This document shows positions 1 to 64,000 of a DNA stretch of 64,000 nt, piece by piece (the first letter of the stretch is position 1; the number at the start of each line of letters is the position of its first letter). The notes beneath the pieces are model-generated. The model did no database searches. It was not told where the DNA came from and saw nothing but the letters and a program-made list of their open reading frames with translations. This DNA is from Microvirga arvi (GTDB lineage Bacteria > Pseudomonadota > Alphaproteobacteria > Rhizobiales > Beijerinckiaceae). Where the stretch lies: NCBI RefSeq assembly GCF_016892765.1, contig NZ_JAFEMD010000008.1, positions 62,001 through 126,000 on the forward strand, in the 5' to 3' direction. A program made the translations under genes and the position numbers.

Positions 1-227
1 GCGCCGCAATCAATGAGAACGGCACGCCCTACCTCGCGACGGCGGGATCGGGCGACACGCTCTGCGGTCTCATCGCCGGCCTGATGGCGCAGGGCGTGCC
101 GGCCTTCGAAGCCGCCTGCGCCGGGGTCTGGATTCATGCGGAGGCGGGGGCGAGCTTCGGGCCCGGGCTCATCGCTGAAGATTTGGCGGAACTGGTGCCC
201 GGCGTTTTGCGCGAACTCCTCAGGTAA
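1..227 (+). CDS. nnrD: NAD(P)H-hydrate dehydratase, C-terminal fragment
   Basis: The window opens inside this gene; the frame reads from base 3 and ends at TAA 225-227, so only about 74 residues are visible. They contain ATAGSGDTL, the glycine-rich anion-hole motif with the catalytic Asp of ribokinase-like ADP/ATP-dependent NAD(P)HX dehydratases. These enzymes repair hydrated NADH and NADPH in the cytoplasm. In many bacteria the domain is fused to an N-terminal epimerase, which would lie outside the window. The gene overlaps the convergent multicopper-oxidase gene by 8 bp, tail to tail. Confidence 0.8.
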
Positions 228-1554
228 CCTCGATCCAGGTCCACAGGCCTGCATCGAACCGCTCCATGACGGTCGAGGCGAGAAGCCATTTGCCGGGGTT
301 GTCGGCGACGAAGGCGATGCGGATTGTCTTGCTCTCCGGCACCTGCACGGTGTCGAGGAAGTAGGGTTCCCATCCGTCATCCAGAGCATGAAGCAGCCGG
401 AAGCAGTGGCCGTGCAGGTGCAGGGGCTGCATGAAGGCCGTCTGGTTCGTCAGCGTCAGGACGACAGGGCTGCCGCGTTTCACCTTCAGGAGGGGCGCGC
501 CTGTCGGCTGGCCCAGCCCTCCATTGATGGTCCAGGGAACGTTCGGCGCCTTGGGATCGCCCTTGATCACCACATCCTTGCGGGTGGCGTTCTGCAGCTT
601 GATGGCGTCCGGCAGCTTCGTGTTCGGCGGCAGCGGGGCGACAGCAGCCAGGGCCGGGCGTTTCTCGCCTGCGGTCGCGATCTCGACGAGAGGCAGGCCG
701 TCGCCGATGAGGGCCGTCACGGCGCCCGTCGCCCCAGCCTCGGCGGCGAGATCGACCAGAAGGTCGTAACGGGTGCCGGGCGCGAAAGGCAGGGAGGCCT
801 TGAGGGGCTCGAAGGTGCTGGTGGGCTGCCCGTCGACGGCGATCACATAAGCCTTCAACCCATCCAGGCGCAGGCGCATGGCGCGCGCGCTGCAGGCATT
901 GGCGAGCCGCAGCCGCAGCCGACCGCAGGGCGGCGCCTCGATCCGCTGGGGCGTCGGCTTGCCGTTCACGCTGAGCCAGCTCCCGAGCCGTCCGGCGGGG
1001 GCGGCTTCCGCCTTCTCGAAAGGCGCCAGCGATCCGTCGTCGTTCAGGCGCCAGTCGTCGATGAGCAGGGTGATGTCCTGATCAACGTGGGGAGAATTGG
1101 CCTCCTCTACGATCAGAAGCCCTGAGAGGCCGCGCTCCTGGGGCTCGGCACTGCCGCCGAGCACGCAAGGCCGGATCAGGAAGGTGCCGGCATCGGGCGG
1201 TGTGAACCGATATTCGTGGCTTTGGCCCGGTGCTGCCGATTCCTGAGTGAGACCGCCGACGCCGTCCATGGCGTTAGGACCGCGGACCCCATGGAAGTGC
1301 AGGGACAGGGGCAGGGCAGTCTCATTCCGCAGCTTCAATCGCAGCTCCGCCCCTTGTTTGACCCGCACCACAGGAGCGAAGGCTCCGTTGAAGGTCCAGG
1401 CTTCGACCTCGCCCGCATCCGGGCGAAGTCTCGTCGCAACGGGCTGCGCCGTCAGCTCCTCGGCAAAACCGCCCGAACCCTGCGCCATGCCGAGCCGGGG
1501 CAGGCCGATCAGGGAGGTGGCGAAACCGGCGGTCACGGCGCGGCGGGTGATCAT
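220..1554 (-). CDS. Multicopper oxidase-like protein with lost copper ligands
   Basis: This 444-residue protein starts with a twin-arginine-type signal ([11 protein letters not shown]), so it is probably periplasmic, and has the three-cupredoxin layout of multicopper oxidases. HFHG near residues 86-89 and HLHGHCF in the last domain are kept. The second HxH motif is replaced (GTFLIRPC near 123-130), and the C-terminal HCHxxxH motif that supplies type 1 and type 3 ligands reads [14 protein letters not shown]. With both gone, a full four-copper oxidase is unlikely. FtsP/SufI of E. coli is a known copper-free member of this fold, so a structural or binding role is an alternative. It overlaps nnrD by 8 bp. 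Confidence 0.75.
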
Positions 1555-1677
1555 TCAGGAGGGCTCGCGAATGGCTTGATGACGCTCGTACGGGTACAGC
1601 TTTGAACGTGAATGGCCAAGTTTGGTTGCCATTTGGCCGCACACCAACTTTTTTGATGCACACCTCGTCAACCATGC

Positions 1678-1683
1678 TATAGA
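1678..1683 (+). promoter_or_regulatory. Candidate -10 of the tRNA-Leu promoter
   Basis: TATAGA lies 42 bp before the tRNA, with TTGATG at 1653-1658 as a possible -35. The 19-bp spacing is longer than ideal, so the -35 is uncertain. Confidence 0.4.
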
Positions 1684-1725
1684 GCCGCGTCCCGGAAGAG
1701 GGGCGCGTTCGCGCGCCGCTCCCGC

Positions 1726-1810
1726 GCGGGCGTGGCGGAATTGGTAGACGCACTGGATTTAGGTTCCAGCGACGCAAGTTGTGGGGGTTCGAGTCCCTCC
1801 GCCCGCACCA
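1726..1810 (+). tRNA. tRNA-Leu (anticodon TAG)
   Basis: This 85-nt class II tRNA has acceptor strands GCGGGCG (1726-1732) and CGCCCGC (1800-1806), discriminator A and an encoded CCA (1808-1810). The anticodon loop TTTAGGT gives TAG, which reads CUA and related Leu codons. A variable arm and T-arm GGGGGTTCGAGTCCCTC are present. Confidence 0.95.
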
Positions 1811-1833
1811 ATCCCGTCAGGGTTGGATCCGGT

Positions 1834-1898
1834 GGCTCCGTGCGGCCTGGTTGATGGCATGATGCCGCATCGGCCGGAGCCTGGATTGAAGATTTTTT
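1834..1898 (+). terminator. Structured terminator after tRNA-Leu
   Basis: GGCTCCG (1834-1840) pairs with CGGAGCC (1875-1881), and TGCGGC (1841-1846) with GCCGCA (1864-1869). A run of six T follows at 1893-1898. The T run is about 11 nt past the stem, so termination may be partial and some tig expression could read through. Confidence 0.5.
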
Positions 1899-1923
1899 CG
1901 AGTGGATGAAGGCGAACAGTACC

Positions 1924-3291
1924 ATGCAGGTGACGGAAACACTGTCCCAAGGCTTGAAGCGAGAGTTCAAGGTCGTGCTCCCGGCCACCGAGTTGGAAGA
2001 GCGCCTGAACAGCGAATTGTCGACCCTCAAGGACCGGGTCCGGCTCAACGGTTTCCGCCCGGGCAAGGTGCCGGTGGGACACCTGCGCAAGGTCTATGGC
2101 CGCTCCGTCATGGCCGACGTCCTGCAGAACGCCGTCAACGAGGCCAACCGCAAGATCGTCGAGGACAACAGCCTGAAGCTCGCCAACGAGCCTCAGGTTC
2201 AGTTCCCCGAGAGCCAGGAAGAGGTCGAGAAGGCCATGGACGCCAAGGGCGACCTGGCCTTCACGGTTGCTCTCGAGGTTCTGCCGGATTTCGAGCTGGC
2301 TGACCTGTCCGACGTGGCCGTCACGAAGCCGGTGGCCGAGGTGAGCGACGCCGAGATCACCGAATCGCTCGAGCGCATGGCCAAGCAGAACCGCTCCTTC
2401 GAGACGAAGGACGGTGAGGCTGTTTCCGGCGATCGCGTCGTCGTGGACTTCGTGGGCCGCATCGACGGCACCGAGTTCGAGGGCGGCAACGGCCAGGACA
2501 TTCGGGTCGAGCTCGGCTCCAACACCTTCATCCCGGGCTTCGAGGACCAGCTCCTCGGCCTCAAGGCGGGCGATACCAAGCTCGTGAAGGTCACCTTCCC
2601 GGTGAACTACATGGCCGCTCATCTGGCCGGCAAGGATGCCGAGTTCGACGTGACCGTGAAGGAAGTCGAGGCTCCGGGCGCCCTGACGATCGACGACGAG
2701 ATGGCCAAGGGCTTCGGCATGGAGTCCCTGGACAAGCTCAAGGAAGCGATCAGCGATGCCATAAAGCGCGACTTCGACGCGCAATCCCGCCGCAAGGTGA
2801 AGAAGGACCTTCTGGACGCCCTGGACGCCAAGTACAGCTTCGAGCTGCCGCCGACCCTGGTCGAGCAGGAGTTCACGGCCGTGTGGTCGCAGGTCATGGG
2901 CGACATGAAGTCGAACAACCGCACCTTCGAGGATGAGGACACCACCGAGGACGAGGCCAAGGCCGAGTACCGCAAGATCGCCGAGCGTCGCGTGCGCCTT
3001 GGTTTGGTCCTTGCACAGATCGGTGAGAAGTCCGATATCAAGATCTCCGACGATGAGGTGACTCAAGCCCTCATCGAGCGGGTCCGTCAGTACCCCGGCC
3101 AGGAGCGCCAGGTTTGGGAGTTCTACCAAAAGAACCCGCAGGCCCTAGCTGAGATCCGGGCTCCTCTGTTCGAAGAGAAGGTCGTCGACCAGATCCTGTC
3201 CCAGGTGAAGGTGAACGAAGCGACCGTTTCCAAGGACGCGCTCTTCAGCGACGAGGATGAGGACGGAGAGAAAGCCGGCAAGGGCGAGTAA
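1924..3291 (+). CDS. tig: Trigger factor, ribosome-associated chaperone
   Basis: Trigger factor binds the ribosomal exit tunnel, holds nascent chains and has peptidyl-prolyl isomerase activity. The 455-residue product has the usual order: an N-terminal ribosome-binding domain with the signature GFRPGKVP near residues 43-50, a central FKBP-like domain ([14 protein letters not shown] onward) and a helical C-terminal chaperone domain. I start at ATG 1924 (MQVTETLSQ), the normal family start, with GAAGG about 10 nt upstream; an in-frame ATG at 1906 would add six residues. The acidic tail is typical. It heads the tig-clpP-clpX-lon block, which links co-translational folding with proteolysis. Confidence 0.97.
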
Positions 3292-3368
3292 CGCCACTTT
3301 AAGCGTCTCGTTGCTTGCATGAATTGCACGGCCGCGAATCTGCGCGGCCGAACTGGAGCAGTGAGACA

Positions 3369-4001
3369 ATGAGAGATCCGGTAGCGCTCTTTAACAATAC
3401 GCTCGTCCCGATGGTGGTGGAGCAGTCGAACCGCGGTGAGCGTGCGTTCGACATCTATTCGCGTCTTCTGCGCGAACGGATCATCTTCCTCACGGGCCCT
3501 GTCGAAGACTACTCGGCCTCGCTGATCGTGGCACAGCTTCTGTTCCTCGAGGCCGAGAATCCGAAGAAGGAAATCTCCTTCTACATCAACTCGCCCGGCG
3601 GCGTCGTGACCTCCGGCCTGTCGATCTACGACACCATGCAGTTTATCCGCTGCCCGGTCTCGACCCTCTGCGTCGGCCAGGCGGCCTCCATGGGCTCCCT
3701 CCTGCTGACCGCCGGCGAAAAGGGCATGCGCTTCGCCCTCCCCAACGCCCGGATCATGGTCCACCAGCCCTCCGGCGGCTATCAGGGCCAGGTCACGGAC
3801 ATCATGATCCATGCCCGCGAGAGCGAGGCCCTCAAGCGCCGGCTCAACGAGATCTACGTCCAGCACACCGGCCAGCCCTACGAGGCCGTCGAGCGGGCCC
3901 TGGAGCGCGACAACTTCATGACCGCCGAGGCGGCCCAGGAGTTCGGACTGATCGACCAGGTGATCGCCAAGCGCCCCGAGCCGGCAGCCACTCCGACCTA
4001 A
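3369..4001 (+). CDS. clpP: ATP-dependent Clp protease proteolytic subunit
   Basis: ClpP forms the tetradecameric serine-protease barrel that degrades substrates fed by ClpX or ClpA. The 210-residue protein has the catalytic triad Ser107 (GQAASMGS), His132 (MVHQPSGG) and Asp181 (ERDNFM). I start at ATG 3369 ([19 protein letters not shown]), which matches the family; an upstream frame start at 3315 would add an unconserved 18-residue extension. In the 77-bp gap after tig a perfect 8-bp hairpin (3329-3336 with 3343-3350) lies 18 bp before the start and has no T run, so it is more likely a processing or stability element than a terminator. Confidence 0.97.
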
Positions 4002-4134
4002 CCCTTAAAACCTGGGGACAAATTCCTTCCGGGTGCGTCTTTTTGGCAGGCAATTTCGTTTCTATTGATCGCGTGGCTTTCGCGTGATTGCATGTGGATT
4101 CGCTGGGGCAGGGCGATTTGGACGTTCAATTCTT

Positions 4135-4165
4135 AGCGACGGAACATTTTATTAGCTCCGTCGCT
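4135..4165 (+). other. Inverted repeat in the clpX leader
   Basis: AGCGACGGA (4135-4143) and TCCGTCGCT (4157-4165) form a perfect 9-bp inverted repeat with a 13-nt AT-rich loop, 59 bp before clpX. No T run follows, so it is not a classic terminator. It could be an operator or an mRNA stability hairpin. Confidence 0.45.
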
Positions 4166-4224
4166 CATACCTTAAAGGTGTTGGGCAGGCAGGGGCCGTC
4201 CCAGCACGGATTGGAGATGTGATT

Positions 4225-5493
4225 ATGACCAAGGCTGGCGGCAACGACTCCAAGAGTACGCTGTACTGCTCCTTCTGCGGCAAGAGCCAGCACGAGGTTC
4301 GCAAGCTGATCGCTGGCCCGACGGTTTTCATCTGCGATGAATGCGTCGAGCTGTGCATGGACATCATCCGCGAGGAGTCGAAATCGTCTCTCGTGAAGTC
4401 CCGCGACGGGGTTCCGACCCCGAAGGAAATCAGCCGCGTTCTGGATGACTACGTGATCGGCCAGGAGCACGCCAAGAAGGTGCTCTCGGTGGCGGTCCAC
4501 AACCATTACAAGCGCCTGGCCCACGCGACCAAGCACAACGACGTCGAATTGGCCAAGTCCAACATCCTGCTGATCGGTCCCACGGGCTCGGGCAAGACCC
4601 TGCTGGCCCAGACCCTGGCCCGGATCCTGGATGTGCCGTTCACCATGGCGGATGCCACGACCCTGACGGAAGCCGGCTATGTCGGTGAGGACGTGGAGAA
4701 CATCATCCTCAAGCTGCTCCAGGCCTCCGACTACAATGTCGAGCGGGCCCAGCGCGGCATCGTCTATATCGACGAGATCGACAAGATCTCCCGCAAATCC
4801 GACAACCCCTCGATCACCCGCGACGTCTCGGGCGAGGGCGTTCAGCAGGCGCTCCTGAAGATCATGGAGGGCACCGTCGCCTCCGTGCCCCCTCAGGGCG
4901 GCCGCAAGCATCCGCAGCAGGAGTTCCTGCAGGTCGACACCACGAACATCCTGTTCATCTGCGGCGGCGCCTTCGCCGGCCTTGAGCGGATCATCGCCAG
5001 CCGCGGCAAGGGCACCTCCATCGGCTTCGCAGCCTCCGTGAGCTCGCCTGACGACCGCCGGACGGGCGAGATCTTCCGCGAGGTCGAGCCCGAGGATCTG
5101 CTGAAGTTCGGCCTCATCCCCGAGTTCGTCGGCCGCCTGCCGGTTCTGGCGACCCTCGAAGATCTCGATGTGGATGCCCTGAAGACCATTCTGCAGGAGC
5201 CGAAGAACGCCTTGGTCAAGCAGTACCAGCGCCTCTTCGAGATGGAGAACGTGCAGCTGACGTTCCAGGACGAGGCCCTGACCCTGATCGCCAAGAAGGC
5301 TATCGAGCGGAAGACGGGCGCCCGCGGTCTGCGCTCCATCATGGAGGGCATCCTGCTGGAGACCATGTACGATCTGCCGGGCCTCGACTCGGTGGAGCAG
5401 GTGGTGATCGGGCCCGAGGTGGTAGAGGGCAAGGCCAAGCCGCTCTTCATCCACGGCGAGCGCAACGATCAGGCCGCCAGCGCCAGCGCCTGA
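4225..5493 (+). CDS. clpX: Clp protease ATP-binding subunit ClpX
   Basis: ClpX is the AAA+ unfoldase that recognises tagged substrates, including SsrA-tagged proteins, and threads them into ClpP. The 422-residue product opens with a C4 zinc-binding domain (CSFC and CDEC pairs), then Walker A GPTGSGKT near 118-125, Walker [10 protein letters not shown] and the sensor and pore segments up to the usual C-terminus. ATG 4225 follows TTGGAG at 8-nt spacing; a GTG two codons earlier is less likely. It lies 223 bp behind clpP, the standard alphaproteobacterial order, with room for its own promoter. Confidence 0.97.
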
Positions 5494-5540
5494 AGGCGGG
5501 CGAGGGGCAACCCATGAACCGATCCGTTGCGGGCAATCGA

Positions 5541-5569
5541 CTTGAAACGATGAGCCCGCAACGCCACAT
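5541..5569 (+). promoter_or_regulatory. Candidate heat-shock (sigma-32) promoter of lon
   Basis: CTTGAAA at 5541-5547 is followed after 14 bp by CGCCACAT at 5562-5569, close to the E. coli RpoH consensus CTTGAAA-N14-CCCCATNT. It lies 154 bp before lon, a typical heat-shock gene. The match is by eye only. Confidence 0.45.
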
Positions 5570-5722
5570 TATCTCTTGCGCCGATGCCGTCCGCTCATCT
5601 CCCGAGGGAAGGCCCGGTGTACCGGATGCAGCCCATAAAAAAAGCCTGAGCACTCCGGTTGTCCGTCTGAGGTCCAGCTCATTCGAGGGGATCCCCGGAC
5701 GCAGTGAAAAGGAAGTCGTCTC

Positions 5723-8149
5723 ATGACACAATCGAAGCCACGTCAGCCTGTTGTTCCAGGCTCGACCGGAACCTATGCGGTTCTGCCTCTGCGCGACATT
5801 GTTGTCTTTCCGCACATGATCGTGCCGCTCTTTGTCGGCCGCGAAAAGTCGATCCGCGCGCTTGAGGAGGTGGTCAAGGGGGACCGTCACATTCTTCTGG
5901 CAACCCAGATCGATGCGACGGATGACGATCCGGCGACGGATGCGATCTACAAGGTCGGCACCCTGGCCAACGTGCTCCAGCTCCTGAAGCTGCCCGACGG
6001 CACCGTGAAGGTGCTCGTGGAGGGCGCGAGCCGGGCCCAGGTGAAGGCCTATACCCGTACGGACGAATATTACGAGGCCGAGGCCGAGGCTCTCCCGGAC
6101 TCGCTCGGTGACCAGGTGGAGGCAGAGGCGCTTGCCCGCTCCGTGGTGTCCGAGTTCGAGAATTACGTGAAGCTCAACAAGAAGGTGTCGCCGGAGGTCG
6201 TGACCGCGGTGACCCAGATCGACGAGCCGGCCAAGCTCGCCGACACGATTGCCTCGCATCTCGCCATCAAGATCGCCGACAAGCAGGCCATCCTGGAGAC
6301 CCCGACGGTCGCCCAGCGCCTGGAGAAGGTGCTCGGCATGATGGAGAGCGAGATCTCGGTTCTCCAGGTCGAGAAGCGGATCCGCACCCGCGTGAAGCGT
6401 CAGATGGAGAAGACGCAGCGCGAGTACTACCTCAACGAGCAGATGAAGGCGATCCAGAAGGAACTCGGCGACGACGAAGGTCGCGACGAGCTGGCCGAGC
6501 TCGAGGAGAAGATCGAGAAGACCAAGTTCACGAAGGAAGCCCGCGAGAAGGCGATGGGCGAGCTCAAGAAGCTCCGCCAGATGTCGCCCATGTCCGCGGA
6601 AGCCACCGTCGTGCGCAACTATCTCGACTGGCTGCTCGGGATTCCGTGGAACCGCCGCTCGAAGATGAAGAAGGACCTGAAGGCCGCCCAGGATCTGCTG
6701 GATTCGGATCATTACGGCCTCGACAAGGTCAAGGAACGCATCGTCGAGTACCTGGCCGTGCAGCAGCGCGCCAACAAGCTCACGGGCCCGATCCTCTGCC
6801 TCGTCGGTCCTCCCGGCGTGGGCAAGACCTCGCTCGGCAAGTCCATCGCCAAGGCCACGGGCCGCGAGTTCGTGCGCATGTCGCTCGGCGGCGTCCGTGA
6901 CGAGTCCGAGATCCGCGGTCACCGCCGGACCTATATCGGCTCAATGCCCGGCAAGATCATCCAGTCGATGCGCAAGGCCAAGACGTCCAACCCGCTCATC
7001 CTGCTCGACGAGATCGACAAGATGGGCATGGACTTCCGGGGCGACCCATCGGCGGCGCTGCTCGAGGTTCTCGACCCTGAGCAGAACTCGACCTTCAACG
7101 ACCATTACCTGGAGGTCGACTACGACCTGTCCAACGTGATGTTCGTGACGACGGCCAACACGCTCAACATTCCCGGCCCGCTCCTCGACCGTATGGAAGT
7201 GATCCGCATCGCGGGTTACACGGAGGAGGAGAAGGCCGAGATCGCCCGTACGCACCTGATCCCGTCGTCCACGAAGAAGCATGGTCTGGCGGAGAAGGAG
7301 TGGAAGATCGGCGACGAGGCTCTGCTCATGCTGATCAGGCGCTACACCCGCGAGGCGGGCGTGCGTAACCTGGAGCGCGAGCTTGCCAACCTCATCCGCA
7401 AGGCCGTGAAGGAGATCCTGATCTCCAAGGTCAAGGCGGTCGAGGTCACCACCGAGAACCTGCCCGAATTCCTGGGTCCGCCGCGCTACCGCTACGGCGA
7501 GGCCGAGACCGAGGACATGGTCGGGGCGGTCACGGGCCTGGCCTGGACCGAGGTCGGCGGCGAGCTGCTCACCATCGAAGGCATCATGATGCCGGGCAAG
7601 GGCAAGATGACCGTCACGGGCAACCTGCGTGACGTCATGAAGGAATCGATCTCGGCTGCGGCGTCCTATGTCCGCTCCCGGGCCGTCGATTTCGGCGTCG
7701 AGCCGCCCATGTTCGATCGTCGCGACATCCACGTGCACGTGCCGGAAGGCGCCACGCCCAAGGATGGTCCCTCGGCCGGCATCGCCATGGCGACCGCCAT
7801 CGTCTCCGTCATCACGGGGATCCCGGTTCGCCGTGACATCGCCATGACGGGCGAGGTGACGCTGCGAGGCAGGGTCCTGCCCATCGGCGGCCTCAAGGAG
7901 AAGCTTCTCGCGGCGCTTCGCGGCGGCATGAAGAAGGTCCTGATCCCCGAGGAGAACGCCAAGGATTTGGTCGATATCCCGGCCAGCGTGAAAAACGGCC
8001 TCGAGATCGTTCCGGTCTCGATGATGGATCAGGTTCTCCAGCATGCTCTGGTGCGCACGCCTGAGCCGATCGAGTGGGACGAGGCTACGGTTCTCAAGGG
8101 TCCGAAGCCTGCCGTAGAGGACGACTCGACGGGGGTCGTCGCCCACTGA
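5723..8149 (+). CDS. lon: ATP-dependent protease Lon
   Basis: Lon is a hexameric cytoplasmic AAA+ protease for misfolded and regulatory proteins. The 808-residue product has an N-terminal substrate-binding LON domain ([20 protein letters not shown]), a coiled-coil linker, Walker A GPPGVGKT, Walker [10 protein letters not shown], and the C-terminal Ser-Lys protease domain with Ser684 (KDGPSAG) and Lys727 (GLKEKLLAA). Length is normal. ATG 5723 is preceded by AAGGAAG. The 229-bp gap after clpX holds the candidate sigma-32 promoter, and an intrinsic terminator follows the gene. Confidence 0.97.
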
Positions 8150-8174
8150 GGCACGAGCTTGACGTAAGGACAGG

Positions 8175-8207
8175 AGCCCCCGAACGAGAGTTCGGGGGCT
8201 TCTTTTT
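8175..8207 (+). terminator. Intrinsic terminator of lon
   Basis: AGCCCCCGAAC (8175-8185), loop GAGA and GTTCGGGGGCT (8190-8200) form a perfect 11-bp stem followed by TCTTTTT. Confidence 0.9.
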
Positions 8208-8343
8208 GATAAAAACTGTCAAAAAACGACTGATTTCAGCCACTTCGGGGGTTGCCTACAGACAAGCTTTGCGCCAAACGAGTGGTCCCTGAAACGGTGG
8301 ACCATTTCTTTTTGCGGCCATCGTGATCACTGGAGGATTAGAC

Positions 8344-8622
8344 ATGAATAAAGGCGAGCTCGTTGCGGCCGTCGCCGACAAGGTGGGCCTTTCGCGTGGC
8401 CAGGCTGGTGACGCGGTCGACGCCGCCATCGAGGCGATCACCGGCGCTCTCAAGAAGGGCGACGAAGTCAAGATCGTCGGTTTCGGCACGTTCGTGGTGA
8501 CCAACCGCGCTGCTGGCGAGGCACGCAACCCGCGCACCGGCGAGAAGGTCAAGGTTCCCGCTTCCAAGACCCCGAAGTTCCGTGCAGGCGCTGGCCTGAA
8601 GGAAGCCGTCAACGCGAAGTAA
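8344..8622 (+). CDS. hupB: DNA-binding protein HU
   Basis: HU is a small dimeric nucleoid protein that bends DNA without strict sequence preference. The 92-residue product shows the family core: MNKGELVAAVADKVGLSRGQA, GFGTF, and the beta-arm stretch RNPRTGEKVKVPASKTPKF. ATG 8344 has GGAGG at 8332-8336, 7 nt upstream; a longer frame start at 8323 would bury that ribosome-binding site. Its position downstream of lon is a conserved pairing in proteobacteria. It has its own terminator, and the 136-bp gap after the lon terminator leaves space for its own promoter. Confidence 0.95.
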   Translation: MNKGELVAAVADKVGLSRGQAGDAVDAAIEAITGALKKGDEVKIVGFGTFVVTNRAAGEARNPRTGEKVKVPASKTPKFRAGAGLKEAVNAK

Positions 8623-8654
8623 TCGCTTTTTGGCAGTGTTCGGTTGCCAATAAA

Positions 8655-8690
8655 GGCCAACAACGCTTGCGTTGTTGGCCTTCTGTTTTT
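8655..8690 (+). terminator. Intrinsic terminator of hupB
   Basis: GGCCAACAACG (8655-8665) pairs with CGTTGTTGGCC (8670-8680) around a 4-nt loop, followed by TTCTGTTTTT. Confidence 0.9.
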
Positions 8691-8704
8691 ATGTCAGGCC
8701 TCTC

Positions 8705-8780
8705 GGGCGGTTAGCTCAGTTGGTAGAGCATCGGTTTTACACACCGCAGGTCGGGGGTTCGAGCCCCTCACCGCCCACCA
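8705..8780 (+). tRNA. tRNA-Val (anticodon TAC)
   Basis: This 76-nt cloverleaf has acceptor strands GGGCGGT and ACCGCCC, discriminator A and encoded CCA at 8778-8780. The anticodon loop TTTACAC gives TAC. The outermost anticodon-stem position is a T-C mismatch; the other four pairs are intact. Confidence 0.94.
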
Positions 8781-8820
8781 TTCTCCGATTTTAATCTGAT
8801 CTTTCGGCGATCGCTCATCG

Positions 8821-8983
8821 GGACGAGTCTCAACGCCAGAGTTCCGCCATGAAAGGCTCAGCTTGAGCCGTGGGATGGAACGCCGCACCCCGAAACAATC
8901 CGTTCTCCGGAGGGTTGGACAAGATCCCTCCAAGGATTGCTCCTGAGACTCGCCCGCTCCAGACCACCTGGAGCGGGCTTTTT
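8821..8983 (+). ncRNA. Candidate structured small RNA with intrinsic terminator
   Basis: There is no gene between tRNA-Val and the DUF4142 gene, but the sequence folds well. CGAGTCTCA (8824-8832) pairs with TGAGACTCG (8944-8952) to close a three-way junction. Arm one is GTTCC (8841-8845) with GGAAC (8877-8881), capped by GGCTC (8855-8859) with GAGCC (8865-8869). Arm two is CAATCC (8896-8901) with GGATTG (8934-8939), capped by GGAGGG (8909-8914) with CCCTCC (8926-8931). A perfect 11-bp terminator (8952-8962 with 8968-8978) and five T follow. It may have its own promoter or be cut from the tRNA-Val transcript. I do not recognise the family; 6S and SRP RNA features are not evident. Confidence 0.6.
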
Positions 8984-8998
8984 CTGTCGTCCGCCGCC

Positions 8999-9631
8999 TC
9001 AGCGCATGGTCTTCTGCATCTCTTCGAGCATGGCGATATGCTCGCGGATATGCCCGCGGGCCATCTTGGCGACGTTCATATGCTCGCGGTTCTGCGGGTT
9101 CGACTGGAGATAGCGCTCCTGGACCTGGAGGAGGTCGCGGTGGCCCTGCAGCTGCGCTTCCAGGTACATCTTGTCGAATTCGGCGCCGGCCTGCTGGTTC
9201 TGCATCTTCTGCATCATGTCACGGGCACCGGCATCCATCTGCATGGGGGGCATGGTCGTCGCCGATGGCTGGCCCGCTTGGCCGCTGGTAGTGGAGCCTG
9301 TCGCCGCGGTGGCAGCCGGCTCCATCATGGAGCGCAGAACTTCGGAGAGGGTGGTCTGCTCCTGCACCTCGAAATTGGCGAAGCGCTTCAGGTCCTCGTT
9401 GCGGACCTTGTTCATGGCGATGCGGCTCGATTCCAGGGCCACCATGCCGAGCTGCATGGTCTGCTGCATGTGCTGCATGCCGGCCTGACTCATCTGCCCG
9501 CCCATGCGGTTCATGGGCATGCTGCCGGATGAGCCTGAAGGCATGGCAGGGGAGGAGCCGCTCGTCTGGGCAAGGGCAGGGCCGACAACAAGCGCGGCGG
9601 CCAAGCCGCCGAGAAGGGCACGACGATCCAT
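8999..9631 (-). CDS. DUF4142 domain protein, secreted
   Basis: The 210-residue product has a signal peptide (MDRRALLGGLAAALVVGPALA) and a Met/Ser/Gly-rich linker, then a helical region (QAGMQHMQQTMQLGMVALESSRIAMNKVRNEDLKRFANFEVQEQTTLSEVL) typical of DUF4142. These proteins are predicted ferritin-like four-helix bundles of unknown function exported to the periplasm. I start at ATG 9631 because CAGGAG sits 6 nt upstream; the ATG 21 nt earlier would lack this. It stands alone on the minus strand. The high Met content (GSMPMNRMGGQM, MPPMQMDAGARDMMQKMQ) might bind metal, but this is inference. Confidence 0.8.
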   Translation of the reverse strand: MDRRALLGGLAAALVVGPALAQTSGSSPAMPSGSSGSMPMNRMGGQMSQAGMQHMQQTMQLGMVALESSRIAMNKVRNEDLKRFANFEVQEQTTLSEVLRSMMEPAATAATGSTTSGQAGQPSATTMPPMQMDAGARDMMQKMQNQQAGAEFDKMYLEAQLQGHRDLLQVQERYLQSNPQNREHMNVAKMARGHIREHIAMLEEMQKTMR

Positions 9632-9807
9632 CAATATCTCCTGCTGAAACATTCCGGCTCGGCCGCGACACGCTGAGGAAGCGCTCGACTCTGGGCCACC
9701 GATGGGATGCGAACGTCGCTGAAGTCGGATTGTTTCAGCTGGACCGCAGATGGATCAAGAGCTTATGAAAAGAGGCACGAGATGCCTCTGCGGAGGCCAT
9801 GTGCGGC

Positions 9808-10200
9808 CTATTCTTCAAAGCGGCTCGCGGCGTCACGGTCGCGCTCGTATCGCTTCGTGAGCGGAAACGGCGGCAGCCAGGACTCGCGCCGCACGGTCCA
9901 GAGTTCGTAGGTTGGCTTCAGTTGGTCAGGGCCATCCAGGGATCCCAGGTTCACTTCGATCTCGTCGGCTGTGCGTGCGAAAACGGGCGAGCCGCAGCGG
10001 GGGCAGAAAAACCGCCCGGCATAGTCGCGTGTCTCACCATCGATCGTCACCGCATCCTGGGGGAACACCGCGGAAGCGTGAAAAAGTGCCCCATGATGCT
10101 TGCGGCAGTCGAGGCAGTGACATAGGCCGACCCGGTATGGGAGCCCGGACGCCACAATTCGGACGCCGCCGCACAGGCAGCCGCCCGTGAATCGGTCCAT
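9808..10200 (-). CDS. GFA/CENP-V family zinc protein
   Basis: This 130-residue cytoplasmic protein has the zinc-binding cysteine pattern of the GFA (glutathione-dependent formaldehyde-activating) fold: GGCLCGGVRI, CHCLDCRKHHGA and FCPRCGSPVF. Members may catalyse adduct formation between glutathione and formaldehyde, but most, including single-domain ones like this, have no proven reaction. It is monocistronic on the minus strand. The downstream 176 bp (9632-9807) hold no recognisable gene. Confidence 0.85.
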   Translation of the reverse strand: MDRFTGGCLCGGVRIVASGLPYRVGLCHCLDCRKHHGALFHASAVFPQDAVTIDGETRDYAGRFFCPRCGSPVFARTADEIEVNLGSLDGPDQLKPTYELWTVRRESWLPPFPLTKRYERDRDAASRFEE

Positions 10201-10511
10201 GCTGCGTCTCCTATGAAATCAAGCAGGCGGAACCTTTGATACGAACAACACTGTCCATCTCGGGCCAATATGCCTTGGCCGGCGCTTCCCGTTTCATCTT
10301 AGCTTAGATGCGAACGATGCCAACCATACCCAAGCACACGGCGTTCGCCGAGGCGGCCCATGCCTTCCAGAAACTGTTGCGCTTCAGGCGGGCAGCCGGA
10401 TGACCGAACCTTGCGGATGTCTTGCGAGTTTCGTTGGCATTCTGGGGTGCAAATGAGAACGGCGCCCGAGGGCGCCGCATCCAGATCCTGCTTTGTTTTC
10501 AAGGGGTTTAA
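10201..10511. other. Gene-free stretch between GFA gene and tRNA-Pro remnant
   Basis: I see no convincing coding region here. It must hold the GFA promoter on the minus strand and, at its right end, the terminator that once served the interrupted tRNA-Pro. Confidence 0.5.
10461..10476 (-). terminator. Hairpin behind the original tRNA-Pro
   Basis: GGCGCC and GGCGCC flank the tetraloop CGAG in a very stable palindrome, 36 nt downstream of the CCA end of the tRNA-Pro 3' half on the minus strand. The following TTCTCATTT is a weak T tract. Confidence 0.5.
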
Positions 10512-10535
10512 TGGTCGGAGCGAGAGGATTTGAAC
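10512..10535 (-). pseudogene. 3' part of the interrupted host tRNA-Pro(GGG)
   Basis: Read on the minus strand this gives GTTCA, then the rest of the T-loop, T-stem CCTCT, acceptor CGCTCCG, discriminator A and CCA. The acceptor strand is the exact complement of CGGAGCG at 24774-24780. Joined to the 5' part at 24722-24780 through the shared GTTCA it rebuilds a perfect 78-nt tRNA-Pro. It is therefore the left flank of an insertion, not a random tRNA-like sequence. Confidence 0.92.
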
Positions 10536-10544
10536 TTTATATGC
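10531..10544. repeat. Left attachment site (attL core)
   Basis: TGAAC (10531-10535), a single T, then TTATATGC (10537-10544). The first part belongs to the tRNA T-loop and the second is the element arm. It mirrors the right end. Confidence 0.85.
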
Positions 10545-10568
10545 GGTGCGTCTGTTCAGTGTGTATGT

Positions 10569-10832
10569 TCATTGGCCGCTTGTCCTTGACGACTCCTGCC
10601 CAGCCCCCGCCTGGGAAGAGGCAAGCTGCGAATCAGGGACCGACGCGGAACCCGGCGGGAGCGCGGGGCTCCACGGTTCGCTTCTTCCAAACTCGGCATG
10701 AACCTCATGATCTTTGATCCGGATCTTGAAGAGGCGGAGCCGGAACATCGCGATCCCAAGCAGCACGACAATGGCGAGCAGCAAGAGAGGTGACCAGTTC
10801 GCCTCAACCAGTTTCACCGCTACTTCAGCCAT
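10569..10832 (-). CDS. Small single-pass membrane protein, unknown function
   Basis: The 87-residue product has a short N-terminus (MAEVAVKLVEANW), one clear membrane segment (SPLLLLAIVVLLGIAMFRLRLF, about residues 14-35), a basic stop-transfer region and a Pro/Ser-rich polar tail. Its ATG at 10832 lies inside the end of the upstream MerR-like gene, with an 8-nt overlap, so the two are translationally coupled. I recognise no family. The pairing suggests that the membrane protein works with, or senses for, the regulator. It is the leftmost gene of the island, about 25 bp from the element arm. Confidence 0.6.
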   Translation of the reverse strand: MAEVAVKLVEANWSPLLLLAIVVLLGIAMFRLRLFKIRIKDHEVHAEFGRSEPWSPALPPGSASVPDSQLASSQAGAGQESSRTSGQ

Positions 10833-11436
10833 GGTTGTCCTCCGAAGCGTCGTCACGGTGGTGAACTCTTGTCCTGTACGGAGCCCGTGGCAGGGCCGCG
10901 ATCAGGCGGTTGGCGGCCAGCTTGCAGTCGAAGATGACCTTCACCGGTTCGGGGCCGATTTCCTCGGCAGGAGCCTCATCGAGAACGGCCAGGCTATCGA
11001 CGCGATACAGCTGTTGCCCACTGACCACCACGAAGCGGCCAATCCGGTGCCCTGGGCTTGTTCCGACAAGAGGACCGGTCGCGCCTCCCCACCGTGAGGC
11101 ACTTGCCTCCGCAGCGAAGTGGAGCATCGGAAGGCGACACATGTGAGCCGCCGTTTCCGCGTTGAAAAGGTCATCCTTCGTCAGCGGTCGAGGCTGCCCA
11201 GGCTCTTCAGAAGATGCCGCGGTAAGGCGCTTGATGCGGAGGCCGGCGTCCGAAAACGACTTCAGCGCCATCATCTCGCACAGGTCGTCGAAGGTGAAAC
11301 GGGAGTGCTGTCCAGCCGGGCCGGCGCGCCCGATGATCCCCCGGCGGCGCCAATCGCGCTGCAACGCCGTGGACACTCCAGTCGCATCGCTAGCCTCGGC
11401 CGGGGAATACTCCTCCTGCTCCCTCGTAATGATCAT
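10825..11436 (-). CDS. MerR-like transcriptional regulator
   Basis: The 203-residue protein has an N-terminal MerR-type winged helix (EYSPAEASDATGVSTALQRDWRRRGII, then FTFDDLCEMMALKSFSDAGL) and a C-terminal region of about 110 residues with no recognised ligand domain and no MerR metal cysteines. I start at ATG 11436 because AGGTG sits 6 nt upstream, and because the predicted promoter puts the transcript start near 11468, downstream of the GTG at 11472. ATG 11442 is the other option. The promoter carries two copies of a palindromic operator, suggesting autoregulation. It is coupled to the small membrane protein by an 8-nt overlap. Confidence 0.7.
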   Translation of the reverse strand: MIITREQEEYSPAEASDATGVSTALQRDWRRRGIIGRAGPAGQHSRFTFDDLCEMMALKSFSDAGLRIKRLTAASSEEPGQPRPLTKDDLFNAETAAHMCRLPMLHFAAEASASRWGGATGPLVGTSPGHRIGRFVVVSGQQLYRVDSLAVLDEAPAEEIGPEPVKVIFDCKLAANRLIAALPRAPYRTRVHHRDDASEDNHG

Positions 11437-11456
11437 TCCCATCACCTGAATCCAAT

Positions 11457-11512
11457 CCGTGAGAACTCTCACGGTATGTAATCACGGCCATGAACCGTGT
11501 CAACTCCCACGG
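11457..11512 (-). promoter_or_regulatory. Promoter with twin operators for the MerR-like gene
   Basis: On the minus strand TTGACA (11503-11498), a 17-bp spacer and TACATA (11480-11475) form a sigma-70-like promoter. Two copies of an 18-bp near-palindrome lie 38 bp apart: CCGTGGGAGTTGACACGG (11512-11495) covers the -35, and CCGTGAGAGTTCTCACGG (11474-11457) covers the start site. They match at 15 of 18 positions. The layout fits repression by the downstream regulator. Confidence 0.7.
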
Positions 11513-11870
11513 TATCGGTTCGCAGGGTTTCTTGCTCAGGGCTCACCAGGGATCAGGCCCGCCTGATCCGCTCCACCCCCGTCACGGCTCTTTCCCTGGC
11601 GCAGCCGTGCTCGCCGGCAAGGGCCGCTCCTTCGTCGCTCTACGCCCTTGCCGGCTGTGCGCGTCAGCGCTGGCGGGACGCCGCGACGGCGGCTCCGGGG
11701 ATCAGGCTCAGTTGACCCCGAATACGGACGGGACGTCCGGGGCAACAAAGGTCCCGAGGCGGCAAGGGCTTATTCCACGGGCTGTGGGCGCAAGGGTCTC
11801 CTCGCACTGAAGGAGGACCTTGTAAAATCTGGTCAGTTGCGATTCGGAAGCCAGCGCCCCGCAGCTCTCC
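11513..11870. other. Non-coding stretch between divergent island genes
   Basis: I see no supported gene here. A short perfect hairpin GGATCAGG-CCCG-CCTGATCC lies at 11550-11569. AAGGAGGAC at about 11810-11818 resembles a ribosome-binding site but leads straight into TTG TAA, so it starts nothing. The stretch should contain the promoter of the KAP gene. Confidence 0.5.
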
Positions 11871-11891
11871 TTGCTGGCCGCAAAGAACCTC

Positions 11892-14141
11892 ATGACCTCC
11901 CTGCACGCCGACAGTCCCATCACGCACAAGGAAGAAGACCGGCTCCATTACCACCCATTCGCCCGTGCTTTAGCCAAAGGCATCGTCGAGCGGGCCCCAA
12001 GCGACGGCTTCGTTATCGGGGTGCAGGCGCAGTGGGGCATGGGCAAGAGCAGCGCCATCAACCTCGCCCTGGAGGCCATCGACGAGTTGGAGAGAGGCAA
12101 GGAGCCTCGCCAGAAAGTCAAAGTCCAAACGTTCAACCCCTGGCTGTTCTCCGGTCTTGAAGCTCTCGCCCGTGGCTATCTCTCGCAGCTGGGGCGCGTC
12201 ATCGATGAAACCCTCGAACAGGGTACGCCACAGGCGACCCGCAAATTCGTCGAGCGCATGATCAAAGGCGGCGCCGAGGTGGCCGGCGGGCTCGCCGCCT
12301 TGGGCGCCGTGGCTGTCACGGGCGGCGCCGCGGTCGGCCCCATTGCCACGGCCGTCAAATCGACAGTCACTGGCGCGCTCAACCTCGGCGCGCACTACAT
12401 CGACACGCGCTCACTCGACGGCATGGTCAACGACCTCAAGGAGCATCTCGCCAAGATCGACACCAAGCTGCTCGTGATCGTTGACGACCTTGATCGCCTC
12501 CAGCCCGACGAGGTTCGGCAGGTCCTCACGCTGGTGAAGACCTTCGGCAACCTACCGAATGTCATCCACCTCCTTGTTTACGACCGGGACATCGTGGACC
12601 GCGCCTTGGGCACGTCGCAGGCCAGAGAGGACGAGGCGCGGACGCTGCCAACGTTCCTGGAAAAGATCGTGCAGGTCGAGCTCGACCTACCGCCGCCGAG
12701 CAGCACCGGCCTCCGGGGGATGACCGTTGACCGGCTCACCACGATCCTTGGCCCCAATCCGCCCATGTCCCAAGAGCATTGGTGGACGGTTTCGCACGTC
12801 GCATTCAAGCATTACCTCACGTCTCCCCGGGACGTCATCAGGCTCTGCAACGCGCTTTCGGTGGCATGGCCGGGAGTATCCGGGGAGGTCTATGTTCCCG
12901 ATTTCGTCGGCATTGAATTGATCCGCCATTTCGAGGATCGGACCTACGAACTTCTCAGGGACAACAAGGCGTTCCTGACGGGCGTCGGTGGGCCGATTGG
13001 CGACCAACCCCGCGAGGAGCTGGCTGGGAGGATCAGGGACAGCATTCCGGAAGGACGGCGCGGCGACGTCATCGATCTCTTGGTGCAGATGTTTCCACAG
13101 GTCAATGATCTGCTGAAGCCGAGATCCTGGGGCGGCCGCGGGCAGGCCCCTTCCGGCTCCGGCCGACGGATCGGGGCGCACCGGGGGTTCGACGCCTACT
13201 TCCGGTTCGCTCCTGCTCCAGACGAGATCACCGTCGAGGAATTGCGGACGCTTGAGGAACGTTTGACAGATGCCGATTTCCTCAAAGCTTCGATCCAAGG
13301 TGCGATGGGCCGTCGACGTGCCGCGGACGGCCTATCCTATGCTGCGCCTTTGCTGGAGGAGTTGCGCGCCATCGTGCGCCGGAAGGACAGCCTTGACCCG
13401 GGTTTGTTCAATGTTCTCCTGGAGCTGGGTGATGACCTGATCGCTCTGCACGATGAGGTCGAAGACTTCCACACGATTGTCAATCGTGAGCGGCTTGTAT
13501 GGCTTCTTGAAGATGTCGTGGGCCGCCTGCCGGAGGACACCCGGTTTGGTGTAGCCTCTGCGGCTATCGCCGGTCCAACGGCTGGGTTGCATACGGCTGC
13601 CACGCTGGTTTTCGAGCTTGCCCGCCCCTTCAATCTGCCTTGGGCTGGCCAAAGCGATGATGATGGGCAACCACTCCTGACACTTGACCAGGTAGAGCAA
13701 CTCGGACGGAGCCTGGTCGCGCGCATCGATGCCGCGGCCGAAGACGGAACGCTTGCCACCCGCCCGCAGATCGACCTCGTTCTACGCGTCTGGGCTGCGT
13801 TTGCCGGACCAGCCACGCCCCGTGGGTGGGTTGCCTCAAAACTTGGAGAACCCGGGGCCCTCCTCGACATCGTATTTGGGGAGATGGCGAACATATCCTC
13901 ATCCGCACCACCCTACCGCTACAGGCAGCTTCAGAGGCTGCCTAATGCGGAAGTTTTTGATGTGGAGGCGATGATCGCGGCGCTTGAGGAGCACATGGCG
14001 GAGGGGCGGATTGACAATGATGCGCGCCCTGACGTCGAGCGCTTCATCAATCGGGCCAGACGGTTTCTGGGAGGACAGGTTCCAGCGCAGATTGAAACCA
14101 TAGTTGATGACGAAGATGCCGACGATGACGCAACAGGGTGA
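11892..14141 (+). CDS. KAP family P-loop NTPase
   Basis: The 749-residue protein has Walker A GVQAQWGMGKSS near residue 45 and Walker B KLLVIVDDLDRL near residue 195. A Gly/Ala-rich hydrophobic segment lies between them (GGLAALGAVAVTGGAAVGPIATA). That insertion between the Walker motifs is the hallmark of KAP NTPases, which are membrane-associated STAND-like ATPases; the F-plasmid phage-exclusion protein PifA is a known member. The rest is helical, with an acidic C-terminus (DDEDADDDATG). I start at ATG 11892; a TTG at 11871 would add seven residues, and neither has a strong ribosome-binding site. It is the only plus-strand gene in the island and converges on the helicase. A defence role is inference from family and context. 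Confidence 0.82.
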   Translation: MTSLHADSPITHKEEDRLHYHPFARALAKGIVERAPSDGFVIGVQAQWGMGKSSAINLALEAIDELERGKEPRQKVKVQTFNPWLFSGLEALARGYLSQLGRVIDETLEQGTPQATRKFVERMIKGGAEVAGGLAALGAVAVTGGAAVGPIATAVKSTVTGALNLGAHYIDTRSLDGMVNDLKEHLAKIDTKLLVIVDDLDRLQPDEVRQVLTLVKTFGNLPNVIHLLVYDRDIVDRALGTSQAREDEARTLPTFLEKIVQVELDLPPPSSTGLRGMTVDRLTTILGPNPPMSQEHWWTVSHVAFKHYLTSPRDVIRLCNALSVAWPGVSGEVYVPDFVGIELIRHFEDRTYELLRDNKAFLTGVGGPIGDQPREELAGRIRDSIPEGRRGDVIDLLVQMFPQVNDLLKPRSWGGRGQAPSGSGRRIGAHRGFDAYFRFAPAPDEITVEELRTLEERLTDADFLKASIQGAMGRRRAADGLSYAAPLLEELRAIVRRKDSLDPGLFNVLLELGDDLIALHDEVEDFHTIVNRERLVWLLEDVVGRLPEDTRFGVASAAIAGPTAGLHTAATLVFELARPFNLPWAGQSDDDGQPLLTLDQVEQLGRSLVARIDAAAEDGTLATRPQIDLVLRVWAAFAGPATPRGWVASKLGEPGALLDIVFGEMANISSSAPPYRYRQLQRLPNAEVFDVEAMIAALEEHMAEGRIDNDARPDVERFINRARRFLGGQVPAQIETIVDDEDADDDATG

Positions 14142-14264
14142 GCCGGGCGTGGCAGGTTAATGTCTGGCGAGAGGAGGAGTGCCGTTATTGATTTCCTTGG
14201 GTCGAAAACGCTCGGAATGAGGCGGCAGCCATTCGTGTGATGATGGTCGGCGACCACTCACTCC

Positions 14265-16529
14265 CTACGCCGACGGCATTGGAGGCCATCTGAAGCCCAC
14301 CTTACGGGCTTCGGACGCCCACGGACGGGTCAGGGCAATCTGGATCGCCTCTGGATCCCCGATCAGTACGACCTGCTTCTCGGCCCGCGTGATGGCCGTG
14401 TAGAGCCAAGCCGGATTGAGAAGTACCGTGCGGTAGACCGGCACGATGATGCGCTCGGCTTGTGAGCCTTGGCACTTGTGGCAGGTGACCGCGTAGGCCA
14501 GCGCGATGTCGATCAGGCTCCCCTCGGACGCGTCCGGATCCGAAGGTCCCTCGGCCGAGAACGTGATCTCCCGCTCATCGAACCGAGCCACGACCCGACG
14601 GGCGCGCTCGTCGGCGGAGACGACCCGGCCCATGCTACCGTTAAAGAGGGCGAGGCTGTAGTCGTTCCGGAGGTGGATGCACGGGTCGCCCGAGCTGAAC
14701 CACTCGCCCAAATGCCCTTTCACGCAGGCGAGGTTCTCTTCATCCACGCGCCTTCTCTGAAACAGCCGGTTGAGGGTTGAGACGCCGGCTGGACCTTCGT
14801 TGGTGGCGGTGACGATCAGAAGATCTGAGCCTTCGAAGCCGCCGAGGTCCGAGGCGACCTTTTCGACGGTGGCGGCGATCTCATCCACGCCTGCCTCAAC
14901 AAGGGAGACGCCATCGGCCAACCCGGCATACGGCGAGAAGGCCGGCCAGGCCCGATTGCGGATGGCCGCGGCCACAGCCGGGATCCCCGATGCCTCCGTC
15001 TGCCGGTGCACGACCGTGAGACGGGCCGTGATGGCTGGATCCTCAACAAGCCGATGGTAGACGAGGCCGAAGGAAATTGGAGGCAGCTGCGCGTCGTCGC
15101 CCACGAGCAATAGCTTGGCGGTCTCAGGGACGTGCTGAAGCAGCCTGTAGAGGGTCGAAAGGTCGACCATGCTCGCTTCGTCGATCACGAGGAGCGTCCT
15201 GTCCTCAAGCGCCGCCAGATCTTTCAGAGCAGCCTCGATCTCCCGCACTCGGCCCGGCTCCGCATCATGGATCTCGGCCTCCAGCTTCCGGCGCTGCTCC
15301 AGTTCGGCGAGCAGCCGGGCGAGCGTCTTAGCCAGCCGCCCCGAGGCCCGGCTCAGGCGCAGGCTCGCCTTCCCGGACAAGGCGGTGAGGACGACCGAGC
15401 CGCCGAGGGCCTCCCAGGCCGCGCAGATCACCTTGGTCGTATAGCTCTTGCCGACCCCGGCGCCGCCCTGGAGGCAGGCGACCGGGTTTGCCAAGATGCG
15501 GAGGACGGCCAATATCTGTTCCGGGTGCAGGGATCCGGTTTCGACCAGACTCCCCTTCTGGAACGCCTTCAGCTCGCTCCGGGAGGGCATCGCGCCGGCG
15601 GCCTGGATCCTGGCCAGCATCGCCGAGACAGCGTCCTCCATGAGGGCGCATCCGGGGAACCGGAAGCCGTCCTCGTCGGGGAGCACCGCGCCGTTCCGGA
15701 CGCCGGCCTCGACAGCCGTCGAGACAAGCTCCCCGTCTGGGGTGGCTCCGAGCCGCTTCGCGACTTCCGCCCTCAGGGCGTCGGGGTCGATCATGGTATG
15801 CCCGCCCTCGGCGATCCGCGCCTTCACCACCGCATCCACCGCCCCAACCAGTCGGCGGCGGTCGCTGCGCGGATCCGTGATGCCGGCCTCCCCCAGAACC
15901 CTTCTCCCAAGGAGGTCGACCTTGGGCCATTCGGCCAGTGCAACCAGGCTGTAGGGGTTCGCCTCCAAGTGAGCGACCGCATCCGAGCCCAAGATCCGCA
16001 TCAGGCGCCTGGCGAAGCGGAGGCTGTCGACGCCGCGGGCGTCCAGCCACTCGACCGTTGCCACCTCCGCGGCGGCTTGTTTCCAAGCGCCCACGGCCAT
16101 GGCAGCCAGCCGGAGCGCCATGACGGGCCGGTCACCGTCCAGGGCGGCCGCGATCCGGGGCACGTTCTCCTCGCTGCTCAGGATGGCGCCGAGATCGTGC
16201 CCGTCCTCCGCGAAGGCGGCCCAGAGCCGCCGGGCGCGCTCCGGGCCGATCCCGGGCACCTGGCCGGCGATGAAGTCCTGGATGAGGCGGCCTGAGGATT
16301 TCCGGCGGATGCACCGGGAGGCCTCCATCTGCTCCCCATACTTGCTTGTCTGGAAATCGCCCTCGACCTCCCAGAGCTCGCCTATTGATGGGACGCCAGG
16401 CAGAACCTTGGACAGAGCACGGATCCTGATGCGCGTGCCATGCCGTGGATGCTCCTCGTCCTCGACGGTACCGGAGAAGATGCAGCCGATGGCGTTCTCG
16501 CTGACGATCCGCTGGACGACCACCCGCAT
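14265..16529 (-). CDS. RecD2-like SF1B DNA helicase
   Basis: The 754-residue protein has an N-terminal OB-like and helix-hairpin region (QVPGIGPERARRLWAAF), then a superfamily 1B motor: Walker A GGAGVGKSYT near residue 355, DEAS box LLVIDEASMVD, motif III VGDDAQLPPI, and C-terminal motifs VTCHKCQGSQ and WLYTAITRAEKQVVLIGD. This is the RecD2 architecture (5'-3' helicase working without RecB and RecC). The start codon overlaps the stop of the upstream 155-residue gene by one base (TGATG), so it is the sixth gene of the recombinase operon. That coupling suggests a role in processing or replicating the excised element. Confidence 0.85.
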   Translation of the reverse strand: MRVVVQRIVSENAIGCIFSGTVEDEEHPRHGTRIRIRALSKVLPGVPSIGELWEVEGDFQTSKYGEQMEASRCIRRKSSGRLIQDFIAGQVPGIGPERARRLWAAFAEDGHDLGAILSSEENVPRIAAALDGDRPVMALRLAAMAVGAWKQAAAEVATVEWLDARGVDSLRFARRLMRILGSDAVAHLEANPYSLVALAEWPKVDLLGRRVLGEAGITDPRSDRRRLVGAVDAVVKARIAEGGHTMIDPDALRAEVAKRLGATPDGELVSTAVEAGVRNGAVLPDEDGFRFPGCALMEDAVSAMLARIQAAGAMPSRSELKAFQKGSLVETGSLHPEQILAVLRILANPVACLQGGAGVGKSYTTKVICAAWEALGGSVVLTALSGKASLRLSRASGRLAKTLARLLAELEQRRKLEAEIHDAEPGRVREIEAALKDLAALEDRTLLVIDEASMVDLSTLYRLLQHVPETAKLLLVGDDAQLPPISFGLVYHRLVEDPAITARLTVVHRQTEASGIPAVAAAIRNRAWPAFSPYAGLADGVSLVEAGVDEIAATVEKVASDLGGFEGSDLLIVTATNEGPAGVSTLNRLFQRRRVDEENLACVKGHLGEWFSSGDPCIHLRNDYSLALFNGSMGRVVSADERARRVVARFDEREITFSAEGPSDPDASEGSLIDIALAYAVTCHKCQGSQAERIIVPVYRTVLLNPAWLYTAITRAEKQVVLIGDPEAIQIALTRPWASEARKVGFRWPPMPSA

Positions 16530-16996
16530 CAGGTGACATCCCCCGTGCGGACGACCATCCCTGTCTCCTGAAGCAGGCGAAGCTGCTCGGTCAGGGACAG
16601 GATCTGGAGGCGTTGGCGCTCGATCACCGCCTCGCGTTCCGCCAAAAGGCGGGCGTGGTCGTCACGCTCGCCCTGGGCTCGGACGAGGCGGTCTTTGACG
16701 GCCTTGTCGGCCACGTCGGACAACGCCCGGCTTCCGATGGGCTTTACGCCCTGGCGGGCGGCGATGGCGTTCACGAGCGCGGCCAGGGACGGCTTCTTGT
16801 AGAAATGTTGCTCTTGGGCTCGCGGCAACCCACAGACCGTTACGGCGAGCTCCCGGACATTGACCTTGCCGTCATCGGTCAGCGGCAGGGTCGGGCGACG
16901 GTTGCCCTCAGGCTGGGCATGCCACCGAGCATCGAGTTCTTCGAGCTTCTCCGAGACCAGCGGCTCCAGCGTTTCCAGGATGGACCGACGCGCCAT
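16529..16996 (-). CDS. Small coiled-coil protein of the recombinase operon (155 aa)
   Basis: The product has an N-terminal globular part with a helix-turn-helix-like stretch (KVNVRELAVTVCGLPRAQEQHFYKKPSLAALVNAIAARQG, written here only by its ends) at about residues 43-85 and a C-terminal coiled coil (about 105-148) rich in Glu, Arg, Leu and Gln. It resembles TnpC-type accessory DNA-binding proteins of multi-recombinase elements in layout, not by any alignment I can make. Its start and stop each overlap the neighbouring genes by a single base (TGATG), so it is tightly coupled. Function is unknown; a targeting or synapsis factor is plausible. Confidence 0.6.
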   Translation of the reverse strand: MARRSILETLEPLVSEKLEELDARWHAQPEGNRRPTLPLTDDGKVNVRELAVTVCGLPRAQEQHFYKKPSLAALVNAIAARQGVKPIGSRALSDVADKAVKDRLVRAQGERDDHARLLAEREAVIERQRLQILSLTEQLRLLQETGMVVRTGDVT

Positions 16997-17508
16997 CAGT
17001 TCTCATCTCCTTTATCGCGTACCACGGTGCTCCGACCGACGATCTGGTTCGGATGCGACCGGCGCAATTCGATGAGTTTCCCTTTGCGCCCAGCCTTGGC
17101 GAGCTTCTTCTGCAAGTCCCAGGCCACGTTGATCGCATCCTGCAGCCTCGTTGCCAGCACGGCTTTCTCGGATTTCAGGATTGCGTTCTCCCGGCGCAGG
17201 TCGCCGATGATCTCCCGTGCATGCTTGCGGGGCGCTTTCGGATTTTCATTGACCACGGCAACTTCCGCTGCCGCTAACACCTCGGCACGGATCTGGGGGT
17301 AAGCGCACTTGTTCGAACCGATGAGGGTGCGGCTGCGGCGGGCCTCCTTCGCAACGGTCGCAACATTGATGCGCAGTTTTCCTTCCTCCTTCAGCTTTCG
17401 GAGATCAGGATGGATCGGGCTGCCCCTCCTCAGCCGGTTGAGGGCGTCAAGAAGATCTCGGGCTGCGTCGTCCGACTTGGCAATCGGGCTCTCAGGAAGA
17501 CGCGGCAT
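16996..17508 (-). CDS. Small TnpC-like coiled-coil protein of the recombinase operon (170 aa)
   Basis: This protein has a probable DNA-binding N-terminal half (DLLDALNRLRRGSPIHPDL, then LRINVATVAKEARRSRTLIG, about residues 20-65) and a C-terminal coiled coil from about residue 95 (REIIGDLRRENAILKSEKAV). The layout matches small accessory proteins of tyrosine-recombinase transposons such as TnpC of Tn554. I start at ATG 17508, which has GGAGG 5 nt upstream and overlaps the third recombinase by 17 nt. Its stop overlaps the next gene by one base. It and the 155-residue protein share the same plan and may be a pair. Confidence 0.62.
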   Translation of the reverse strand: MPRLPESPIAKSDDAARDLLDALNRLRRGSPIHPDLRKLKEEGKLRINVATVAKEARRSRTLIGSNKCAYPQIRAEVLAAAEVAVVNENPKAPRKHAREIIGDLRRENAILKSEKAVLATRLQDAINVAWDLQKKLAKAGRKGKLIELRRSHPNQIVGRSTVVRDKGDEN

Positions 17509-19585
17509 GCTCCCTCCGGTTTCTCTTGGTTCCACTGATCATGCTCAGCCTTCTCAGGATGGTCTCTGAGGTGCGGACGCGTTCGGCCGCCACAGCCGCC
17601 GCAGCCCTATCTCCTGCGGCGAGGTTTTCGGTGTGCAGGACGATGTTGTCGGCGTGTCGCTTGGCCCAGAAATCGACGTGGACCTCGGAGATGAGGAGGT
17701 TGGAGCAGCTGCAGCACACGTTTGGCTGCCGTTGACCATAATGAGGCTGCCTTGCCTGTAGGTCGAAATCGCCCTTGGCCTGGTGATGGCAGCGGGCCGT
17801 CTCCGCCCGGAACAGACACTTGCCCCAATCCGCGGGCCATACCCGGACATCATCATCCCTGAGGGTTTCGGCCAGACGTTCGATCTTTTGCTCGTCAGTG
17901 CCCTCGCTGCCGATGAGAGCCTGGATTTGTAGGGCTTGGGCTTCGACCTTTTCGGCCATCTTTCCGGCAAACGCCGCCGTGTCGTTGATGGCCTCGAACA
18001 GGAACCGGGCAGCTTCGCGGGTGGCGACGTCGTTCATGACGCCCAAGAGCGCCGCGTCATTGCCGAGATAGCCCTGCTCAGTCATGGCCAGGGACATGTG
18101 CTTGAAATGGTCCGAGACCGCCGGCAGAAGCCTCCCGTCGGAGCCGACGATGTAGAGGCAGAAGGACTTGCGCCACTGGTGCGTCGTCAAGTTCCAGGAC
18201 TGGTAACCTGCCGGCAGGTTCACAAAGTGTCGAACGAACTCCTTCTGACCATCACGGAGGCTGTCACTCAGGATCCGGCTCACGTTGCCGTTGCTTCGTG
18301 GCATGCCTTGGGACTGGCCTAGGGTCACGATCAGGTCATCGGTCTCGCCTAGGGGTCGCCAAGGGGCATAGAGATTCTGAAGTACAGCGAGCGCTCGGAC
18401 GGGTGGGGGCACATACTCCGTTCCGGCTGGACGGGATCCCGCCACCCACTCCACCTCGTCCCACTGATCCCGCTGCTTGAACAGGCGGCCCTTGATATAG
18501 AAAATCTCATTCAACCCGCTCAGAGAAGGGCGCACCTCGATGCAACTCGGCCAAGCACCAGGGTGGTGTGCGGCTCCAGCCTTCAGGCCCGCTATCTCGC
18601 TGATCCGAAGACCGACCAAGCCTTGCACAACGATCACGCAGGCATCCCGCAGGTCTTGGATCAGCCGCCGGTACCGCTGCAGGGGCGCTCTCTTTCTGTC
18701 GACGGTTCCCAGTTTGACAAACCAGCGCGTTTCGGAGCCATCGGCCAAGCCGGGGTGCCATGGACGGCCAAGAGAACCACCATCGTCGAACCGGAAGCGC
18801 TCCAAGACCTTGTTCAGGTGATAGCTGTAAGAGTTCGACCGGTTCTGTTGCGACCGCTCATTCGCGGAGGCGAACTGCTCTCCCAAGCGCGCAAGGTCCC
18901 GGGCTGGGGCCTCTAACCAGGAAAGAGCTTCGCTCATCACGGCGGTGAAGACGGGATCCGGAACGGGAGGGATGAACCCGGCAACCTTGCGGGACAATTC
19001 ATCGGCTACCTCCTGGGCCGCGCGGCCGCCAAACGGGTGCCGTCGCATCACAGCCGCCGGGTCGCTTGCGAAGAGCGGGGACTGCTCATGGATGCGGACA
19101 AGGACATCGAGATACCGAGCCAACGTCTCAGCCGTTATGCCTTCGTCATCGTCGCTCGCCGCCTTTTCGCGCGCGAGATGGTCGCAGAACTCCTCCGCGG
19201 CGTCTTCGTCCAATTCGGCAAACGTCCGGTAGCCTTCCAGCGCCATCCAGCGCAGGAGATACCTCACGCCGGTAAACAGGCTGCCCAGGCCGGTGTCCTT
19301 GGGGTTCTTTCCCCGCTGACTGTCGACCCGAATGGACCAGAGCAGACGTCTGCCGAGTTCGAGCAGTTCACTCCATTGGGCGTCGGTCGACATGCTCCCG
19401 TCGAACATCTCGAAGCTCCAGATGAGCGCGATGTCCTTCTTGCCGGCAGTGGTGGATTTGAACCGCCAAATTGGTTCGCCCCAGAGACTGAGGTCGGAAA
19501 CAGGTCTGCTCGCGGCATCCCCCGGCGTCAGCAGATGGAGGGTTCGTTCGGTAAGGCGGGCTGATCGTGTGGCCATGGCGGTCAT
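17492..19585 (-). CDS. Tyrosine recombinase 3 of the island, with C-terminal Cys-rich tail
   Basis: The 697-residue protein keeps the tyrosine-recombinase residues: Arg in GLVGLRISEIAGL, His-x-x-Arg in THQWRKSF, a later His in DHFKHMS and the nucleophile Tyr in TEQGYLG. Unusually, about 180 residues follow the Tyr, including helices and a Cys/His cluster (CLFRAETARCHHQ, VCCSCSNL) that could bind zinc. I start at ATG 19585, which overlaps the stop of recombinase 2 in ATGA; a further ATG lies nine bases on. The end overlaps the TnpC-like gene by 17 nt. It is larger than classic integrases and probably acts with recombinases 1 and 2 in a joint complex. Confidence 0.75.
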   Translation of the reverse strand: MTAMATRSARLTERTLHLLTPGDAASRPVSDLSLWGEPIWRFKSTTAGKKDIALIWSFEMFDGSMSTDAQWSELLELGRRLLWSIRVDSQRGKNPKDTGLGSLFTGVRYLLRWMALEGYRTFAELDEDAAEEFCDHLAREKAASDDDEGITAETLARYLDVLVRIHEQSPLFASDPAAVMRRHPFGGRAAQEVADELSRKVAGFIPPVPDPVFTAVMSEALSWLEAPARDLARLGEQFASANERSQQNRSNSYSYHLNKVLERFRFDDGGSLGRPWHPGLADGSETRWFVKLGTVDRKRAPLQRYRRLIQDLRDACVIVVQGLVGLRISEIAGLKAGAAHHPGAWPSCIEVRPSLSGLNEIFYIKGRLFKQRDQWDEVEWVAGSRPAGTEYVPPPVRALAVLQNLYAPWRPLGETDDLIVTLGQSQGMPRSNGNVSRILSDSLRDGQKEFVRHFVNLPAGYQSWNLTTHQWRKSFCLYIVGSDGRLLPAVSDHFKHMSLAMTEQGYLGNDAALLGVMNDVATREAARFLFEAINDTAAFAGKMAEKVEAQALQIQALIGSEGTDEQKIERLAETLRDDDVRVWPADWGKCLFRAETARCHHQAKGDFDLQARQPHYGQRQPNVCCSCSNLLISEVHVDFWAKRHADNIVLHTENLAAGDRAAAAVAAERVRTSETILRRLSMISGTKRNRREHAASS

Positions 19586-21498
19586 TCGAGCGGAGGGATG
19601 GGCGGCAAGGTGATGGCGGCCGCCGCGCCGGCAGCACCTGGTGCGAACGCGGGCAGCCAAACCTCGTCCAAGGCGGCGAGCTGCGGCTTCCAAACCTCCA
19701 GCCAACGGGTCGGAGCGACTTGGGTCCTGGCCTCCTCAATTTTCTGGCGAAGCTGCTGAAGGCGTATGAATGCCTTGGGATCCTGCGCATTGACCCAGGC
19801 TAGCGGGCAACCTGGACATGCTCCGTAGGCCGAGCACAGCTTGCCCTCGACTTGGCCCGGGATGGGCGAGAAGCTAGGTTCAAAGCACCCGAAGCCCGGC
19901 GTGGCGGCTGAGTTCATCCCGGGGGACAGTCCTCCGCCCCGAGTGTCCGCTCGCCCTCCGGTGGTTATGAAACGTTCACGCCACGCCATTGCCTGCGCCA
20001 TGGCCTCCCTGGCGCGTTGCTTTGCGGGGCCGGATTGGTAACTGCGGTCCGTAGTCGTGGTGCTGGCATGCCCAAGGGCAACCTGCTGCGCCTTGATGTC
20101 TCCGCCCGTTATCTGGTGGACCAGGTCAGAACCAGTCGCCCGCAGCTGGGAAAGGGTAAAGGGGGGTAGCCGATGGTCTTCGATGAAGCGTTGGAGAGCG
20201 CCTTTCCAGGCCTGATCCCCCGCCGCGCTGCGGTCGTCCTCAAAACCGGAGAAGGGTTCACCGCGCATATGCCAGAACAGGAACACTCTGTCTCGATGCT
20301 CCAGCGGAACCAAGGGGCGCGTGATTGTGCTATACTGTTCCAATGCCTTTAGGAGCATGACCGGGCTTTCCGGCGCCGTCACGGCCGCGGCGAATGACCG
20401 GTAGTGGACCCGTCCGGCTCGCCTCTTCTGCGCGCCGATGCGCCACCGGTCCTTTCCGTAGATCGGATGGTCACGCTCGATCTCCGACCAGCGGAGGGTC
20501 AGCAGCCCCTGCGCATTGAAGGATCCATCGATGGCGAGAAGGACCGCGAAGGGAACAAGCGACCTTGGCGTGAAGTGCAGGTGAGCGCCTGTTTCGGACA
20601 GCAGGCCGTAGGGAGCCGTCATCGACCGGGCGAGACCGGGATCGCTCCGAGCGAGTTCATCGCGCTGTAGTATCCGGCCACCATAGCGCGCGAGTATTGT
20701 TTTCAGGCGCACCCGTAGCTCCCCGAAAGCGCCGGGTTCCGCGGTTCCCTTGGCGGGTACAAGGATGCTTTGGTCGGCCGCGACCTCCGCCCCAATCTTG
20801 AGCTTGCCAATGATCTCGGGAAGCTCCCCGATGCAGGCCTTCCTGATGCTGGCCAAGTCCAACGCCGACAGCGCCTCCCGCGATTTAACGACGAGGTGGC
20901 GTCCCGGCCAGGGATTTCGGCGGAATTTCAGGTTGGCATGGACCTGCGCCTTGAACGCGCGGGATCCGTAGCAATGTTTCATGAATTCCCGCAGCGCGTT
21001 ATAGCGCTGGGCCTTGGTGTTCGGCGACCAAGGTGATCCTTCCTTTTCTCTATCTGACGGTTTGGAGCGCTGCTGGTCCAGCCAGGCCTGGTACTCATTG
21101 ATGACCTCCGTCGAGATGTCACCAAGGCCCCTGACCGGGGACAGGCCCATGTCGTCCCGGAAATCCAAGTAGGTCCGAAAGATCCTCAACGCCTCACTGA
21201 CCTTCTCCCGCCTGCCAGCGACCACATGGGCCCCCCATGAGGCCAAGTAGTCTGCGACCGCCAGCGCCAGCGGGCGCCGGCTGAGCCAAGCTGTGAGATC
21301 GATCTCGTGAAAGCCTGGGCGGGAGGGCTCATTCTTCAGCCGCACGATCAGGGACTGGTCTGTCTCGATCACGCCGAACGCACGTCCAACCTCGGCCAGG
21401 TGGCGAACATTGGACTCCCCGGCAACCGACGGACGCCGCGTCAGGTGCGCTCCGAGGGGACGCTTCCCCTCCCTCGCGATGGGCTTAGGGGGCTTCAT
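19582..21498 (-). CDS. Tyrosine recombinase-like protein 2, catalytically degenerate
   Basis: The 638-residue protein is similar in size to TnpB of Tn554. It has a recombinase C-terminal fold, but active-site positions are changed. The first Arg box reads IDGSFNAQGLLTLRWSE, where most members have TGLRxxEL, and the His-x-x-Arg box reads SQLRATGSDL with Ser for His. The later LGHASTTTTDRSY keeps the His and Tyr. A Cys-containing tail (CSAYGACPGCPLA) follows. Loss of the first Arg should impair cleavage, so it may be a structural partner of recombinases 1 and 3. ATG 21498 lies inside recombinase 1 with a 14-nt overlap, and the end overlaps recombinase 3 in ATGA. Confidence 0.7.
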   Translation of the reverse strand: MKPPKPIAREGKRPLGAHLTRRPSVAGESNVRHLAEVGRAFGVIETDQSLIVRLKNEPSRPGFHEIDLTAWLSRRPLALAVADYLASWGAHVVAGRREKVSEALRIFRTYLDFRDDMGLSPVRGLGDISTEVINEYQAWLDQQRSKPSDREKEGSPWSPNTKAQRYNALREFMKHCYGSRAFKAQVHANLKFRRNPWPGRHLVVKSREALSALDLASIRKACIGELPEIIGKLKIGAEVAADQSILVPAKGTAEPGAFGELRVRLKTILARYGGRILQRDELARSDPGLARSMTAPYGLLSETGAHLHFTPRSLVPFAVLLAIDGSFNAQGLLTLRWSEIERDHPIYGKDRWRIGAQKRRAGRVHYRSFAAAVTAPESPVMLLKALEQYSTITRPLVPLEHRDRVFLFWHMRGEPFSGFEDDRSAAGDQAWKGALQRFIEDHRLPPFTLSQLRATGSDLVHQITGGDIKAQQVALGHASTTTTDRSYQSGPAKQRAREAMAQAMAWRERFITTGGRADTRGGGLSPGMNSAATPGFGCFEPSFSPIPGQVEGKLCSAYGACPGCPLAWVNAQDPKAFIRLQQLRQKIEEARTQVAPTRWLEVWKPQLAALDEVWLPAFAPGAAGAAAAITLPPIPPLE

Positions 21499-22948
21499 CC
21501 AACTGTCTCTTGAGCGCGTGGGCAAAATCGTCGGAAATCTTCGGCTCAGCCACGTTGACGTGGCGACCATAGATGTCCGTGGTGGTGCTGAGGTGTTTGT
21601 GCCCAAGGAGGGCCTGTAGCTTCTTCCAAGGTGACGGATTGCCCGCCCGGATCTGACCCCAGTAGAACTGGACGGCGAACGTGTGCCTCAAGTCGTGAAA
21701 GGTGTGCTTGGGGACCCGGATGGGCTTCAGGATCGGCCTATCTGTCTCGGGATCGACTGCTGGCGCACCCGTTTCCGGGTCGATCTCATATCCTTCCAAG
21801 ACCCTCATGAGCCCGCACCGGCGCACGGCCTTTGTGAAGGCGCGCATCGCGGTCGCCTCTGAGATTGCCTCGCCCACGTCGCGCCTCGACGATGTCACGC
21901 CGTTGACGAACAGAGCGCTCGGCTCGCGCCCGGATCTGAACTTCCCGCGATTGCGGGCGTCCTCCATCGACTGGTTGCGCTCGCCGTCAATGTAGGCAAG
22001 GAGAGATGCCACAAGGAACGAGTACATCGCGACCGTTCGAGCAGCGTTCCCCTTCGTGACGGTGATCGTCAAAGGGATGGTCTTCCAACGGTCCTTCGGA
22101 TCGACCTCGTGCCGAAGGTCCAGGATCTGGTAGACCGTCAGCTTGCAGACCTCCTCCACGCGCATGCCGGTGAAAAGGGACGTTTCGGCGATCAGGCGAT
22201 CCCGGACCGGGCGCTTGTCATTGTTGTCGGGGGTGCCCGGCGCCGGACCGAGAGCGGCTAGGATCGTCCGCAGGTTGCCGATGCTGATCGGATCAACGTC
22301 TTCGTCGGCCTGACGCGAGTGCCTGGAGCTCCTCTGGCGTCCGTTGGTCTTCCCCCCGACATGCGGCAACATTCGCCTGTCCAGATAGAAGTGTCCCTTT
22401 TCTGCGGGATCACCTGCGATGGGGTCAGCGACGAGCTTCTGTCGGTGGGCCCATCGGTAGAACTCGTTGATGGTGCCAATCCGGCGTTCGATGGTCGCCG
22501 GGGCGAACTCCCTTGATGTCTTGACCGAGACGCCTTGCGTCAGAGCTTCTCTGAAGGCTTCGATGTCTTCGTTCGTGACCTCGTCCCAAGCCAGTTTGCT
22601 GAAGTGGAGGTACGTCCACCATTGGGCCAGATCGTCTGCGTAGGACTTCTGAGTGTTGTGCTGCTTGTAGCCCTTGCAACGGTCGATGAGAAAGAGGTTG
22701 GCAGGCTCGACTGGGTGGAAGGTGGCCGTGAAGAGCAGCACGAAGCCTTGGCGGGTTCTCCTACCGTTGATGAGTTCCGGCGGGAAATCGGGCGTCGTCT
22801 GGTAGGCGACGGCTCGGATCCTGTGAATGACAGCGGCGTTTGTGTGAGTTTCGTCCAAGGCCAACCTCGAATTCAAGACCGAGGTTGTCCGAAGGCCTTC
22901 ACTCCTTGGCCCTGTAATACACGCCCCTTCGCTTGCTTCGAGCAACAC
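21485..22948 (-). CDS. Tyrosine recombinase 1 (site-specific integrase)
   Basis: This 487-residue protein has a SAM-like core-binding domain (about residues 95-175) and a complete catalytic domain: Arg in TGMRVEEVCKL, HDLRHTF, LGHKHLSTT and the nucleophile Tyr in DIYGRHV. It is the first gene of the six-gene operon and corresponds in position to TnpA of Tn554. The exact start is uncertain: the first frame start (22948) is a GTG, and no candidate start has a convincing ribosome-binding site. The 137-bp gap upstream should hold the operon promoter, though I see no clear -35 and -10 pair. Confidence 0.85.
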   Translation of the reverse strand: MLLEASEGACITGPRSEGLRTTSVLNSRLALDETHTNAAVIHRIRAVAYQTTPDFPPELINGRRTRQGFVLLFTATFHPVEPANLFLIDRCKGYKQHNTQKSYADDLAQWWTYLHFSKLAWDEVTNEDIEAFREALTQGVSVKTSREFAPATIERRIGTINEFYRWAHRQKLVADPIAGDPAEKGHFYLDRRMLPHVGGKTNGRQRSSRHSRQADEDVDPISIGNLRTILAALGPAPGTPDNNDKRPVRDRLIAETSLFTGMRVEEVCKLTVYQILDLRHEVDPKDRWKTIPLTITVTKGNAARTVAMYSFLVASLLAYIDGERNQSMEDARNRGKFRSGREPSALFVNGVTSSRRDVGEAISEATAMRAFTKAVRRCGLMRVLEGYEIDPETGAPAVDPETDRPILKPIRVPKHTFHDLRHTFAVQFYWGQIRAGNPSPWKKLQALLGHKHLSTTTDIYGRHVNVAEPKISDDFAHALKRQLDEAP

Positions 22949-23085
22949 TGACTCGACTCCGTTGAGAAAACGCTAACAAAGGTCGCCCTTCGCCCCAGAA
23001 GGTCACCTCCATGGGGCGTGAGTTATACGTTCCGGTGCGCCGCCCCGCTGTCTTGCGCGGGGGCAGGTTCAGGATGGATTTGCGG

Positions 23086-24099
23086 CTAGTACCTCAGTCG
23101 GCCCGAGCCGCCTCCATCGGGGGCCGCAAGTTCCCTGAGGTGCTCCATGGCCAGTTTCATGCTGTGGGTGAAGCCATCCTCCCAGTGCTCGTGGATGATC
23201 TCGCTGGTGGCCTCCGCGCGGTCCCACGCGGCGGCATGTGCATCCTCTCGGTCGTCGCTCAGGACAGGCGTGAGAAGGGAGAAGGTTCGCGGATCAACCG
23301 CCTGCAGGGCGACGAGGCTTCCATCACGTCCGATGGCGACGGCTTCAACCGGCTGGAGCTCTAAGGCCTCTTCGAAGGCACGGCGGACGCCTCGGGGGAG
23401 ATCCTGGGCCTCCAGTCGCGCCTCGACGGCGGTTCGGTTGATGAGGTCGAGGGTGGATCCGTCCTCGCACTGGAGACGGAAATGCCCTGGCCCCAACTCA
23501 TCGAGCCCAACATCGGCATGCTTCGGCATGAACAGGCTCCCGACACTCAGCGCGAAGCCAATGTCGATGTGAACGCCATCCCTCACGTACAGCACGGGGC
23601 CCATGTCGTCCCGGAGAACCCGCGGCGGCACCATGATCCTGGATTTGGCTTCGTACGCGATGAGGGCATTGGCTCCGAGCAGACTCAGTGGGCCGTCTCG
23701 ACAGAGGAGCCCGCGAGCCCAGAGATTGCGCAACCCTTCAACCTGACGAGCCGGAATACGACCCAAGCGCAGCGCCTTCGCGACCCGACCGGCATCCTCA
23801 ACCTCGGGCGCAAGGGCCGCGAGCCCCGCCTGCACCTCGCTGCGCAGGCGCATGAAGTCGGCGTACATCTGTTCGGTTTCAGCGGAGCGGCGGCCAAGTG
23901 AGCGAGCGGTCTTCTTCCCAGTCTCCGGGTCAGGACGGTAGCGGGTGAGGTACTCATATCCGGCCGCAGGCTTCCACTGCATGCCCCCGACAATCTGGTC
24001 GCGTTGGCGCAGGAGCTGGCCGTATCGGGTCCATAAGGCGTTCACAACCTCCATGTGAAGGCGCTGTTCCCGAGACATCAGGATGAGGTTGATTGCCAT
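23086..24099 (-). CDS. Divergent GSU2403-type nucleotidyltransferase-fold protein
   Basis: The 337-residue protein has an N-terminal segment (WTRYGQLLRQ, GGMQWKPAAGYEYLTRY, LGRRSAETEQMYADF) that I associate with the GSU2403 nucleotidyltransferase-fold family, followed by the expected LGANALIAYEAKSRI. The Asp pair that should bind metal soon after that motif is not obvious: RDDMGPVLYVRDGVHIDIGF has acidic residues but no clear DxD. It may be inactive or the assignment may be wrong. It lies upstream of the recombinase operon on the same strand, separated by 137 bp, and next to the right end of the island. Such genes are often accessory cargo; related folds occur in AbiEii-type toxins. Confidence 0.5.
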   Translation of the reverse strand: MAINLILMSREQRLHMEVVNALWTRYGQLLRQRDQIVGGMQWKPAAGYEYLTRYRPDPETGKKTARSLGRRSAETEQMYADFMRLRSEVQAGLAALAPEVEDAGRVAKALRLGRIPARQVEGLRNLWARGLLCRDGPLSLLGANALIAYEAKSRIMVPPRVLRDDMGPVLYVRDGVHIDIGFALSVGSLFMPKHADVGLDELGPGHFRLQCEDGSTLDLINRTAVEARLEAQDLPRGVRRAFEEALELQPVEAVAIGRDGSLVALQAVDPRTFSLLTPVLSDDREDAHAAAWDRAEATSEIIHEHWEDGFTHSMKLAMEHLRELAAPDGGGSGRLRY

Positions 24100-24607
24100 G
24101 CCCTAGCTACCATTGTTTCCAACTTGAGTTCGAAACTAGGGATTTTGGTATCAAAAACCAGATGACTCAGCCGTAAGGGGTAGGGATGCTGCTCTCGGGC
24201 ACAGGTTCGATCCCTGGGCGGTTATGTCCGCCCAATATCTCCAGGTTGCAGGGCAAAGGCTTTGAGGACCATCGCAAGAACGAGTTGGATTGTGGTGGTC
24301 AGCGCAGGCCTAAGGGCGGCTTCGTGGGCCACCTATGGCCGCGGAGAGTGTCCAGTCCCTTCAGCAATCGGCTGGCTCCGGTGAACAGCCGCTTTTTCCG
24401 GAATGCCTTACAGCGCAGAGGTTTGACGCCGACTGAACAGTGCAAAACAATGCTTGATAAGATGCCACCTTGGTGCGCTCCTTGCGTCTTTCACGAAGGC
24501 GACTGCGCAAGCTGCGCCAGGAACGAAGGGAGGCCGGAACGCGAACATTCCGGCCTCCTGCAGAGCGGGCGAAACAAGCTAAGTGCTTGAAATCGCTTAG
24601 GAATTTT
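24100..24607. other. Gene-free right end of the island
   Basis: No reading frame here is convincing. The stretch holds a hairpin (24529-24558) that may terminate the replacement tRNA, and at 24202-24216 a short T-arm-like motif (CAGG-TTCGATC-CCTG) without any surrounding cloverleaf. Confidence 0.5.
24529..24558 (-). terminator. Hairpin downstream of the island tRNA-Pro
   Basis: GGAGGCCGGAA (24529-24539) and TTCCGGCCTCC (24548-24558) form a perfect 11-bp stem with an 8-nt loop, 50 nt past the CCA end of the tRNA on the minus strand. The T tract is poor (CTTCGTT), so it may be a processing or Rho-independent-like signal. Confidence 0.5.
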
Positions 24608-24685
24608 TGGTCGGGCAGAGAGGATTCGAACCTCCGACCCCAAGTCCCCCAGACTTGTGCGCTAACCTGGCTGCGCTACTGCCCG
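24608..24685 (-). tRNA. Island-borne tRNA-Pro (anticodon GGG)
   Basis: This complete 78-nt cloverleaf has acceptor CGGGCAG paired with CTGCCCG, D-arm GCGC/GCGC, anticodon stem CAAGT/ACTTG around CTGGGGG (anticodon GGG), T-loop TTCGAAT and encoded CCA (24610-24608). It differs from the interrupted host gene in the acceptor stem, the anticodon stem and the T-loop, so it is not a simple duplication. It lies 36 bp inside the right junction and in the same orientation, so a transcript from the old host promoter would run through the broken 5' part into this gene. Confidence 0.94.
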
Positions 24686-24713
24686 TCACATCCGCTCTGA
24701 ACACCTCACCAAC

Positions 24714-24726
24714 GCATATAATGAAC
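24714..24726. repeat. Right attachment site (attR core)
   Basis: GCATATAA (24714-24721) followed by TGAAC (24722-24726). The arm is the inverse of TTATATGC at the left end, and TGAAC is the shared crossover sequence, belonging to the tRNA T-loop. Confidence 0.85.
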
Positions 24727-24780
24727 CTCCGACCCCTAGTCCCCCAGACTAGTGCGCTAACCGGGCTGCGCTACGCTCCG
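24722..24780 (-). pseudogene. 5' part of the interrupted host tRNA-Pro(GGG)
   Basis: Read on the minus strand: acceptor CGGAGCG (24780-24774), D-arm, anticodon stem CTAGT/ACTAG around CTGGGGG, variable loop, T-stem GGAGG, then GTTCA where the tRNA stops and element sequence begins. It cannot form a T-arm or acceptor stem by itself. The missing 3' part lies at 10512-10535. A weak candidate promoter upstream on the minus strand is TTGCAC (24829-24824) with TAATTG (24806-24801). Confidence 0.92.
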
Positions 24781-24881
24781 ACGCCTTGAACGGCTTGTGT
24801 CAATTAGCTCCGGCAGTTGCCGTGTGCAACCCCTGAAATTCACTTTGGCCATCAAACTCGCCAAAACGTGGGAGAGGGGGT

Positions 24882-25304
24882 CTAGCGTACAAGAGGCGAC
24901 TTTGCGATGCGAACCCGTGCTGTGGTGGGGCCTGCCACATTGATCCGGGCCGCCTCGAAGGAGGGCGGGGCGGTGCGGCCGGTGCCATTGCTGAAGCCGT
25001 AGGGTTCCTGCGGCAGGCCTTTAGGATCGCGGTCGAGGCTGTTGTTGCCGTTGAGATCCTGGAACACGGCGATGGCATAGGAGCCTTCCGCCACCTCAGG
25101 AAACACGATCCGGAACTCCTCCGCCGGAGATTGTACGGTCTGGCTGTATCGGCACGAGCCAAAATCCAGGGAGCCCAAGCATATGCCAACCATCACGGCT
25201 CCCTTTCCCGGGCTGGCGCCTTCCACCTGAACGGTGAGGGGGGCCGCCTGCGCTGCGCTCAAGATGAGCAGGGCGGCGAGCAGTCCGGTGATCGTCCGAA
25301 GCAT
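24882..25304 (-). CDS. DUF2141 domain secreted protein
   Basis: The 140-residue product has a Sec signal peptide (MLRTITGLLAALLILSAAQA) and one beta-rich DUF2141 domain: LTVQVEGASPGKGAVMVGI, then YAIAVFQDLNGNNSLDRDPKGLPQEPYGFSNG. The DLNGNNSLD stretch looks like a calcium-binding-type loop. Function of the family is unknown; the protein is probably periplasmic. It is the first host gene right of the island and stands alone on the minus strand. Confidence 0.85.
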   Translation of the reverse strand: MLRTITGLLAALLILSAAQAAPLTVQVEGASPGKGAVMVGICLGSLDFGSCRYSQTVQSPAEEFRIVFPEVAEGSYAIAVFQDLNGNNSLDRDPKGLPQEPYGFSNGTGRTAPPSFEAARINVAGPTTARVRIAKSPLVR

Positions 25305-25510
25305 GGTTTTCGCCCCCTTATTGGTCCTTCGCGCCTACAAGCCGACCTGCACAAACCTGGCGTAGCCGTTCAAGATTGCGAGATGCCTTTGTACCTCCAT
25401 CCTATCACATCCGCGCGCGCTCTTTCCGAAAGCGGAAATCGGGATAGGTTCATGAGCGTGGCGAGGCCTTTGTTGGCAAGGGCCGTGGGTCTGCACCTAA
25501 CATCCATCCG

Positions 25511-26503
25511 ATGGAGGCACACATCTTCGCACGCGAGAGCCCGTCGATGCTCCAACCGCAGCAGCCTGCACATCCGGGGTCGACGGTCGCGGTTCTCTCC
25601 GATGTCCATCTCCGCTTCGGCACCCGAACGGTTCTGGAGGGATTGAACCTCTCCCTGGCGCAGGGAGAGATCTTTGCCCTGCTCGGCCGCAACGGAACGG
25701 GCAAGACGACCCTGATGCGCCTTCTGACCGGGCAGATCCGACCGACATCGGGTGCGGTTCAGGTCTTCGGAGCCGATCCGGGCCATGAGGCCGCGCCCCG
25801 CCGGCTGATGAGCCTGGTCCCGCAGGACATCGCCCTCTATCCGCGCCTGACCGTCCGGGAGAACCTGGAGGTCATGGCTGGAATGGCGGGGATGCGCAGG
25901 GCCGAGATGTCCGGGCGCGTCGATGAGGCCATGGCCCTGACCCATGTCGAGGACCGGCAGAACGACCTGGTCGAGCATCTTTCCGGCGGCTACCGGCGCC
26001 GGGCCAACATTGCCGCAGCCCTGCTGACCCGACCCCGGCTCCTGCTCCTGGACGAGCCCACGGTCGGAGTGGACGTGGATGCCCGATTGTCCCTGCACCG
26101 AACCCTGAGGCGCCTGCGGGACGATGGCATGGCGATTCTGCTCACGACCCATGACCTCGACGAGGCCCGTGCCTTGGCGGACCGCATCGGGATCCTCGCA
26201 TCCGGCCGTCTGGCCGAGGAGGGGCCTGTGGGCGAGATCCTCCAACGCATGTTCGGAGAGAGACGGGAGGTTGTGGTGACGCTGAGCCGCGAGCCGGATC
26301 ATGGCGTGCAGGCCGTTCTGCAGCGGCTGGGCTTGAACCGCACGGACAATCCCCTTGAATGGGCCTCCTGGTCGACGGGCCCGGAGAGTTTCGCATCCTT
26401 GCAGGCCGCTCTTCGCCGGCATGACATCGGCCTGCACGAGATCCGACTGCGGGAGCCCCGGCTCGAGCATGTGCTGGCCCATGTGGAGGGGGTGCGCGCA
26501 TGA
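25511..26503 (+). CDS. ABC-2 exporter ATP-binding protein
   Basis: The 330-residue ATPase has Walker A GRNGTGKTT near residues 63-71, a signature loop LSGGYRRR (Gln of LSGGQ replaced by Tyr), Walker B LLLLDEPTVGVD and the switch His in TTHDLDEA. The C-terminal about 80 residues resemble the accessory domain of drug, Nod-factor and haemolysin-type ABC-2 exporters. Its stop overlaps the permease start (ATGA at 26500-26503), so the two form one transporter. Substrate is unknown. An alternative start at 25547 would remove 12 residues. Confidence 0.88.
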   Translation: MEAHIFARESPSMLQPQQPAHPGSTVAVLSDVHLRFGTRTVLEGLNLSLAQGEIFALLGRNGTGKTTLMRLLTGQIRPTSGAVQVFGADPGHEAAPRRLMSLVPQDIALYPRLTVRENLEVMAGMAGMRRAEMSGRVDEAMALTHVEDRQNDLVEHLSGGYRRRANIAAALLTRPRLLLLDEPTVGVDVDARLSLHRTLRRLRDDGMAILLTTHDLDEARALADRIGILASGRLAEEGPVGEILQRMFGERREVVVTLSREPDHGVQAVLQRLGLNRTDNPLEWASWSTGPESFASLQAALRRHDIGLHEIRLREPRLEHVLAHVEGVRA

Positions 26504-27705
26504 TCTTTCCGGCGGCCCGTGTCATGTTCCTGACCCTGCTCAGGGATCGCGGTGCGCTGGCGATGGCGTTCGTGCTGCCGCCGCTCATCTTCCTGATCTT
26601 CGCCGCCATCTTCTCGGCGGCTGGCGGCGACCAGCTGCGGCTGCATGTGGGAATCGCCGATCTGGCGCGTACCCCCACGACCTCGCGCCTCGTCCAGGTG
26701 ATCCTCGAGGAGCCGACCCTGCGCGTGACCTACAGCAAGAACGCGACGGCCGGGGATGTCCGCGGGCTCGTCAAGGACGGCGCCGTCGATCTGGGTCTCA
26801 TCATTAGAGGCGATCTTAATGCGCGCGAGGCCGGAGCTCCCGTCCTTCTCGTCACCCACGAGGCGAGGGCGATCGCCGGTGCGATCATGGCAGGCCATCT
26901 GCAGCGGCTGCTGGCGGTCCACATGCCCGATGTCGCTTTCGCCCAGGTGCTTGCGGATCTGGAAGCGATCGGAGGGATCACATCCGAGCAGCGAGCCTGG
27001 ATCGACGAGACGTTTAAGGAGAAGGCGGACGAGACGCGCGGCGATCCGCGTTCCCGGACCGCAGGACTGGTGGCGAGCGAGTCGGCCCTGCCGCGAACGG
27101 CAGGATGGGCCGTATCCTATTACGCCGGAGCCGTCGCCGTGATGTTCCTGCTCCTGGCCGGCATCCAGGGAGCCGTCGGCCTCATCGAGGAGAGGCGCCT
27201 CGGGGTCTATGACCGTCTGCTGGCCGGGCCGGGAGGCATCGCCGCCATCATCCTGGGCAAGTTTCTGTTCCTCGTGGCGCAGGGAACCGTGCAGGCGGCC
27301 CTCGTGTTCCTGACGGCCTATCTCCTTTACGACGTCGATTTCATCGCCGCCTTCATCCCGTGGCTCATGACGACCCTCGCGGTCGCCGCGGCAGCATCCG
27401 CCCTAGCCCTAGGCCTGTGCGTCGCGTGCTCCTCGCGCCAGCAGGCGCAAGTTCTGTCCACCTTCGCGGTCCTCATCGTATCTGCGGCCGGCGGCAGCAT
27501 GGTGCCACGCTTCTTCTTGCCGCCCTGGCTGCAGGAAGCGGGCTGGTGGACGCCGAACGCCTGGTCGATCCAGGCCTATTCATCGGCGCTGACGCCCGGA
27601 GCGTCCTTTTCGTCGCTTGGTATGGCCTGGGCGATCCTGATCGCGATGGCAGCCCTGGCGCTCCTGTTCACGCTCGGCGTCTCGCTCAGGCGACGCTCCG
27701 TCTGA
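26500..27705 (+). CDS. ABC-2 type exporter permease
   Basis: The 401-residue inner-membrane protein has one N-terminal membrane helix (LAMAFVLPPLIFLIFAAIFSA), a large extracytoplasmic region of about 160 residues, then five C-terminal helices (from GAVAVMFLLLAGIQGAVGL to AILIAMAALALLFTLGVSL). This is the YhhJ/YbhS-like ABC-2 plan. It is translationally coupled to the ATPase gene. Together they are expected to export an unidentified substrate. Confidence 0.87.
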   Translation: MIFPAARVMFLTLLRDRGALAMAFVLPPLIFLIFAAIFSAAGGDQLRLHVGIADLARTPTTSRLVQVILEEPTLRVTYSKNATAGDVRGLVKDGAVDLGLIIRGDLNAREAGAPVLLVTHEARAIAGAIMAGHLQRLLAVHMPDVAFAQVLADLEAIGGITSEQRAWIDETFKEKADETRGDPRSRTAGLVASESALPRTAGWAVSYYAGAVAVMFLLLAGIQGAVGLIEERRLGVYDRLLAGPGGIAAIILGKFLFLVAQGTVQAALVFLTAYLLYDVDFIAAFIPWLMTTLAVAAAASALALGLCVACSSRQQAQVLSTFAVLIVSAAGGSMVPRFFLPPWLQEAGWWTPNAWSIQAYSSALTPGASFSSLGMAWAILIAMAALALLFTLGVSLRRRSV

Positions 27706-27714
27706 GCCGACGTC

Positions 27715-28680
27715 TCAAGCCCGCTGCCGGCGCCACGCGTCGAGATCGTCCAGGGACAGGTTGGAGCCGCACAGCACAAGGCCGATCACGCTCTCATCGG
27801 GCAGGGAAGGGGCGATCGTCTCGGCCGCGGTCAGCACGCAGGCGGCGGCCGGCTCGCAGAGGAGCTTCTCCTTCTGCAGGATCCAGCTCACATCCGCGAT
27901 CACCGGTTCGTCCTCTACGAGGATGATCTCCTTCAGGAAGAGCTTGGCGCCGGCAATCGTCCTGTGGGTTGCAAACGGTGCTCCGAGGGTCCGTGCAATC
28001 GAGGTCGGGCGGATCGTCACCGGCTCATCGGCCTTGAGCGCCTCGGTCATGGTCGGCGCGCCTGTGGTCTCGACGCCATAGATCGTCAGCGAGGGCCGCT
28101 TCGCCTTCAGGGCTGCCGCGACACCCGACATGAAGCCGCCGCCGCCTATGGAAACGAAGACGTGGGTGAGATCGGGGATGTCCTCCAGGAATTCGAGCCC
28201 GAGGGTGCCATGGCCCGCGATGATCGCCGGATCGTCGTAGGGATGGACGAAGAGCCGTCCCTGGCGCTGGTAGTCCTCCGCCTTCGCGAAAGCTTCTGCC
28301 GCGTCGTCACAAAGTTCGATGCGGGCTCCGTACTTGGTGGCGAGATCGACATTGAACCGAGGGGTGACCTTCGGCATCAGCACAAGCGCATCGAGACCGA
28401 GCGTTCCCGCCACCCGCGCGACCGCGATGGCGTGATTGCCGCCCGACACGGTCACGAGACCGCGCCGGCGCTCCTCGTCGCTCAAGGTCAGGACCTTGTT
28501 GAAGACGCCCCGGACCTTGAACGAGCCTGCAAGCTGCAGCGCCTCCATCTTCAAGGCCGTGCGCCGGCCGAGCCGAGCCGAGACATCCGCACTCTCGAAG
28601 GCAGGCGTACGCCTGACGCGTCCGGCAATGCGGCTGCGGGCGGCTTCAATGTCGGCAAGCGTCACGTCGAAGGTGGTCAT
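27715..28680 (-). CDS. Threonine/serine dehydratase, PLP-dependent
   Basis: The 321-residue protein is a fold-type II PLP enzyme that deaminates serine or threonine to a 2-oxoacid. Visible features are the PLP Lys in LAGSFKVRGV, SGGNHA for substrate binding and the phosphate loop SIGGGGFMSG. It lacks the C-terminal ACT-like regulatory domain of biosynthetic IlvA, so a catabolic dehydratase or a racemase-like member is likely. I start at ATG 28680 (MTTFDVTLADIEAA). It is convergent with the exporter permease, 9 bp apart, and divergent from argE. Confidence 0.85.
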   Translation of the reverse strand: MTTFDVTLADIEAARSRIAGRVRRTPAFESADVSARLGRRTALKMEALQLAGSFKVRGVFNKVLTLSDEERRRGLVTVSGGNHAIAVARVAGTLGLDALVLMPKVTPRFNVDLATKYGARIELCDDAAEAFAKAEDYQRQGRLFVHPYDDPAIIAGHGTLGLEFLEDIPDLTHVFVSIGGGGFMSGVAAALKAKRPSLTIYGVETTGAPTMTEALKADEPVTIRPTSIARTLGAPFATHRTIAGAKLFLKEIILVEDEPVIADVSWILQKEKLLCEPAAACVLTAAETIAPSLPDESVIGLVLCGSNLSLDDLDAWRRQRA

Positions 28681-28838
28681 TGTGTCTCCGTCGGAGCGGA
28701 ATTGGAGGAGGGGCGGATCATGGTCGCGCGCAGCGTGCCGCGTCAACAGGCGCGGCATCGGTTGATGGGCGATAATCCGGCTTGACCCGTCACACCATAG
28801 GATCGGATGCTCGCGCCTGACCCTGGGAGAATTCGCAC

Positions 28839-29993
28839 ATGCCCTTATCGCCCCGCGAGATGCTCGCGCGTCTGGTTGCCTTTCCGAGCGTTTCGACGAG
28901 CAGCAATCTCGACATCATCGGGTTCTGCCGCGACTGGCTGAACAGCCATGGGGTCGAGAGCCATCTCGTCATGAGCCCCGAGGGCGACAAGGCGAATCTC
29001 TATGCCAGCATCGGGCCGCAGGTGGAGGGCGGCATCGTGCTCTCCGGCCATACGGACGTGGTGCCGGTGGAAGGGCAGAACTGGACCACGGATCCGTGGA
29101 TTCTGACGGAGAAGAACGGCCGCCTCTATGGCCGCGGCTCGACCGACATGAAGGGCTTCGACGCCCTCGTGCTGGCGCTGGTGCCGGAGATGGTGAAAGC
29201 GCCCCTGAAGCGGCCGATCCATATCGCCCTGTCCTATGACGAGGAGATTGCCTGCCGGGGAGCGCCGTCCATGGTGCATGCCATGGTCCGGTCGATCCCA
29301 AAGCCATCCGCCGTGATCGTGGGCGAGCCGACGCGCCATGCGGTGGTGACGGGCCATAAGGCCTCGGTGCAACTGCGCACCCAGGTGACCGGCTATGCGG
29401 TGCATTCAAGCCGGATCGACCAGGGGGTGAGTGCCGTCATGAACGCTGCCCGCCTCATCACGTGGCATGAGGACGTGATGGAGGAGAACCGGCGCCGGGC
29501 CGACCCGGCCAACCGCTTCGAGCCGCCTTATACCACGGTGCATTGCGGCATGATGGCAGGCGGGATCGCCGCCAATGTGGTGTCCTCGTCCGCTTGGTTC
29601 TTCAGCGATATCAGGGCCATACCCACGGAAAGCCCACAGGATTATTCGGAGCGCTATCAGGCCTATATCCGCGAGGTCATCGAACCCCGGATGAAGGCGA
29701 TCGCTCCCGAGACCGGCGTTGCCGTGGAGTTGATCGCCGAGATCCCGGGGCTCAGGCCCGAGACGGAAGGTGAGGCCGAGCGCCTCATGCGCCGCATCAC
29801 CGGCGACAACGGCACCCACGTGGTCTCCTACGGGACGGAGGCCGGGCTGTTCCAGCGGGTGGGCTGGTCGACCGTCGTCTGCGGCCCAGGTGATATCGCC
29901 CAGGCCCACCAGCCGGACGAATATATCGAAATCAGCGAGTTGGAGGCTGGAGAGCGCGTGTTGCGCCGCATCATCGGCGAACTCTGTGCCTAA
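28839..29993 (+). CDS. argE: Acetylornithine deacetylase (M20 family)
   Basis: The 384-residue M20 metallohydrolase removes the acetyl group from N-acetylornithine in arginine synthesis. It has the first zinc ligand in LSGHTDVVPV, the bridging Asp in GRGSTDMKGF, catalytic Glu pair in YDEEIACRG, the dimerisation domain with the conserved HSS, and a C-terminal His in AHQPDEYIE. ATG 28839 has GGGAG upstream. The next genes encode a peptide importer, so a scavenging role on acetylated amino acids or peptides is an alternative to arginine synthesis. Confidence 0.85.
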   Translation: MPLSPREMLARLVAFPSVSTSSNLDIIGFCRDWLNSHGVESHLVMSPEGDKANLYASIGPQVEGGIVLSGHTDVVPVEGQNWTTDPWILTEKNGRLYGRGSTDMKGFDALVLALVPEMVKAPLKRPIHIALSYDEEIACRGAPSMVHAMVRSIPKPSAVIVGEPTRHAVVTGHKASVQLRTQVTGYAVHSSRIDQGVSAVMNAARLITWHEDVMEENRRRADPANRFEPPYTTVHCGMMAGGIAANVVSSSAWFFSDIRAIPTESPQDYSERYQAYIREVIEPRMKAIAPETGVAVELIAEIPGLRPETEGEAERLMRRITGDNGTHVVSYGTEAGLFQRVGWSTVVCGPGDIAQAHQPDEYIEISELEAGERVLRRIIGELCA

Positions 29994-30146
29994 ATGCTGA
30001 GCAGGGAGGCTGAACTCGGGACTAGACCACCAGCCACTTTCCTGCCTAACTTCATCCCGGACGGAAGCAACACGGCGAGAAGCCGGTCTTCCGACAAGAA
30101 GAACCTCGCGCAAAGACGCGGGGCTTCCAGAGGAGAAAGACACAAT

Positions 30147-31745
30147 ATGACGATGCGTTCGAAATTTTTCGTCGCCACGGTTGCGACGCTTTTGGCCGGC
30201 GCAGCGCTTCCGGCCATGGCCGTGACCCTGCGCTATGCCAACCAGGGCGACCTGAAGTCGCTCGATCCCTACACCCTCAACGAGACCACCACGATCGCAC
30301 ATCACGGCCATGTCTACGAAGGCCTGACCAAGCGCGATAAGGACATCTCCATCATTCCGGGCCTCGCCGAGCGCTGGGAGATCAGCGAAGACGGCATGAC
30401 CTGGCGCCTCTTCCTGCGCAAGAACGTGAAGTTCCACAACGGAAACCCGTTCAACGCCGACGACGTGATCTTCTCGGCCAACCGGGTGAGAGCACAAGGT
30501 TCGAACTTCCAGACCCGCGTTCCGAGCGGCTCCGAGTGGGTGAAGGTCGACGACTATACGGTCGATGTGAAGCTCAAGTCGCCGAACCCGATCATGAATG
30601 CCCAGTGGGATACCTGGTACATCATGGACAAGGAGTGGTCGGAGGCGAACAACAGCGTTGCGCCGACACCCGCCGCCGCGACGACGCCCAGCTACGCCTC
30701 TCTGAACGCCAACGGCACCGGCCCGTTCAAGATCGAAAGCCACCAGCCCGGCGTGAAGACCGTCTTCAAGCCCAACAAGGATTGGTGGGGCAAGGTCGAG
30801 CATAACCTGGACGAGATCGTCTTCACCCCCATCGCATCCGATGCCACCCGCGTCGCCGCGCTGCTCTCCGGTGAGGTCGACATCATCGAGCCGGTTCCGC
30901 TGCAGGACGTTCAGCGCGTCAACAGCACCGCCAACGCGAAGGTTTTGGCCGGCCCCGAGCTTCGCACCATCTTCCTCGGCTTCGACCAGACCCGCGACGA
31001 GCTTCTGTTCTCGAACGTGAAGGGCAAAAACCCGTTCAAGGACAAGCGCGTGCGCGAGGCCTTCTACAAGGCCATCGACATCGAGACCATCAAGTCCCGC
31101 GTCATGCGCGGCATGGCCACGCCGTCCGCGCTGATGATCGCGCCGCAGCTCTTCAGCCTCTCGAAGGATTTCGAGCGTCCGAAGTACGATGTCGAAGGCG
31201 CCAAGAAGCTTTTGGCAGATGCCGGCTATCCGAACGGCTTCGAGGTCGGCATGGACTGCCCGAACGACCGCTACGTCAATGACGAGGCGATCTGCCAGGC
31301 CGTAGTCGGCATGCTCGCCCGCGCGGGCGTCAAGGTGAACCTGATGGCCCAGCCCAAGGCGCAGTACTTCGCCAAGGTGCTGAAATCCGGCAACTACAAC
31401 ACCTCGTTCTACCTGCTGGGCTGGACGCCGGGTACTTTCGACAGCCACAACGTGCTGTTCGACATCGAAGGCTGCCGCAACGATCCGCAATCCTCACGCG
31501 GCGAGTCGAACCTCGGCAACTTCTGCAACAAGCAGCACGACGAGCTGACCGACAAGATCCTGGTCGAGAGCAACAAGGAAAAGCGCGACCAGCTGATCAA
31601 GCAGGCCTACCAGATCACCTTCGACGAATACGGCTACATCCCGCTGCACCAGCAGGCTCTCGCCTGGGGTGTGTCGAACAAGGTGACGATGACCCAGCGC
31701 GCCGATAACCAGGTGCTGCTCTACTGGGCGCAGAAGAAGGAATAG
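30147..31745 (+). CDS. Peptide ABC transporter substrate-binding protein (SBP family 5)
   Basis: The 532-residue periplasmic protein has a signal peptide (MTMRSKFFVATVATLLAGAALPAMA) and the family 5 plan: YANQGDLKSLDPYTLNE, LAERWEISEDGMTWRLFLRKNVKFHNG, GTGPFKIE, RVREAFYKAIDIE. ATG 30147 has AGAGGAGA upstream; the 153-bp gap after argE is non-coding. It is followed by two permeases and two ATPases and so delivers substrate to a Dpp/Opp-type importer. Exact peptide specificity cannot be read. Confidence 0.92.
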   Translation: MTMRSKFFVATVATLLAGAALPAMAVTLRYANQGDLKSLDPYTLNETTTIAHHGHVYEGLTKRDKDISIIPGLAERWEISEDGMTWRLFLRKNVKFHNGNPFNADDVIFSANRVRAQGSNFQTRVPSGSEWVKVDDYTVDVKLKSPNPIMNAQWDTWYIMDKEWSEANNSVAPTPAAATTPSYASLNANGTGPFKIESHQPGVKTVFKPNKDWWGKVEHNLDEIVFTPIASDATRVAALLSGEVDIIEPVPLQDVQRVNSTANAKVLAGPELRTIFLGFDQTRDELLFSNVKGKNPFKDKRVREAFYKAIDIETIKSRVMRGMATPSALMIAPQLFSLSKDFERPKYDVEGAKKLLADAGYPNGFEVGMDCPNDRYVNDEAICQAVVGMLARAGVKVNLMAQPKAQYFAKVLKSGNYNTSFYLLGWTPGTFDSHNVLFDIEGCRNDPQSSRGESNLGNFCNKQHDELTDKILVESNKEKRDQLIKQAYQITFDEYGYIPLHQQALAWGVSNKVTMTQRADNQVLLYWAQKKE

Positions 31746-31849
31746 TCAGCGCCTGATCGCTTGTCCCGGGCAGTCCGCTGCCCGGGACGATTCTTTCGAA
31801 GGTCTCGGGTGGCGGTGTCACTCGAGGTGCAGCGATCCAGAGATTGTAC

Positions 31850-32830
31850 ATGTTTGCTTTCATCATCCGGCGAGCCCTCCAGGCCATCGGCGTTCTTCTG
31901 GCCGTCGGGATCATTTCCTTTGCCATGTTCCGCTTTGCCGGCGATCCGGTAAACCAGATCGTCTCCCTCGACACGCCGGCCGCCGAGCGGGAGCAGGTCC
32001 GCCGCTCTCTCGGCCTCGACGACGCGGTTCCCGTGCAATTCGCGCGATACCTCGGCCAAGCCGTTCGCGGCGAATTCGGCGTATCCTACCAGTTCCGGCA
32101 GCCCGTTTCTGATCTCCTGGCGGAGCGAATGCCGGCGACGCTGGAGCTGGCCCTCTGCGCTACGCTCTTCGCCACCGGCTTCGGCGTGCTGATGGGCGTC
32201 TATTCAGGCCTGAAACGGGACAGTCTCCTGGCGAAGGTGTTCCAGACGATCTCCCTCATCGGCATCTCGCTCCCGACCTTCCTGATCGGCATTCTGCTTA
32301 TCTATCTGTTCGCCGTCACTCTCGGCTGGCTCCCGTCCTACGGGCGCGGCGATACGGTGCGCCTCGGCTGGTGGTCGACAGGGCTCCTCACCACCTCAGG
32401 CCTCAAGGCGCTCATCTTGCCGTCCATCACCCTTGGCCTGTTTCAGATGACCCTGATCATGCGCATCGTACGGGCCGAGATGCTGGAGGTGCTGCGCACC
32501 GATTACATCAAGTTCGCGCGGGCGAGGGGGCTGACCACCCGAGCCATCCATTTCGGGCATGCGCTCAAGAACACGCTCGTTCCGGTGATCACCATCGTGG
32601 GCCTGCAGTTCGGCTCGGTGATCGCGTTCGCGATCATCACCGAGACCGTGTTCCAGTGGCCGGGCATGGGTCTTCTGTTCGTGCAGGCCGTGCAGAATGT
32701 CGATATCCCGATCATGGCGGCCTACCTCATGCTGGTGGCCCTGATCTTCGTGGTCATCAATCTCGCCGTCGACATCCTCTACACGATCGTCGATCCCCGC
32801 CTGAGAACGTCGATCCGGCAGCCGGCCTGA
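31850..32830 (+). CDS. Peptide ABC transporter permease, DppB type
   Basis: The 326-residue protein has six membrane helices, starting with the conserved N-terminal FAFIIRRALQAIGVLLAVGIISFAMFRFAGDP (cited by its ends at about residues 2-33), and an EAA-like loop for the ATPase near DYIKFARARGLTTRAIHFGHALKNTLVPV. I start at ATG 31850; a TTG two codons earlier is possible. It forms the translocation channel with the DppC-type partner 10 bp downstream. Confidence 0.92.
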   Translation: MFAFIIRRALQAIGVLLAVGIISFAMFRFAGDPVNQIVSLDTPAAEREQVRRSLGLDDAVPVQFARYLGQAVRGEFGVSYQFRQPVSDLLAERMPATLELALCATLFATGFGVLMGVYSGLKRDSLLAKVFQTISLIGISLPTFLIGILLIYLFAVTLGWLPSYGRGDTVRLGWWSTGLLTTSGLKALILPSITLGLFQMTLIMRIVRAEMLEVLRTDYIKFARARGLTTRAIHFGHALKNTLVPVITIVGLQFGSVIAFAIITETVFQWPGMGLLFVQAVQNVDIPIMAAYLMLVALIFVVINLAVDILYTIVDPRLRTSIRQPA

Positions 32831-32840
32831 GGAGGGATTC

Positions 32841-33797
32841 ATGGCAGACGCAATCCAAGCGGCCCCCGCGCCTCACACCGCACCGACGACCTGGGCCGGC
32901 CGCTTCTTCGACAGCGACGTCTGGGCGAGCTTCAAGCGCTCGAAGCTCACGATGGCGGCGGCCTTGCTGACGGCCCTTTTCATGGCCTCCGCCATCCTCG
33001 CCGGGATCCTGTCGCCGCAGGACCCGTTCGACCCGGCGCAGCTGGAGTTGATGAACAGCCGTCTTCCGCCCATCTGGGATGCGGAGGGGCAGATGCCCTT
33101 CATGCTCGGCACGGACGAGCAGGGCCGCGACATCCTTTCGGCTATCCTCTACGGCCTGAGGATATCGCTTACGGTCGGAATTCTTGGTGTCGCCTTTTCC
33201 GCCACCCTTGGGATCACCCTGGGGCTCGTCGCCGGCTATATCGGCGGCACCGTTGATGCCATCATTATGCGCATTGCCGATGTGCAGCTGACTTTCCCGG
33301 CCATCCTGATCGCCCTTCTCGTCGATGGCGTGGTGAAGTCCGTTCTCGGCGGTCAGCTCGATGAGATGACGACTTTATCGGTCCTGGTCTTCTCTATCGG
33401 CCTCAGCTTCTGGGTGCAGTACGCCCGCACCGTGCGTGGCTCGGTGATGGTGGAAAAGAACAAGGACTACATTGCCGCCGCCCGTCTTATCGGCCTTCCC
33501 GCGCCGGTCATCATGCTGCGTCACGTTCTGCCGAACGTCCTGGGGCCGGTGCTCGTGATCGCCACCATCAACCTGGCACTGGCCATCATCACGGAAGCAA
33601 CACTCTCATTCCTCGGCACCGGCATGCCTGAGACGATGCCGTCAATCGGCACGCTCATCCGCATCGGCAACAACTACCTGTTCTCCGGCGAGTGGTGGAT
33701 CGTGGCCTTTCCGGGCATCGCGCTGGCGGTTCTCGTGCTGGCCATCAACCTTCTGGGCGATTGGCTGCGTGACGCGCTCAATCCGAAGCTGCGATGA
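32841..33797 (+). CDS. Peptide ABC transporter permease, DppC type
   Basis: The 318-residue inner-membrane protein has an N-terminal cytoplasmic segment, one helix, then the five-helix binding-protein-dependent permease core, with the EAA loop near KDYIAAARLIGLPAPVIMLRHVLPN. The periplasmic loop LGTDEQGRDILSAILYG is characteristic of DppC/OppC proteins. GGAGG precedes ATG 32841. The stop overlaps a possible ATG of the next gene (ATGA). Confidence 0.92.
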   Translation: MADAIQAAPAPHTAPTTWAGRFFDSDVWASFKRSKLTMAAALLTALFMASAILAGILSPQDPFDPAQLELMNSRLPPIWDAEGQMPFMLGTDEQGRDILSAILYGLRISLTVGILGVAFSATLGITLGLVAGYIGGTVDAIIMRIADVQLTFPAILIALLVDGVVKSVLGGQLDEMTTLSVLVFSIGLSFWVQYARTVRGSVMVEKNKDYIAAARLIGLPAPVIMLRHVLPNVLGPVLVIATINLALAIITEATLSFLGTGMPETMPSIGTLIRIGNNYLFSGEWWIVAFPGIALAVLVLAINLLGDWLRDALNPKLR

Positions 33798-33811
33798 GAG
33801 AGGCGGCACCC

Positions 33812-34804
33812 ATGACTCAACCTGTCCTCTCCGTCCGTGACCTGCGCGTCGAGTTCGTCACGCGGCGCGGCATCCTCAAGGCTATCGACGGCATCTCGTT
33901 TGATATCGGCAAGGGCGAGGTACTCGGCGTTGTGGGTGAATCCGGCGCCGGCAAGTCAGTGACGGGCTCCGCCGTCGTCGGGCTCATCGACCCGCCGGGC
34001 CGCATCGCCGGAGGCGAGATCTGGCTGTCAGGCATGCGCATCGACAACCTGCCGCCGGAGGAGATGCGCCGGGTGCGCGGCAAGCGCATCGGCATGATCT
34101 TTCAGGATCCGCTCACCAGCCTCAACCCGCTCTACCGGGTCAGCGAGCAGCTGATCGAGACCATCCGCACGCACACCAATCTGTCCGCCTCCGGGGCACG
34201 CAAGCGGGCCATCGATCTGCTGGCGGAAGTGGGCATTCCGGCGCCGGAGAGGCGCATCGACAGCTATCCGCACGAGTTCTCCGGCGGCATGCGCCAGCGC
34301 GTAGTGATCGCCTTGGCCTTGTGCGCGGAGCCGGAACTCATCATTGCCGACGAGCCGACGACTGCGCTCGACGTGTCCGTCCAGGCGCAGATCATTTCGC
34401 TGCTCAAGCGCCTCGGGCGCGAGCACGGCACGGCGATCATGCTGGTCACGCACGACATGGGCGTGATCGCCGAGACCGCCGACCGCGTGGCCGTGATGTA
34501 TGCCGGCCGCATCGCCGAGATCGGCCCCGTGCGGGATGTGGTGCAGAACCCGCTGCATCCCTATGCCAAAGGCCTGATGGGTGCGATCCCGTCGCTTGAA
34601 AGCGATGCGAATCGCCTCGTGCAGATTCCGGGCTCCATGCCGCGCCTCTCGGCCATTCCACCCGGCTGCCCCTTCAATCCGCGCTGTCCTTACGTCTTCG
34701 ACCGCTGCCGGGTCGAGCGTCCGGAGCCGATCCAGCACAGTGAGCACCGTGTGGCCTGCCATCTCTACGATCAATCCCCCGTCCGGTCGGAGGCCGTCGC
34801 GTGA
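33812..34804 (+). CDS. Peptide ABC transporter ATPase, DppD type
   Basis: The 330-residue ATPase has Walker A GESGAGKS, Q-loop FQDPLTSLNP, signature FSGGMRQR, Walker B LIIADEPTTALD and a C-terminal oligopeptide-transporter extension with Cys residues (GCPFNPRCPYVFDRC), which in relatives binds an iron-sulfur cluster. I start at ATG 33812 with GAGAGG about 8 nt upstream; ATG 33794 overlaps the permease stop and would add six residues. It pairs with the next ATPase to drive the importer. Confidence 0.92.
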   Translation: MTQPVLSVRDLRVEFVTRRGILKAIDGISFDIGKGEVLGVVGESGAGKSVTGSAVVGLIDPPGRIAGGEIWLSGMRIDNLPPEEMRRVRGKRIGMIFQDPLTSLNPLYRVSEQLIETIRTHTNLSASGARKRAIDLLAEVGIPAPERRIDSYPHEFSGGMRQRVVIALALCAEPELIIADEPTTALDVSVQAQIISLLKRLGREHGTAIMLVTHDMGVIAETADRVAVMYAGRIAEIGPVRDVVQNPLHPYAKGLMGAIPSLESDANRLVQIPGSMPRLSAIPPGCPFNPRCPYVFDRCRVERPEPIQHSEHRVACHLYDQSPVRSEAVA

Positions 34805-35805
34805 CCGAGCGTTCCTATGTCGAAGTCAAAGACCTCCGCCGCGTGTTCGACGTGTCCAAGCCCTGGCTCAACCGGGTGCTGGAGGGCGGCGAGAAGCAGT
34901 ATCTGAAGGCAGTCGACGGCGTTTCCTTTTCGATTGCCAAAGGCGAGACTTTTGCGCTCGTCGGCGAGTCCGGCTCGGGCAAGTCGACGGTCGCGCGCAT
35001 GGTCGTCGGTCTGCTGCCGCCCAGCGGCGGCGAGGTGGTGATCGACGGCGTCTCCATGTCCAGCAAGGCAGCCCTGGCCGAGCGCCAGCGCCTGCGGCGG
35101 CGCATCCAGATGATCTTCCAGGATCCCTATGCCAGCCTCAATCCACGCTGGCAGGTGGACCGCATCGTGGCCGAGCCGATCCGGGCCTTCCGGCTGATCG
35201 AGAGCGAGAAGGAGATTGTCGCGCGGGTCGGCGAGCTTCTTTCGCTGGTCGGCCTTCACCCGGCGGACGGCGGTAAGTATCCGCATGAGTTCTCCGGCGG
35301 CCAGCGGCAGCGCATCGCGATTGCCCGCGCACTCGCCTCGAATGCGGAGTTCATCGTCTGCGACGAACCGACCTCTGCGCTCGACGTGTCCGTTCAGGCC
35401 CAGATCCTGAACCTCATGCGCGATCTGCAGGATCGCCTCGGCCTGACGTACCTGTTCATCAGCCACAACCTCGCCGTTGTCCGTCACATGGCGAGCCGCA
35501 TCGGTGTGATGTATCTCGGGCGCATCGTCGAGATCTCGAACGGGCGCGAGCTCTTCGCACAGCCCAAGCACCCCTACACGCGCATGCTGCTCGATGCCGT
35601 GCCGGATGTGGGCATGACCGGACGTCAGCGCATTCCTGTGAGCGGCGAGATCCCGAACCCGATCAATCCGCCCTCCGGCTGCACCTTCAACCCGCGCTGT
35701 CCCTTCGCCAACGAGCGCTGCAGGGCCGAGATCCCGCCGCTCCTCGGGGGAGTGGCCTGCCACGCCATCCATGAAGGGCGTCTGTCGGTGGATGCCGCTG
35801 CATAA
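34801..35805 (+). CDS. Peptide ABC transporter ATPase, DppF type
   Basis: The 334-residue ATPase starts at GTG 34801, overlapping the previous stop in GTGA. It has Walker A GESGSGKS, Q-loop FQDPYASLNP, signature FSGGQRQR, Walker B FIVCDEPTSALD and the C-terminal Cys-containing extension (CTFNPRCPFANERC). It completes the five-gene importer, which is most likely transcribed as one unit from upstream of the binding-protein gene. The 86 bp behind it carry the MarR-type operator of the next unit. Confidence 0.92.
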   Translation: MTERSYVEVKDLRRVFDVSKPWLNRVLEGGEKQYLKAVDGVSFSIAKGETFALVGESGSGKSTVARMVVGLLPPSGGEVVIDGVSMSSKAALAERQRLRRRIQMIFQDPYASLNPRWQVDRIVAEPIRAFRLIESEKEIVARVGELLSLVGLHPADGGKYPHEFSGGQRQRIAIARALASNAEFIVCDEPTSALDVSVQAQILNLMRDLQDRLGLTYLFISHNLAVVRHMASRIGVMYLGRIVEISNGRELFAQPKHPYTRMLLDAVPDVGMTGRQRIPVSGEIPNPINPPSGCTFNPRCPFANERCRAEIPPLLGGVACHAIHEGRLSVDAAA

Positions 35806-35843
35806 CGACGAAGGCGGCTTCGGACCGCCATCGGCAGAATTAG

Positions 35844-35856
35844 TTGACGCAGTCAA
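35844..35856 (+). promoter_or_regulatory. Candidate MarR-type operator
   Basis: TTGAC-GCA-GTCAA is a perfect 5-bp inverted repeat with a 3-bp centre, 36 bp before the MarR-GNAT gene. Its size and position fit the binding site of the encoded MarR domain, which would make the gene and its downstream transporter autoregulated. Confidence 0.5.
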
Positions 35857-35891
35857 CAATATACCCGAAGCTGTTCGGCAGGGAGGGGCTC

Positions 35892-36830
35892 ATGTCTCAT
35901 CTGCCAGAACGGCCCACGGACGACCAGATCGGGAAAGTCCGGAGCTTCAATCGCTTCTATACGCGCCAGATCGGATTGCTGAACGAGGGGCTGCTCGAAA
36001 GTGATTATTCCCTCACCGAGGTTCGCATTCTCTATGAACTGGCTCATCGCGACCCAGTGACCGCGGCGGAACTCGGACAGGAGCTTGGTCTCGATCGGGG
36101 CTATCTCAGCCGCATGCTGAAGAGATTCGACAATCGGGGCCTCATTCAGCGCTCCCGATCCGGGGAGGACAGGCGCCAGGTCTTCCTCACCCTCACCGAT
36201 GCCGGTCGCGCCGCTTTCGAGCCCCTCAATCGGGCTTCAGCCCAAGAGGTGGCAGCCATGCTGTCCGCACTCTCCACCAGGGAGCGGGAGGGGCTGGTGC
36301 AGGCCATGGCAATCGTCGAGCGCCTGATCTGCAACGCGCCGGAACCTGAGATCCCTTACATCCTCCGTCCGCACCGGCCTGGAGACATCGGCTGGATCAC
36401 GCATCGGCAGGGGCTCCTCTATGCTCAGGAATATGGCTGGGACGAAACCTTCGAGGCGCTCGTCGCCGAAATCGCAGCCGCCTTCGTCAAGAACTTCGAT
36501 CCGGAATGGGAGCGCTGCTGGGTTGCGGAACGAGGCGGCGACATCGTCGGCAGCGTCTTCCTCGTGCGCCATTCGGACGAGGTTGCGAAGCTCAGGCTGC
36601 TTTATGTGGAGCCCTCGTCCAGGGGGCTCGGCATCGGGCGGCGGCTCGTCGGCGAATGCATCGCGTTCGCCAGGGCCAAGGGCTACAAGACCCTGACCCT
36701 CTGGACCAACGACGTGCTCGTGGCAGCGCGCACGATCTATCAGACCGCCGGCTTTCGGCTGGTGAGGGAAGAGGCTCACCGTTCCTTCGGCAAGGATCTT
36801 ATCGGGCAGACCTGGGATTTCGACCTGTGA
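35892..36830 (+). CDS. MarR regulator fused to GNAT acetyltransferase
   Basis: The 312-residue protein has an N-terminal MarR winged helix (YSLTEVRILYELAHR, LGLDRGYLSRMLKRFDNRGLI, wing RSGEDRRQVFLTLT; about residues 35-110) and a C-terminal GNAT domain (from about 155) with the acetyl-CoA loop SSRGLGIGRRLVGECI. Such fusions are common in Rhizobiales; the acetylated substrate is usually unknown. ATG 35892 follows GGAGGGG, and an upstream ATG at 35844 falls in the operator. Its stop overlaps the transporter GTG (GTGA), so the two are coupled and may share a substrate. Confidence 0.9.
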   Translation: MSHLPERPTDDQIGKVRSFNRFYTRQIGLLNEGLLESDYSLTEVRILYELAHRDPVTAAELGQELGLDRGYLSRMLKRFDNRGLIQRSRSGEDRRQVFLTLTDAGRAAFEPLNRASAQEVAAMLSALSTREREGLVQAMAIVERLICNAPEPEIPYILRPHRPGDIGWITHRQGLLYAQEYGWDETFEALVAEIAAAFVKNFDPEWERCWVAERGGDIVGSVFLVRHSDEVAKLRLLYVEPSSRGLGIGRRLVGECIAFARAKGYKTLTLWTNDVLVAARTIYQTAGFRLVREEAHRSFGKDLIGQTWDFDL

Positions 36831-37717
36831 GGCGCACCGAAACGCTTGCCCTGATGGCAGCCGCAGCGACGGGCGTGCAGGTCGGCGCCGCTCTGGTGGC
36901 AAGCCGTTTCGTGATCCATGACATCGGCCCGGCGTCGCTGGCATTCCTGCGTTATGCCATCGCCGTCTTCTGCCTGATTCCGTTCGTTCTCATGTCTGCC
37001 CGGACGCGGTTCGTGCCCCGTGATCTTCTTGCGGTGATGGGGCTCGGCATCGTTCAGTTCGGCATTCTCATCGCGCTTCTGAACCTCGGCCTCCAGTTCA
37101 TCTCCTCCACGCGCGCGGCACTTCTCTTTTCCACCTTTCCGCTGATGACCATGGTCATCGCAGCCCTGCTCGGGCGCGAACGCCTGAGCGCCATGAAAAC
37201 CGTCGGCGTGACCCTGACGGTCATCGGTGTCGGCATCGCCCTGGGCGAGAGGCTGCTGACGGACAATGCGACGGGCGAATGGATCGGAGCGCTCCTGGTT
37301 CTCGCAGCGGCTCTGTGCGGAGCCGTGTGCTCCGTGCTCTATCGGCCTTATCTTTCCCGCTATCCGACGCTCCCCGTCGGCGCCTGGGCGATGCTGGCTT
37401 CCGTCGTGTTCCTATCGGGTCCGGCAGGCATGGAAGGGCTCTTCACCCAATGGCCCGATCTCAAGCCTCAGGGCTGGATGGCGGTGCTCTTCATAGGCTT
37501 CTCGAGCGGCATCGGCTACGTTCTTTGGCTCTGGGCACTCAAGCATACCACGCCGACGCGGGTGACCGTCTTCCTCTCGCTGAGCCCCATCACGGCATCG
37601 CTGCTCGGCGCGCTCATCCTCAACGAAACCTTCACCCTTGGCATCCTCGTCGGGCTCATCGGCGTCGTGAGCGGGCTGTGGCTTGCGACAAGAACCAGCC
37701 CGATGGAAACGCGGTGA
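36827..37717 (+). CDS. EamA/DMT family transporter
   Basis: The 296-residue inner-membrane protein has ten predicted helices in two EamA repeats (LMAAAATGVQVGAALVASRF at the start, LGALILNETFTLGILVGLIGVV at the end). The family exports metabolites or amino acids. The start is GTG 36827, overlapping the MarR-GNAT stop; ATG 36854 is an alternative that would clip the first helix. Coupling to a MarR-GNAT regulator suggests regulated export, perhaps of a compound the GNAT domain can acetylate. Confidence 0.85.
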   Translation: MRRTETLALMAAAATGVQVGAALVASRFVIHDIGPASLAFLRYAIAVFCLIPFVLMSARTRFVPRDLLAVMGLGIVQFGILIALLNLGLQFISSTRAALLFSTFPLMTMVIAALLGRERLSAMKTVGVTLTVIGVGIALGERLLTDNATGEWIGALLVLAAALCGAVCSVLYRPYLSRYPTLPVGAWAMLASVVFLSGPAGMEGLFTQWPDLKPQGWMAVLFIGFSSGIGYVLWLWALKHTTPTRVTVFLSLSPITASLLGALILNETFTLGILVGLIGVVSGLWLATRTSPMETR

Positions 37718-38085
37718 GATGGGGCTCGGGCATTCGTCGCCTCGAAACCTGGCACCGTATATGACGGCTCTGATGTTGGTTTCTGTAGGGGCGGTCTTTT
37801 CAGATGAGCTCCTATAAATCTCGAACAAGAAAAGGTGGCGATCGCGGTACTTTAGAATTTTTATAGATTACGATCTTACAACGATTGCGGCTGCATGAGA
37901 TTTCACCGCAATTTTCTTTATAAACAACAATTTTAGGCTTGGCCATAAACAAGCTTTGCCTTTTGTAATGCCTCGATCACAACTCTGTGGGTTGATAATA
38001 CGTTCGGAAACCATCGGCAATGAGCGCGTTGAACCTGTGTTCCTATGGCGAGAAGCCATGCCCGAACCAAGCACAGGAGACTTCT
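37718..38085. other. AT-rich non-coding stretch
   Basis: I see no gene here. Bases from about 37820 to 37960 are much richer in A and T than the flanks, which fits the promoter region of the secreted repeat protein that starts at 38086. Confidence 0.5.
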
Positions 38086-38517
38086 ATGAAGAGGATCGCA
38101 CTCATTGCTGGCGCTGGTCTGATGGCCCTCGGGGGCATCGGCTCCGCGGCTGCGCAACCGGCTTCCGGAACGCCGAACTCACCGTTCCCGTATGCGGCTC
38201 CGCATGAGATCCGTTGGATCAACGGCGTGCCGTGCCGCACCGTTCTGATGCCTAACACAAACACGCGCGTGCCCGTCGCCTGTGCGGGTCCCGTCGCCGG
38301 TGTTGCCGGCCCCGTAGCTCCCATCCCTGGCGACGTGGTTTCGACCGGCAGCATCGCTCCCGCTCCCGTAGGGCCGATGATGGGCGCTCCTGTGTCCGGC
38401 ACCCCGGGCTCCCCGTTCCCCTATGCGGCTCCGCATGAGATCCGTTGGATCAATGGTGTGCCGTGCCGCACGATCTTTGCTGAAGGTGCCCGGATTCCGG
38501 TTGAATGCGCGCAGTAA
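38086..38517 (+). CDS. Small secreted protein with a duplicated module
   Basis: The 143-residue product has a signal peptide (MKRIALIAGAGLMALGGIGSAAA). The mature protein holds two nearly identical modules, each SGTP(N/G)SPFPYAAPHEIRW followed by INGVPCRT, separated by a Pro/Val/Gly-rich linker of about 50 residues. Each module has one Cys, plus another Cys 15-20 residues later (PVACAG, PVECAQ), so disulfides are likely. ATG 38086 has AGGAG at 6-nt spacing. I do not recognise the family. It is probably periplasmic or surface exposed. Confidence 0.75.
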   Translation: MKRIALIAGAGLMALGGIGSAAAQPASGTPNSPFPYAAPHEIRWINGVPCRTVLMPNTNTRVPVACAGPVAGVAGPVAPIPGDVVSTGSIAPAPVGPMMGAPVSGTPGSPFPYAAPHEIRWINGVPCRTIFAEGARIPVECAQ

Positions 38518-38533
38518 GTGCATTGTCGCTGAA

Positions 38534-38566
38534 CAAAAGGCGTGGGTCTCGTACCCACGCCTTTTG
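38534..38566. terminator. Bidirectional intrinsic terminator
   Basis: CAAAAGGCGTGGGT (38534-38547) and ACCCACGCCTTTTG (38553-38566) form a perfect 14-bp stem around CTCGT. A and T runs on the two sides suit termination of the plus-strand gene and of the minus-strand CDC48 gene. Confidence 0.85.
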
Positions 38567-38632
38567 CTTTGGCGAATATGGACCGCGCCGAACCGCTTGC
38601 GGGACCATCATCGATCCATTCGAGTTCGTGCA

Positions 38633-40909
38633 TCACTCCGCCGCCTGCCTGAGGGGCAGGAAACCGATGGCCTGACGCTGCGGGCCCTCCTGCTTCAGGG
38701 TGCGGACCATATCCTCGTATTCCCGCTCCATTTCGGGTGTGACCGACGGGCGTGTTTCGCGCAGGGCCTGCTCGAAATGCGCCATGGTCACCTGCTGCGC
38801 CTCAAGGGACTCGCGCAGGGCCAGCAGGCCGGCACGACGGGTCAGGTCCTCGAGGTCCGCTCCGGTATAGCGGTCCGTCCGCTCGGCAATGCTGTCCAGA
38901 TCGACGTCGGGAGCAAGCGGCATGCCCTTGGTGTGGATGCCGAGGATATGCCGTCGGCCCTGTGCGTCCGGAACGGAAACGTAGACCAACTCGTCGAAGC
39001 GGCCCGGCCGCAACAGGGCGGGGTCGATGAGGTTCGGCCTGTTCGTTGCCGCCATCACGACGACGCCCTGCAGTTCCTCAAGGCCGTCCATCTCGGCGAG
39101 GATCGTGTTGACCACTCGCTCCGTGACCGCGGGCTCGCCGAGACCGCCGCCGCGGACAGGGGCAAGGGAGTCGATCTCATCGATGAAGATGACGGTCGGC
39201 GCGACCTGGCGGGCGCGAGCGAAGAGACGGGAGACCTGCTGCTCGGATTCGCCATACCACTTGGACAGAAGGTCTGAGGATTTCGTCGCCACGAAATTGG
39301 CCTGGGCCTCCCGGGCGACCGCCTTGGCCAGCAGGGTCTTGCCGGTGCCGGGAGGGCCGAAGAGCAGAAACCCCTTGGCCGGGCGGATACCGATGCGGCG
39401 GAAGGATTCGGGGCTCTTCAGGGGAAGCTCCACGCCCTCGCGCAAGCGGGTCCGCGCCTCCTCCACGCCGCCGATATCGTCCCAGGTGACGTTGGGCACC
39501 TGGATCATGATCTCGCGCAGGGCCGAAGGCTGGACGCGCTTCATGGCATTGACGAAGTCCTGGCGATTGACCTGCAGGCTCTCGAGCACGTTGGTCGGAA
39601 TGCCATCCCTCAGATTGACCCCCGGCAGGATGCGCCGCAGGGAGTCCATCGCCGCCTCACGGGATAGGGCTGCGAGATCGGCGCCAACAAAGCCGTAAGT
39701 GATGCGCGCGACCTGATCGAGATCGACATCCTCAGCCAAGGGCATGCCGCGTGTGTGGATGCCGAGGATCTCGCGGCGACCGAGCTCGTCCGGAACGCCG
39801 ATGACGATCTCGCGATCGAACCGTCCTGGGCGGCGCAAAGCCTCGTCGATCGCCTCACGCCGGTTCGTGGCACCGATCACCACGATGTTCTGGCGTGGCT
39901 CCAATCCATCCATGAGGGTGAGGAGCTGCGCCACGATGCGCCGCTCGACCTCGCCCGTCACCTCCTCGCGCTTGGGCGCGATGCTGTCGATCTCGTCGAT
40001 GAAGATGATGGCAGGCGCATTCTGCTGCGCCTCCTGGAACACCTGACGCAGGCGCTGCTCGGACTCGCCGTAGTGGCTGCCCATGATCTCTGGACCGGCG
40101 ATGTGGTAGAACTGCGCTTCCGTTTCGTTGGCTACGGCTCGTGCCAATCGGGTCTTGCCGGTGCCTGGAGGGCCATAGAGCAGCACGCCTTTAGGCGGAT
40201 CGATGCCGAGGCGCTGGAACAGTTCGGGATGGCGAAGCGGCAGCTCCACCATTTCGCGCAGCTGATCCACCGTGTTGCCCAGGCCGCCGATATCATCATA
40301 GGTGACATCGGCGCGGCGGGCTTCCCTCGGCTCCTCGAATTGCGGGCGAAGCTCGATTTCGGTTTCCGCCGTTACATGAACAATGCCGCGCGGTTGGGTC
40401 GTGACCACGACGAGACGAATCTCCTGCAGACCGTAGGCCGGAATGTTGAGCAATCCGCGCAGCTCCTCCGGCAGGCGCTGATCCGCCGAACGCTGCGAAT
40501 AAACGGAGGTCGAGATCACGTCGCCGGCCGTGAGCGGACGCTGATGGAAGGTGCGCTTCAGGGCATCGCCCGAGCCCTGCAGGCGCAGCCCCTTCTGGGC
40601 CGGGGCCAGCACGACGCGGGTGGCTGGTCGGACGTCCGCTCGCTTCACCTCGACGTGGTCGCCGCTGCCGACGCCGGCATTGACACGCTGAAGGCCATCG
40701 AGGCGAACGATGTTGAGGCCTTCGTCCTCGGCGTAGGGTGTGACGGCGATGGCAGTGGTGTGGCGCTTGCCGATGATCTCGATGGCCTGGCCCTCCTGCA
40801 CGCCGATCTCGGCCAGGGTCTGCCGGCTCATGCGTGCTATGCCCCGGCCCGAATCGTCAGGCCTGGCATTCGCGACTTGGAGCCGTACATTCTGCCCATC
40901 CTCTGCCAT
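38633..40909 (-). CDS. CDC48/VCP-like double AAA ATPase
   Basis: The 758-residue protein has an N-terminal double-psi barrel (VRLQVANARPDDSGRGIARM, about residues 7-90), a four-stranded barrel, and two AAA modules. Walker A is GPPGTGKT in both (near residues 250 and 520), Walker B is IIFIDEIDS and VIFIDEIDS, and arginine fingers follow RRPGRFD and LRPGRFD. CDC48/VAT proteins extract and unfold protein complexes. They are universal in archaea and eukaryotes but patchy in bacteria. I start at ATG 40909 (MAEDGQNVRL); ATG 40942 would add 11 residues. The C-terminus lacks the eukaryotic HbYX-type tail. Confidence 0.88.
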   Translation of the reverse strand: MAEDGQNVRLQVANARPDDSGRGIARMSRQTLAEIGVQEGQAIEIIGKRHTTAIAVTPYAEDEGLNIVRLDGLQRVNAGVGSGDHVEVKRADVRPATRVVLAPAQKGLRLQGSGDALKRTFHQRPLTAGDVISTSVYSQRSADQRLPEELRGLLNIPAYGLQEIRLVVVTTQPRGIVHVTAETEIELRPQFEEPREARRADVTYDDIGGLGNTVDQLREMVELPLRHPELFQRLGIDPPKGVLLYGPPGTGKTRLARAVANETEAQFYHIAGPEIMGSHYGESEQRLRQVFQEAQQNAPAIIFIDEIDSIAPKREEVTGEVERRIVAQLLTLMDGLEPRQNIVVIGATNRREAIDEALRRPGRFDREIVIGVPDELGRREILGIHTRGMPLAEDVDLDQVARITYGFVGADLAALSREAAMDSLRRILPGVNLRDGIPTNVLESLQVNRQDFVNAMKRVQPSALREIMIQVPNVTWDDIGGVEEARTRLREGVELPLKSPESFRRIGIRPAKGFLLFGPPGTGKTLLAKAVAREAQANFVATKSSDLLSKWYGESEQQVSRLFARARQVAPTVIFIDEIDSLAPVRGGGLGEPAVTERVVNTILAEMDGLEELQGVVVMAATNRPNLIDPALLRPGRFDELVYVSVPDAQGRRHILGIHTKGMPLAPDVDLDSIAERTDRYTGADLEDLTRRAGLLALRESLEAQQVTMAHFEQALRETRPSVTPEMEREYEDMVRTLKQEGPQRQAIGFLPLRQAAE

Positions 40910-41088
40910 GGCATCGTTCCCGTCGTTCCAGTGGTGGCTCATGCGGTGGCATGTGCAGGGAAGGGCCGAGGGCTCAGGTCTTCCGGGTGCCACGCGTCGG
41001 AGGTTTCGCAAAAGCGTCAGGCAACGAAACCGCAGGGCAAACGCAAGATGCCTGGAATTGTTGCAGACCCGCGGGGCAGGGCTGCGCC

Positions 41089-41616
41089 CTACGACGAAGC
41101 GTCTTTGGACGACGTCCAAAGCTTTTGGAGCGAGAGCTCGATCTCGTCATCGGCCGGTGGCCGGCTGAGCGGAGGCCTGCTCATCGTCAGAAAGGGGGCA
41201 ATCGTCGGAAGGCGTAGAGCCCCTTCGGTCGTTTCCTGTGCTTCGCTGCCGCTCGAAGGCGGGTCGATCAATTCCCAGCTGTCGTAAAGATCCATGGCCG
41301 AGTGGCCGGGCAGGTCGGGGCCTAGATAGGGAATGATCTCGATCCAGGGGCGTCCGCTTGGACGCGGCGTGACCTTCGTGACCCGTCCGAAGAAATTCGT
41401 CAGGGGACAGCGGACGAAGTCGCCGGGAGCAGGAAGACGCGTTCTTTCCCGCTCCAGCTCCGCTTCGGCCTGCTCCAGTTCCGCCCGCAGACGCGCGATC
41501 CGGGCTTCGAGTTCCGTCGCGCGTTGCGTGCAGGAGTGTTCATGCTCCTGGCTCAGGGTGGAAACCAGAGCCAAGCTCCTGTCGGAGCCAATATCCGTCA
41601 CAGGGAATGCCCCCAT
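41089..41616 (-). CDS. Coiled-coil hypothetical protein
   Basis: The 175-residue protein has a strong coiled coil (CTQRATELEARIARLRAELE and on, about residues 28-62), a small beta domain (PGDFVRCPLTNFFGRVTKVT, about 67-105) and a Pro-rich low-complexity tail. I do not recognise a family. It lies upstream of the CDC48 gene on the same strand, 179 bp away, and may be an adaptor, but this is only proximity. Confidence 0.6.
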   Translation of the reverse strand: MGAFPVTDIGSDRSLALVSTLSQEHEHSCTQRATELEARIARLRAELEQAEAELERERTRLPAPGDFVRCPLTNFFGRVTKVTPRPSGRPWIEIIPYLGPDLPGHSAMDLYDSWELIDPPSSGSEAQETTEGALRLPTIAPFLTMSRPPLSRPPADDEIELSLQKLWTSSKDASS

Positions 41617-41748
41617 CGCGGGCCCTCCATACTCCTATGAATTTTGGAGCATCTGGCTCAGAGAACAAGACGCGCAGAAGGCTGAGCGGGAACTCAAGCT
41701 CGGCGCATGGGAGTTATAGGATAGGGAAGCGGGTGCATCGGGGGCTTT

Positions 41749-42492
41749 ATGGTTCTTCAACGCCGCAGAGTAAGGCGGATCCTCGGCATCGCGGCTCTGA
41801 TGCTGACGTTTGCGCCTGTTGCCTGGGCTCAGGTTCCAACCCCGCCGCTGCCGCCTCCACGGCCGGACCGCCCAGTGACTCCAGAGCCCGAGGGACGAGC
41901 CGAGAAGCCGCCATCGCAAGAGACCCCTGTCGAGCAGAAGGCTGCCGAGGGCGACAGCGCCAGGACGGCCTGTCTCGACCGCCTCACGCAGCTGGGGCTG
42001 CGGTTCGAGTCACGCCCTCCTGTGCAGGACAACAGCTGCAGGATCGAGAATCCGGTCCTGGTGTCGGCTCTGCCGGGCAGTGTCGAGGTTGCTCCTCCCT
42101 CCCTCATGGCTTGCCCGGTGGCCGAGAGCCTTGCCCGCTGGATGGGCGAGGTCGTTTCTCCCGAAGCCGAGCGTCAGTTCAAGTCGGCTCCAAAGAAGCT
42201 TTTGATCGGGACCTCCTATCAGTGCCGGGACCAGCGCAATGGCGCCAAACTGAGCGAGCACGCGTTCGGCAATGGCGTCGATGTCATGGGCTTCGAATTC
42301 GCCAAGCGCCCTCCGCTGGCGGTCGCCGCGCAGCCTGAGAACTCGCCGGAGGCGACCTTTCAGTCCGCCATTCGGAAGGCGGCCTGTCCCATCTTCAACA
42401 CCGTCCTCGGACCAGGCTCCGACGCGGACCATGGCGATCACCTCCATCTCGACCTGCGCCAGCGCAAGGGAGATTACCGGATCTGCCAATAG
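41749..42492 (+). CDS. Extensin-like family protein (cell-wall peptidase fold)
   Basis: The 247-residue product has a signal peptide (RILGIAALMLTFAPVAWAQ), a Pro-rich linker, and a C-terminal extensin-like domain (from about residue 72). Metal-ligand candidates are SEHAFGNGVDV and DADHGDHLHLDL, the same pattern as LAS-type zinc D-Ala peptidases. It is probably periplasmic and acts on peptidoglycan cross-links; the activity is inferred from the fold. Four Cys may form disulfides. A cell-wall L,D-transpeptidase follows on the same strand 62 bp later. Confidence 0.85.
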   Translation: MVLQRRRVRRILGIAALMLTFAPVAWAQVPTPPLPPPRPDRPVTPEPEGRAEKPPSQETPVEQKAAEGDSARTACLDRLTQLGLRFESRPPVQDNSCRIENPVLVSALPGSVEVAPPSLMACPVAESLARWMGEVVSPEAERQFKSAPKKLLIGTSYQCRDQRNGAKLSEHAFGNGVDVMGFEFAKRPPLAVAAQPENSPEATFQSAIRKAACPIFNTVLGPGSDADHGDHLHLDLRQRKGDYRICQ

Positions 42493-42554
42493 ATTTCGGG
42501 AACAGGGATGAGGCCAGCGGTTTGTTTGTTCACGACAATGCCGTGGAGTACCTC

Positions 42555-43544
42555 ATGAAACCTTTTGCCTATGCCGCCCTCGGCTTCTTCAGCCTTCTAG
42601 GGCCTGTTCTCGCTGCGCCTCAAGAGCTTGATCTGGAAACCGTGAACAAGGCCGAGTGGACCGACAAAAGCGGCAAGGGGAAGGAGATCGACCCGGCCCT
42701 CATCAAGGTGCAGGTCTTGCTTGACCGAGCACGCTTCTCGCCCGGCGTCATCGATGGGCATAACGGCGAGAACCTTCGGAATGCCATCAAGGCCTTTGAG
42801 AAGGCCCGCCAGCTCAAAGCCGACGGCGCTCTGGATAAGGAGGTCTGGACGAAGCTCAACGAGACCTCACCCGAACCGGTCCTGACCGAATACACGATCC
42901 GGGAGGAGGATGTGAAAGGTCCCTTCGTCGAGATCCCCGACAAGCTGGAAGATCAGGCGAAGCTCGACCGTCTTGGTTATTCCGACCCTGAAGAGTTGCT
43001 GGCCGAGAAGTTCCACATGGACGTGGATTTGCTCAAGGCTCTGAACCCTGGCAAGCCTTTCGACAAGGCCGGTACGGCTATCGTCGTCGCTCATGTGGAC
43101 GCGAAGGCCGAAGGCGGCAAGCAACCGGACAAGGTCGCCAAGATCGAAATTGTCAAGAGCGAGCACGTCCTGCGCGCCCTGGCCAAGGATGGTGCCTTGA
43201 TAGCGGTTTACCCGGCCTCCATCGGCAGCGAGGAGAAGCCCGCACCCAGCGGTTCCCACACCGTCCGGGCCGTCGCCAAGAACCCGAACTACACCTACAA
43301 TCCGGATTATGCCTTCAAGGGCGTGAAGGCGAAGGAGAAGTTCGAGGTCAAGCCGGGCCCGAACAACCCGGTCGGGAGCACCTGGATCGACCTGTCCATC
43401 GAGTCCTTCGGAATCCACGGCACGCCCGATCCGGAAAAGGTGGGCAAGGCCTATTCACAGGGCTGCGTGCGGCTGACGAACTGGGATGTGGAGGAACTTT
43501 CCAAGATGATCGAGAAAGGGACGCCGGTGGAGTTTATCGACTAG
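42555..43544 (+). CDS. L,D-transpeptidase (YkuD domain)
   Basis: The 329-residue product has a signal peptide (MKPFAYAALGFFSLLGPVLAA), a peptidoglycan-binding-like helical segment (about residues 45-90), a LysM-like middle part, and a C-terminal YkuD catalytic domain with FGIHGTPDPEKVG and the nucleophile Cys304 in SQGCVRLTN. It makes or modifies 3-3 cross-links, or anchors proteins to the wall, in the periplasm. I start at ATG 42555, preceded by GTGGAG; an upstream start at 42522 lacks a signal peptide start. Confidence 0.9.
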   Translation: MKPFAYAALGFFSLLGPVLAAPQELDLETVNKAEWTDKSGKGKEIDPALIKVQVLLDRARFSPGVIDGHNGENLRNAIKAFEKARQLKADGALDKEVWTKLNETSPEPVLTEYTIREEDVKGPFVEIPDKLEDQAKLDRLGYSDPEELLAEKFHMDVDLLKALNPGKPFDKAGTAIVVAHVDAKAEGGKQPDKVAKIEIVKSEHVLRALAKDGALIAVYPASIGSEEKPAPSGSHTVRAVAKNPNYTYNPDYAFKGVKAKEKFEVKPGPNNPVGSTWIDLSIESFGIHGTPDPEKVGKAYSQGCVRLTNWDVEELSKMIEKGTPVEFID

Positions 43545-43567
43545 GACCGGGGCTCTGGTGGCTGAGC

Positions 43568-43843
43568 TCAATCGTCGTTGGCGGAGTTGAGCTGTTCCGG
43601 TCTCAGGCCTTCGTCCACCTCCGCATCGTGGGCTTGGACGAGCCATTCCAATTGCTCCTGGACGAAGTCGGGATCGCTGTGAAAGCGCATGGCGCAGGCG
43701 ACCAGGAAAATAGCGATTTCGGGCAGATCGCTGTCGCCCATATCCGGAAGGATCAGCTCGAGATCCGTCATGTTGCCGGAGGTCAGGATGGCGGCCTCAT
43801 TGGGAGGAATGATGGTTCCGCTGTTGTCAGAATCTTGAGTCAT
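43568..43843 (-). CDS. Small acidic hypothetical protein
   Basis: The 91-residue acidic protein (MTQDSDNSGTIIPPNEAAIL at its start) has a helical core (LPEIAIFLVACAMRFHSDPDF) and no signal peptide. I recognise no family. It stands alone, convergent with the L,D-transpeptidase gene 23 bp away. Length, composition and the good helical core support a real gene, but not strongly. Confidence 0.5.
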   Translation of the reverse strand: MTQDSDNSGTIIPPNEAAILTSGNMTDLELILPDMGDSDLPEIAIFLVACAMRFHSDPDFVQEQLEWLVQAHDAEVDEGLRPEQLNSANDD

Positions 43844-43978
43844 GAAGCTTTTCCCGAGCCTTTCGTTTTGTTGCTGTGCGTCTTGGCGCTGGCTTCGTGG
43901 GTCATGTGTGTTGTTCTAAGGCATGCCCTTGCGAGGTAAAGGCTGTACCGGGGCAGGGAGGCGAATTGCATACGCAGA

Positions 43979-44009
43979 AGCCCTGCGGCAGATGTGCTGC
44001 CGCAGGGCT
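43979..44009 (-). terminator. Hairpin downstream of the BA14K gene
   Basis: AGCCCTGCGGCA (43979-43990) and TGCCGCAGGGCT (43998-44009) form a perfect 12-bp stem, 25 bp past the BA14K stop on the minus strand. There is no clear T run. Confidence 0.55.
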
Positions 44010-44034
44010 TGAGAGGGGAGTAAGGATCAAAGAG

Positions 44035-44442
44035 CTACGGATAGGTGCAGACGTACCGCATCCCGTTCGCCGCAAGGAAGGTTCCACTCGCAGGGTCATA
44101 TGAGCGGTACTTGCGGGCGCAATAGGCCGCGACCTGCGGGTCGGTCACCCCGGGAGGTTGAGGAGCGGCTGCCTGGGCCTGGCTGGAGATCGCGCCCGCG
44201 ATCAGGGCACCTGCCGCGAGGCCAGCAACGCCGGCAGCAACGGCAGCGCCATTGTTGCGGCGATAGTAATAACGGTCATGGTAATATGGGCGATAGCCAC
44301 GCCGGTAGTACTGCGCATAGCTTTCGTTCGGATAAGCCTCCTCCACCTGGGGGAGGGCGCGCGTCTGGACGGGGGTTGCGCTGGCCGGGATGGCGGAAGC
44401 CAACATGGCCACGCCTGCCAGGGCCGTCATGAACTTTTGCAT
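44035..44442 (-). CDS. BA14K family secreted protein
   Basis: The 135-residue product has a signal peptide (MQKFMTALAGVAMLASAIPASA), a Tyr/Arg-rich segment (YYRRGYRPYYHDRYYYRRN), a hydrophobic Gly/Ala helix (VAAGVAGLAAGALIAGAI), and the C-terminal BA14K motif AAYCARKYRSYDPASGTFLA. Relatives are immunogenic lectin-like cell-envelope proteins in Brucella and other Rhizobiales. ATG 44442 has AGGAG 6 nt upstream; the ATG two codons earlier overlaps that site. Confidence 0.88.
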   Translation of the reverse strand: MQKFMTALAGVAMLASAIPASATPVQTRALPQVEEAYPNESYAQYYRRGYRPYYHDRYYYRRNNGAAVAAGVAGLAAGALIAGAISSQAQAAAPQPPGVTDPQVAAYCARKYRSYDPASGTFLAANGMRYVCTYP

Positions 44443-44837
44443 AGTCATCTCCTCTTCCGATTTGCCGACGGCAATTGGTATTGATCTGACAGCACTATAA
44501 CCTCTGCGGCCAAGCTTGCAAATATCAACAAGGGTGATCTCAAGGTGGATTCATCAGACATACGAGGATGTTCGTCTTTGACGTTAGAGTGCAATTGATC
44601 ATCTAGAAGAACTTATGATTATCTAACATAGATAATAGATAAATATTATGATTTATGCTCATAATTAACTTATAAGCTTTGGAATTTTTAGTAAAATTAC
44701 GTTTATTAAATGCACAAGAAAGGATTTTGCATCAACGTCAGTGGCAAAATCTTTTCTCTCGCAGCCTTCTGGATTTTTCGAGCAAAATCAGAGAAGATGC
44801 AGTCGTTCTATTATAATCTGTCGCAGAACGGGAACCC
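44443..44837. other. AT-rich divergent intergenic region
   Basis: No gene is visible. From about 44570 to 44830 the DNA is far richer in A and T than the rest of the window. It contains a perfect 17-bp palindrome TTATCTA-ACA-TAGATAA (44619-44635), a possible operator, and TATAAT at 44812-44817, a good -10 for the gene at 44838 but without a clear -35. Confidence 0.55.
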
Positions 44838-45344
44838 ATGCGTGCTCTCATTGGCACAATCTATTTCATGGTCGCGATAAGCCTGAGTGGCCTGTCCTAT
44901 GCAATGGAGCCCTTGCCGTCACCCAAGGGACCTGTCGTGCTGTCAGTTTCCGGTAAGATCGAGCAAACCAATGGCGCCGGTGTGGCGCTGTTCGACATGG
45001 ATATGCTGGAGGCGCTCGGCAAAGCATCGTTTGCGACGAAGTGGGAGTTGTCAGAGTCACCCCAGCTTTTTGAAGGGGTTCCTCTTAGGGCGCTCCTGGA
45101 AAGGGTAGGGGCGCAGGGCAAAAGCCTGAGAGCGTCTGCCTTGAACGACTACGTCGCAGTCATTCCCACGGAAGATCTCAAGTTCGAGCCGATCCTCGCG
45201 ACAAAAGTGGATGGACGTGTGCTAACTATGCGCGACAAGGGACCTCTGTGGATCGCTTATCCAAGAGACGCTTACAAGGTTCTACAGGACGCCCGGTACG
45301 ATTACCGCTGGGTCTGGCAGCTCAACAAGCTTCACGTCGAGTAG
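44838..45344 (+). CDS. Molybdopterin-oxidoreductase-fold secreted protein
   Basis: The 168-residue product has a signal peptide (GTIYFMVAISLSGLSYA) and a single domain (VLSVSGKIEQTNGAGVALFDM, FEGVPLRALLERVGAQG, GPLWIAYPRD) resembling the sulfite-oxidase-type molybdopterin domain, but it is only about 145 residues and has no Cys at all. It therefore lacks the molybdenum-ligand Cys and is probably a binding protein rather than an enzyme. The histidine kinase starts 2 bp after its stop, so it may be the periplasmic sensor part of that system. Confidence 0.7.
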   Translation: MRALIGTIYFMVAISLSGLSYAMEPLPSPKGPVVLSVSGKIEQTNGAGVALFDMDMLEALGKASFATKWELSESPQLFEGVPLRALLERVGAQGKSLRASALNDYVAVIPTEDLKFEPILATKVDGRVLTMRDKGPLWIAYPRDAYKVLQDARYDYRWVWQLNKLHVE

Positions 45345-45346
45345 AC

Positions 45347-47491
45347 ATGCGGTTCAGCTTTCACAATTATAAGACCGCTGTGGTCGCACTTCTTGCGACT
45401 GCAAGCCTCGTCGTGTGCCTCGGTTTTACTGTCGCTCGACTATTCGAGATGGAGCACGAATTTCGGAATGATGGGTCCTTCACCACAATTTGGTATGTGA
45501 CCCAAGCTCAATTCGAAGCAGCCGTTCTCGCGGAGAACCTAGCCCGTGTCGCTACGAACGAGAGCTTCACCACGCCGGAGCAACAGCCGGGCTTTCGAAC
45601 CAACATCCTGATCAGCCGCTTGTCGGTTCTGCTAGAGGGGCGCCAAGGCAAGCTGATGGACAGTCTCGGCGTCGCGGGCGACCTCAAACATGCTTACCTT
45701 CAGCTCACGATGGCGGAACCGCTCCTCAGGAACGGGATCGATGCTCAGGCTGCGGTGTTGCTTCGCGATCAGATGAAGCAACTCGCATACAAGCTCAGGG
45801 ACGCTGCCAATCAGATTGTCCTGCTCAGCCACGATCAGGCAGCGCTGAAGCGCACCAGCTATTTGCAAGTCGTCTTCGAAGGTTTCGCCTTTCTGATGGG
45901 CATTGTCCTGAGTGCAGCTTTCCTTCTGGTGCGTCTCTTCAAAGGGGTTCAGGAGGCGAGTCAGGCCAAGCAATTGCTCAAGCAGGAGCAGGAGTTGTCC
46001 GATTTGGTGATCAGCAATATCAGCAACCAGGGCATCGTTATGTTCGACAGCCAACTCCGATGTCTGCTGTGGAATCCAGGCATGGAGGATCTGCTGAACG
46101 TCAAGCCGGATCAGGCCATCGGTCAGCGGATGGAAAACCTGGATCAGTTGTTCGATAAGCCTGAGATCATCGACGCCCTTACCCGGGCGACCGAAGGAGC
46201 CAGCTCGATCCTGGAGCATGAAGCGCTGACTTCGGAAGGCCATGAGCGCTGTCTGGAGATCAACTGCTTCCCCGTCTACATGGCCGAACGGAAGCTCGGT
46301 ATCGCCTTCGTTCGTGACGTGACGGAGCAATGGCTCGCGCGCAAGCAGGCGGAGCGGCAGAACTTCGATCTGGAGATCAAGGTCCTTCAAAGGACTGCGG
46401 CTCTGCGTCAGGCCGAACGGCGTCTGATTGCCGCCATCAATTCCGCCTCGGAAGGCTTTGCGGCTTTTGACTGGACCGGGAAACTCCTTTTCGCCAATGA
46501 GCAGATCTGGGCAGCCGCTCCCATATCCTTGTGGTGCACCGAGGACATGAGCCTCCCCGTGTTCCTGCGGTGCTTCTCCATGTGCGAGGGGGGTGACGAG
46601 CGGCTCCTCAACGCCCAGTCGCCCTTCGAGGAGCTTGAATATGATCTGCTGGTAAGGAAAGACACTTGGCACCGGCTCTCCCTCACGAAGGCCGACGGAG
46701 CTACGATCTTCGTTCGCTTGACGGATATCAGCGGCTACAAGCAGGCCGCGAAGGCGCTCGAGTCGGCTCTCGAACGCGAGCGCGAGACAACGAATGCCTA
46801 TAGGAGCTTCGTCTCGATGGTGTCCCACCAATTCCGGACACCGCTTGCCATTCTGGACTCGAGCGCCCAGCGCATCCTGCGGCGTGGTTCCGCTCTTACC
46901 CAAGACGAACTCGTCACCCGAATTCAGAAGATCCGCAACGCGGGAACCAGACTCACCCGCCTCGTCGACAGCGTTCTGAATGCGGCCAAGCTCGATGCCG
47001 GCACCATCGAATTGAACCCGGCCTCCCATAACCTTGTCGACCTGGTGATGGACATCTGCGAGCGTCAGCGGGAGGTCAGCGCCCAGGCCGACATTCACTT
47101 TGATGTGCCGGAGCTTCCTGCGCGCGTGTATTGCGACAGCATGCTCATCGAGCAGGTCGTCGTGAACCTGCTTTCGAATGCCATCAAATATTCCGGCACC
47201 TCTCCAGTCATCGAGATCAAGATCTGGATGGAAGGCTCCCGCGCCTATTGCTCGGTGCGTGACTGGGGCATCGGGATTCCTGCGGACGAACTGCCGAAGA
47301 TCTTCGACCGCTTCTACCGTGCGCGCACGGCTTCCGGCATTGCCGGTACAGGCATTGGCCTGAACTTCGCCCAGCGGATCATGCACCTGCATGGGGGCGA
47401 TATTCAGGTCGAGAGCTACGAGGCGGCAGGCTCCCTGTTTACCTTCGACCTACCTATAGCCAATGCGGATCAGGCGCAGCAGGCTGCATGA
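45347..47491 (+). CDS. Membrane sensor histidine kinase with PAS domains
   Basis: The 714-residue protein has two membrane helices (AVVALLATASLVVCLGFTVA near 12-31 and GFAFLMGIVLSAAFLLVRLF near 183-202) around a periplasmic helical domain of about 145 residues, two PAS domains (about 225-335 and 355-460), HisKA with the phosphorylated His494 (VSHQFRTPLA), and a HATPase_c domain (NLLSNAIKYSG, RDWGIGIP, GTGIGLNFA). It should phosphorylate the response regulator encoded 13 bp downstream. I start at ATG 45347, just after the previous stop. Confidence 0.92.
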   Translation: MRFSFHNYKTAVVALLATASLVVCLGFTVARLFEMEHEFRNDGSFTTIWYVTQAQFEAAVLAENLARVATNESFTTPEQQPGFRTNILISRLSVLLEGRQGKLMDSLGVAGDLKHAYLQLTMAEPLLRNGIDAQAAVLLRDQMKQLAYKLRDAANQIVLLSHDQAALKRTSYLQVVFEGFAFLMGIVLSAAFLLVRLFKGVQEASQAKQLLKQEQELSDLVISNISNQGIVMFDSQLRCLLWNPGMEDLLNVKPDQAIGQRMENLDQLFDKPEIIDALTRATEGASSILEHEALTSEGHERCLEINCFPVYMAERKLGIAFVRDVTEQWLARKQAERQNFDLEIKVLQRTAALRQAERRLIAAINSASEGFAAFDWTGKLLFANEQIWAAAPISLWCTEDMSLPVFLRCFSMCEGGDERLLNAQSPFEELEYDLLVRKDTWHRLSLTKADGATIFVRLTDISGYKQAAKALESALERERETTNAYRSFVSMVSHQFRTPLAILDSSAQRILRRGSALTQDELVTRIQKIRNAGTRLTRLVDSVLNAAKLDAGTIELNPASHNLVDLVMDICERQREVSAQADIHFDVPELPARVYCDSMLIEQVVVNLLSNAIKYSGTSPVIEIKIWMEGSRAYCSVRDWGIGIPADELPKIFDRFYRARTASGIAGTGIGLNFAQRIMHLHGGDIQVESYEAAGSLFTFDLPIANADQAQQAA

Positions 47492-47504
47492 GTGACCAAA
47501 TCCC

Positions 47505-48548
47505 ATGACAACACAAAAAACAATTCTCTGCGTTGAAGACGAAGAAGACCTGCGGGTCGACATTGCCGAGGAGCTGGAGGCCGCCAGCTATCGCGTGTTT
47601 CAGGCAGCCAACGGCAGCGAGGCGTTGGCTCTTCTCGAAAAGCACCGCCCGGACCTCGTGCTTTGCGACATCACCATGCCTGGCCTTGGCGGCTACGACG
47701 TTCTCAAGGCTCTCCGCGAGCAGGAGGGCATGGCGGATGTACCCTTCATCTTCCTCACGGCTCTGGCCGAGCGCAACGATGTGCTCACCGGAAAACAGGC
47801 CGGAGCGGACGACTATCTCGTCAAGCCCATCGATTACGAAATCCTGCTCGCGACCGTTGCCGCACGTCTCGATCAGGTGGTCCGTGTACAGACGAGCGCC
47901 GTGCACCGCGCCGAGGAGTCCTGGCAGGAGATTCTGAAGGCATCCAAGGGGCGCACGGTCGAGGCCCTCTACAAGGCGACCTTTGCGTTCGACCGCTTCC
48001 TGGTCGGCGTCGTGGTCGTCGACGAAGCAGGGACCGTTCGGGTGATGAACAAGGAGGCGCAGCGCATTCTCTCCGAGGAGGATGGTCTTGGCGTCTCGCA
48101 GGGTGTCCTCAAGGGTTCCGTTGCCAAGCAGAACAGCAAGCTCTATGCCTCCATCGAGAAGGCCTTTGAGGAAGAAGCCCTCGACGAGATCATCTCCTTC
48201 CCGCGCGTGTCGGGTGGAAGACCCTACCTCGTCCTGATCCCCGGCCAGCGCTTCTCGATCGACGACCGGCCGGAGGCCGTCGTTCTGCTCGTCATCGATA
48301 CGGAGCAGCGCGCCAAGGTTTCCGGGGACACCCTGGTCCGGCTTTACAACCTGACACCGTCCGAGACGCGGGTTGCCCTCATGCTCATCGACGGCAAGCG
48401 GCTGGATCAGATCGCCGAGGAACTCGAAGTGGCTCAGACCACCGTCGTCTTCCACCTCAAGAACCTGTTCCGCAAGACCGACACCAACCGGCAGGCGGAT
48501 CTGGTGCGCGTGCTTCTCTCGGTGCCGTTGCGAACCGCTGGTGACTGA
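47505..48548 (+). CDS. Response regulator with PAS-like and LuxR-type HTH domains
   Basis: The 347-residue protein has an N-terminal receiver domain with the acidic pair EDE and phosphorylated Asp55 (LVLCDITMPG), a switch Thr (LTAL) and Lys (VKPI), a middle PAS-like region (about 150-275), and a C-terminal LuxR-type helix-turn-helix (LTPSETRVALMLIDGKRLDQIAEEL, cited by its ends). It is the output partner of the kinase and probably binds DNA; targets are not visible. The unit molybdopterin-fold protein/kinase/regulator is a three-gene operon. Confidence 0.9.
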   Translation: MTTQKTILCVEDEEDLRVDIAEELEAASYRVFQAANGSEALALLEKHRPDLVLCDITMPGLGGYDVLKALREQEGMADVPFIFLTALAERNDVLTGKQAGADDYLVKPIDYEILLATVAARLDQVVRVQTSAVHRAEESWQEILKASKGRTVEALYKATFAFDRFLVGVVVVDEAGTVRVMNKEAQRILSEEDGLGVSQGVLKGSVAKQNSKLYASIEKAFEEEALDEIISFPRVSGGRPYLVLIPGQRFSIDDRPEAVVLLVIDTEQRAKVSGDTLVRLYNLTPSETRVALMLIDGKRLDQIAEELEVAQTTVVFHLKNLFRKTDTNRQADLVRVLLSVPLRTAGD

Positions 48549-48710
48549 GCCTGTCGCAGGACCCTTGTTAAGATGTTGCTCACCATTCCGGCAAGTTCGG
48601 CCCAGGCCCAAGCTTTGCCACATTCTGTTCAGCTTTCAGAGAGGATTTGAACAGTATATCTCAGGACATGAAGAAGGGGCACGTAGCCTCCTTTCGTCGG
48701 GGTGATGATC

Positions 48711-49076
48711 ATGAAGATCTTCCGTCTTGTTTCCGGTACAGCCGCGGCTCTGGCGCTGGTGGCTGGCCTGGCTGTCGCCGAGCCGGCTGCAGCGCGCGAT
48801 CGCCTGTCACCCGGTGCCGCCGTGGCTCTCGGGGCCTTGGGCGGTCTTGCCGTCGGTGCCGCCGTCGGCGCGGCTGTCGCTCAGCCTCAGCCTCCGGTTG
48901 TCTACCGTGCTCCACCTCCGCCGCCGCCGGTATACGTGGAGGAGCGTCGGGAGCCGGTTTATTACGAGCGCCCGGTCCGCGAGCGGGTTTATGTGGAGCA
49001 ATGCTCGACCGAGCGCTACCGGGAGTGGGTTCCCGGCTGGGGCTGGGAGCACCGCACCCGCAGGGTGTGCCACTGA
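48711..49076 (+). CDS. Small secreted glycine-zipper/Pro-rich protein
   Basis: The 121-residue product has a signal peptide (MKIFRLVSGTAAALALVAGLAVAEPAAA), a Gly/Ala zipper (ALGGLAVGAAVGAAVA), a Pro-rich tract (PPPPPPVYVEE), and a basic C-terminus with two Cys (EQCSTERYREW, RRVCH). It is probably a membrane-associated envelope protein of unknown function. ATG 48711 is chosen as the shortest start giving a clean signal peptide; GTG 48702 and ATG 48705 are possible. Confidence 0.7.
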   Translation: MKIFRLVSGTAAALALVAGLAVAEPAAARDRLSPGAAVALGALGGLAVGAAVGAAVAQPQPPVVYRAPPPPPPVYVEERREPVYYERPVRERVYVEQCSTERYREWVPGWGWEHRTRRVCH

Positions 49077-49088
49077 TGCATGCGATCA

Positions 49089-49117
49089 GGCCCGCCTTCC
49101 GGCGGGCCTTTTCTTTT
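49089..49117 (+). terminator. Intrinsic terminator
   Basis: GGCCCGCC (49089-49096), loop TTCC and GGCGGGCC (49101-49108) followed by TTTTCTTTT. Confidence 0.85.
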
Positions 49118-49182
49118 GGCCAGTTGAGAACCGGGATTCTGCTGCCGCGTTGATCGCATGAGACATCATGCGAGCTTCGGCC

Positions 49183-49377
49183 ATGACCAGCACACCGAAA
49201 GACCAGCCTGCTTCCGATCAGACGAAGCTGAACCCCGGCGATCAGGCCGAGCCGGGTACTCCCGGTGCTGGCGAGAACGTGTGCCCGGAATGCAAGGGCA
49301 GCGGGCGCATCGGTGCTAAGCCATGTCAGACCTGCGGCGGCACGGGCACGATCATCGAAGGCATCGGCGGAGCTTAA
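49183..49377 (+). CDS. Small DnaJ-type zinc-finger protein
   Basis: The 64-residue protein has a disordered N-terminal half and a C-terminal CPECKGSGRIG and CQTCGGTGTI pair, the CxxCxGxG repeats that bind one zinc in DnaJ. Isolated mini-proteins of this kind are common in alphaproteobacteria; their function is unknown. The start is uncertain: ATG 49183 is chosen, ATG 49168 adds five residues. It converges on the DUF2842 gene. Confidence 0.7.
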   Translation: MTSTPKDQPASDQTKLNPGDQAEPGTPGAGENVCPECKGSGRIGAKPCQTCGGTGTIIEGIGGA

Positions 49378-49381
49378 GGAC

Positions 49382-49591
49382 TCAGGCCTTGTCCGGCTTC
49401 GCCATCCAACGGATGAGCGGCATCAGCGGAACGATCCAGATCAGGCCGAGAACGATATAGGCCAGGGTCTGGACGAGTTTGGGCGCCTGGGTGATGCGGC
49501 CCTCGGCGATGACCATGGCGAAAAGCGCATAGAAGATGATGTAGGCCAGCATCACCACTGTCCCGATCAGCTTGCGTATGCGCATGCCCAT
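49382..49591 (-). CDS. DUF2842 small membrane protein
   Basis: The 69-residue protein has two membrane helices (LIGTVVMLAYIIFYALFAMV and LVQTLAYIVLGLIWIVPLMP), as in DUF2842 proteins of alphaproteobacteria. ATG 49591 has TGAGG 8 nt upstream. It is divergent from the heme A synthase gene, so a link with respiratory assembly is possible but unproven. Confidence 0.82.
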   Translation of the reverse strand: MGMRIRKLIGTVVMLAYIIFYALFAMVIAEGRITQAPKLVQTLAYIVLGLIWIVPLMPLIRWMAKPDKA

Positions 49592-49721
49592 GGCCGAAAT
49601 CCTCACGCTGACGATCTCTCATCATCCGGTGCGTCACCGGCATGAATTGCCTCGACGAGGCACAGCCTCTATCTGACGTCCGTACCCTGGGTTCAAGCCC
49701 TAATCGATGATGAGAGTGAGC

Positions 49722-50789
49722 ATGGCTGTCGCAGCCTCCACCGAGGGCATGCCTCTGGCGCGCGTGTCCCAAGCCCGATCCCTGACGGCCGTCCGCATCT
49801 GGATATATGTCCTCGCTGCCTTGGTCGTGCTGATGGTCGCCGTCGGCGGCGCCACCCGCCTGACCGGTTCAGGCCTTTCGATTACGGAATGGAGGCCGGT
49901 CACAGGGGCCATCCCGCCGCTGACCGAACAGGCTTGGCTGGTCGAATTCGAGAAATACAGGCAGATCTCGCAATACGAACTCGTCAACAAGGGCATGACC
50001 CTGTCCGAGTTCAAGTTCATCTATGCCTGGGAATGGGGCCACAGGCAGCTGGGCCGCCTGATAGGACTGGTCTTTTTCCTGCCCCTGGCCTGGTTCTGGG
50101 CGAGGGGTGTAATCAAGGGCAGGCTTGCTCTGACACTCCTCGGCATCGGTGCCTTGGGAGGCCTGCAGGGCGCCATTGGCTGGATCATGGTGGCCTCGGG
50201 CCTGGAGCCGGGCATGACCGCCGTCGCCCCCATCAAGCTCGCGCTGCATCTCACGATCGCCAGCATCATCCTGGCCTGTCTCGTCTGGGTGGCGGCTGGG
50301 CTCAAAGACCGCTCCGCTGCCGCGCCGGAGGCGCGTACCGGCATGGCGCCACGCATTCTAGTCGGCTTGATCCTGTTCCAGATCGCGCTCGGCGGCCTCG
50401 TCGCGGGATCGAAGGCTGGTCTGACCTACAACACCTGGCCATTGATGGATGGCAATCTCGTTCCGCCCGCCTCGGCCCTGTTCATGGTGAAGCCCTGGGT
50501 CGAGAACTTCGTCGACAACGTGGTCCTGGTTCAGTTCAACCACCGCCTCGTGGCCTATGTCATCGTTGCTTTTGCCCTGTGGCATGCCTGGACCATGCGC
50601 CGTCAAGCGCGAAGCTCGAGGGCTGCCAGCCGGGCGACGGCCATGGCCGGCTTGACGCTGGCCCAGATGGTGCTTGGGATTGTGACCCTGCTGCTCGTCG
50701 TGCCCCTCTGGGCCGGCTTGGCGCATCAGGTCTTCGCCATGGCGGTTCTTGCCATGGCGGTGGTCCATGCCCGTGTGAGTGCCGCCTGA
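49722..50789 (+). CDS. ctaA: Heme A synthase (COX15/CtaA family)
   Basis: The 355-residue inner-membrane protein oxidises heme O to heme A for cytochrome c oxidase. It has eight predicted helices and the family motifs GGATRLTGSGLSITEWRPV, WEWGHRQLGR with a heme-ligand His, a second His in LALHLTIA, QFNHRLVAY, and GLAHQVFA. I start at ATG 49722, with GAGAG upstream; ATG 49707 would add five residues. A convergent terminator follows. Confidence 0.93.
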   Translation: MAVAASTEGMPLARVSQARSLTAVRIWIYVLAALVVLMVAVGGATRLTGSGLSITEWRPVTGAIPPLTEQAWLVEFEKYRQISQYELVNKGMTLSEFKFIYAWEWGHRQLGRLIGLVFFLPLAWFWARGVIKGRLALTLLGIGALGGLQGAIGWIMVASGLEPGMTAVAPIKLALHLTIASIILACLVWVAAGLKDRSAAAPEARTGMAPRILVGLILFQIALGGLVAGSKAGLTYNTWPLMDGNLVPPASALFMVKPWVENFVDNVVLVQFNHRLVAYVIVAFALWHAWTMRRQARSSRAASRATAMAGLTLAQMVLGIVTLLLVVPLWAGLAHQVFAMAVLAMAVVHARVSAA

Positions 50790-50790
50790 C

Positions 50791-50820
50791 ATAAGAAAAG
50801 GGCGGCCCATAAGGCCGCCC
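50791..50820. terminator. Terminator between ctaA and the DUF1236 gene
   Basis: GGGCGGCC (50800-50807) and GGCCGCCC (50813-50820) flank CATAA. On the minus strand TTTTCTTAT follows, so it fits the DUF1236 gene best and may also stop ctaA transcripts. Confidence 0.8.
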
Positions 50821-50844
50821 CGTAACCTGAACCGCTCTTATCGA

Positions 50845-51249
50845 TTAGCGGATGACCTGGACGATGCGGCGGGTGCCGGGCTCGACCAGAACCGGGGTGT
50901 CATTGACGACCGTGTAGCGGTAGTTGCTCACGCCGTACTGGGCCGGAACCTCATAGTACTGCACGCCGGAAGCCGGGAGGGTCGCACCGACACGAACCTC
51001 TTCCTGATAGCGGTAGGACGGAACGCCCTGGGTCACCACATACTGGCGGAACTGCGGCTGCTGCTGGTCGGCAAGGCCGCCCACGATCGCGCCCGTCACG
51101 CCGCCGACTGCCGCGCCGATGGGGCCGCCGACAATGGCGCCGCCGACGGCACCGGTGGTCGCACCGGCCGCTGCGCCGCCCTGAGCGAAGGCGCTCACCG
51201 GGGCGAGAACCGCAAGAACAGCGCCTGCAAACAAGATCTTCTTCGACAT
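50845..51249 (-). CDS. DUF1236 secreted protein with glycine zipper
   Basis: The 134-residue product has a signal peptide (MSKKILFAGAVLAVLAPVSAFA), a Gly zipper (GGAIVGGPIGAAVGGVTGAIVGG), and a C-terminal DUF1236 domain (RQYVVTQGVPSYRYQEEVRV, YRYTVVNDTPVLVEPGTRRI). It is probably a periplasmic or outer-membrane-associated protein of unknown function. It has its own terminator. Confidence 0.85.
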   Translation of the reverse strand: MSKKILFAGAVLAVLAPVSAFAQGGAAAGATTGAVGGAIVGGPIGAAVGGVTGAIVGGLADQQQPQFRQYVVTQGVPSYRYQEEVRVGATLPASGVQYYEVPAQYGVSNYRYTVVNDTPVLVEPGTRRIVQVIR

Positions 51250-51748
51250 TTGTCAGCTCCTTACTTGTGAAGTCTGGAGCTTAACGGCCAAGCAGGGGGG
51301 TGGTTCCGTCCCCCGGAAGCAGTTTCAGCACACGAATTGTGAATAAGACAGTACGGATTTTACAGGTCATCGTGCAGCTCCGGGCCGAAAGCTTGAGGTT
51401 GGTCGCATCGCGGCAGGGAAGTCATGCCAGCGCCTGCGCTCGTCTATGAAGCTGGCGAACCGTCGAGCGAGCTTGGCCTCTGGCAAATCAAGACGAGGGA
51501 TGCCAAGGCGGAGATGTATCCATCTGTTATTGACGACCGTCGCAGCCCTGAGGAAAGCCTGTAAGCCGGCTCTCCTGTGCCTTAAACCCTGCATTCTGGG
51601 GTGTTTCACCGAGAGAATGACAAAAAACACGGTGGGAAGAGGGCAGGAATTAGGAAATCAGTACTTGCTCTGATACAGGTGAACAATATTAAGATGTCTT
51701 CAACCCTCAAGCGCAGTGCTGCAGGAATAGGCTGATAAGGAGTCAGGC
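51250..51748. other. Intergenic stretch without a supported gene
   Basis: Small frames on both strands look random and Arg-rich. I see no RNA gene or clear repeat. The right end (AAGGAGTCAGGC) is the ribosome-binding region of the ParA-like gene, and the left end should hold the DUF1236 promoter. Confidence 0.5.
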
Positions 51749-52423
51749 ATGAATGTGCTGGTCTTTGCTTCGCGGAAAGGCGGCTCGGGAAAGAGCACGC
51801 TCGCTGCTCATCTCGCAAGTTATATCGCCAACCCTTCACGCCCTACGTTGCTGATCGACAACGATCCGCAGGGGTCCTTGTCCTTGTGGCACAGGATCCG
51901 CAATCAGGACTATCTTGGCCTCAAGCACAACGTCCGCAACATTGCGGATGCGATCAGGGACGCCAAGCGCGAGGGCTACGAGTGGGTTCTCGTCGATACG
52001 CCCCCGAACAAGTCCTCCATCGTTGCCGAGGCGATCAAGCAGGCCACCCTCGTGATCATTCCGACGCGGGCGAGCCTGTTCGACATCGCTGCCTTGCAGG
52101 ATACGGTCGCGATCGCCCGTGAGCATCGCAAGCCCTACGCTGCCGTGATCAACGCCGCTCCGGCCAGGCACGGGGACAACGAGGCCCATGTGGTGGCCGA
52201 CGCACGTGGAGCCCTGAATGCGCTCCAGGTTCCCGTCTGGGCCGGCCAGATCACCCACCGGCCGGAACTGACGCTGTCTCTCTCTACCGGCGAAGGCGCC
52301 CGGGAGTACGATGCCAATTCGCAGGGCGCCGACGAGATCGGCCGTCTCTGGACGGCGCTCGAGCGCTCGCTCAACGCGATCCATAACACCTACAGAAAAT
52401 CGGGCTCTTCGCGCGCCGCGTGA
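51749..52423 (+). CDS. ParA-like (MinD superfamily) ATPase
   Basis: The 224-residue ATPase has the deviant Walker A SRKGGSGKST with both Lys residues, DNDPQGS and VLVDTPP. It is a stand-alone ParA without a ParB gene beside it, so plasmid or chromosome partition is unlikely to be its direct role; orphan ParAs position other cargo such as chemosensory or storage complexes. AAGGAG precedes ATG 51749. A terminator follows. Confidence 0.85.
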   Translation: MNVLVFASRKGGSGKSTLAAHLASYIANPSRPTLLIDNDPQGSLSLWHRIRNQDYLGLKHNVRNIADAIRDAKREGYEWVLVDTPPNKSSIVAEAIKQATLVIIPTRASLFDIAALQDTVAIAREHRKPYAAVINAAPARHGDNEAHVVADARGALNALQVPVWAGQITHRPELTLSLSTGEGAREYDANSQGADEIGRLWTALERSLNAIHNTYRKSGSSRAA

Positions 52424-52450
52424 GGCATCGGCTTTCGGAACCATGAAAAA

Positions 52451-52476
52451 GGGCGGCCTCAGGCCGCCCTTCTTGT
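52451..52476. terminator. Terminator between parA-like gene and metY
   Basis: GGGCGGCC (52451-52458), loop TCA and GGCCGCCC (52462-52469) followed by TTCTTGTT; AAAAA on the other side allows use on the minus strand too. Confidence 0.8.
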
Positions 52477-52495
52477 TCGGTGCGATACGCGCGAC

Positions 52496-53779
52496 TTACG
52501 CCGCATCCAGCGCCTGATTGAGATCGTCGATCAAGTCTTCCGTATCCTCGAGGCCGATCGACAGGCGCACCACTTCGGGACCGGCGCCGGCCTGCGTCTT
52601 CTGCTCGTCGGTGAGCTGGCGATGCGTGGTCGAGGCCGGGTGGATCACCAGGGAGCGGGTATCGCCGATATTGGCCAGGTGCGAGAACAGCTTGAGGTTA
52701 GACACCAGCTTCACGCCGGCCTCGTAGCCGCCCTTGAGGCCGAAGGTGAACACCGCTCCGGCGCCTTTGGGGCAGTACTGCTTGGCGAGGTTGTGGTAGC
52801 GATCCGAACGCAGGCCCGGATAGCTGACCCAGGAAACCTTGCTGTGGCTCGCCAGATGCTCGGCCACGGCGAGGGTGTTGTCCGAATGGCGCTGCATGCG
52901 CAGCGGCAGGGTCTCGATGCCGTTGAGGATGAGGAAGGCGTTGAAGGGCGACAGGGCAGGGCCGAGGTCGCGCAGGCCGAGCACACGGCAGGCGATGGCG
53001 AAGCCGAAATTCCCAAAAGTCTCGCCCAGAACCATCCCGGCATATTCCGGACGCGGCTTCGAGAGCATCGGGTAGCGGTCGTCGCCGGCAAAGTTGAACG
53101 AACCACCGTCCACGATAAGGCCGCCGACCGAGTTGCCATGGCCGCCGAGGAACTTGGTGGCCGAGTGCACGATGATGTCCGCCCCGTACTCGAAGGGCTT
53201 GATGAGGTAGGGCGTCGCCATCGTGTTGTCGACGATGAACGGGATGCGGTGTCTCTTGGCAATGGCCGCGATGGCCTGAAGATCGACGATCACGCCGCCC
53301 GGATTGGCAATCGATTCGACGAAGATCGCCTTCGTCTTGGGGGTGATGGCCGCCTCGAAGGACGAGGGGTCGTCCGAATCGGCCCAGACAACGTTCCAGC
53401 CGAAGTTTTTGTAGGCGTGGTTGAACTGATTGATCGATCCGCCATAGAGCTTCTTGGCTGCGATGAATTCGTCTCCTGGCTGAAGCAGGGTATGGAATGT
53501 GAGGAACTCCGCTGCGTGGCCTGACGCAACGGCAAGGGCCGCCGTGCCGCCCTCAAGCGCTGCGACACGCTCCTCGAGAACCGAACAGGTCGGGTTGCCG
53601 ATGCGGGAATAGATGTTGCCGAATGCCTGCAGGCCAAAGAGCGACGCCGCGTGGTCTACATCGTCAAAGACGAAGGACGTGGTCTGGTAGATCGGCGTCG
53701 CGCGGGCGCCGGTCGCTGCATCGGGGGCGGCCCCCGCATGAATGGCGAGCGTGTTGAAACCTGGCAGACGGTCGGTCAT
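52496..53779 (-). CDS. metY: O-acetylhomoserine sulfhydrylase
   Basis: The 427-residue PLP enzyme of the Cys/Met metabolism family joins O-acetylhomoserine with sulfide to make homocysteine. It shows the family start FNTLAIHAGAAPDAATGARATPIYQTTSFVF (cited by its ends at about residues 8-38), SRIGNPT, the PLP Lys in HSATKFLGGHG, and SLVIHPASTTH near the end. The length suits the O-acetylhomoserine rather than the cystathionine branch. No SAM riboswitch is visible upstream; a small palindrome-like GTTCT-N6-AGAAC lies at about 53814-53829. Confidence 0.92.
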   Translation of the reverse strand: MTDRLPGFNTLAIHAGAAPDAATGARATPIYQTTSFVFDDVDHAASLFGLQAFGNIYSRIGNPTCSVLEERVAALEGGTAALAVASGHAAEFLTFHTLLQPGDEFIAAKKLYGGSINQFNHAYKNFGWNVVWADSDDPSSFEAAITPKTKAIFVESIANPGGVIVDLQAIAAIAKRHRIPFIVDNTMATPYLIKPFEYGADIIVHSATKFLGGHGNSVGGLIVDGGSFNFAGDDRYPMLSKPRPEYAGMVLGETFGNFGFAIACRVLGLRDLGPALSPFNAFLILNGIETLPLRMQRHSDNTLAVAEHLASHSKVSWVSYPGLRSDRYHNLAKQYCPKGAGAVFTFGLKGGYEAGVKLVSNLKLFSHLANIGDTRSLVIHPASTTHRQLTDEQKTQAGAGPEVVRLSIGLEDTEDLIDDLNQALDAA

Positions 53780-53878
53780 GGCAGCAGCCTTTTCTTCTCA
53801 AGGGCGACATTATGTTCTCTTTAAAGAACGAAACGTTCGTCCGGTCAAGGAGGCCGTCTAAGCGGTTTCCGGTACGCT

Positions 53879-54403
53879 TTAAGAGCGATTGAGGCTGAGC
53901 TTCTGGAAGCCTTTTCCCGACAGAACCGGCTTCTTGGAGCTGATCATCCGTGAGTTGACACCCTGCCAGGAAATTTCGCCGGAGAGGCGGCCGAACTCGA
54001 TCTTCGGGCAGCGATCCATCACGACCTTCAGGCCCTTGGCCTCAGCCTTGCCTGCGGCCTCGTCGTTGCGCACCGAAAGCTGCATCCAAAGAACCTTCGG
54101 CAGCGGGTCGAGTGCCAGCGCCTCGTCCGTGATCGGCCCTGCCGCTTCCGAGTTGCGGAAGATCTCGACCATGTCGATTGGGACAGGCACGTCCTTCAGG
54201 GAGGCGTAGACCGGCTTGCCGAGAAGCTCAGTGCCGGCCAGGCCGGGATTGATCGGGATCACGTCGTAGCCCCGCTCCAGCAGGTACTTGGTCACGATCC
54301 AGCTCGGACGCGCCGGATTCTGCGAGGCGCCGACCAGGGCGATGGTCTTCACGCTGTTGAGGATGCCGCGGATGTATTCGTTTTGATAATTGTCGTGATT
54401 CAT
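53879..54403 (-). CDS. CoA-binding domain protein
   Basis: The 174-residue protein has the Rossmann-type CoA_binding domain: TIALVGASQNPARPSWIVTKYLLERGYDVIPINPG (cited by its ends) and VEIFRNSEAAGPITDEAL. It resembles the succinyl-CoA-synthetase alpha N-terminal fold and E. coli YccU. It probably binds CoA or a nucleotide; the role is unknown. I start at ATG 54403 (MNHDNYQNEYIRG). Confidence 0.85.
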   Translation of the reverse strand: MNHDNYQNEYIRGILNSVKTIALVGASQNPARPSWIVTKYLLERGYDVIPINPGLAGTELLGKPVYASLKDVPVPIDMVEIFRNSEAAGPITDEALALDPLPKVLWMQLSVRNDEAAGKAEAKGLKVVMDRCPKIEFGRLSGEISWQGVNSRMISSKKPVLSGKGFQKLSLNRS

Positions 54404-54454
54404 GAACGGAACGTATGGGATAGGGCAGGGCAGTTCAATGAGCATCGCAGATTC

Positions 54455-54892
54455 ATGGCAGCGCACCACCCCATCATGACCCGCGACGAGCTGACGGCTT
54501 TCCTCGACCGCGAGTTCCCGCAGATCCACATCGGCGGGCAGACCTATTTCGTGGATGAGGTCGGGCCCCTCTCGGCGCGGATGCGGATGAGCTACCACGA
54601 GCGCCATATTCGGCCGGGAGGAACGATCTCAGGACCAGCCATGATGGCACTGGCGGACCTCGCCCTCTATGTGGCGATCTTGGCCCATATCGGCCCTGTG
54701 GCGCTTGCCGTCACCACGAGCCTGAACTTCAACTTTCTGCGGAAGCCCGAGCAGCGGGACCTTGTCGCCGATTGCCGGCTGCTGAAGCTGGGCAAGCGGT
54801 TGGCAGTCGGCGACGTCTCCATCTATTCGGAGGGCAGCTCCGACGTGGTCTGCCACGCGACCGGGACCTATTCGATCCCGGACCGCCGCTGA
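54455..54892 (+). CDS. PaaI-type hotdog thioesterase
   Basis: The 145-residue protein has the hotdog fold of acyl-CoA thioesterases: HIRPGGTISGPAMMALADLALYVAIL with the conserved Gly and Asp, followed by NFNFLRKPEQRDLVADCRLLKLGKRLAVGDVSIYSEG. It should hydrolyse an acyl-CoA; the substrate is unknown. The start is either ATG 54455 or ATG 54476. It is divergent from the CoA-binding gene, so a shared theme of CoA metabolism is plausible. Confidence 0.85.
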   Translation: MAAHHPIMTRDELTAFLDREFPQIHIGGQTYFVDEVGPLSARMRMSYHERHIRPGGTISGPAMMALADLALYVAILAHIGPVALAVTTSLNFNFLRKPEQRDLVADCRLLKLGKRLAVGDVSIYSEGSSDVVCHATGTYSIPDRR

Positions 54893-54907
54893 TGCCGACG
54901 TGAGCGT

Positions 54908-55534
54908 TCAAGCCTTCGGCGGCAGGAGCGCATCGTCGATTGCACGGGCCTTGAGGGCGGCGGGACGGTTGCCGATCCGGTTCCAGTAGGCCTCGAAGGC
55001 GGGCCGCTTCTCCAAGGTCCCGAACATCATGCCCCAGCCGATCTGGGAGCCGACATAGACATCGGCGGCGCTGAACTGATCGCCTGCGATGTACTCGGAC
55101 TGGGAGACCGCATATTCCAGCGCGTTCAGCACATTCTCGATGGAGCCGTAGCCTATCATGCCCTGCCGCTCCGGCGGCACCTCGAAGCCGAAAGCTTTGT
55201 TGCTCAGGGCGGCCTCGACCGGCCCCGCTGCAAAGAACATCCAGCGGTAATATGTGCCCCGGTGAGGATCTCCGGGTGGTGGCGCCAGTCTCGCATTGGG
55301 AAAGGCATCGGCCAGATAGGCGCAGATCGCCGCCGCCTCGGTGACGACCGTTCCCTCATGAAGGATCGCGGGCACCTTGCCCATGGGATTGATCGCGCGG
55401 TAGCCGGGGGCCTTCATCTCTGGTCCGAAGGCCAGAACCTCTGTCCGATAGGCGCAGCCCGTTTCCTCCAGCATCCAGCGCACGATCCGCCCGCGCGACA
55501 TGGGATTCGTGAAGAAGATCAATTCATCAGCCAT
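54908..55534 (-). CDS. Glutathione S-transferase family protein
   Basis: The 208-residue protein has an N-terminal thioredoxin-like domain (FFTNPMSRGRIVRWMLEETG, INPMGKVPAI with the cis-Pro, TEAAAICAYLAD) and an all-helical C-terminal domain. The Ser in NPMSRGR is the likely glutathione-activating residue. It acts in the cytoplasm on unknown electrophiles. It is convergent with the thioesterase gene, 15 bp apart. Confidence 0.87.
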   Translation of the reverse strand: MADELIFFTNPMSRGRIVRWMLEETGCAYRTEVLAFGPEMKAPGYRAINPMGKVPAILHEGTVVTEAAAICAYLADAFPNARLAPPPGDPHRGTYYRWMFFAAGPVEAALSNKAFGFEVPPERQGMIGYGSIENVLNALEYAVSQSEYIAGDQFSAADVYVGSQIGWGMMFGTLEKRPAFEAYWNRIGNRPAALKARAIDDALLPPKA

Positions 55535-55645
55535 GGAGTGCCCCTCTTTCTAGCTGCGGAACCGATTGTGCCCTAGTCTGCCGGCTAAGCATAGCCTCGG
55601 CACATCCAAGCTTAAATTCATGTGGTTTCTAATTACCTCATATGC

Positions 55646-55659
55646 GGTATTTAAATACC
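55646..55659. promoter_or_regulatory. Palindrome in the GST-rplM intergenic region
   Basis: GGTATTTAAATACC is a perfect 14-bp palindrome, 112 bp before the GST start and 76 bp before the rplM -35. It is a plausible operator for the minus-strand GST gene. Confidence 0.35.
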
Positions 55660-55721
55660 TGATGACGATAAGTAATTGAATTAAATGCAGATTTAAGGTC
55701 TGCCGACCAGTTGGTTTCGTG

Positions 55722-55787
55722 TTGACTTGCCCATATGAAAATACTAAACAGCTCTCACTCGCCGCCGCATTTCGCGGCGGTTTGTCG
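55722..55787 (+). promoter_or_regulatory. rplM promoter and leader hairpin
   Basis: TTGACT (55722-55727), 17 bp, then TAAACA (55745-55750) form a likely promoter. In the leader CCGCCGC (55762-55768), loop ATTTC and GCGGCGG (55774-55780) are followed by TTTGTCGTTT, a terminator-like hairpin 50 nt before the rplM start. It may be an attenuator or a binding site for ribosomal-protein feedback. Confidence 0.5.
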
Positions 55788-55829
55788 TTTCAGAACCTGA
55801 GCCATATGGCTCTAACGGGATACAGCGCA

Positions 55830-56294
55830 ATGAAGACTACAACTTCGCTGAAGCCCGCCGAGGTCGAGAAGAAGTGGGTTGTGATCGACGCGAAGGGCCT
55901 CGTTGTAGGCCGTCTCGCTTCGGTCGTTGCCATGCGCCTGCGTGGCAAGCACAAGGCGAACTACACGCCCCACGTCGACTGCGGCGACAACGTCATCGTC
56001 ATCAACGCCGACAAGGTGGTGTTCACCGGCCGCAAGCGCGAGCAGAAGGTGTACTACCACCACACCGGTTATCCGGGCGGCATCAAGGAGCGCACCGCGA
56101 AGTTCATTCTCGACGGTCGCTTCCCCGAGCGCGTGGTCGAGAAGGCTGTGGAGCGCATGCTCCCCCGAGGCCCGCTCTTCCGTCAAATCATGGGCAACCT
56201 GCGCGTCTACAAAGGCGCTGAGCATCCGCATACGGCTCAGCAGCCGGAAGCGCTGGATGTTGGTGCCCTCAACAGCAAGAACGTGAGGGCTTAA
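55830..56294 (+). CDS. rplM: 50S ribosomal protein L13
   Basis: The 154-residue protein matches L13: [66 protein letters not shown] and the C-terminal [14 protein letters not shown]13 is an early 50S assembly protein. I start at ATG 55830 ([12 protein letters not shown]), the normal start. It is followed by rpsI after 4 bp, the universal L13-S9 operon. Confidence 0.97.
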
Positions 56295-56298
56295 ATCC

Positions 56299-56775
56299 AT
56301 GGCGACCCTTCAGTCTCTCGCCGATCTGGGCCAGAACCCCCAGACCGCCGCTCCGGAAGCTCCGAAGCACGTCCAGAAGCTCGATACGCTCGGCCGCGCC
56401 TATGCCACCGGCAAGCGCAAGGACGCGGTTGCCCGCGTCTGGATCAAGCCCGGCTCCGGCAAGATCGTCATCAACGGCCGTGCGGTCGAGGTGTACTTCG
56501 CCCGCCCCGTGCTCCGCATGATCCTGGCGCAGCCGCTCCAGATCGCCCAGCGCGAAGGCCAGTACGACATCACCGTCAACGTTGACGGCGGCGGTCTCTC
56601 CGGCCAGGCCGGCGCGGTCCGTCACGGCCTCGCCAAGGCGCTGACCTACTACGAGCCGGACCTTCGCGGCCCGCTCAAGAAGGAAGGCTTCCTGACCCGC
56701 GATCCGCGCGTCGTCGAGCGTAAGAAGTACGGCAAGAAGAAGGCCCGCCGCAGCTTCCAGTTCTCGAAGCGCTAA
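56299..56775 (+). CDS. rpsI: 30S ribosomal protein S9
   Basis: The 158-residue protein has the S9 signatures [36 protein letters not shown] and the basic tail [17 protein letters not shown] that reaches the P-site tRNA. The N-terminal 30 residues are an alphaproteobacterial-type extension. It is co-transcribed with rplM and ends at a strong terminator, so argC downstream needs its own promoter. Confidence 0.97.
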
Positions 56776-56800
56776 GGCTCCTTCAGCCAAAGATTTTGGA

Positions 56801-56830
56801 AAGGGCGGCTCTCGGGCCGCCCTTTTTGTT
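56801..56830 (+). terminator. Intrinsic terminator of rplM-rpsI
   Basis: AAGGGCGGC (56801-56809) pairs with GCCGCCCTT (56816-56824) and is followed by TTTGTTT. Confidence 0.88.
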
Positions 56831-56885
56831 TGTCTTTATGGCTGCGCTTGTTGACAGGGCAGGCCTTCGACCCCATACAAGCGGC

Positions 56886-56945
56886 ATGAGCCAGAGCCTT
56901 TTCAGCCTCCGACGCCGAATGAATGCCGCCCCGGCGCGCGTGTGA
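56886..56945 (+). CDS. Arginine leader peptide (argC leader)
   Basis: The 19-codon frame reads MSQSLFSLRRRMNAAPARV and ends at TGA 56943-56945. Four of 19 residues are Arg, three in a row. No ribosome-binding site precedes it, and the predicted transcript starts at its ATG, so it would be translated leaderless, as is known for the trp leader trpL of Sinorhizobium meliloti. Its stop lies 26 nt before the terminator stem. Confidence 0.75.
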   Translation: MSQSLFSLRRRMNAAPARV

Positions 56946-56971
56946 GGACGGCTGTCTGATAGCCTGAACGC

Positions 56972-57003
56972 AAGCCGCGCCGATGCGCGGCTTTTTTGTT
57001 TTC
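56972..57003 (+). terminator. Intrinsic terminator between argC leader and argC
   Basis: AAGCCGCGC (56972-56980), loop CGAT and GCGCGGCTT (56985-56993), followed by TTTTGTTTT. It lies 68 bp before argC. Confidence 0.88.
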
Positions 57004-57070
57004 CCAAGAACCATATTGGCGCTATCGGCTTTGCCTAGGATCAGGCGGCCACAGGTGCAACGGATCGACC

Positions 57071-58039
57071 ATGACGACCATGACACAAAGCTCAGCAGAT
57101 TTCGGCTCGAGGACAAAGACTGTCTTCATCGACGGGGAGGCGGGCACCACCGGCCTCGGCATTCGCGAGCGCCTGAAGGACGTGCCCGGCGTGGCGATCC
57201 GCAGCATCGATCCGGAGCGGCGGAAGGACCCGGCTGCCAAGCGCGAGATTCTGGCTGAGGTCGATCTGGTGGTGCTCTGCCTCCACGACGATGCAGCACG
57301 CGAGACCGTGAGCCTCGTTGAGGACTTGAGCGGCCACAAGCCCCGGATCCTCGATGCCAGCACGGCGCACCGGGTCAGTCCCGGCTGGGTCTACGGCTTT
57401 GCCGAACTCGACCGCACACAGCGCGACGCGATCGCCAAGGCCGAGCGGGTCGCCAATCCCGGCTGCTATCCGACCGGCGCGATCGCACTCGTCCGGCCTC
57501 TGGTGGATGCTGGCCTCGTCCCGGCCGATTATCCGATCAGCGTGAATGCGGTGAGTGGCTACAGCGGCGGCGGGCGCTCGATGATCGAGGCCTATGAGGC
57601 CGGCACGGCTCCGGCCTTCGAACTCTACGGCCTCGGGTTTGAGCACAAGCATGTGCCCGAGCTGCAGAAGTACACGGGCCTGATCCGGCGGCCGATTTTC
57701 ATCCCCTCGGTGGGCAACTTCCGGCAGGGCATGCTGGTGAGCGTGCCGCTCCACCTCGACATGCTGCCCGGCAAGCCGAAGGCTGCGGATCTCGAGGCGG
57801 CGCTCATGGGGCACTACCAAGGCAGCGGCTTGGTCAGCGTGGTGCCTACGATCGTGGGGGAGAAGAAGGTCGGGCGTCTCGAGCCGGAGGCCCTGAACGA
57901 TACGGACCGGCTCGAACTCTTCGTCTTCCAGCACGACAGCTATAACCATGCCGTCCTGGTGGCTCGTCTCGACAATCTCGGCAAGGGCGCATCGGGCGCC
58001 GCCGTGCAGAACATCCAGCTCATGCTGGGGCTGATCTGA
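57071..58039 (+). CDS. argC: N-acetyl-gamma-glutamyl-phosphate reductase
   Basis: ArgC catalyses the NADPH-dependent third step of arginine synthesis. The 322-residue protein is of the shorter type 2 class: an N-terminal Rossmann motif ([20 protein letters not shown]), DASTAHR, the catalytic Cys132 in [14 protein letters not shown] and a late His in [10 protein letters not shown] start at ATG 57071 ([11 protein letters not shown]). Its position after rplM-rpsI is common in Rhizobiales. The attenuator upstream suggests control by arginyl-tRNA supply. Confidence 0.94.
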
Positions 58040-58058
58040 AACAGAGCGCCACCCCCGC

Positions 58059-58212
58059 TGTCATTCCGGGGCCGCGCAGCGGAGCCCGACCCGAAGGGCC
58101 GCGCCGAAGGCGTGGAAATCCATAACCGCCAGGATTGCAGAAAGAGGTGCAATGCTGACCGTGCTTTCCTGAAGCGTCGCGGTTATGGATCCCCGCCTTC
58201 GCGGGGATGACA
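58059..58212. repeat. Intergenic palindromic repeat element
   Basis: The 154-bp segment has terminal inverted repeats TGTCAT (58059-58064) and ATGACA (58207-58212), and a perfect internal 12-bp inverted pair ATCCATAACCGC (58118-58129) and GCGGTTATGGAT (58179-58190). The CCCCGCCTTCGCGGGG end is a hairpin. Sequences of this look (TCATTCCGGGGC, CCTTCGCGGGGATGAC) are dispersed in many Rhizobiales genomes. It lies between convergent argC and the hydrolase gene and could serve as a terminator. Confidence 0.6.
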
Positions 58213-58263
58213 CGAGGTGTTAGCGAGGCGCGATTATGGCATAAGCGCGCTTCTCCTGATGGG

Positions 58264-59148
58264 CTACTGCCCCTTCCAGCTCCGGCTCGTGCCCGGTGCA
58301 TTGTCCTCGAATGCGACGAAGCGCTGGCGCTGCTCGCCAAGGCCTTCGATGCCAAGCGACACCACGTCGCCGGCCTTGAGGAAGCGCGGAGGCTTCAGGG
58401 CCATGCCGACGCCGGGCGGCGTGCCCGTGGTAATCACGTCGCCGGGTTCCAGAATCATGAAGTGGGAGACGTAGGAGACGATCTGCGCCACGTTGAAGAT
58501 CATGGTCTTCGTCGAGCCGGTTTGCATGCGCTCGCCATTCACATCGAGCCACATGGAGAGGTTCTGAGGGTCGGGGATTTCGTCCCTGGTCACCAGCCAA
58601 GGGCCGAGAGGTCCGAAAGTCGGGCACCCTTTGCCCTTGGTCCAGGTGCCGCCGCGCTCGATCTGGAATTCGCGCTCGGAAACGTCGTTGCAGACGCAGT
58701 AGCCGGCCACATAGTTGAAGGCCTCGTTGGCGCCGATATAGGAGGCGCGCTCGCCGATCACGATAGCGAGTTCCACCTCCCAATCCGTCTTCTGCGAGCC
58801 GCGCGGGATGATCACGTCGTCATGGGGGCCGACGATGCAGGACGGTGCCTTGTTGAAGACGATGGGCTCGGCCGGAATGGCTGCGCCCGTCTCGGCCGCA
58901 TGGTCGGCATAGTTCAGCCCGATGGCGATGAAATTGCGGACCTGCCCCACGCAGGCTCCCAGGCGCTGGCCCGAAGGGGCAAGGGGGAGGGTGCTCGGGT
59001 CCGTCTGGCGAATGCGGTCCAGCGTCTGCGAGGACAGAGTCGCTCCGGTAACGTCAGGAATAAGCCCCGACAGATCCCGGACCTGCCCGTCGGCGTCCAG
59101 CAGTCCCGGCTTCTCCTGCCCGGCTTCCCCAAATCTCACCAGCTTCAT
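58264..59148 (-). CDS. Fumarylacetoacetate hydrolase family protein
   Basis: The 294-residue protein has the FAH domain from about residue 75: IGLNYADHAAETG, the metal-site acidic residues DWEVELAIVIG, CNDVSEREFQ, TGTPPGVGMALKP. Similar proteins include 2,4-diketo-3-deoxy-L-fuconate hydrolases and acylpyruvases; the substrate cannot be told. ATG 59148 has AGGAG 6 nt upstream; a TTG one codon earlier is not needed. Confidence 0.9.
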   Translation of the reverse strand: MKLVRFGEAGQEKPGLLDADGQVRDLSGLIPDVTGATLSSQTLDRIRQTDPSTLPLAPSGQRLGACVGQVRNFIAIGLNYADHAAETGAAIPAEPIVFNKAPSCIVGPHDDVIIPRGSQKTDWEVELAIVIGERASYIGANEAFNYVAGYCVCNDVSEREFQIERGGTWTKGKGCPTFGPLGPWLVTRDEIPDPQNLSMWLDVNGERMQTGSTKTMIFNVAQIVSYVSHFMILEPGDVITTGTPPGVGMALKPPRFLKAGDVVSLGIEGLGEQRQRFVAFEDNAPGTSRSWKGQ

Positions 59149-59151
59149 CAA

Positions 59152-59528
59152 GCGCTCCTCTCGTTACGATACCGGCATAATCGGCGCGGCTGCTTCGTGC
59201 AAGAATGCACTTTCAGGCGTAAACATGTTGCTGTTTTGCCACGAGACCGCACAAAGTGGGGAATTTCCGCCTCTTCAGTATTCGAAGCAGAGACCGGCAA
59301 CGGTCATTCCAATACATCGGTTTACATATGAACCATTAGGGCATGCTTTGAGAATACTGAATTTTTTGAGAGTATTTCGAAGTAAAATTCACATCGAATT
59401 CTAAAATTTAGCATATGTTAACAATCTAAGCGCGGCGCATAATCGGATTGCGGCGGAATTTAAGCGTTGGCACATTGGCCCCAAGGCGGGATTCGCCCGC
59501 AGAAGAAACAAATGGGTAGGAAAACTCC
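59152..59528. other. Divergent intergenic promoter region
   Basis: No gene is visible in this stretch. The AT-rich part (about 59320-59430) probably holds the promoter of the FadL-type gene, and the left end that of the hydrolase gene. I see no strong palindrome. Confidence 0.5.
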
Positions 59529-60821
59529 ATGAGTCGTCTCTCTCGTCCTTTGACCCTTGCTGCAGTCTCTCTTGCAGCTCTCGTCGCCGCTCAGGGCGGC
59601 GCCCAGGCCGGTGGCTTCGCCATCCGCGAGCAGAGCGCCACGGCTCAGGGTCTTTCCTTCGCCGGTGCCGCATCGGGTTCGGGCTACCTCTCGTCCATGT
59701 TCTGGAACCCCGCCGCCATTACGATGATGCCCGGCTGGCAGACCGATGCGAGCCTGTCGCTCATCGTCCCGCGGGTCGACATCAACCCACTGCCGTCCGT
59801 TCCGACCTTCGCTCTCGGCGGGTCCGGCGACATCGGCCAGGATGCGCTCGTTGCGGCGAGCTACAACTCCTACCAGATCAACGACATGCTGTGGGTCGGC
59901 CTCTCCGCCACCTCGCCCTACGGCCTCGTGACGGATCCGCGGGACAACTGGTCCGGTCAGGTCTATTCCCGTTCGTCGAGGGTCTTCTCCGTCAACGTCA
60001 ACCCGGTCGTCGGCGTGAAGCTGAACGACTGGTTCTCGGTTGCGGTCGGCCCGTCCCTTCAGTACTTCGACATCAAGCTCAAGCGGGCGGCAGGCGTGGC
60101 GCCCGGCGCACCGAGCGTCATCCTCGACGGCGACGACATCGGTTTCGGCTTCACGGCCGGTGTGACGATCACGCCGTTCGCCGGCACGACGATCGGTCTC
60201 GGCTATCGCTCACGGATCGAGCATGGCCTTGAAGGTACGGTCTCCATCCCGGGTCCGACCGGCATCATTCCGATCAGCTCCGATCTGAGCACCCCGGACC
60301 AGCTCACCCTCGGCATCTCGCATGCCTTCACGCCCGCCTTGACGGTGCATGCGGGTTTCGAGTGGACGAACTGGAGCATTCTTGAGACGCCTCTCGTCAC
60401 CGGCCCCGGCGGCGTTGTCGTCACCGACCTGCCCCTCAACTACGACGACGGCTATTTCTACTCCCTCGGTTTCGACTACAAGCTGAACGACCAGCTCACC
60501 CTGCGCGCCGGCTTGGCCTACGAGGAATCGCCGATCGACACGAACATCCGTTCCACCCGTCTGCCCGACAATGACCGCATCTGGGCGTCTGTCGGCGCCA
60601 GCTACCAGTGGAACAACAAGCTGTCCTTCGACCTCGCCTACACCCACATCTTCACGAAAGAGACGGATATCCGTATCGTTCCCGGGCATCAGGACTTCGA
60701 AGGGCTTCCCTTCCTTGCCGATGTGGATGCCAGCACGGATATCGTGACAGTCGGTCTGCGCTATCGCTGGGACGATCCGGTGGTTGCCATCCCGGCGGCT
60801 CCGATCGTTCGCAAGTACTGA
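59529..60821 (+). CDS. FadL/OmpP1-family outer-membrane transporter
   Basis: The 430-residue product has a signal peptide (LTLAAVSLAALVAAQGGAQA), then GGFAIREQSATAQGLSFAGAAS, the conserved N-terminal hatch with NPAAI (SSMFWNPAAIT), and a 14-strand-type beta-barrel ending in an aromatic residue (VRKY). FadL-type channels let long-chain fatty acids or other hydrophobic compounds cross the outer membrane. A PHA synthase gene lies convergently downstream, which fits fatty-acid feeding into PHA, but this is inference. Confidence 0.9.
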   Translation: MSRLSRPLTLAAVSLAALVAAQGGAQAGGFAIREQSATAQGLSFAGAASGSGYLSSMFWNPAAITMMPGWQTDASLSLIVPRVDINPLPSVPTFALGGSGDIGQDALVAASYNSYQINDMLWVGLSATSPYGLVTDPRDNWSGQVYSRSSRVFSVNVNPVVGVKLNDWFSVAVGPSLQYFDIKLKRAAGVAPGAPSVILDGDDIGFGFTAGVTITPFAGTTIGLGYRSRIEHGLEGTVSIPGPTGIIPISSDLSTPDQLTLGISHAFTPALTVHAGFEWTNWSILETPLVTGPGGVVVTDLPLNYDDGYFYSLGFDYKLNDQLTLRAGLAYEESPIDTNIRSTRLPDNDRIWASVGASYQWNNKLSFDLAYTHIFTKETDIRIVPGHQDFEGLPFLADVDASTDIVTVGLRYRWDDPVVAIPAAPIVRKY

Positions 60822-60845
60822 GTTCTTCAGTAACTAGACAACAAG

Positions 60846-60875
60846 AAGGCCGGCGTTTCGCCGGCCTTTCGTTTT
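60846..60875. terminator. Intrinsic terminator of the FadL-type gene
   Basis: AAGGCCGGCG (60846-60855), loop TTT and CGCCGGCCTT (60859-60868), followed by TCGTTTTT. Confidence 0.85.
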
Positions 60876-60901
60876 TGGGTATGGGCAAAGAAAATGAAGC
60901 T

Positions 60902-62707
60902 TCAGGACTTCGCCAGAACGTAGGTTCCAGGCGCGTCGCAGAGAGGTTCGAGCTTGCCGCTTCCAGGCTCCCGCGCCGGCACCATCTTGGGGGCTTGGGC
61001 CTTGATCCATTCGAACCAGTAGGGCCACCAGGAGCCGGGAGTCTCGTTGGCCTGCTTCATCCAATCCTCCAGTTCCCCCTCAGTGGGGCCGCCGGTCCAG
61101 AACTGGTATTTCGGCTTACCCGGCGGATTGACGACGCCGGCGATGTGCCCCGATCCAGCAAGCACGTAGTGGACCGGTCCGCCGAAGGCCTTCGAGCCGA
61201 CGAAGACCGAGCGGGCAGGGGCGATGTGGTCTTCCTTGGCGGCCAGGTTGAAGATCGGCACCTTCACCTTCTTCAGATCCAGCTTCACGCCGGCCAGCTC
61301 CATCTCGCCCTTGGCGAGCTTGTTCTCGAGATAGCAGTTGCGCAGGTAGAAGGCGTGATTGGCCGCGGGCATGCGGGTCGAATCGGCGTTCCAATACAGC
61401 AGGTCGAACGGAAGGGGCGCCTTGCCCTTCATGTAGACGTTGATCACATAGGGCCAGATCAGGTCGGTCGGCCGCAGCATGTTGAAGGCGTTGGCCATAC
61501 GCGAGCCTTCGAGGTAGCCGCGCTTCTTCATATTGGCTTCGAGATTGCGAACCTCCTCCTCGCCCGCGAACACCTTGAGATCGCCGGCATGGGTGAAATC
61601 CACCTGCGCCGTAAACAATGTGGCGCTGTCGATGCGCTTGTCGCGTTTGGCAGCCATGTAGGCGAGGGTTGTGGACAGCAGGGTTCCGCCGACGCAGTAG
61701 CCGATCGCCGTCACCTTTTTCTCAGCCGTAGCCTGCTCGATGGCTTCCAGCGCCGCGAAGATGCCGTCGCGCATGTAATGCTCGAAGCCCTTCTCGGCAT
61801 GCTGCTCGGCCGGGTTCACCCAGGATATGCAGAAGACGGTGAGGCCCTGCGAGACCGCCCAGCGGATGAAGCTCTTATCCGGGTTGAGATCGAGGATGTA
61901 GTACTTGTTGATCCAGGGCGGCACGATCAGAAGCGGTCGCTTGAGCACCTTCTCCGTCGTCGGCGCGTACTGGATCAGCTCGATCAGATCGTTGCGGAAG
62001 ATCACCTTGCCCGGAGTGGTGGCGATGTTGACGCCGACCTTGAAGTTGCTCGGATCCGACTGGCGGATCTTCAGCTCACCCTGGCCGGCCTCGATGTCCT
62101 CCGCCAGCATGGAGATGCCGCGCACGAGGTTGGCACCGTTCTCGCGCATGGTCTCCCGGATGAGTTCGGGATTGGTCAGGAGGAAGTTGGAGGGCGAGAG
62201 CGCGCTGGACAGCTGCTTGAGATAGAACTGCGCCTTGTGCCGGGTGCGCTCGTCGAGGCCATCCGCATTCTCCACCAAATCCTCCGCCCAGCGGGACGAT
62301 ATGAGGTAGGCCTGCTTCAGGAAATCGAAGATCGGGTTCTCGGACCATTCCGGGTCCTTGAAGCGGTTGTCCTTGGGCTCGGGCTCGGCGACCGGCTCCG
62401 CAGGCTCGCCCTGAGCGCGCCTCAGGGTCGAGGCCCAGAGGCTCAGGAACTGAGTGCCGAGACGAGACTGGGCCTCCAGGCTCTTCTGCGGATCGGTCAT
62501 CCAGGCTTCGGCCACGCGGCTCAAGGACTTGATCGCCTCCGAGGCATCTCCGGGAGGTTCGGTTAGAATTTTGCCTTCCTGAACAGGCTTGAGATAGGCC
62601 GCAGCGGCCTTGCCGGCGCCCTCGATGAAGCGCGTCATATTACGGGAGAGTTCCTCGAAGTCCGGTGTAGAGGCTTGAGTCTTCTCTTCACCATATGGCT
62701 TGTCCAT
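60902..62707 (-). CDS. phaC: Class I poly(3-hydroxyalkanoate) synthase
   Basis: PhaC polymerises (R)-3-hydroxyacyl-CoA into storage polyester on granules. The 601-residue protein has the alpha/beta-hydrolase core with the lipase-like box GYCVGG carrying the catalytic Cys, an Asp in [10 protein letters not shown] and a His in [12 protein letters not shown], plus [13 protein letters not shown] typical of the class. I start at ATG 62707, preceded by GAGGGAG at 8 nt; ATG 62761 would add 18 residues. The sequence closely resembles the Methylobacterium enzyme from memory, which supports the taxonomic guess. Confidence 0.95.
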
Positions 62708-62819
62708 AAGGCGATCTCCCTCTATCGCAGCAGCATTGCCCTCGGGCTGCACTTCCGACATCTTAGCTTTCGACCTGTCGGGTTTGCCAGAGTCATGTTG
62801 CCATCCTTAGGTATCAGAA

Positions 62820-63227
62820 ATGCGTAAGAAGCCCCTTTCGATCCCTCGCGTTGCGGCGTTTGCGCTGATCTCGTTCGCGGCTGCCGGCATGGCAGGTTGC
62901 AACAGCAACCCCGTGCGGGACGTGGCAGCGAGCGTTGGGGCGGGGCCCCAGATGGCGGCGAGTCCGGACTTCGTTGCGCGCTCCCGGCCGGCCGATCTCG
63001 ACTATATGCCGATCAGTGCCTCGGTGCCCGAGCGTCCGACCCCGGCTCGCACGGCGCAGGAGATCAAGGCTGCCGAGGCGGAGATGGATGCCCTGAGGGC
63101 TCGGAACGAGGCGGCCGGCGCACAGGCTGCAGATCTGGGCAAGACGCCGCCGCCTGAGCCGATCAGGCTTCCGGCCAACACGTCGCAGCAGACGCGCCAG
63201 AAGACGAATTCCAAGAGAACGCCTTAG
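62820..63227 (+). CDS. Small predicted lipoprotein
   Basis: The 135-residue product has a lipoprotein signal (VAAFALISFAAAGMAGC, lipid-modified Cys at about residue 27) and a low-complexity, Pro/Ala-rich body with a helical AEAEMDALRARNEAAG stretch. I know no function. It is divergent from phaC and 43 bp upstream of an aminotransferase on the same strand. The Pro-rich, polar C-terminus suggests a disordered periplasmic tail. Confidence 0.7.
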   Translation: MRKKPLSIPRVAAFALISFAAAGMAGCNSNPVRDVAASVGAGPQMAASPDFVARSRPADLDYMPISASVPERPTPARTAQEIKAAEAEMDALRARNEAAGAQAADLGKTPPPEPIRLPANTSQQTRQKTNSKRTP

Positions 63228-63270
63228 TGCCTATACGGAATGATGTGATTCCGCTCGGGGACGAGAAACC

Positions 63271-64000
63271 ATGTCTGATTTCTACCGGATCAAGCGCCTT
63301 CCGCCTTACGTCTTCGAGCAGGTCAACCGCATCAAGGCGGCCGCCCGGGCCAATGGGGCCGACATCATCGACCTCGGCATGGGCAATCCGGACCTCCCGG
63401 CTCCGCAGCATGTGATCGACAAGCTCGTCGAGACCGTGGGCAAGCCCCGGACCGACCGCTACTCCGCCTCCAAGGGCATCTCGGGCCTGCGCCGCGCCCA
63501 GGCCGGCTATTACGAGCGCCGCTTCGGCGTGAAGCTCAACCCGGACACGCAGGTGGTGGCGACGCTGGGCTCGAAGGAAGGCTTCGCCAACATGGCCCAG
63601 GCGATCACGGAGCCGGGCGATGTGATCCTGGTGCCGAACCCGAGCTACCCGATCCATGCCTTCGGCTTCCTGATGGCGGGCGGCGTCATCCGCTCGGTTC
63701 CCGCCGAGCCGACCCCCGATTTCTTCATCGCCGCCGAGCGGGCCGTGGCCCACTCGATCCCGAAGCCAGTGGCGCTCGTCGTCTGCTATCCGTCGAACCC
63801 GACGGCCTATGTGGCCTCCCTCGATTTCTACCGGGATCTCGTCGCCTTCGCGAAGAAGCACGAGCTGATTCTGCTGTCGGACCTTGCCTATTCGGAGGTC
63901 TATTTCGACGAGGCGAACCCGCCGCCCTCGATCCTGCAGGTGCCCGGCGCCATGGATGTGGCCGTGGAGTTCACCTCCATGTCCAAGACCTTCTCCATGG
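63271..64000 (+). CDS. Class I/II aminotransferase, N-terminal part (AlaC-like)
   Basis: The first 243 residues are inside the window and the frame is open at base 64000. Visible are the family start (MSDFYRIKRLPPYVFEQVNRIKAAARA, cited by its ends), DLGMGNPDLPAP, GSKEGFANM, NPSYPIHAFG, YPSNPTA, DLAYSEVYFDE and SMSKTFSM, the approach to the PLP Lys. These are signatures of the LL-diaminopimelate/alanine aminotransferase subgroup; in alphaproteobacteria the usual annotation is an AlaC-type enzyme. The C-terminal third is missing because of the window end. Confidence 0.88.
   Translation, partial: MSDFYRIKRLPPYVFEQVNRIKAAARANGADIIDLGMGNPDLPAPQHVIDKLVETVGKPRTDRYSASKGISGLRRAQAGYYERRFGVKLNPDTQVVATLGSKEGFANMAQAITEPGDVILVPNPSYPIHAFGFLMAGGVIRSVPAEPTPDFFIAAERAVAHSIPKPVALVVCYPSNPTAYVASLDFYRDLVAFAKKHELILLSDLAYSEVYFDEANPPPSILQVPGAMDVAVEFTSMSKTFSM

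What the first reader, a model, noticed from the sequence alone, without database searches (positions are those of the whole stretch)
10512..24780. A tRNA-Pro(GGG) gene split in its T-loop by a 14.2-kb island
The 3' part of a tRNA-Pro (10512-10535, minus) and its 5' part (24722-24780, minus) lie 14 kb apart. The acceptor strands CGGAGCG and CGCTCCG are exact complements, and joining the two at the shared GTTCA gives a 78-nt tRNA with every stem paired. Most tRNA-targeting islands insert so that the tRNA is kept whole by a duplicated 3' end. Here the gene is truly interrupted in the T-loop, so the host copy cannot work.
Basis: seen in the sequence. Interest (0 to 1): 0.95.

Follow-up and report, generated by a model that had tools for sequence, protein, structure and literature searches.

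The report
Mobile island swaps out tRNA gene
A mobile DNA island has cut one proline tRNA gene of its bacterial host in two, but it brings a complete, different copy of the same tRNA just inside the cut on the promoter side, and the same break-and-replace layout was found in four other bacterial genomes.

Summary
The split is real: the two pieces join to a perfect 78-nt tRNA-Pro(GGG), and congeners have the intact gene at the empty site. The 14.2-kb island has a ginABCD-type operon, the hallmark of GInts. The same layout (host gene cut in the T-loop, 5' half, element end, intact tRNA-Pro(GGG) 36-49 nt further in) was found in four other genomes. The four elements whose ginB is in hand form one clade (99/97). 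Best reading: a GInt clade that cannot restore the tRNA 3' end, because both sides of its crossover are recombinase half-sites, and instead carries a whole replacement tRNA placed to use the captured host promoter. Anatomy, recurrence and empty sites are shown; expression, excision and benefit are inferred. In three of the other genomes the two ends lie on different contigs. Ten searches of an open-access library listed no such arrangement. New variant of a known kind.

The parts
10512..10535 (-). displaced 3' part of host tRNA-Pro(GGG) (T-loop to CCA); attL host side
   Evidence: contiguous with the other flank in congeners
10536..10559 (+). left terminal inverted repeat of the island, TTTATATGCGGTGCGTCTGTTCAG read inward
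10569..10856 (-). cargo: 95-aa ORF, no family match
10825..11472 (-). cargo: MerR-type HTH protein (215 aa)
   Evidence: PF13411, 22.7 bits, cut-off 21.6
11871..14141 (+). cargo: KAP P-loop NTPase, matches the PADLOC PifA model (candidate phage defence)
   Evidence: PF07693 1.8e-45; PifA 5e-85
14265..16529 (-). cargo: RecD2-like SF1B helicase, below the NCBIfam equivalog cut-off
   Evidence: 299.8 bits, cut-off 500
16529..16996 (-). 155-aa ORF between ginD and the helicase, no family match over a cut-off
16996..17535 (-). ginD-like gene (179 aa)
   Evidence: ginD match in 32 of 37 genome-contig loci
17492..19705 (-). ginC-like gene (737 aa)
   Evidence: 44% to L076; tree
19582..21606 (-). ginB-like gene (674 aa)
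21485..22948 (-). ginA tyrosine recombinase (487 aa), boxes GMRVEE / HDLRH / LGH...Y present
   Evidence: (PF00589 4.3e-15)
23086..24099 (-). cargo between ginA and attR: NTP_transf_8-type nucleotidyltransferase (337 aa)
   Evidence: PF12281 3.8e-07
24608..24685 (-). intact island-borne tRNA-Pro(GGG), 10 differences from the host gene over 78 nt
24697..24721 (-). right terminal inverted repeat, TTATATGCGTTGGTGAGGTGTTCAG read inward; lies in the 36-nt spacer between broken 5' half and intact tRNA
24722..24780 (-). 5' part of host tRNA-Pro(GGG), 59 nt, ending GGTTCA; attR host side
24802..24829 (-). promoter-like host sequence TTGCAC-16-CTAATT upstream of the 5' half (inferred promoter)
   Evidence: same two hexamers in 6 of 9 congener loci, one change in L016, L007 and L011 differ; not reported by the simple sigma-70 scan

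Best explanation
The island is a GInt-type integrative element (ginABCD: three tyrosine-recombinase-like proteins plus GinD) of a Hyphomicrobiales clade that targets the T-loop of tRNA-Pro(GGG). Recombination across an overlap of about 6 nt (attI CGCATATAA-TGAACT-TTATATGCG with attB ...GGATT-TGAACC-TCC...) splits the host gene. Both sides of attI are recombinase half-sites, so the tRNA 3' end cannot be regenerated at the junction. Instead the element carries a whole tRNA-Pro(GGG) 36-49 nt inside the end that joins the host 5' half. There it sits downstream of the host tRNA promoter and is probably transcribed together with the dead 5' half and cut out by ordinary tRNA processing. Precise excision would restore the host gene. 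Shown: split, empty sites, intact carried tRNA, recurrence, clade, shared ends. Inferred: half-site role of the ends, promoter capture, processing, active excision, benefit.
For: Intact tRNA-Pro(ggg) at 24608-24685, 61.2 bits against a 29-bit gathering score. The joined host gene is a perfect tRNA. 46 of 47 other genus genomes have a tRNA-Pro(GGG) pattern match, one each except G201 with two; the own genome has only the broken and the island copy. ginA-B-C-D all matched in 30 of 37 genome loci, in order on one strand in 29. Same layout in G902, G903, G904 and G1007: 5' half ending GGTTCG, TTATACG end, spacer 45-49 nt, intact tRNA-Pro(GGG); 3' halves abutting element ends in the same genomes. 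Joined halves read as tRNA-Pro(ggg) in 4 of 4 tried (window, G903, G1007, G904). ginB clade of window, L076, L077, L078 at 99/97; ginC clade of window, L076, L078 at 98/95. The carried tRNA is on the 5'-half side in 5 of 5, and ARAGORN finds no tRNA in the DNA held around the 3'-half ends, although gin orientation varies. GInt features of 6-nt staggered cuts and imperfect att repeats are from PMC5385486.
Against: No expression or excision data. attL and attR are on one contig only in the window and in B. tritici; in G903, G904 and G1007 they lie on different contigs, so continuity is assumed, and G1007 shows only ginD beside attL. ginC of L077 has an in-frame stop, so that copy may be inactive. 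Fold prediction of the leader-plus-tRNA transcript pairs the dead 5' half with the intact tRNA in the minimum-energy structure. The sigma-70 scan finds no minus-strand promoter in 22900-25000, neither host nor island. In G903 host 5' half and island copy are identical over 58 nt, so duplication from the host cannot be excluded there. 35 of 37 GInt-type loci show no tRNA-Pro fragment in the DNA fetched, although for L077 it lies about 1 kb outside the fetched piece. Pattern controls gave one reversed-pattern match each (G1000; G902). Similarity to the type GInt proteins of Pseudomonas was not tested.
Confidence: 0.84

Rival explanations
1. The carried tRNA is a passenger: a tRNA-Pro gene captured by chance from an earlier host site, with no rescue function.
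For: GInts are reported to capture DNA from related bacteria (PMC5385486, Discussion). tRNA-Pro(GGG) with the same CGGGCAG acceptor stem occurs in two other families of the order.
Against: Same isoacceptor as the gene destroyed, same orientation, 36-49 nt spacing and the promoter side in 5 of 5 cases, across elements about a third identical in GinB.
Confidence: 0.08
2. The host tolerates loss of tRNA-Pro(GGG) because tRNA-Pro(UGG) reads all Pro codons; the carried tRNA serves another end, such as a variant that escapes a tRNA-attacking toxin or phage.
For: tRNA-Pro(tgg) and (cgg) are present. Cargo includes a nucleotidyltransferase and a PifA-like NTPase. Wide reading by tRNA-Pro(UGG) is recalled from enteric bacteria, not from a call.
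Against: No match to the nucleotidyltransferase in the other GInt-type loci at E 1e-4. In G903 the island tRNA is identical to the host 5' half, leaving no special variant there.
Confidence: 0.05
3. Ordinary tRNA-targeting island in which the 3' end is restored by a duplicated segment.
For: Crossover in the T-loop is a known subsite and a 3' fragment marks the far end (Islander, PMC4383910, abstract and passages).
Against: The host 5' half runs into TTATAYG, not into a tRNA 3' half, in 5 of 5 cases.
Confidence: 0.02
4. Assembly artefact.
For: Draft genome of 229 contigs.
Against: The window element is contiguous within a 150-kb contig, congeners have the empty site, and the layout recurs in other assemblies.
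Confidence: 0.01

Closest known systems
GInt (genomic island with three integrases; Bardaji et al. 2017, PMC5385486)
   Same: Four-gene operon in ginABCD order, site-specific insertion, about 6-nt overlap, imperfect att repeats.
   Different: The main text reports insertion in protein genes or intergenic sites and does not contain the word tRNA; its supplementary list of sites was not available to me. Here the target is a tRNA T-loop, a whole tRNA is carried, the ends form inverted repeats, and in the window 1.8 kb with a gene lies between ginA and the end.
Classical tDNA-targeting tyrosine-integrase islands (Islander, PMC4383910; abstract and passages read)
   Same: Crossover in the T-loop of a tRNA gene; displaced 3' fragment at one end and an intact tRNA near the other.
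   Different: The intact tRNA is not host 5' half plus restored 3' end; it is a separate whole gene, and a dead 5' half remains.
SEs (strand-biased circularizing integrative elements, PMC10214605; passages read), RIT and Tn554-type elements
   Same: Several tyrosine recombinases plus a small accessory protein; 6-bp footprint reported for SEs.
   Different: Different gene sets by that paper; the word tRNA is absent from its main text. No comparison of genes was made here.
Tycheposons
   Same: Islands bordered by a tRNA gene with a tyrosine recombinase (PMC10872708, passages).
   Different: The original tycheposon paper did not appear in the search; whether any carries a whole replacement tRNA was not checked, and no shared gene was tested.

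Membership tests
GInt | ginABCD four-gene operon in this order | tested here: met
   all four genes matched in 30 of 37 genome loci (29 in order on one strand; L110 has ginD on the other strand; 5 lack a ginD match, 2 a ginA match) and in 2 of 3 plasmid loci (L067 lacks ginD)
GInt | GinA with tyrosine-recombinase catalytic boxes | tested here: met
   PF00589; boxes R, HxxR, H, Y
GInt | sequence homology to the type GInt of Pseudomonas (DSM 4166 / Pht-PAI) | not tested
   type sequences were not fetched
GInt | flanked by short imperfect direct repeats with about 6-nt overlap | tested here: met
   attL TTTGAACTTTA and attR TAATGAACCTC share only TGAAC plus near matches; attI 9-6-9 palindrome
GInt | gin operon delimits one end, cargo after ginD | tested here: inconclusive
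   met in L076 and L078 (ginA within about 0.8 kb of the end); window has 1.8 kb with a gene and a tRNA before ginA, the L077 element 9.6 kb
GInt | excises as a circle; all four genes needed | not testable with these tools
   -
Classical tDNA island | target tRNA regenerated by an element-borne 3' segment at the junction | tested here: not met

The most novel reading that the evidence does not exclude
A clade of mobile elements whose integration replaces a whole host translation gene: a tRNA-Pro(GGG) cassette with no evident promoter of its own that becomes the cell's only copy by capturing the promoter of the gene it destroys, so that tRNA genes are swapped horizontally and could stay swapped after the element decays.
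Probability: 0.6. Interest if true: 0.85.

Novelty: new variant of a known kind. Interest (0 to 1): 0.74.

Why it matters
tRNA genes are common island targets, and the stated rule is that island sequence restores the split gene (PMC4383910). Here is a repeated second solution, whole-gene substitution on the host-promoter side. It would explain how a multi-recombinase element with half-sites on both sides of its crossover can use a tRNA gene at all, it makes horizontal replacement of a tRNA gene directly testable, and it warns that island finders which pair an intact tRNA with a 3' fragment could score such cases as ordinary restoration.

Tried and rejected
Idea that the carried tRNA is immune to re-targeting because its T-loop has G57 (GTTCGA) where the host has A57: it fits the window and, with the letters reversed, L185, but in G903 host half and island copy share the T-arm, so it was dropped. 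Origin of the window's carried tRNA: no match within 3 mismatches to a 51-nt 5' pattern in 384 other class genomes; 78-nt genes with the same acceptor stem and 4-7 differences in two other families of the order; blastn against plasmids and phages listed only 76-82% matches among the rows shown (the plasmid tally has one record at 90-95%, not listed). Viral contigs: no ginB relative; 5 contigs with the attR pattern, no tRNA in the DNA held. Search for half-site CGCATATAA upstream of ginA in relatives was uninformative; a combined end motif found L076, L078, L080 and L112 against 0 in reversed sequence. Palindrome scan upstream of ginA was uninformative. An RNA fold of the leader transcript did not show clean tRNA folding. 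ginB protein searches with the window protein alone found few and distant relatives (4 of 199 family, 5 of 297 order, 3 of 385 class genomes including the own). Structure prediction was not run.
Full report
Check of the observation. The window holds the 3' part (10512-10535, minus) and the 5' part (24722-24780, minus) of a tRNA-Pro(GGG) gene. Joined at the shared TGAAC they give a 78-nt tRNA-Pro(ggg) with encoded CCA; each piece with its flank alone gives no tRNA. The genus is probably Microvirga: G032, labelled same genus, has a 604,889-base contig, as has the record titled Microvirga sp. ACRRW. Of the 10 congener loci with the closest DUF2141 homologue, 9 have an intact tRNA-Pro(GGG) in the 3.3-3.4-kb locus (L015 has none); 8 are identical to the joined gene and L016 differs by a T-stem variant; in L007 and L011 the tRNA is turned relative to DUF2141. 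In 30 of 39 congener loci compared, matches to the left flank ending at 10535 and to the right flank starting at 24727-24730 meet exactly or within 3 nt. In many of these only the tRNA aligns on one side, but in L008, L009, L010, L012, L013 and L014 the right match runs through DUF2141 to about 26490-26500 and the left side also matches gene DNA at 8.2-9.8 kb. So the empty site exists. The GFA gene itself was seen beside the tRNA in L043 only, without DUF2141 in that locus.

What was missed. ARAGORN finds a whole tRNA-Pro(ggg) at 24608-24685 (minus), inside the island, 36 nt from the broken 5' half and in the same orientation; Rfam gives it 61.2 bits. It differs from the host gene at 10 of 78 positions, with paired changes in the acceptor stem and one anticodon-stem pair. 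A pattern for tRNA-Pro(GGG) matches 46 of 47 other genomes of the genus (G234 none), once each except G201 with two; the own genome has only the broken 5' half and the island copy. Among 47 ARAGORN tRNAs read from own-genome stretches and the window, the only Pro(ggg) is the island copy; Pro(tgg) and Pro(cgg) are present. Of the 55 Rfam tRNA hits, 6 of class II length were not fetched and 2 fetched ones were not called by ARAGORN.

What the island is. Four consecutive minus-strand genes (21485-22948, 19582-21606, 17492-19705, 16996-17535) match a four-gene block in relatives: all four in 30 of the 37 genome-contig loci, 29 of them in order on one strand (L110 has ginD on the other strand); L085, L087, L098, L100 and L111 lack a ginD match, L101 and L106 a ginA match. 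Plasmids of Methylomonas and Sphingobium have all four as well. This is the ginABCD layout of GInts (PMC5385486; abstract, first part of Results, and Discussion read). The ginA product has the tyrosine-recombinase boxes. The reconstructed circular junction is CGCATATAA-TGAACT-TTATATGCG, a perfect 9-6-9 palindrome, which suits the 6-nt staggered cuts reported for GInts. Cargo includes a PifA-like KAP NTPase, a RecD2-like helicase, a MerR-type protein and a nucleotidyltransferase.

Recurrence. tRNA-Pro 3' pieces cut at the same T-loop position were found at the ginA-side end of two of the closest relatives, L076 (Brucella tritici) and L078 (Rhizobium sp. Leaf453); in the other 35 of 37 loci the same blastn found no such piece. 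A tRNA search of the genomes of the three closest relatives showed, in each, an intact tRNA with a weak partial tRNA just upstream. Reading these places gave, in all three, a tRNA-Pro(GGG) 5' half ending GGTTCG, an element end TTATACG, and an intact tRNA-Pro(GGG) after a spacer of 45-49 nt. A pattern search of 199 genomes of the family of G903 found G903 itself and one more, G1007, with the same layout (the reversed-pattern control gave one match). Matching 3' halves abutting element ends were found in all five genomes, including one for the third relative about 1 kb outside L077 (one control match). Joined halves read as tRNA-Pro(ggg) in the window, G903, G1007 and G904; the B. tritici pieces were not joined. 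In B. tritici both ends lie on one 57,102-base contig (5' half 36895-36958 and intact tRNA 36998-37071 by the Rfam hits, 3' half about 56924-56948), an island of about 20 kb with the gin genes near the 3' half. In G903, G904 and G1007 the two ends are on different contigs. Among 43 tRNAs called in the fetched stretches of G903 there is one Pro(ggg), the carried one.

Clade and ends. In a maximum-likelihood tree of 41 GinB rows the window, L076, L077 and L078 form one group (99/97). The GinC tree has 40 rows and lacks L077, whose ginC frame has an in-frame stop; the three remaining group together (98/95). All ten element ends read inward start with TTATA(T/C)G, preceded by T or C at the five 3'-half ends; nine of ten then have TGTTCA after 9-13 nt, the B. 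tritici 3'-side end TGTGCA. The gin operon points either way relative to the tRNA: ginA nearest the 3' half in G902, G903 and G904; reading toward the 3' half in the window and, judged by ginD alone, in G1007. Yet the carried tRNA is on the 5'-half side in all five, and no tRNA was found in the DNA held at the 3'-half ends. The window and B. tritici islands both carry the CGGGCAG acceptor stem while both hosts have CGGAGCG; the G903 and G1007 islands carry the same tRNA although their host 5' halves differ by one base. The carried tRNA thus seems to travel with the element.

How it probably works. The host side upstream of the 5' half keeps a region shared with congeners, with TTGCAC and CTAATT 16 nt apart in 6 of 9 loci, one change in L016, and different sequence in L007 and L011; the other hosts have TTGCG and TATA-rich stretches there (by eye). 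The simple scan finds no promoter in the spacer of the window, but it also misses the host promoter. The simplest reading is that the host promoter now drives the dead 5' half and the carried tRNA in one transcript. Because both flanks of the crossover in the element look like recombinase half-sites, the element cannot mimic the tRNA 3' end, and carrying a whole tRNA solves the problem. These last steps are inference. Loss of tRNA-Pro(GGG) may be tolerable (recalled from enteric bacteria), so the benefit may be speed and accuracy of translation rather than survival.

Novelty. The GInt paper and the SE/GInt survey do not contain the word tRNA in their main text; the GInt paper's supplementary list of insertion sites was not available. 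Ten literature searches listed no paper that, by title and start of abstract, describes an element carrying a whole replacement tRNA next to the gene it splits; several searches held far more papers than were listed, and subscription papers, the original tycheposon paper among them, are not in that library as far as the searches showed. Islander's rule that island sequence restores the split gene (PMC4383910, abstract and passages) is the contrast case.

Noticed in passing
L152 1838-2950 and about 2991-3033 (G201:C21): A different, single-integrase element of a congener lies beside a 5' part of the same tRNA-Pro(GGG), cut near the anticodon loop, so this gene appears to be a target for at least two integrase types.
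   Followed up: partly
L080 7862 and L112 7507: GInt-type elements of Massilia aquatica and Microvirga massiliensis have ends of the same TTATAYG...TGTTCA type about 570-580 nt before the ginA match, with no tRNA fragment found beside them.
   Followed up: partly
window 11871-14141: PifA-like KAP NTPase, a candidate anti-phage gene, as cargo beside a RecD2-like helicase.
   Followed up: no
L164, downstream of its tRNA-Pro(GGG): The first ~27 nt after the tRNA in genome G428 resemble the trailer of the island's tRNA (TTCCTAAG.GATTTCAA), a possible clue to the source of the carried tRNA.
   Followed up: partly
L066 12350-12362 and 18391-18403: A nearly cargo-free ginABCD element sits between traU and traN of a Methylomonas plasmid, with GTGAACTGTTCAC and GTGAACAGTTCAG near its two sides.
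   Followed up: no
L202 3132-3433 (G1007:C65): A ginD match next to attL without a detectable ginC in the 3.1 kb before it.
   Followed up: no
L077 11702-13819: The ginC frame of this relative is interrupted by an in-frame stop; left as it is.
   Followed up: no
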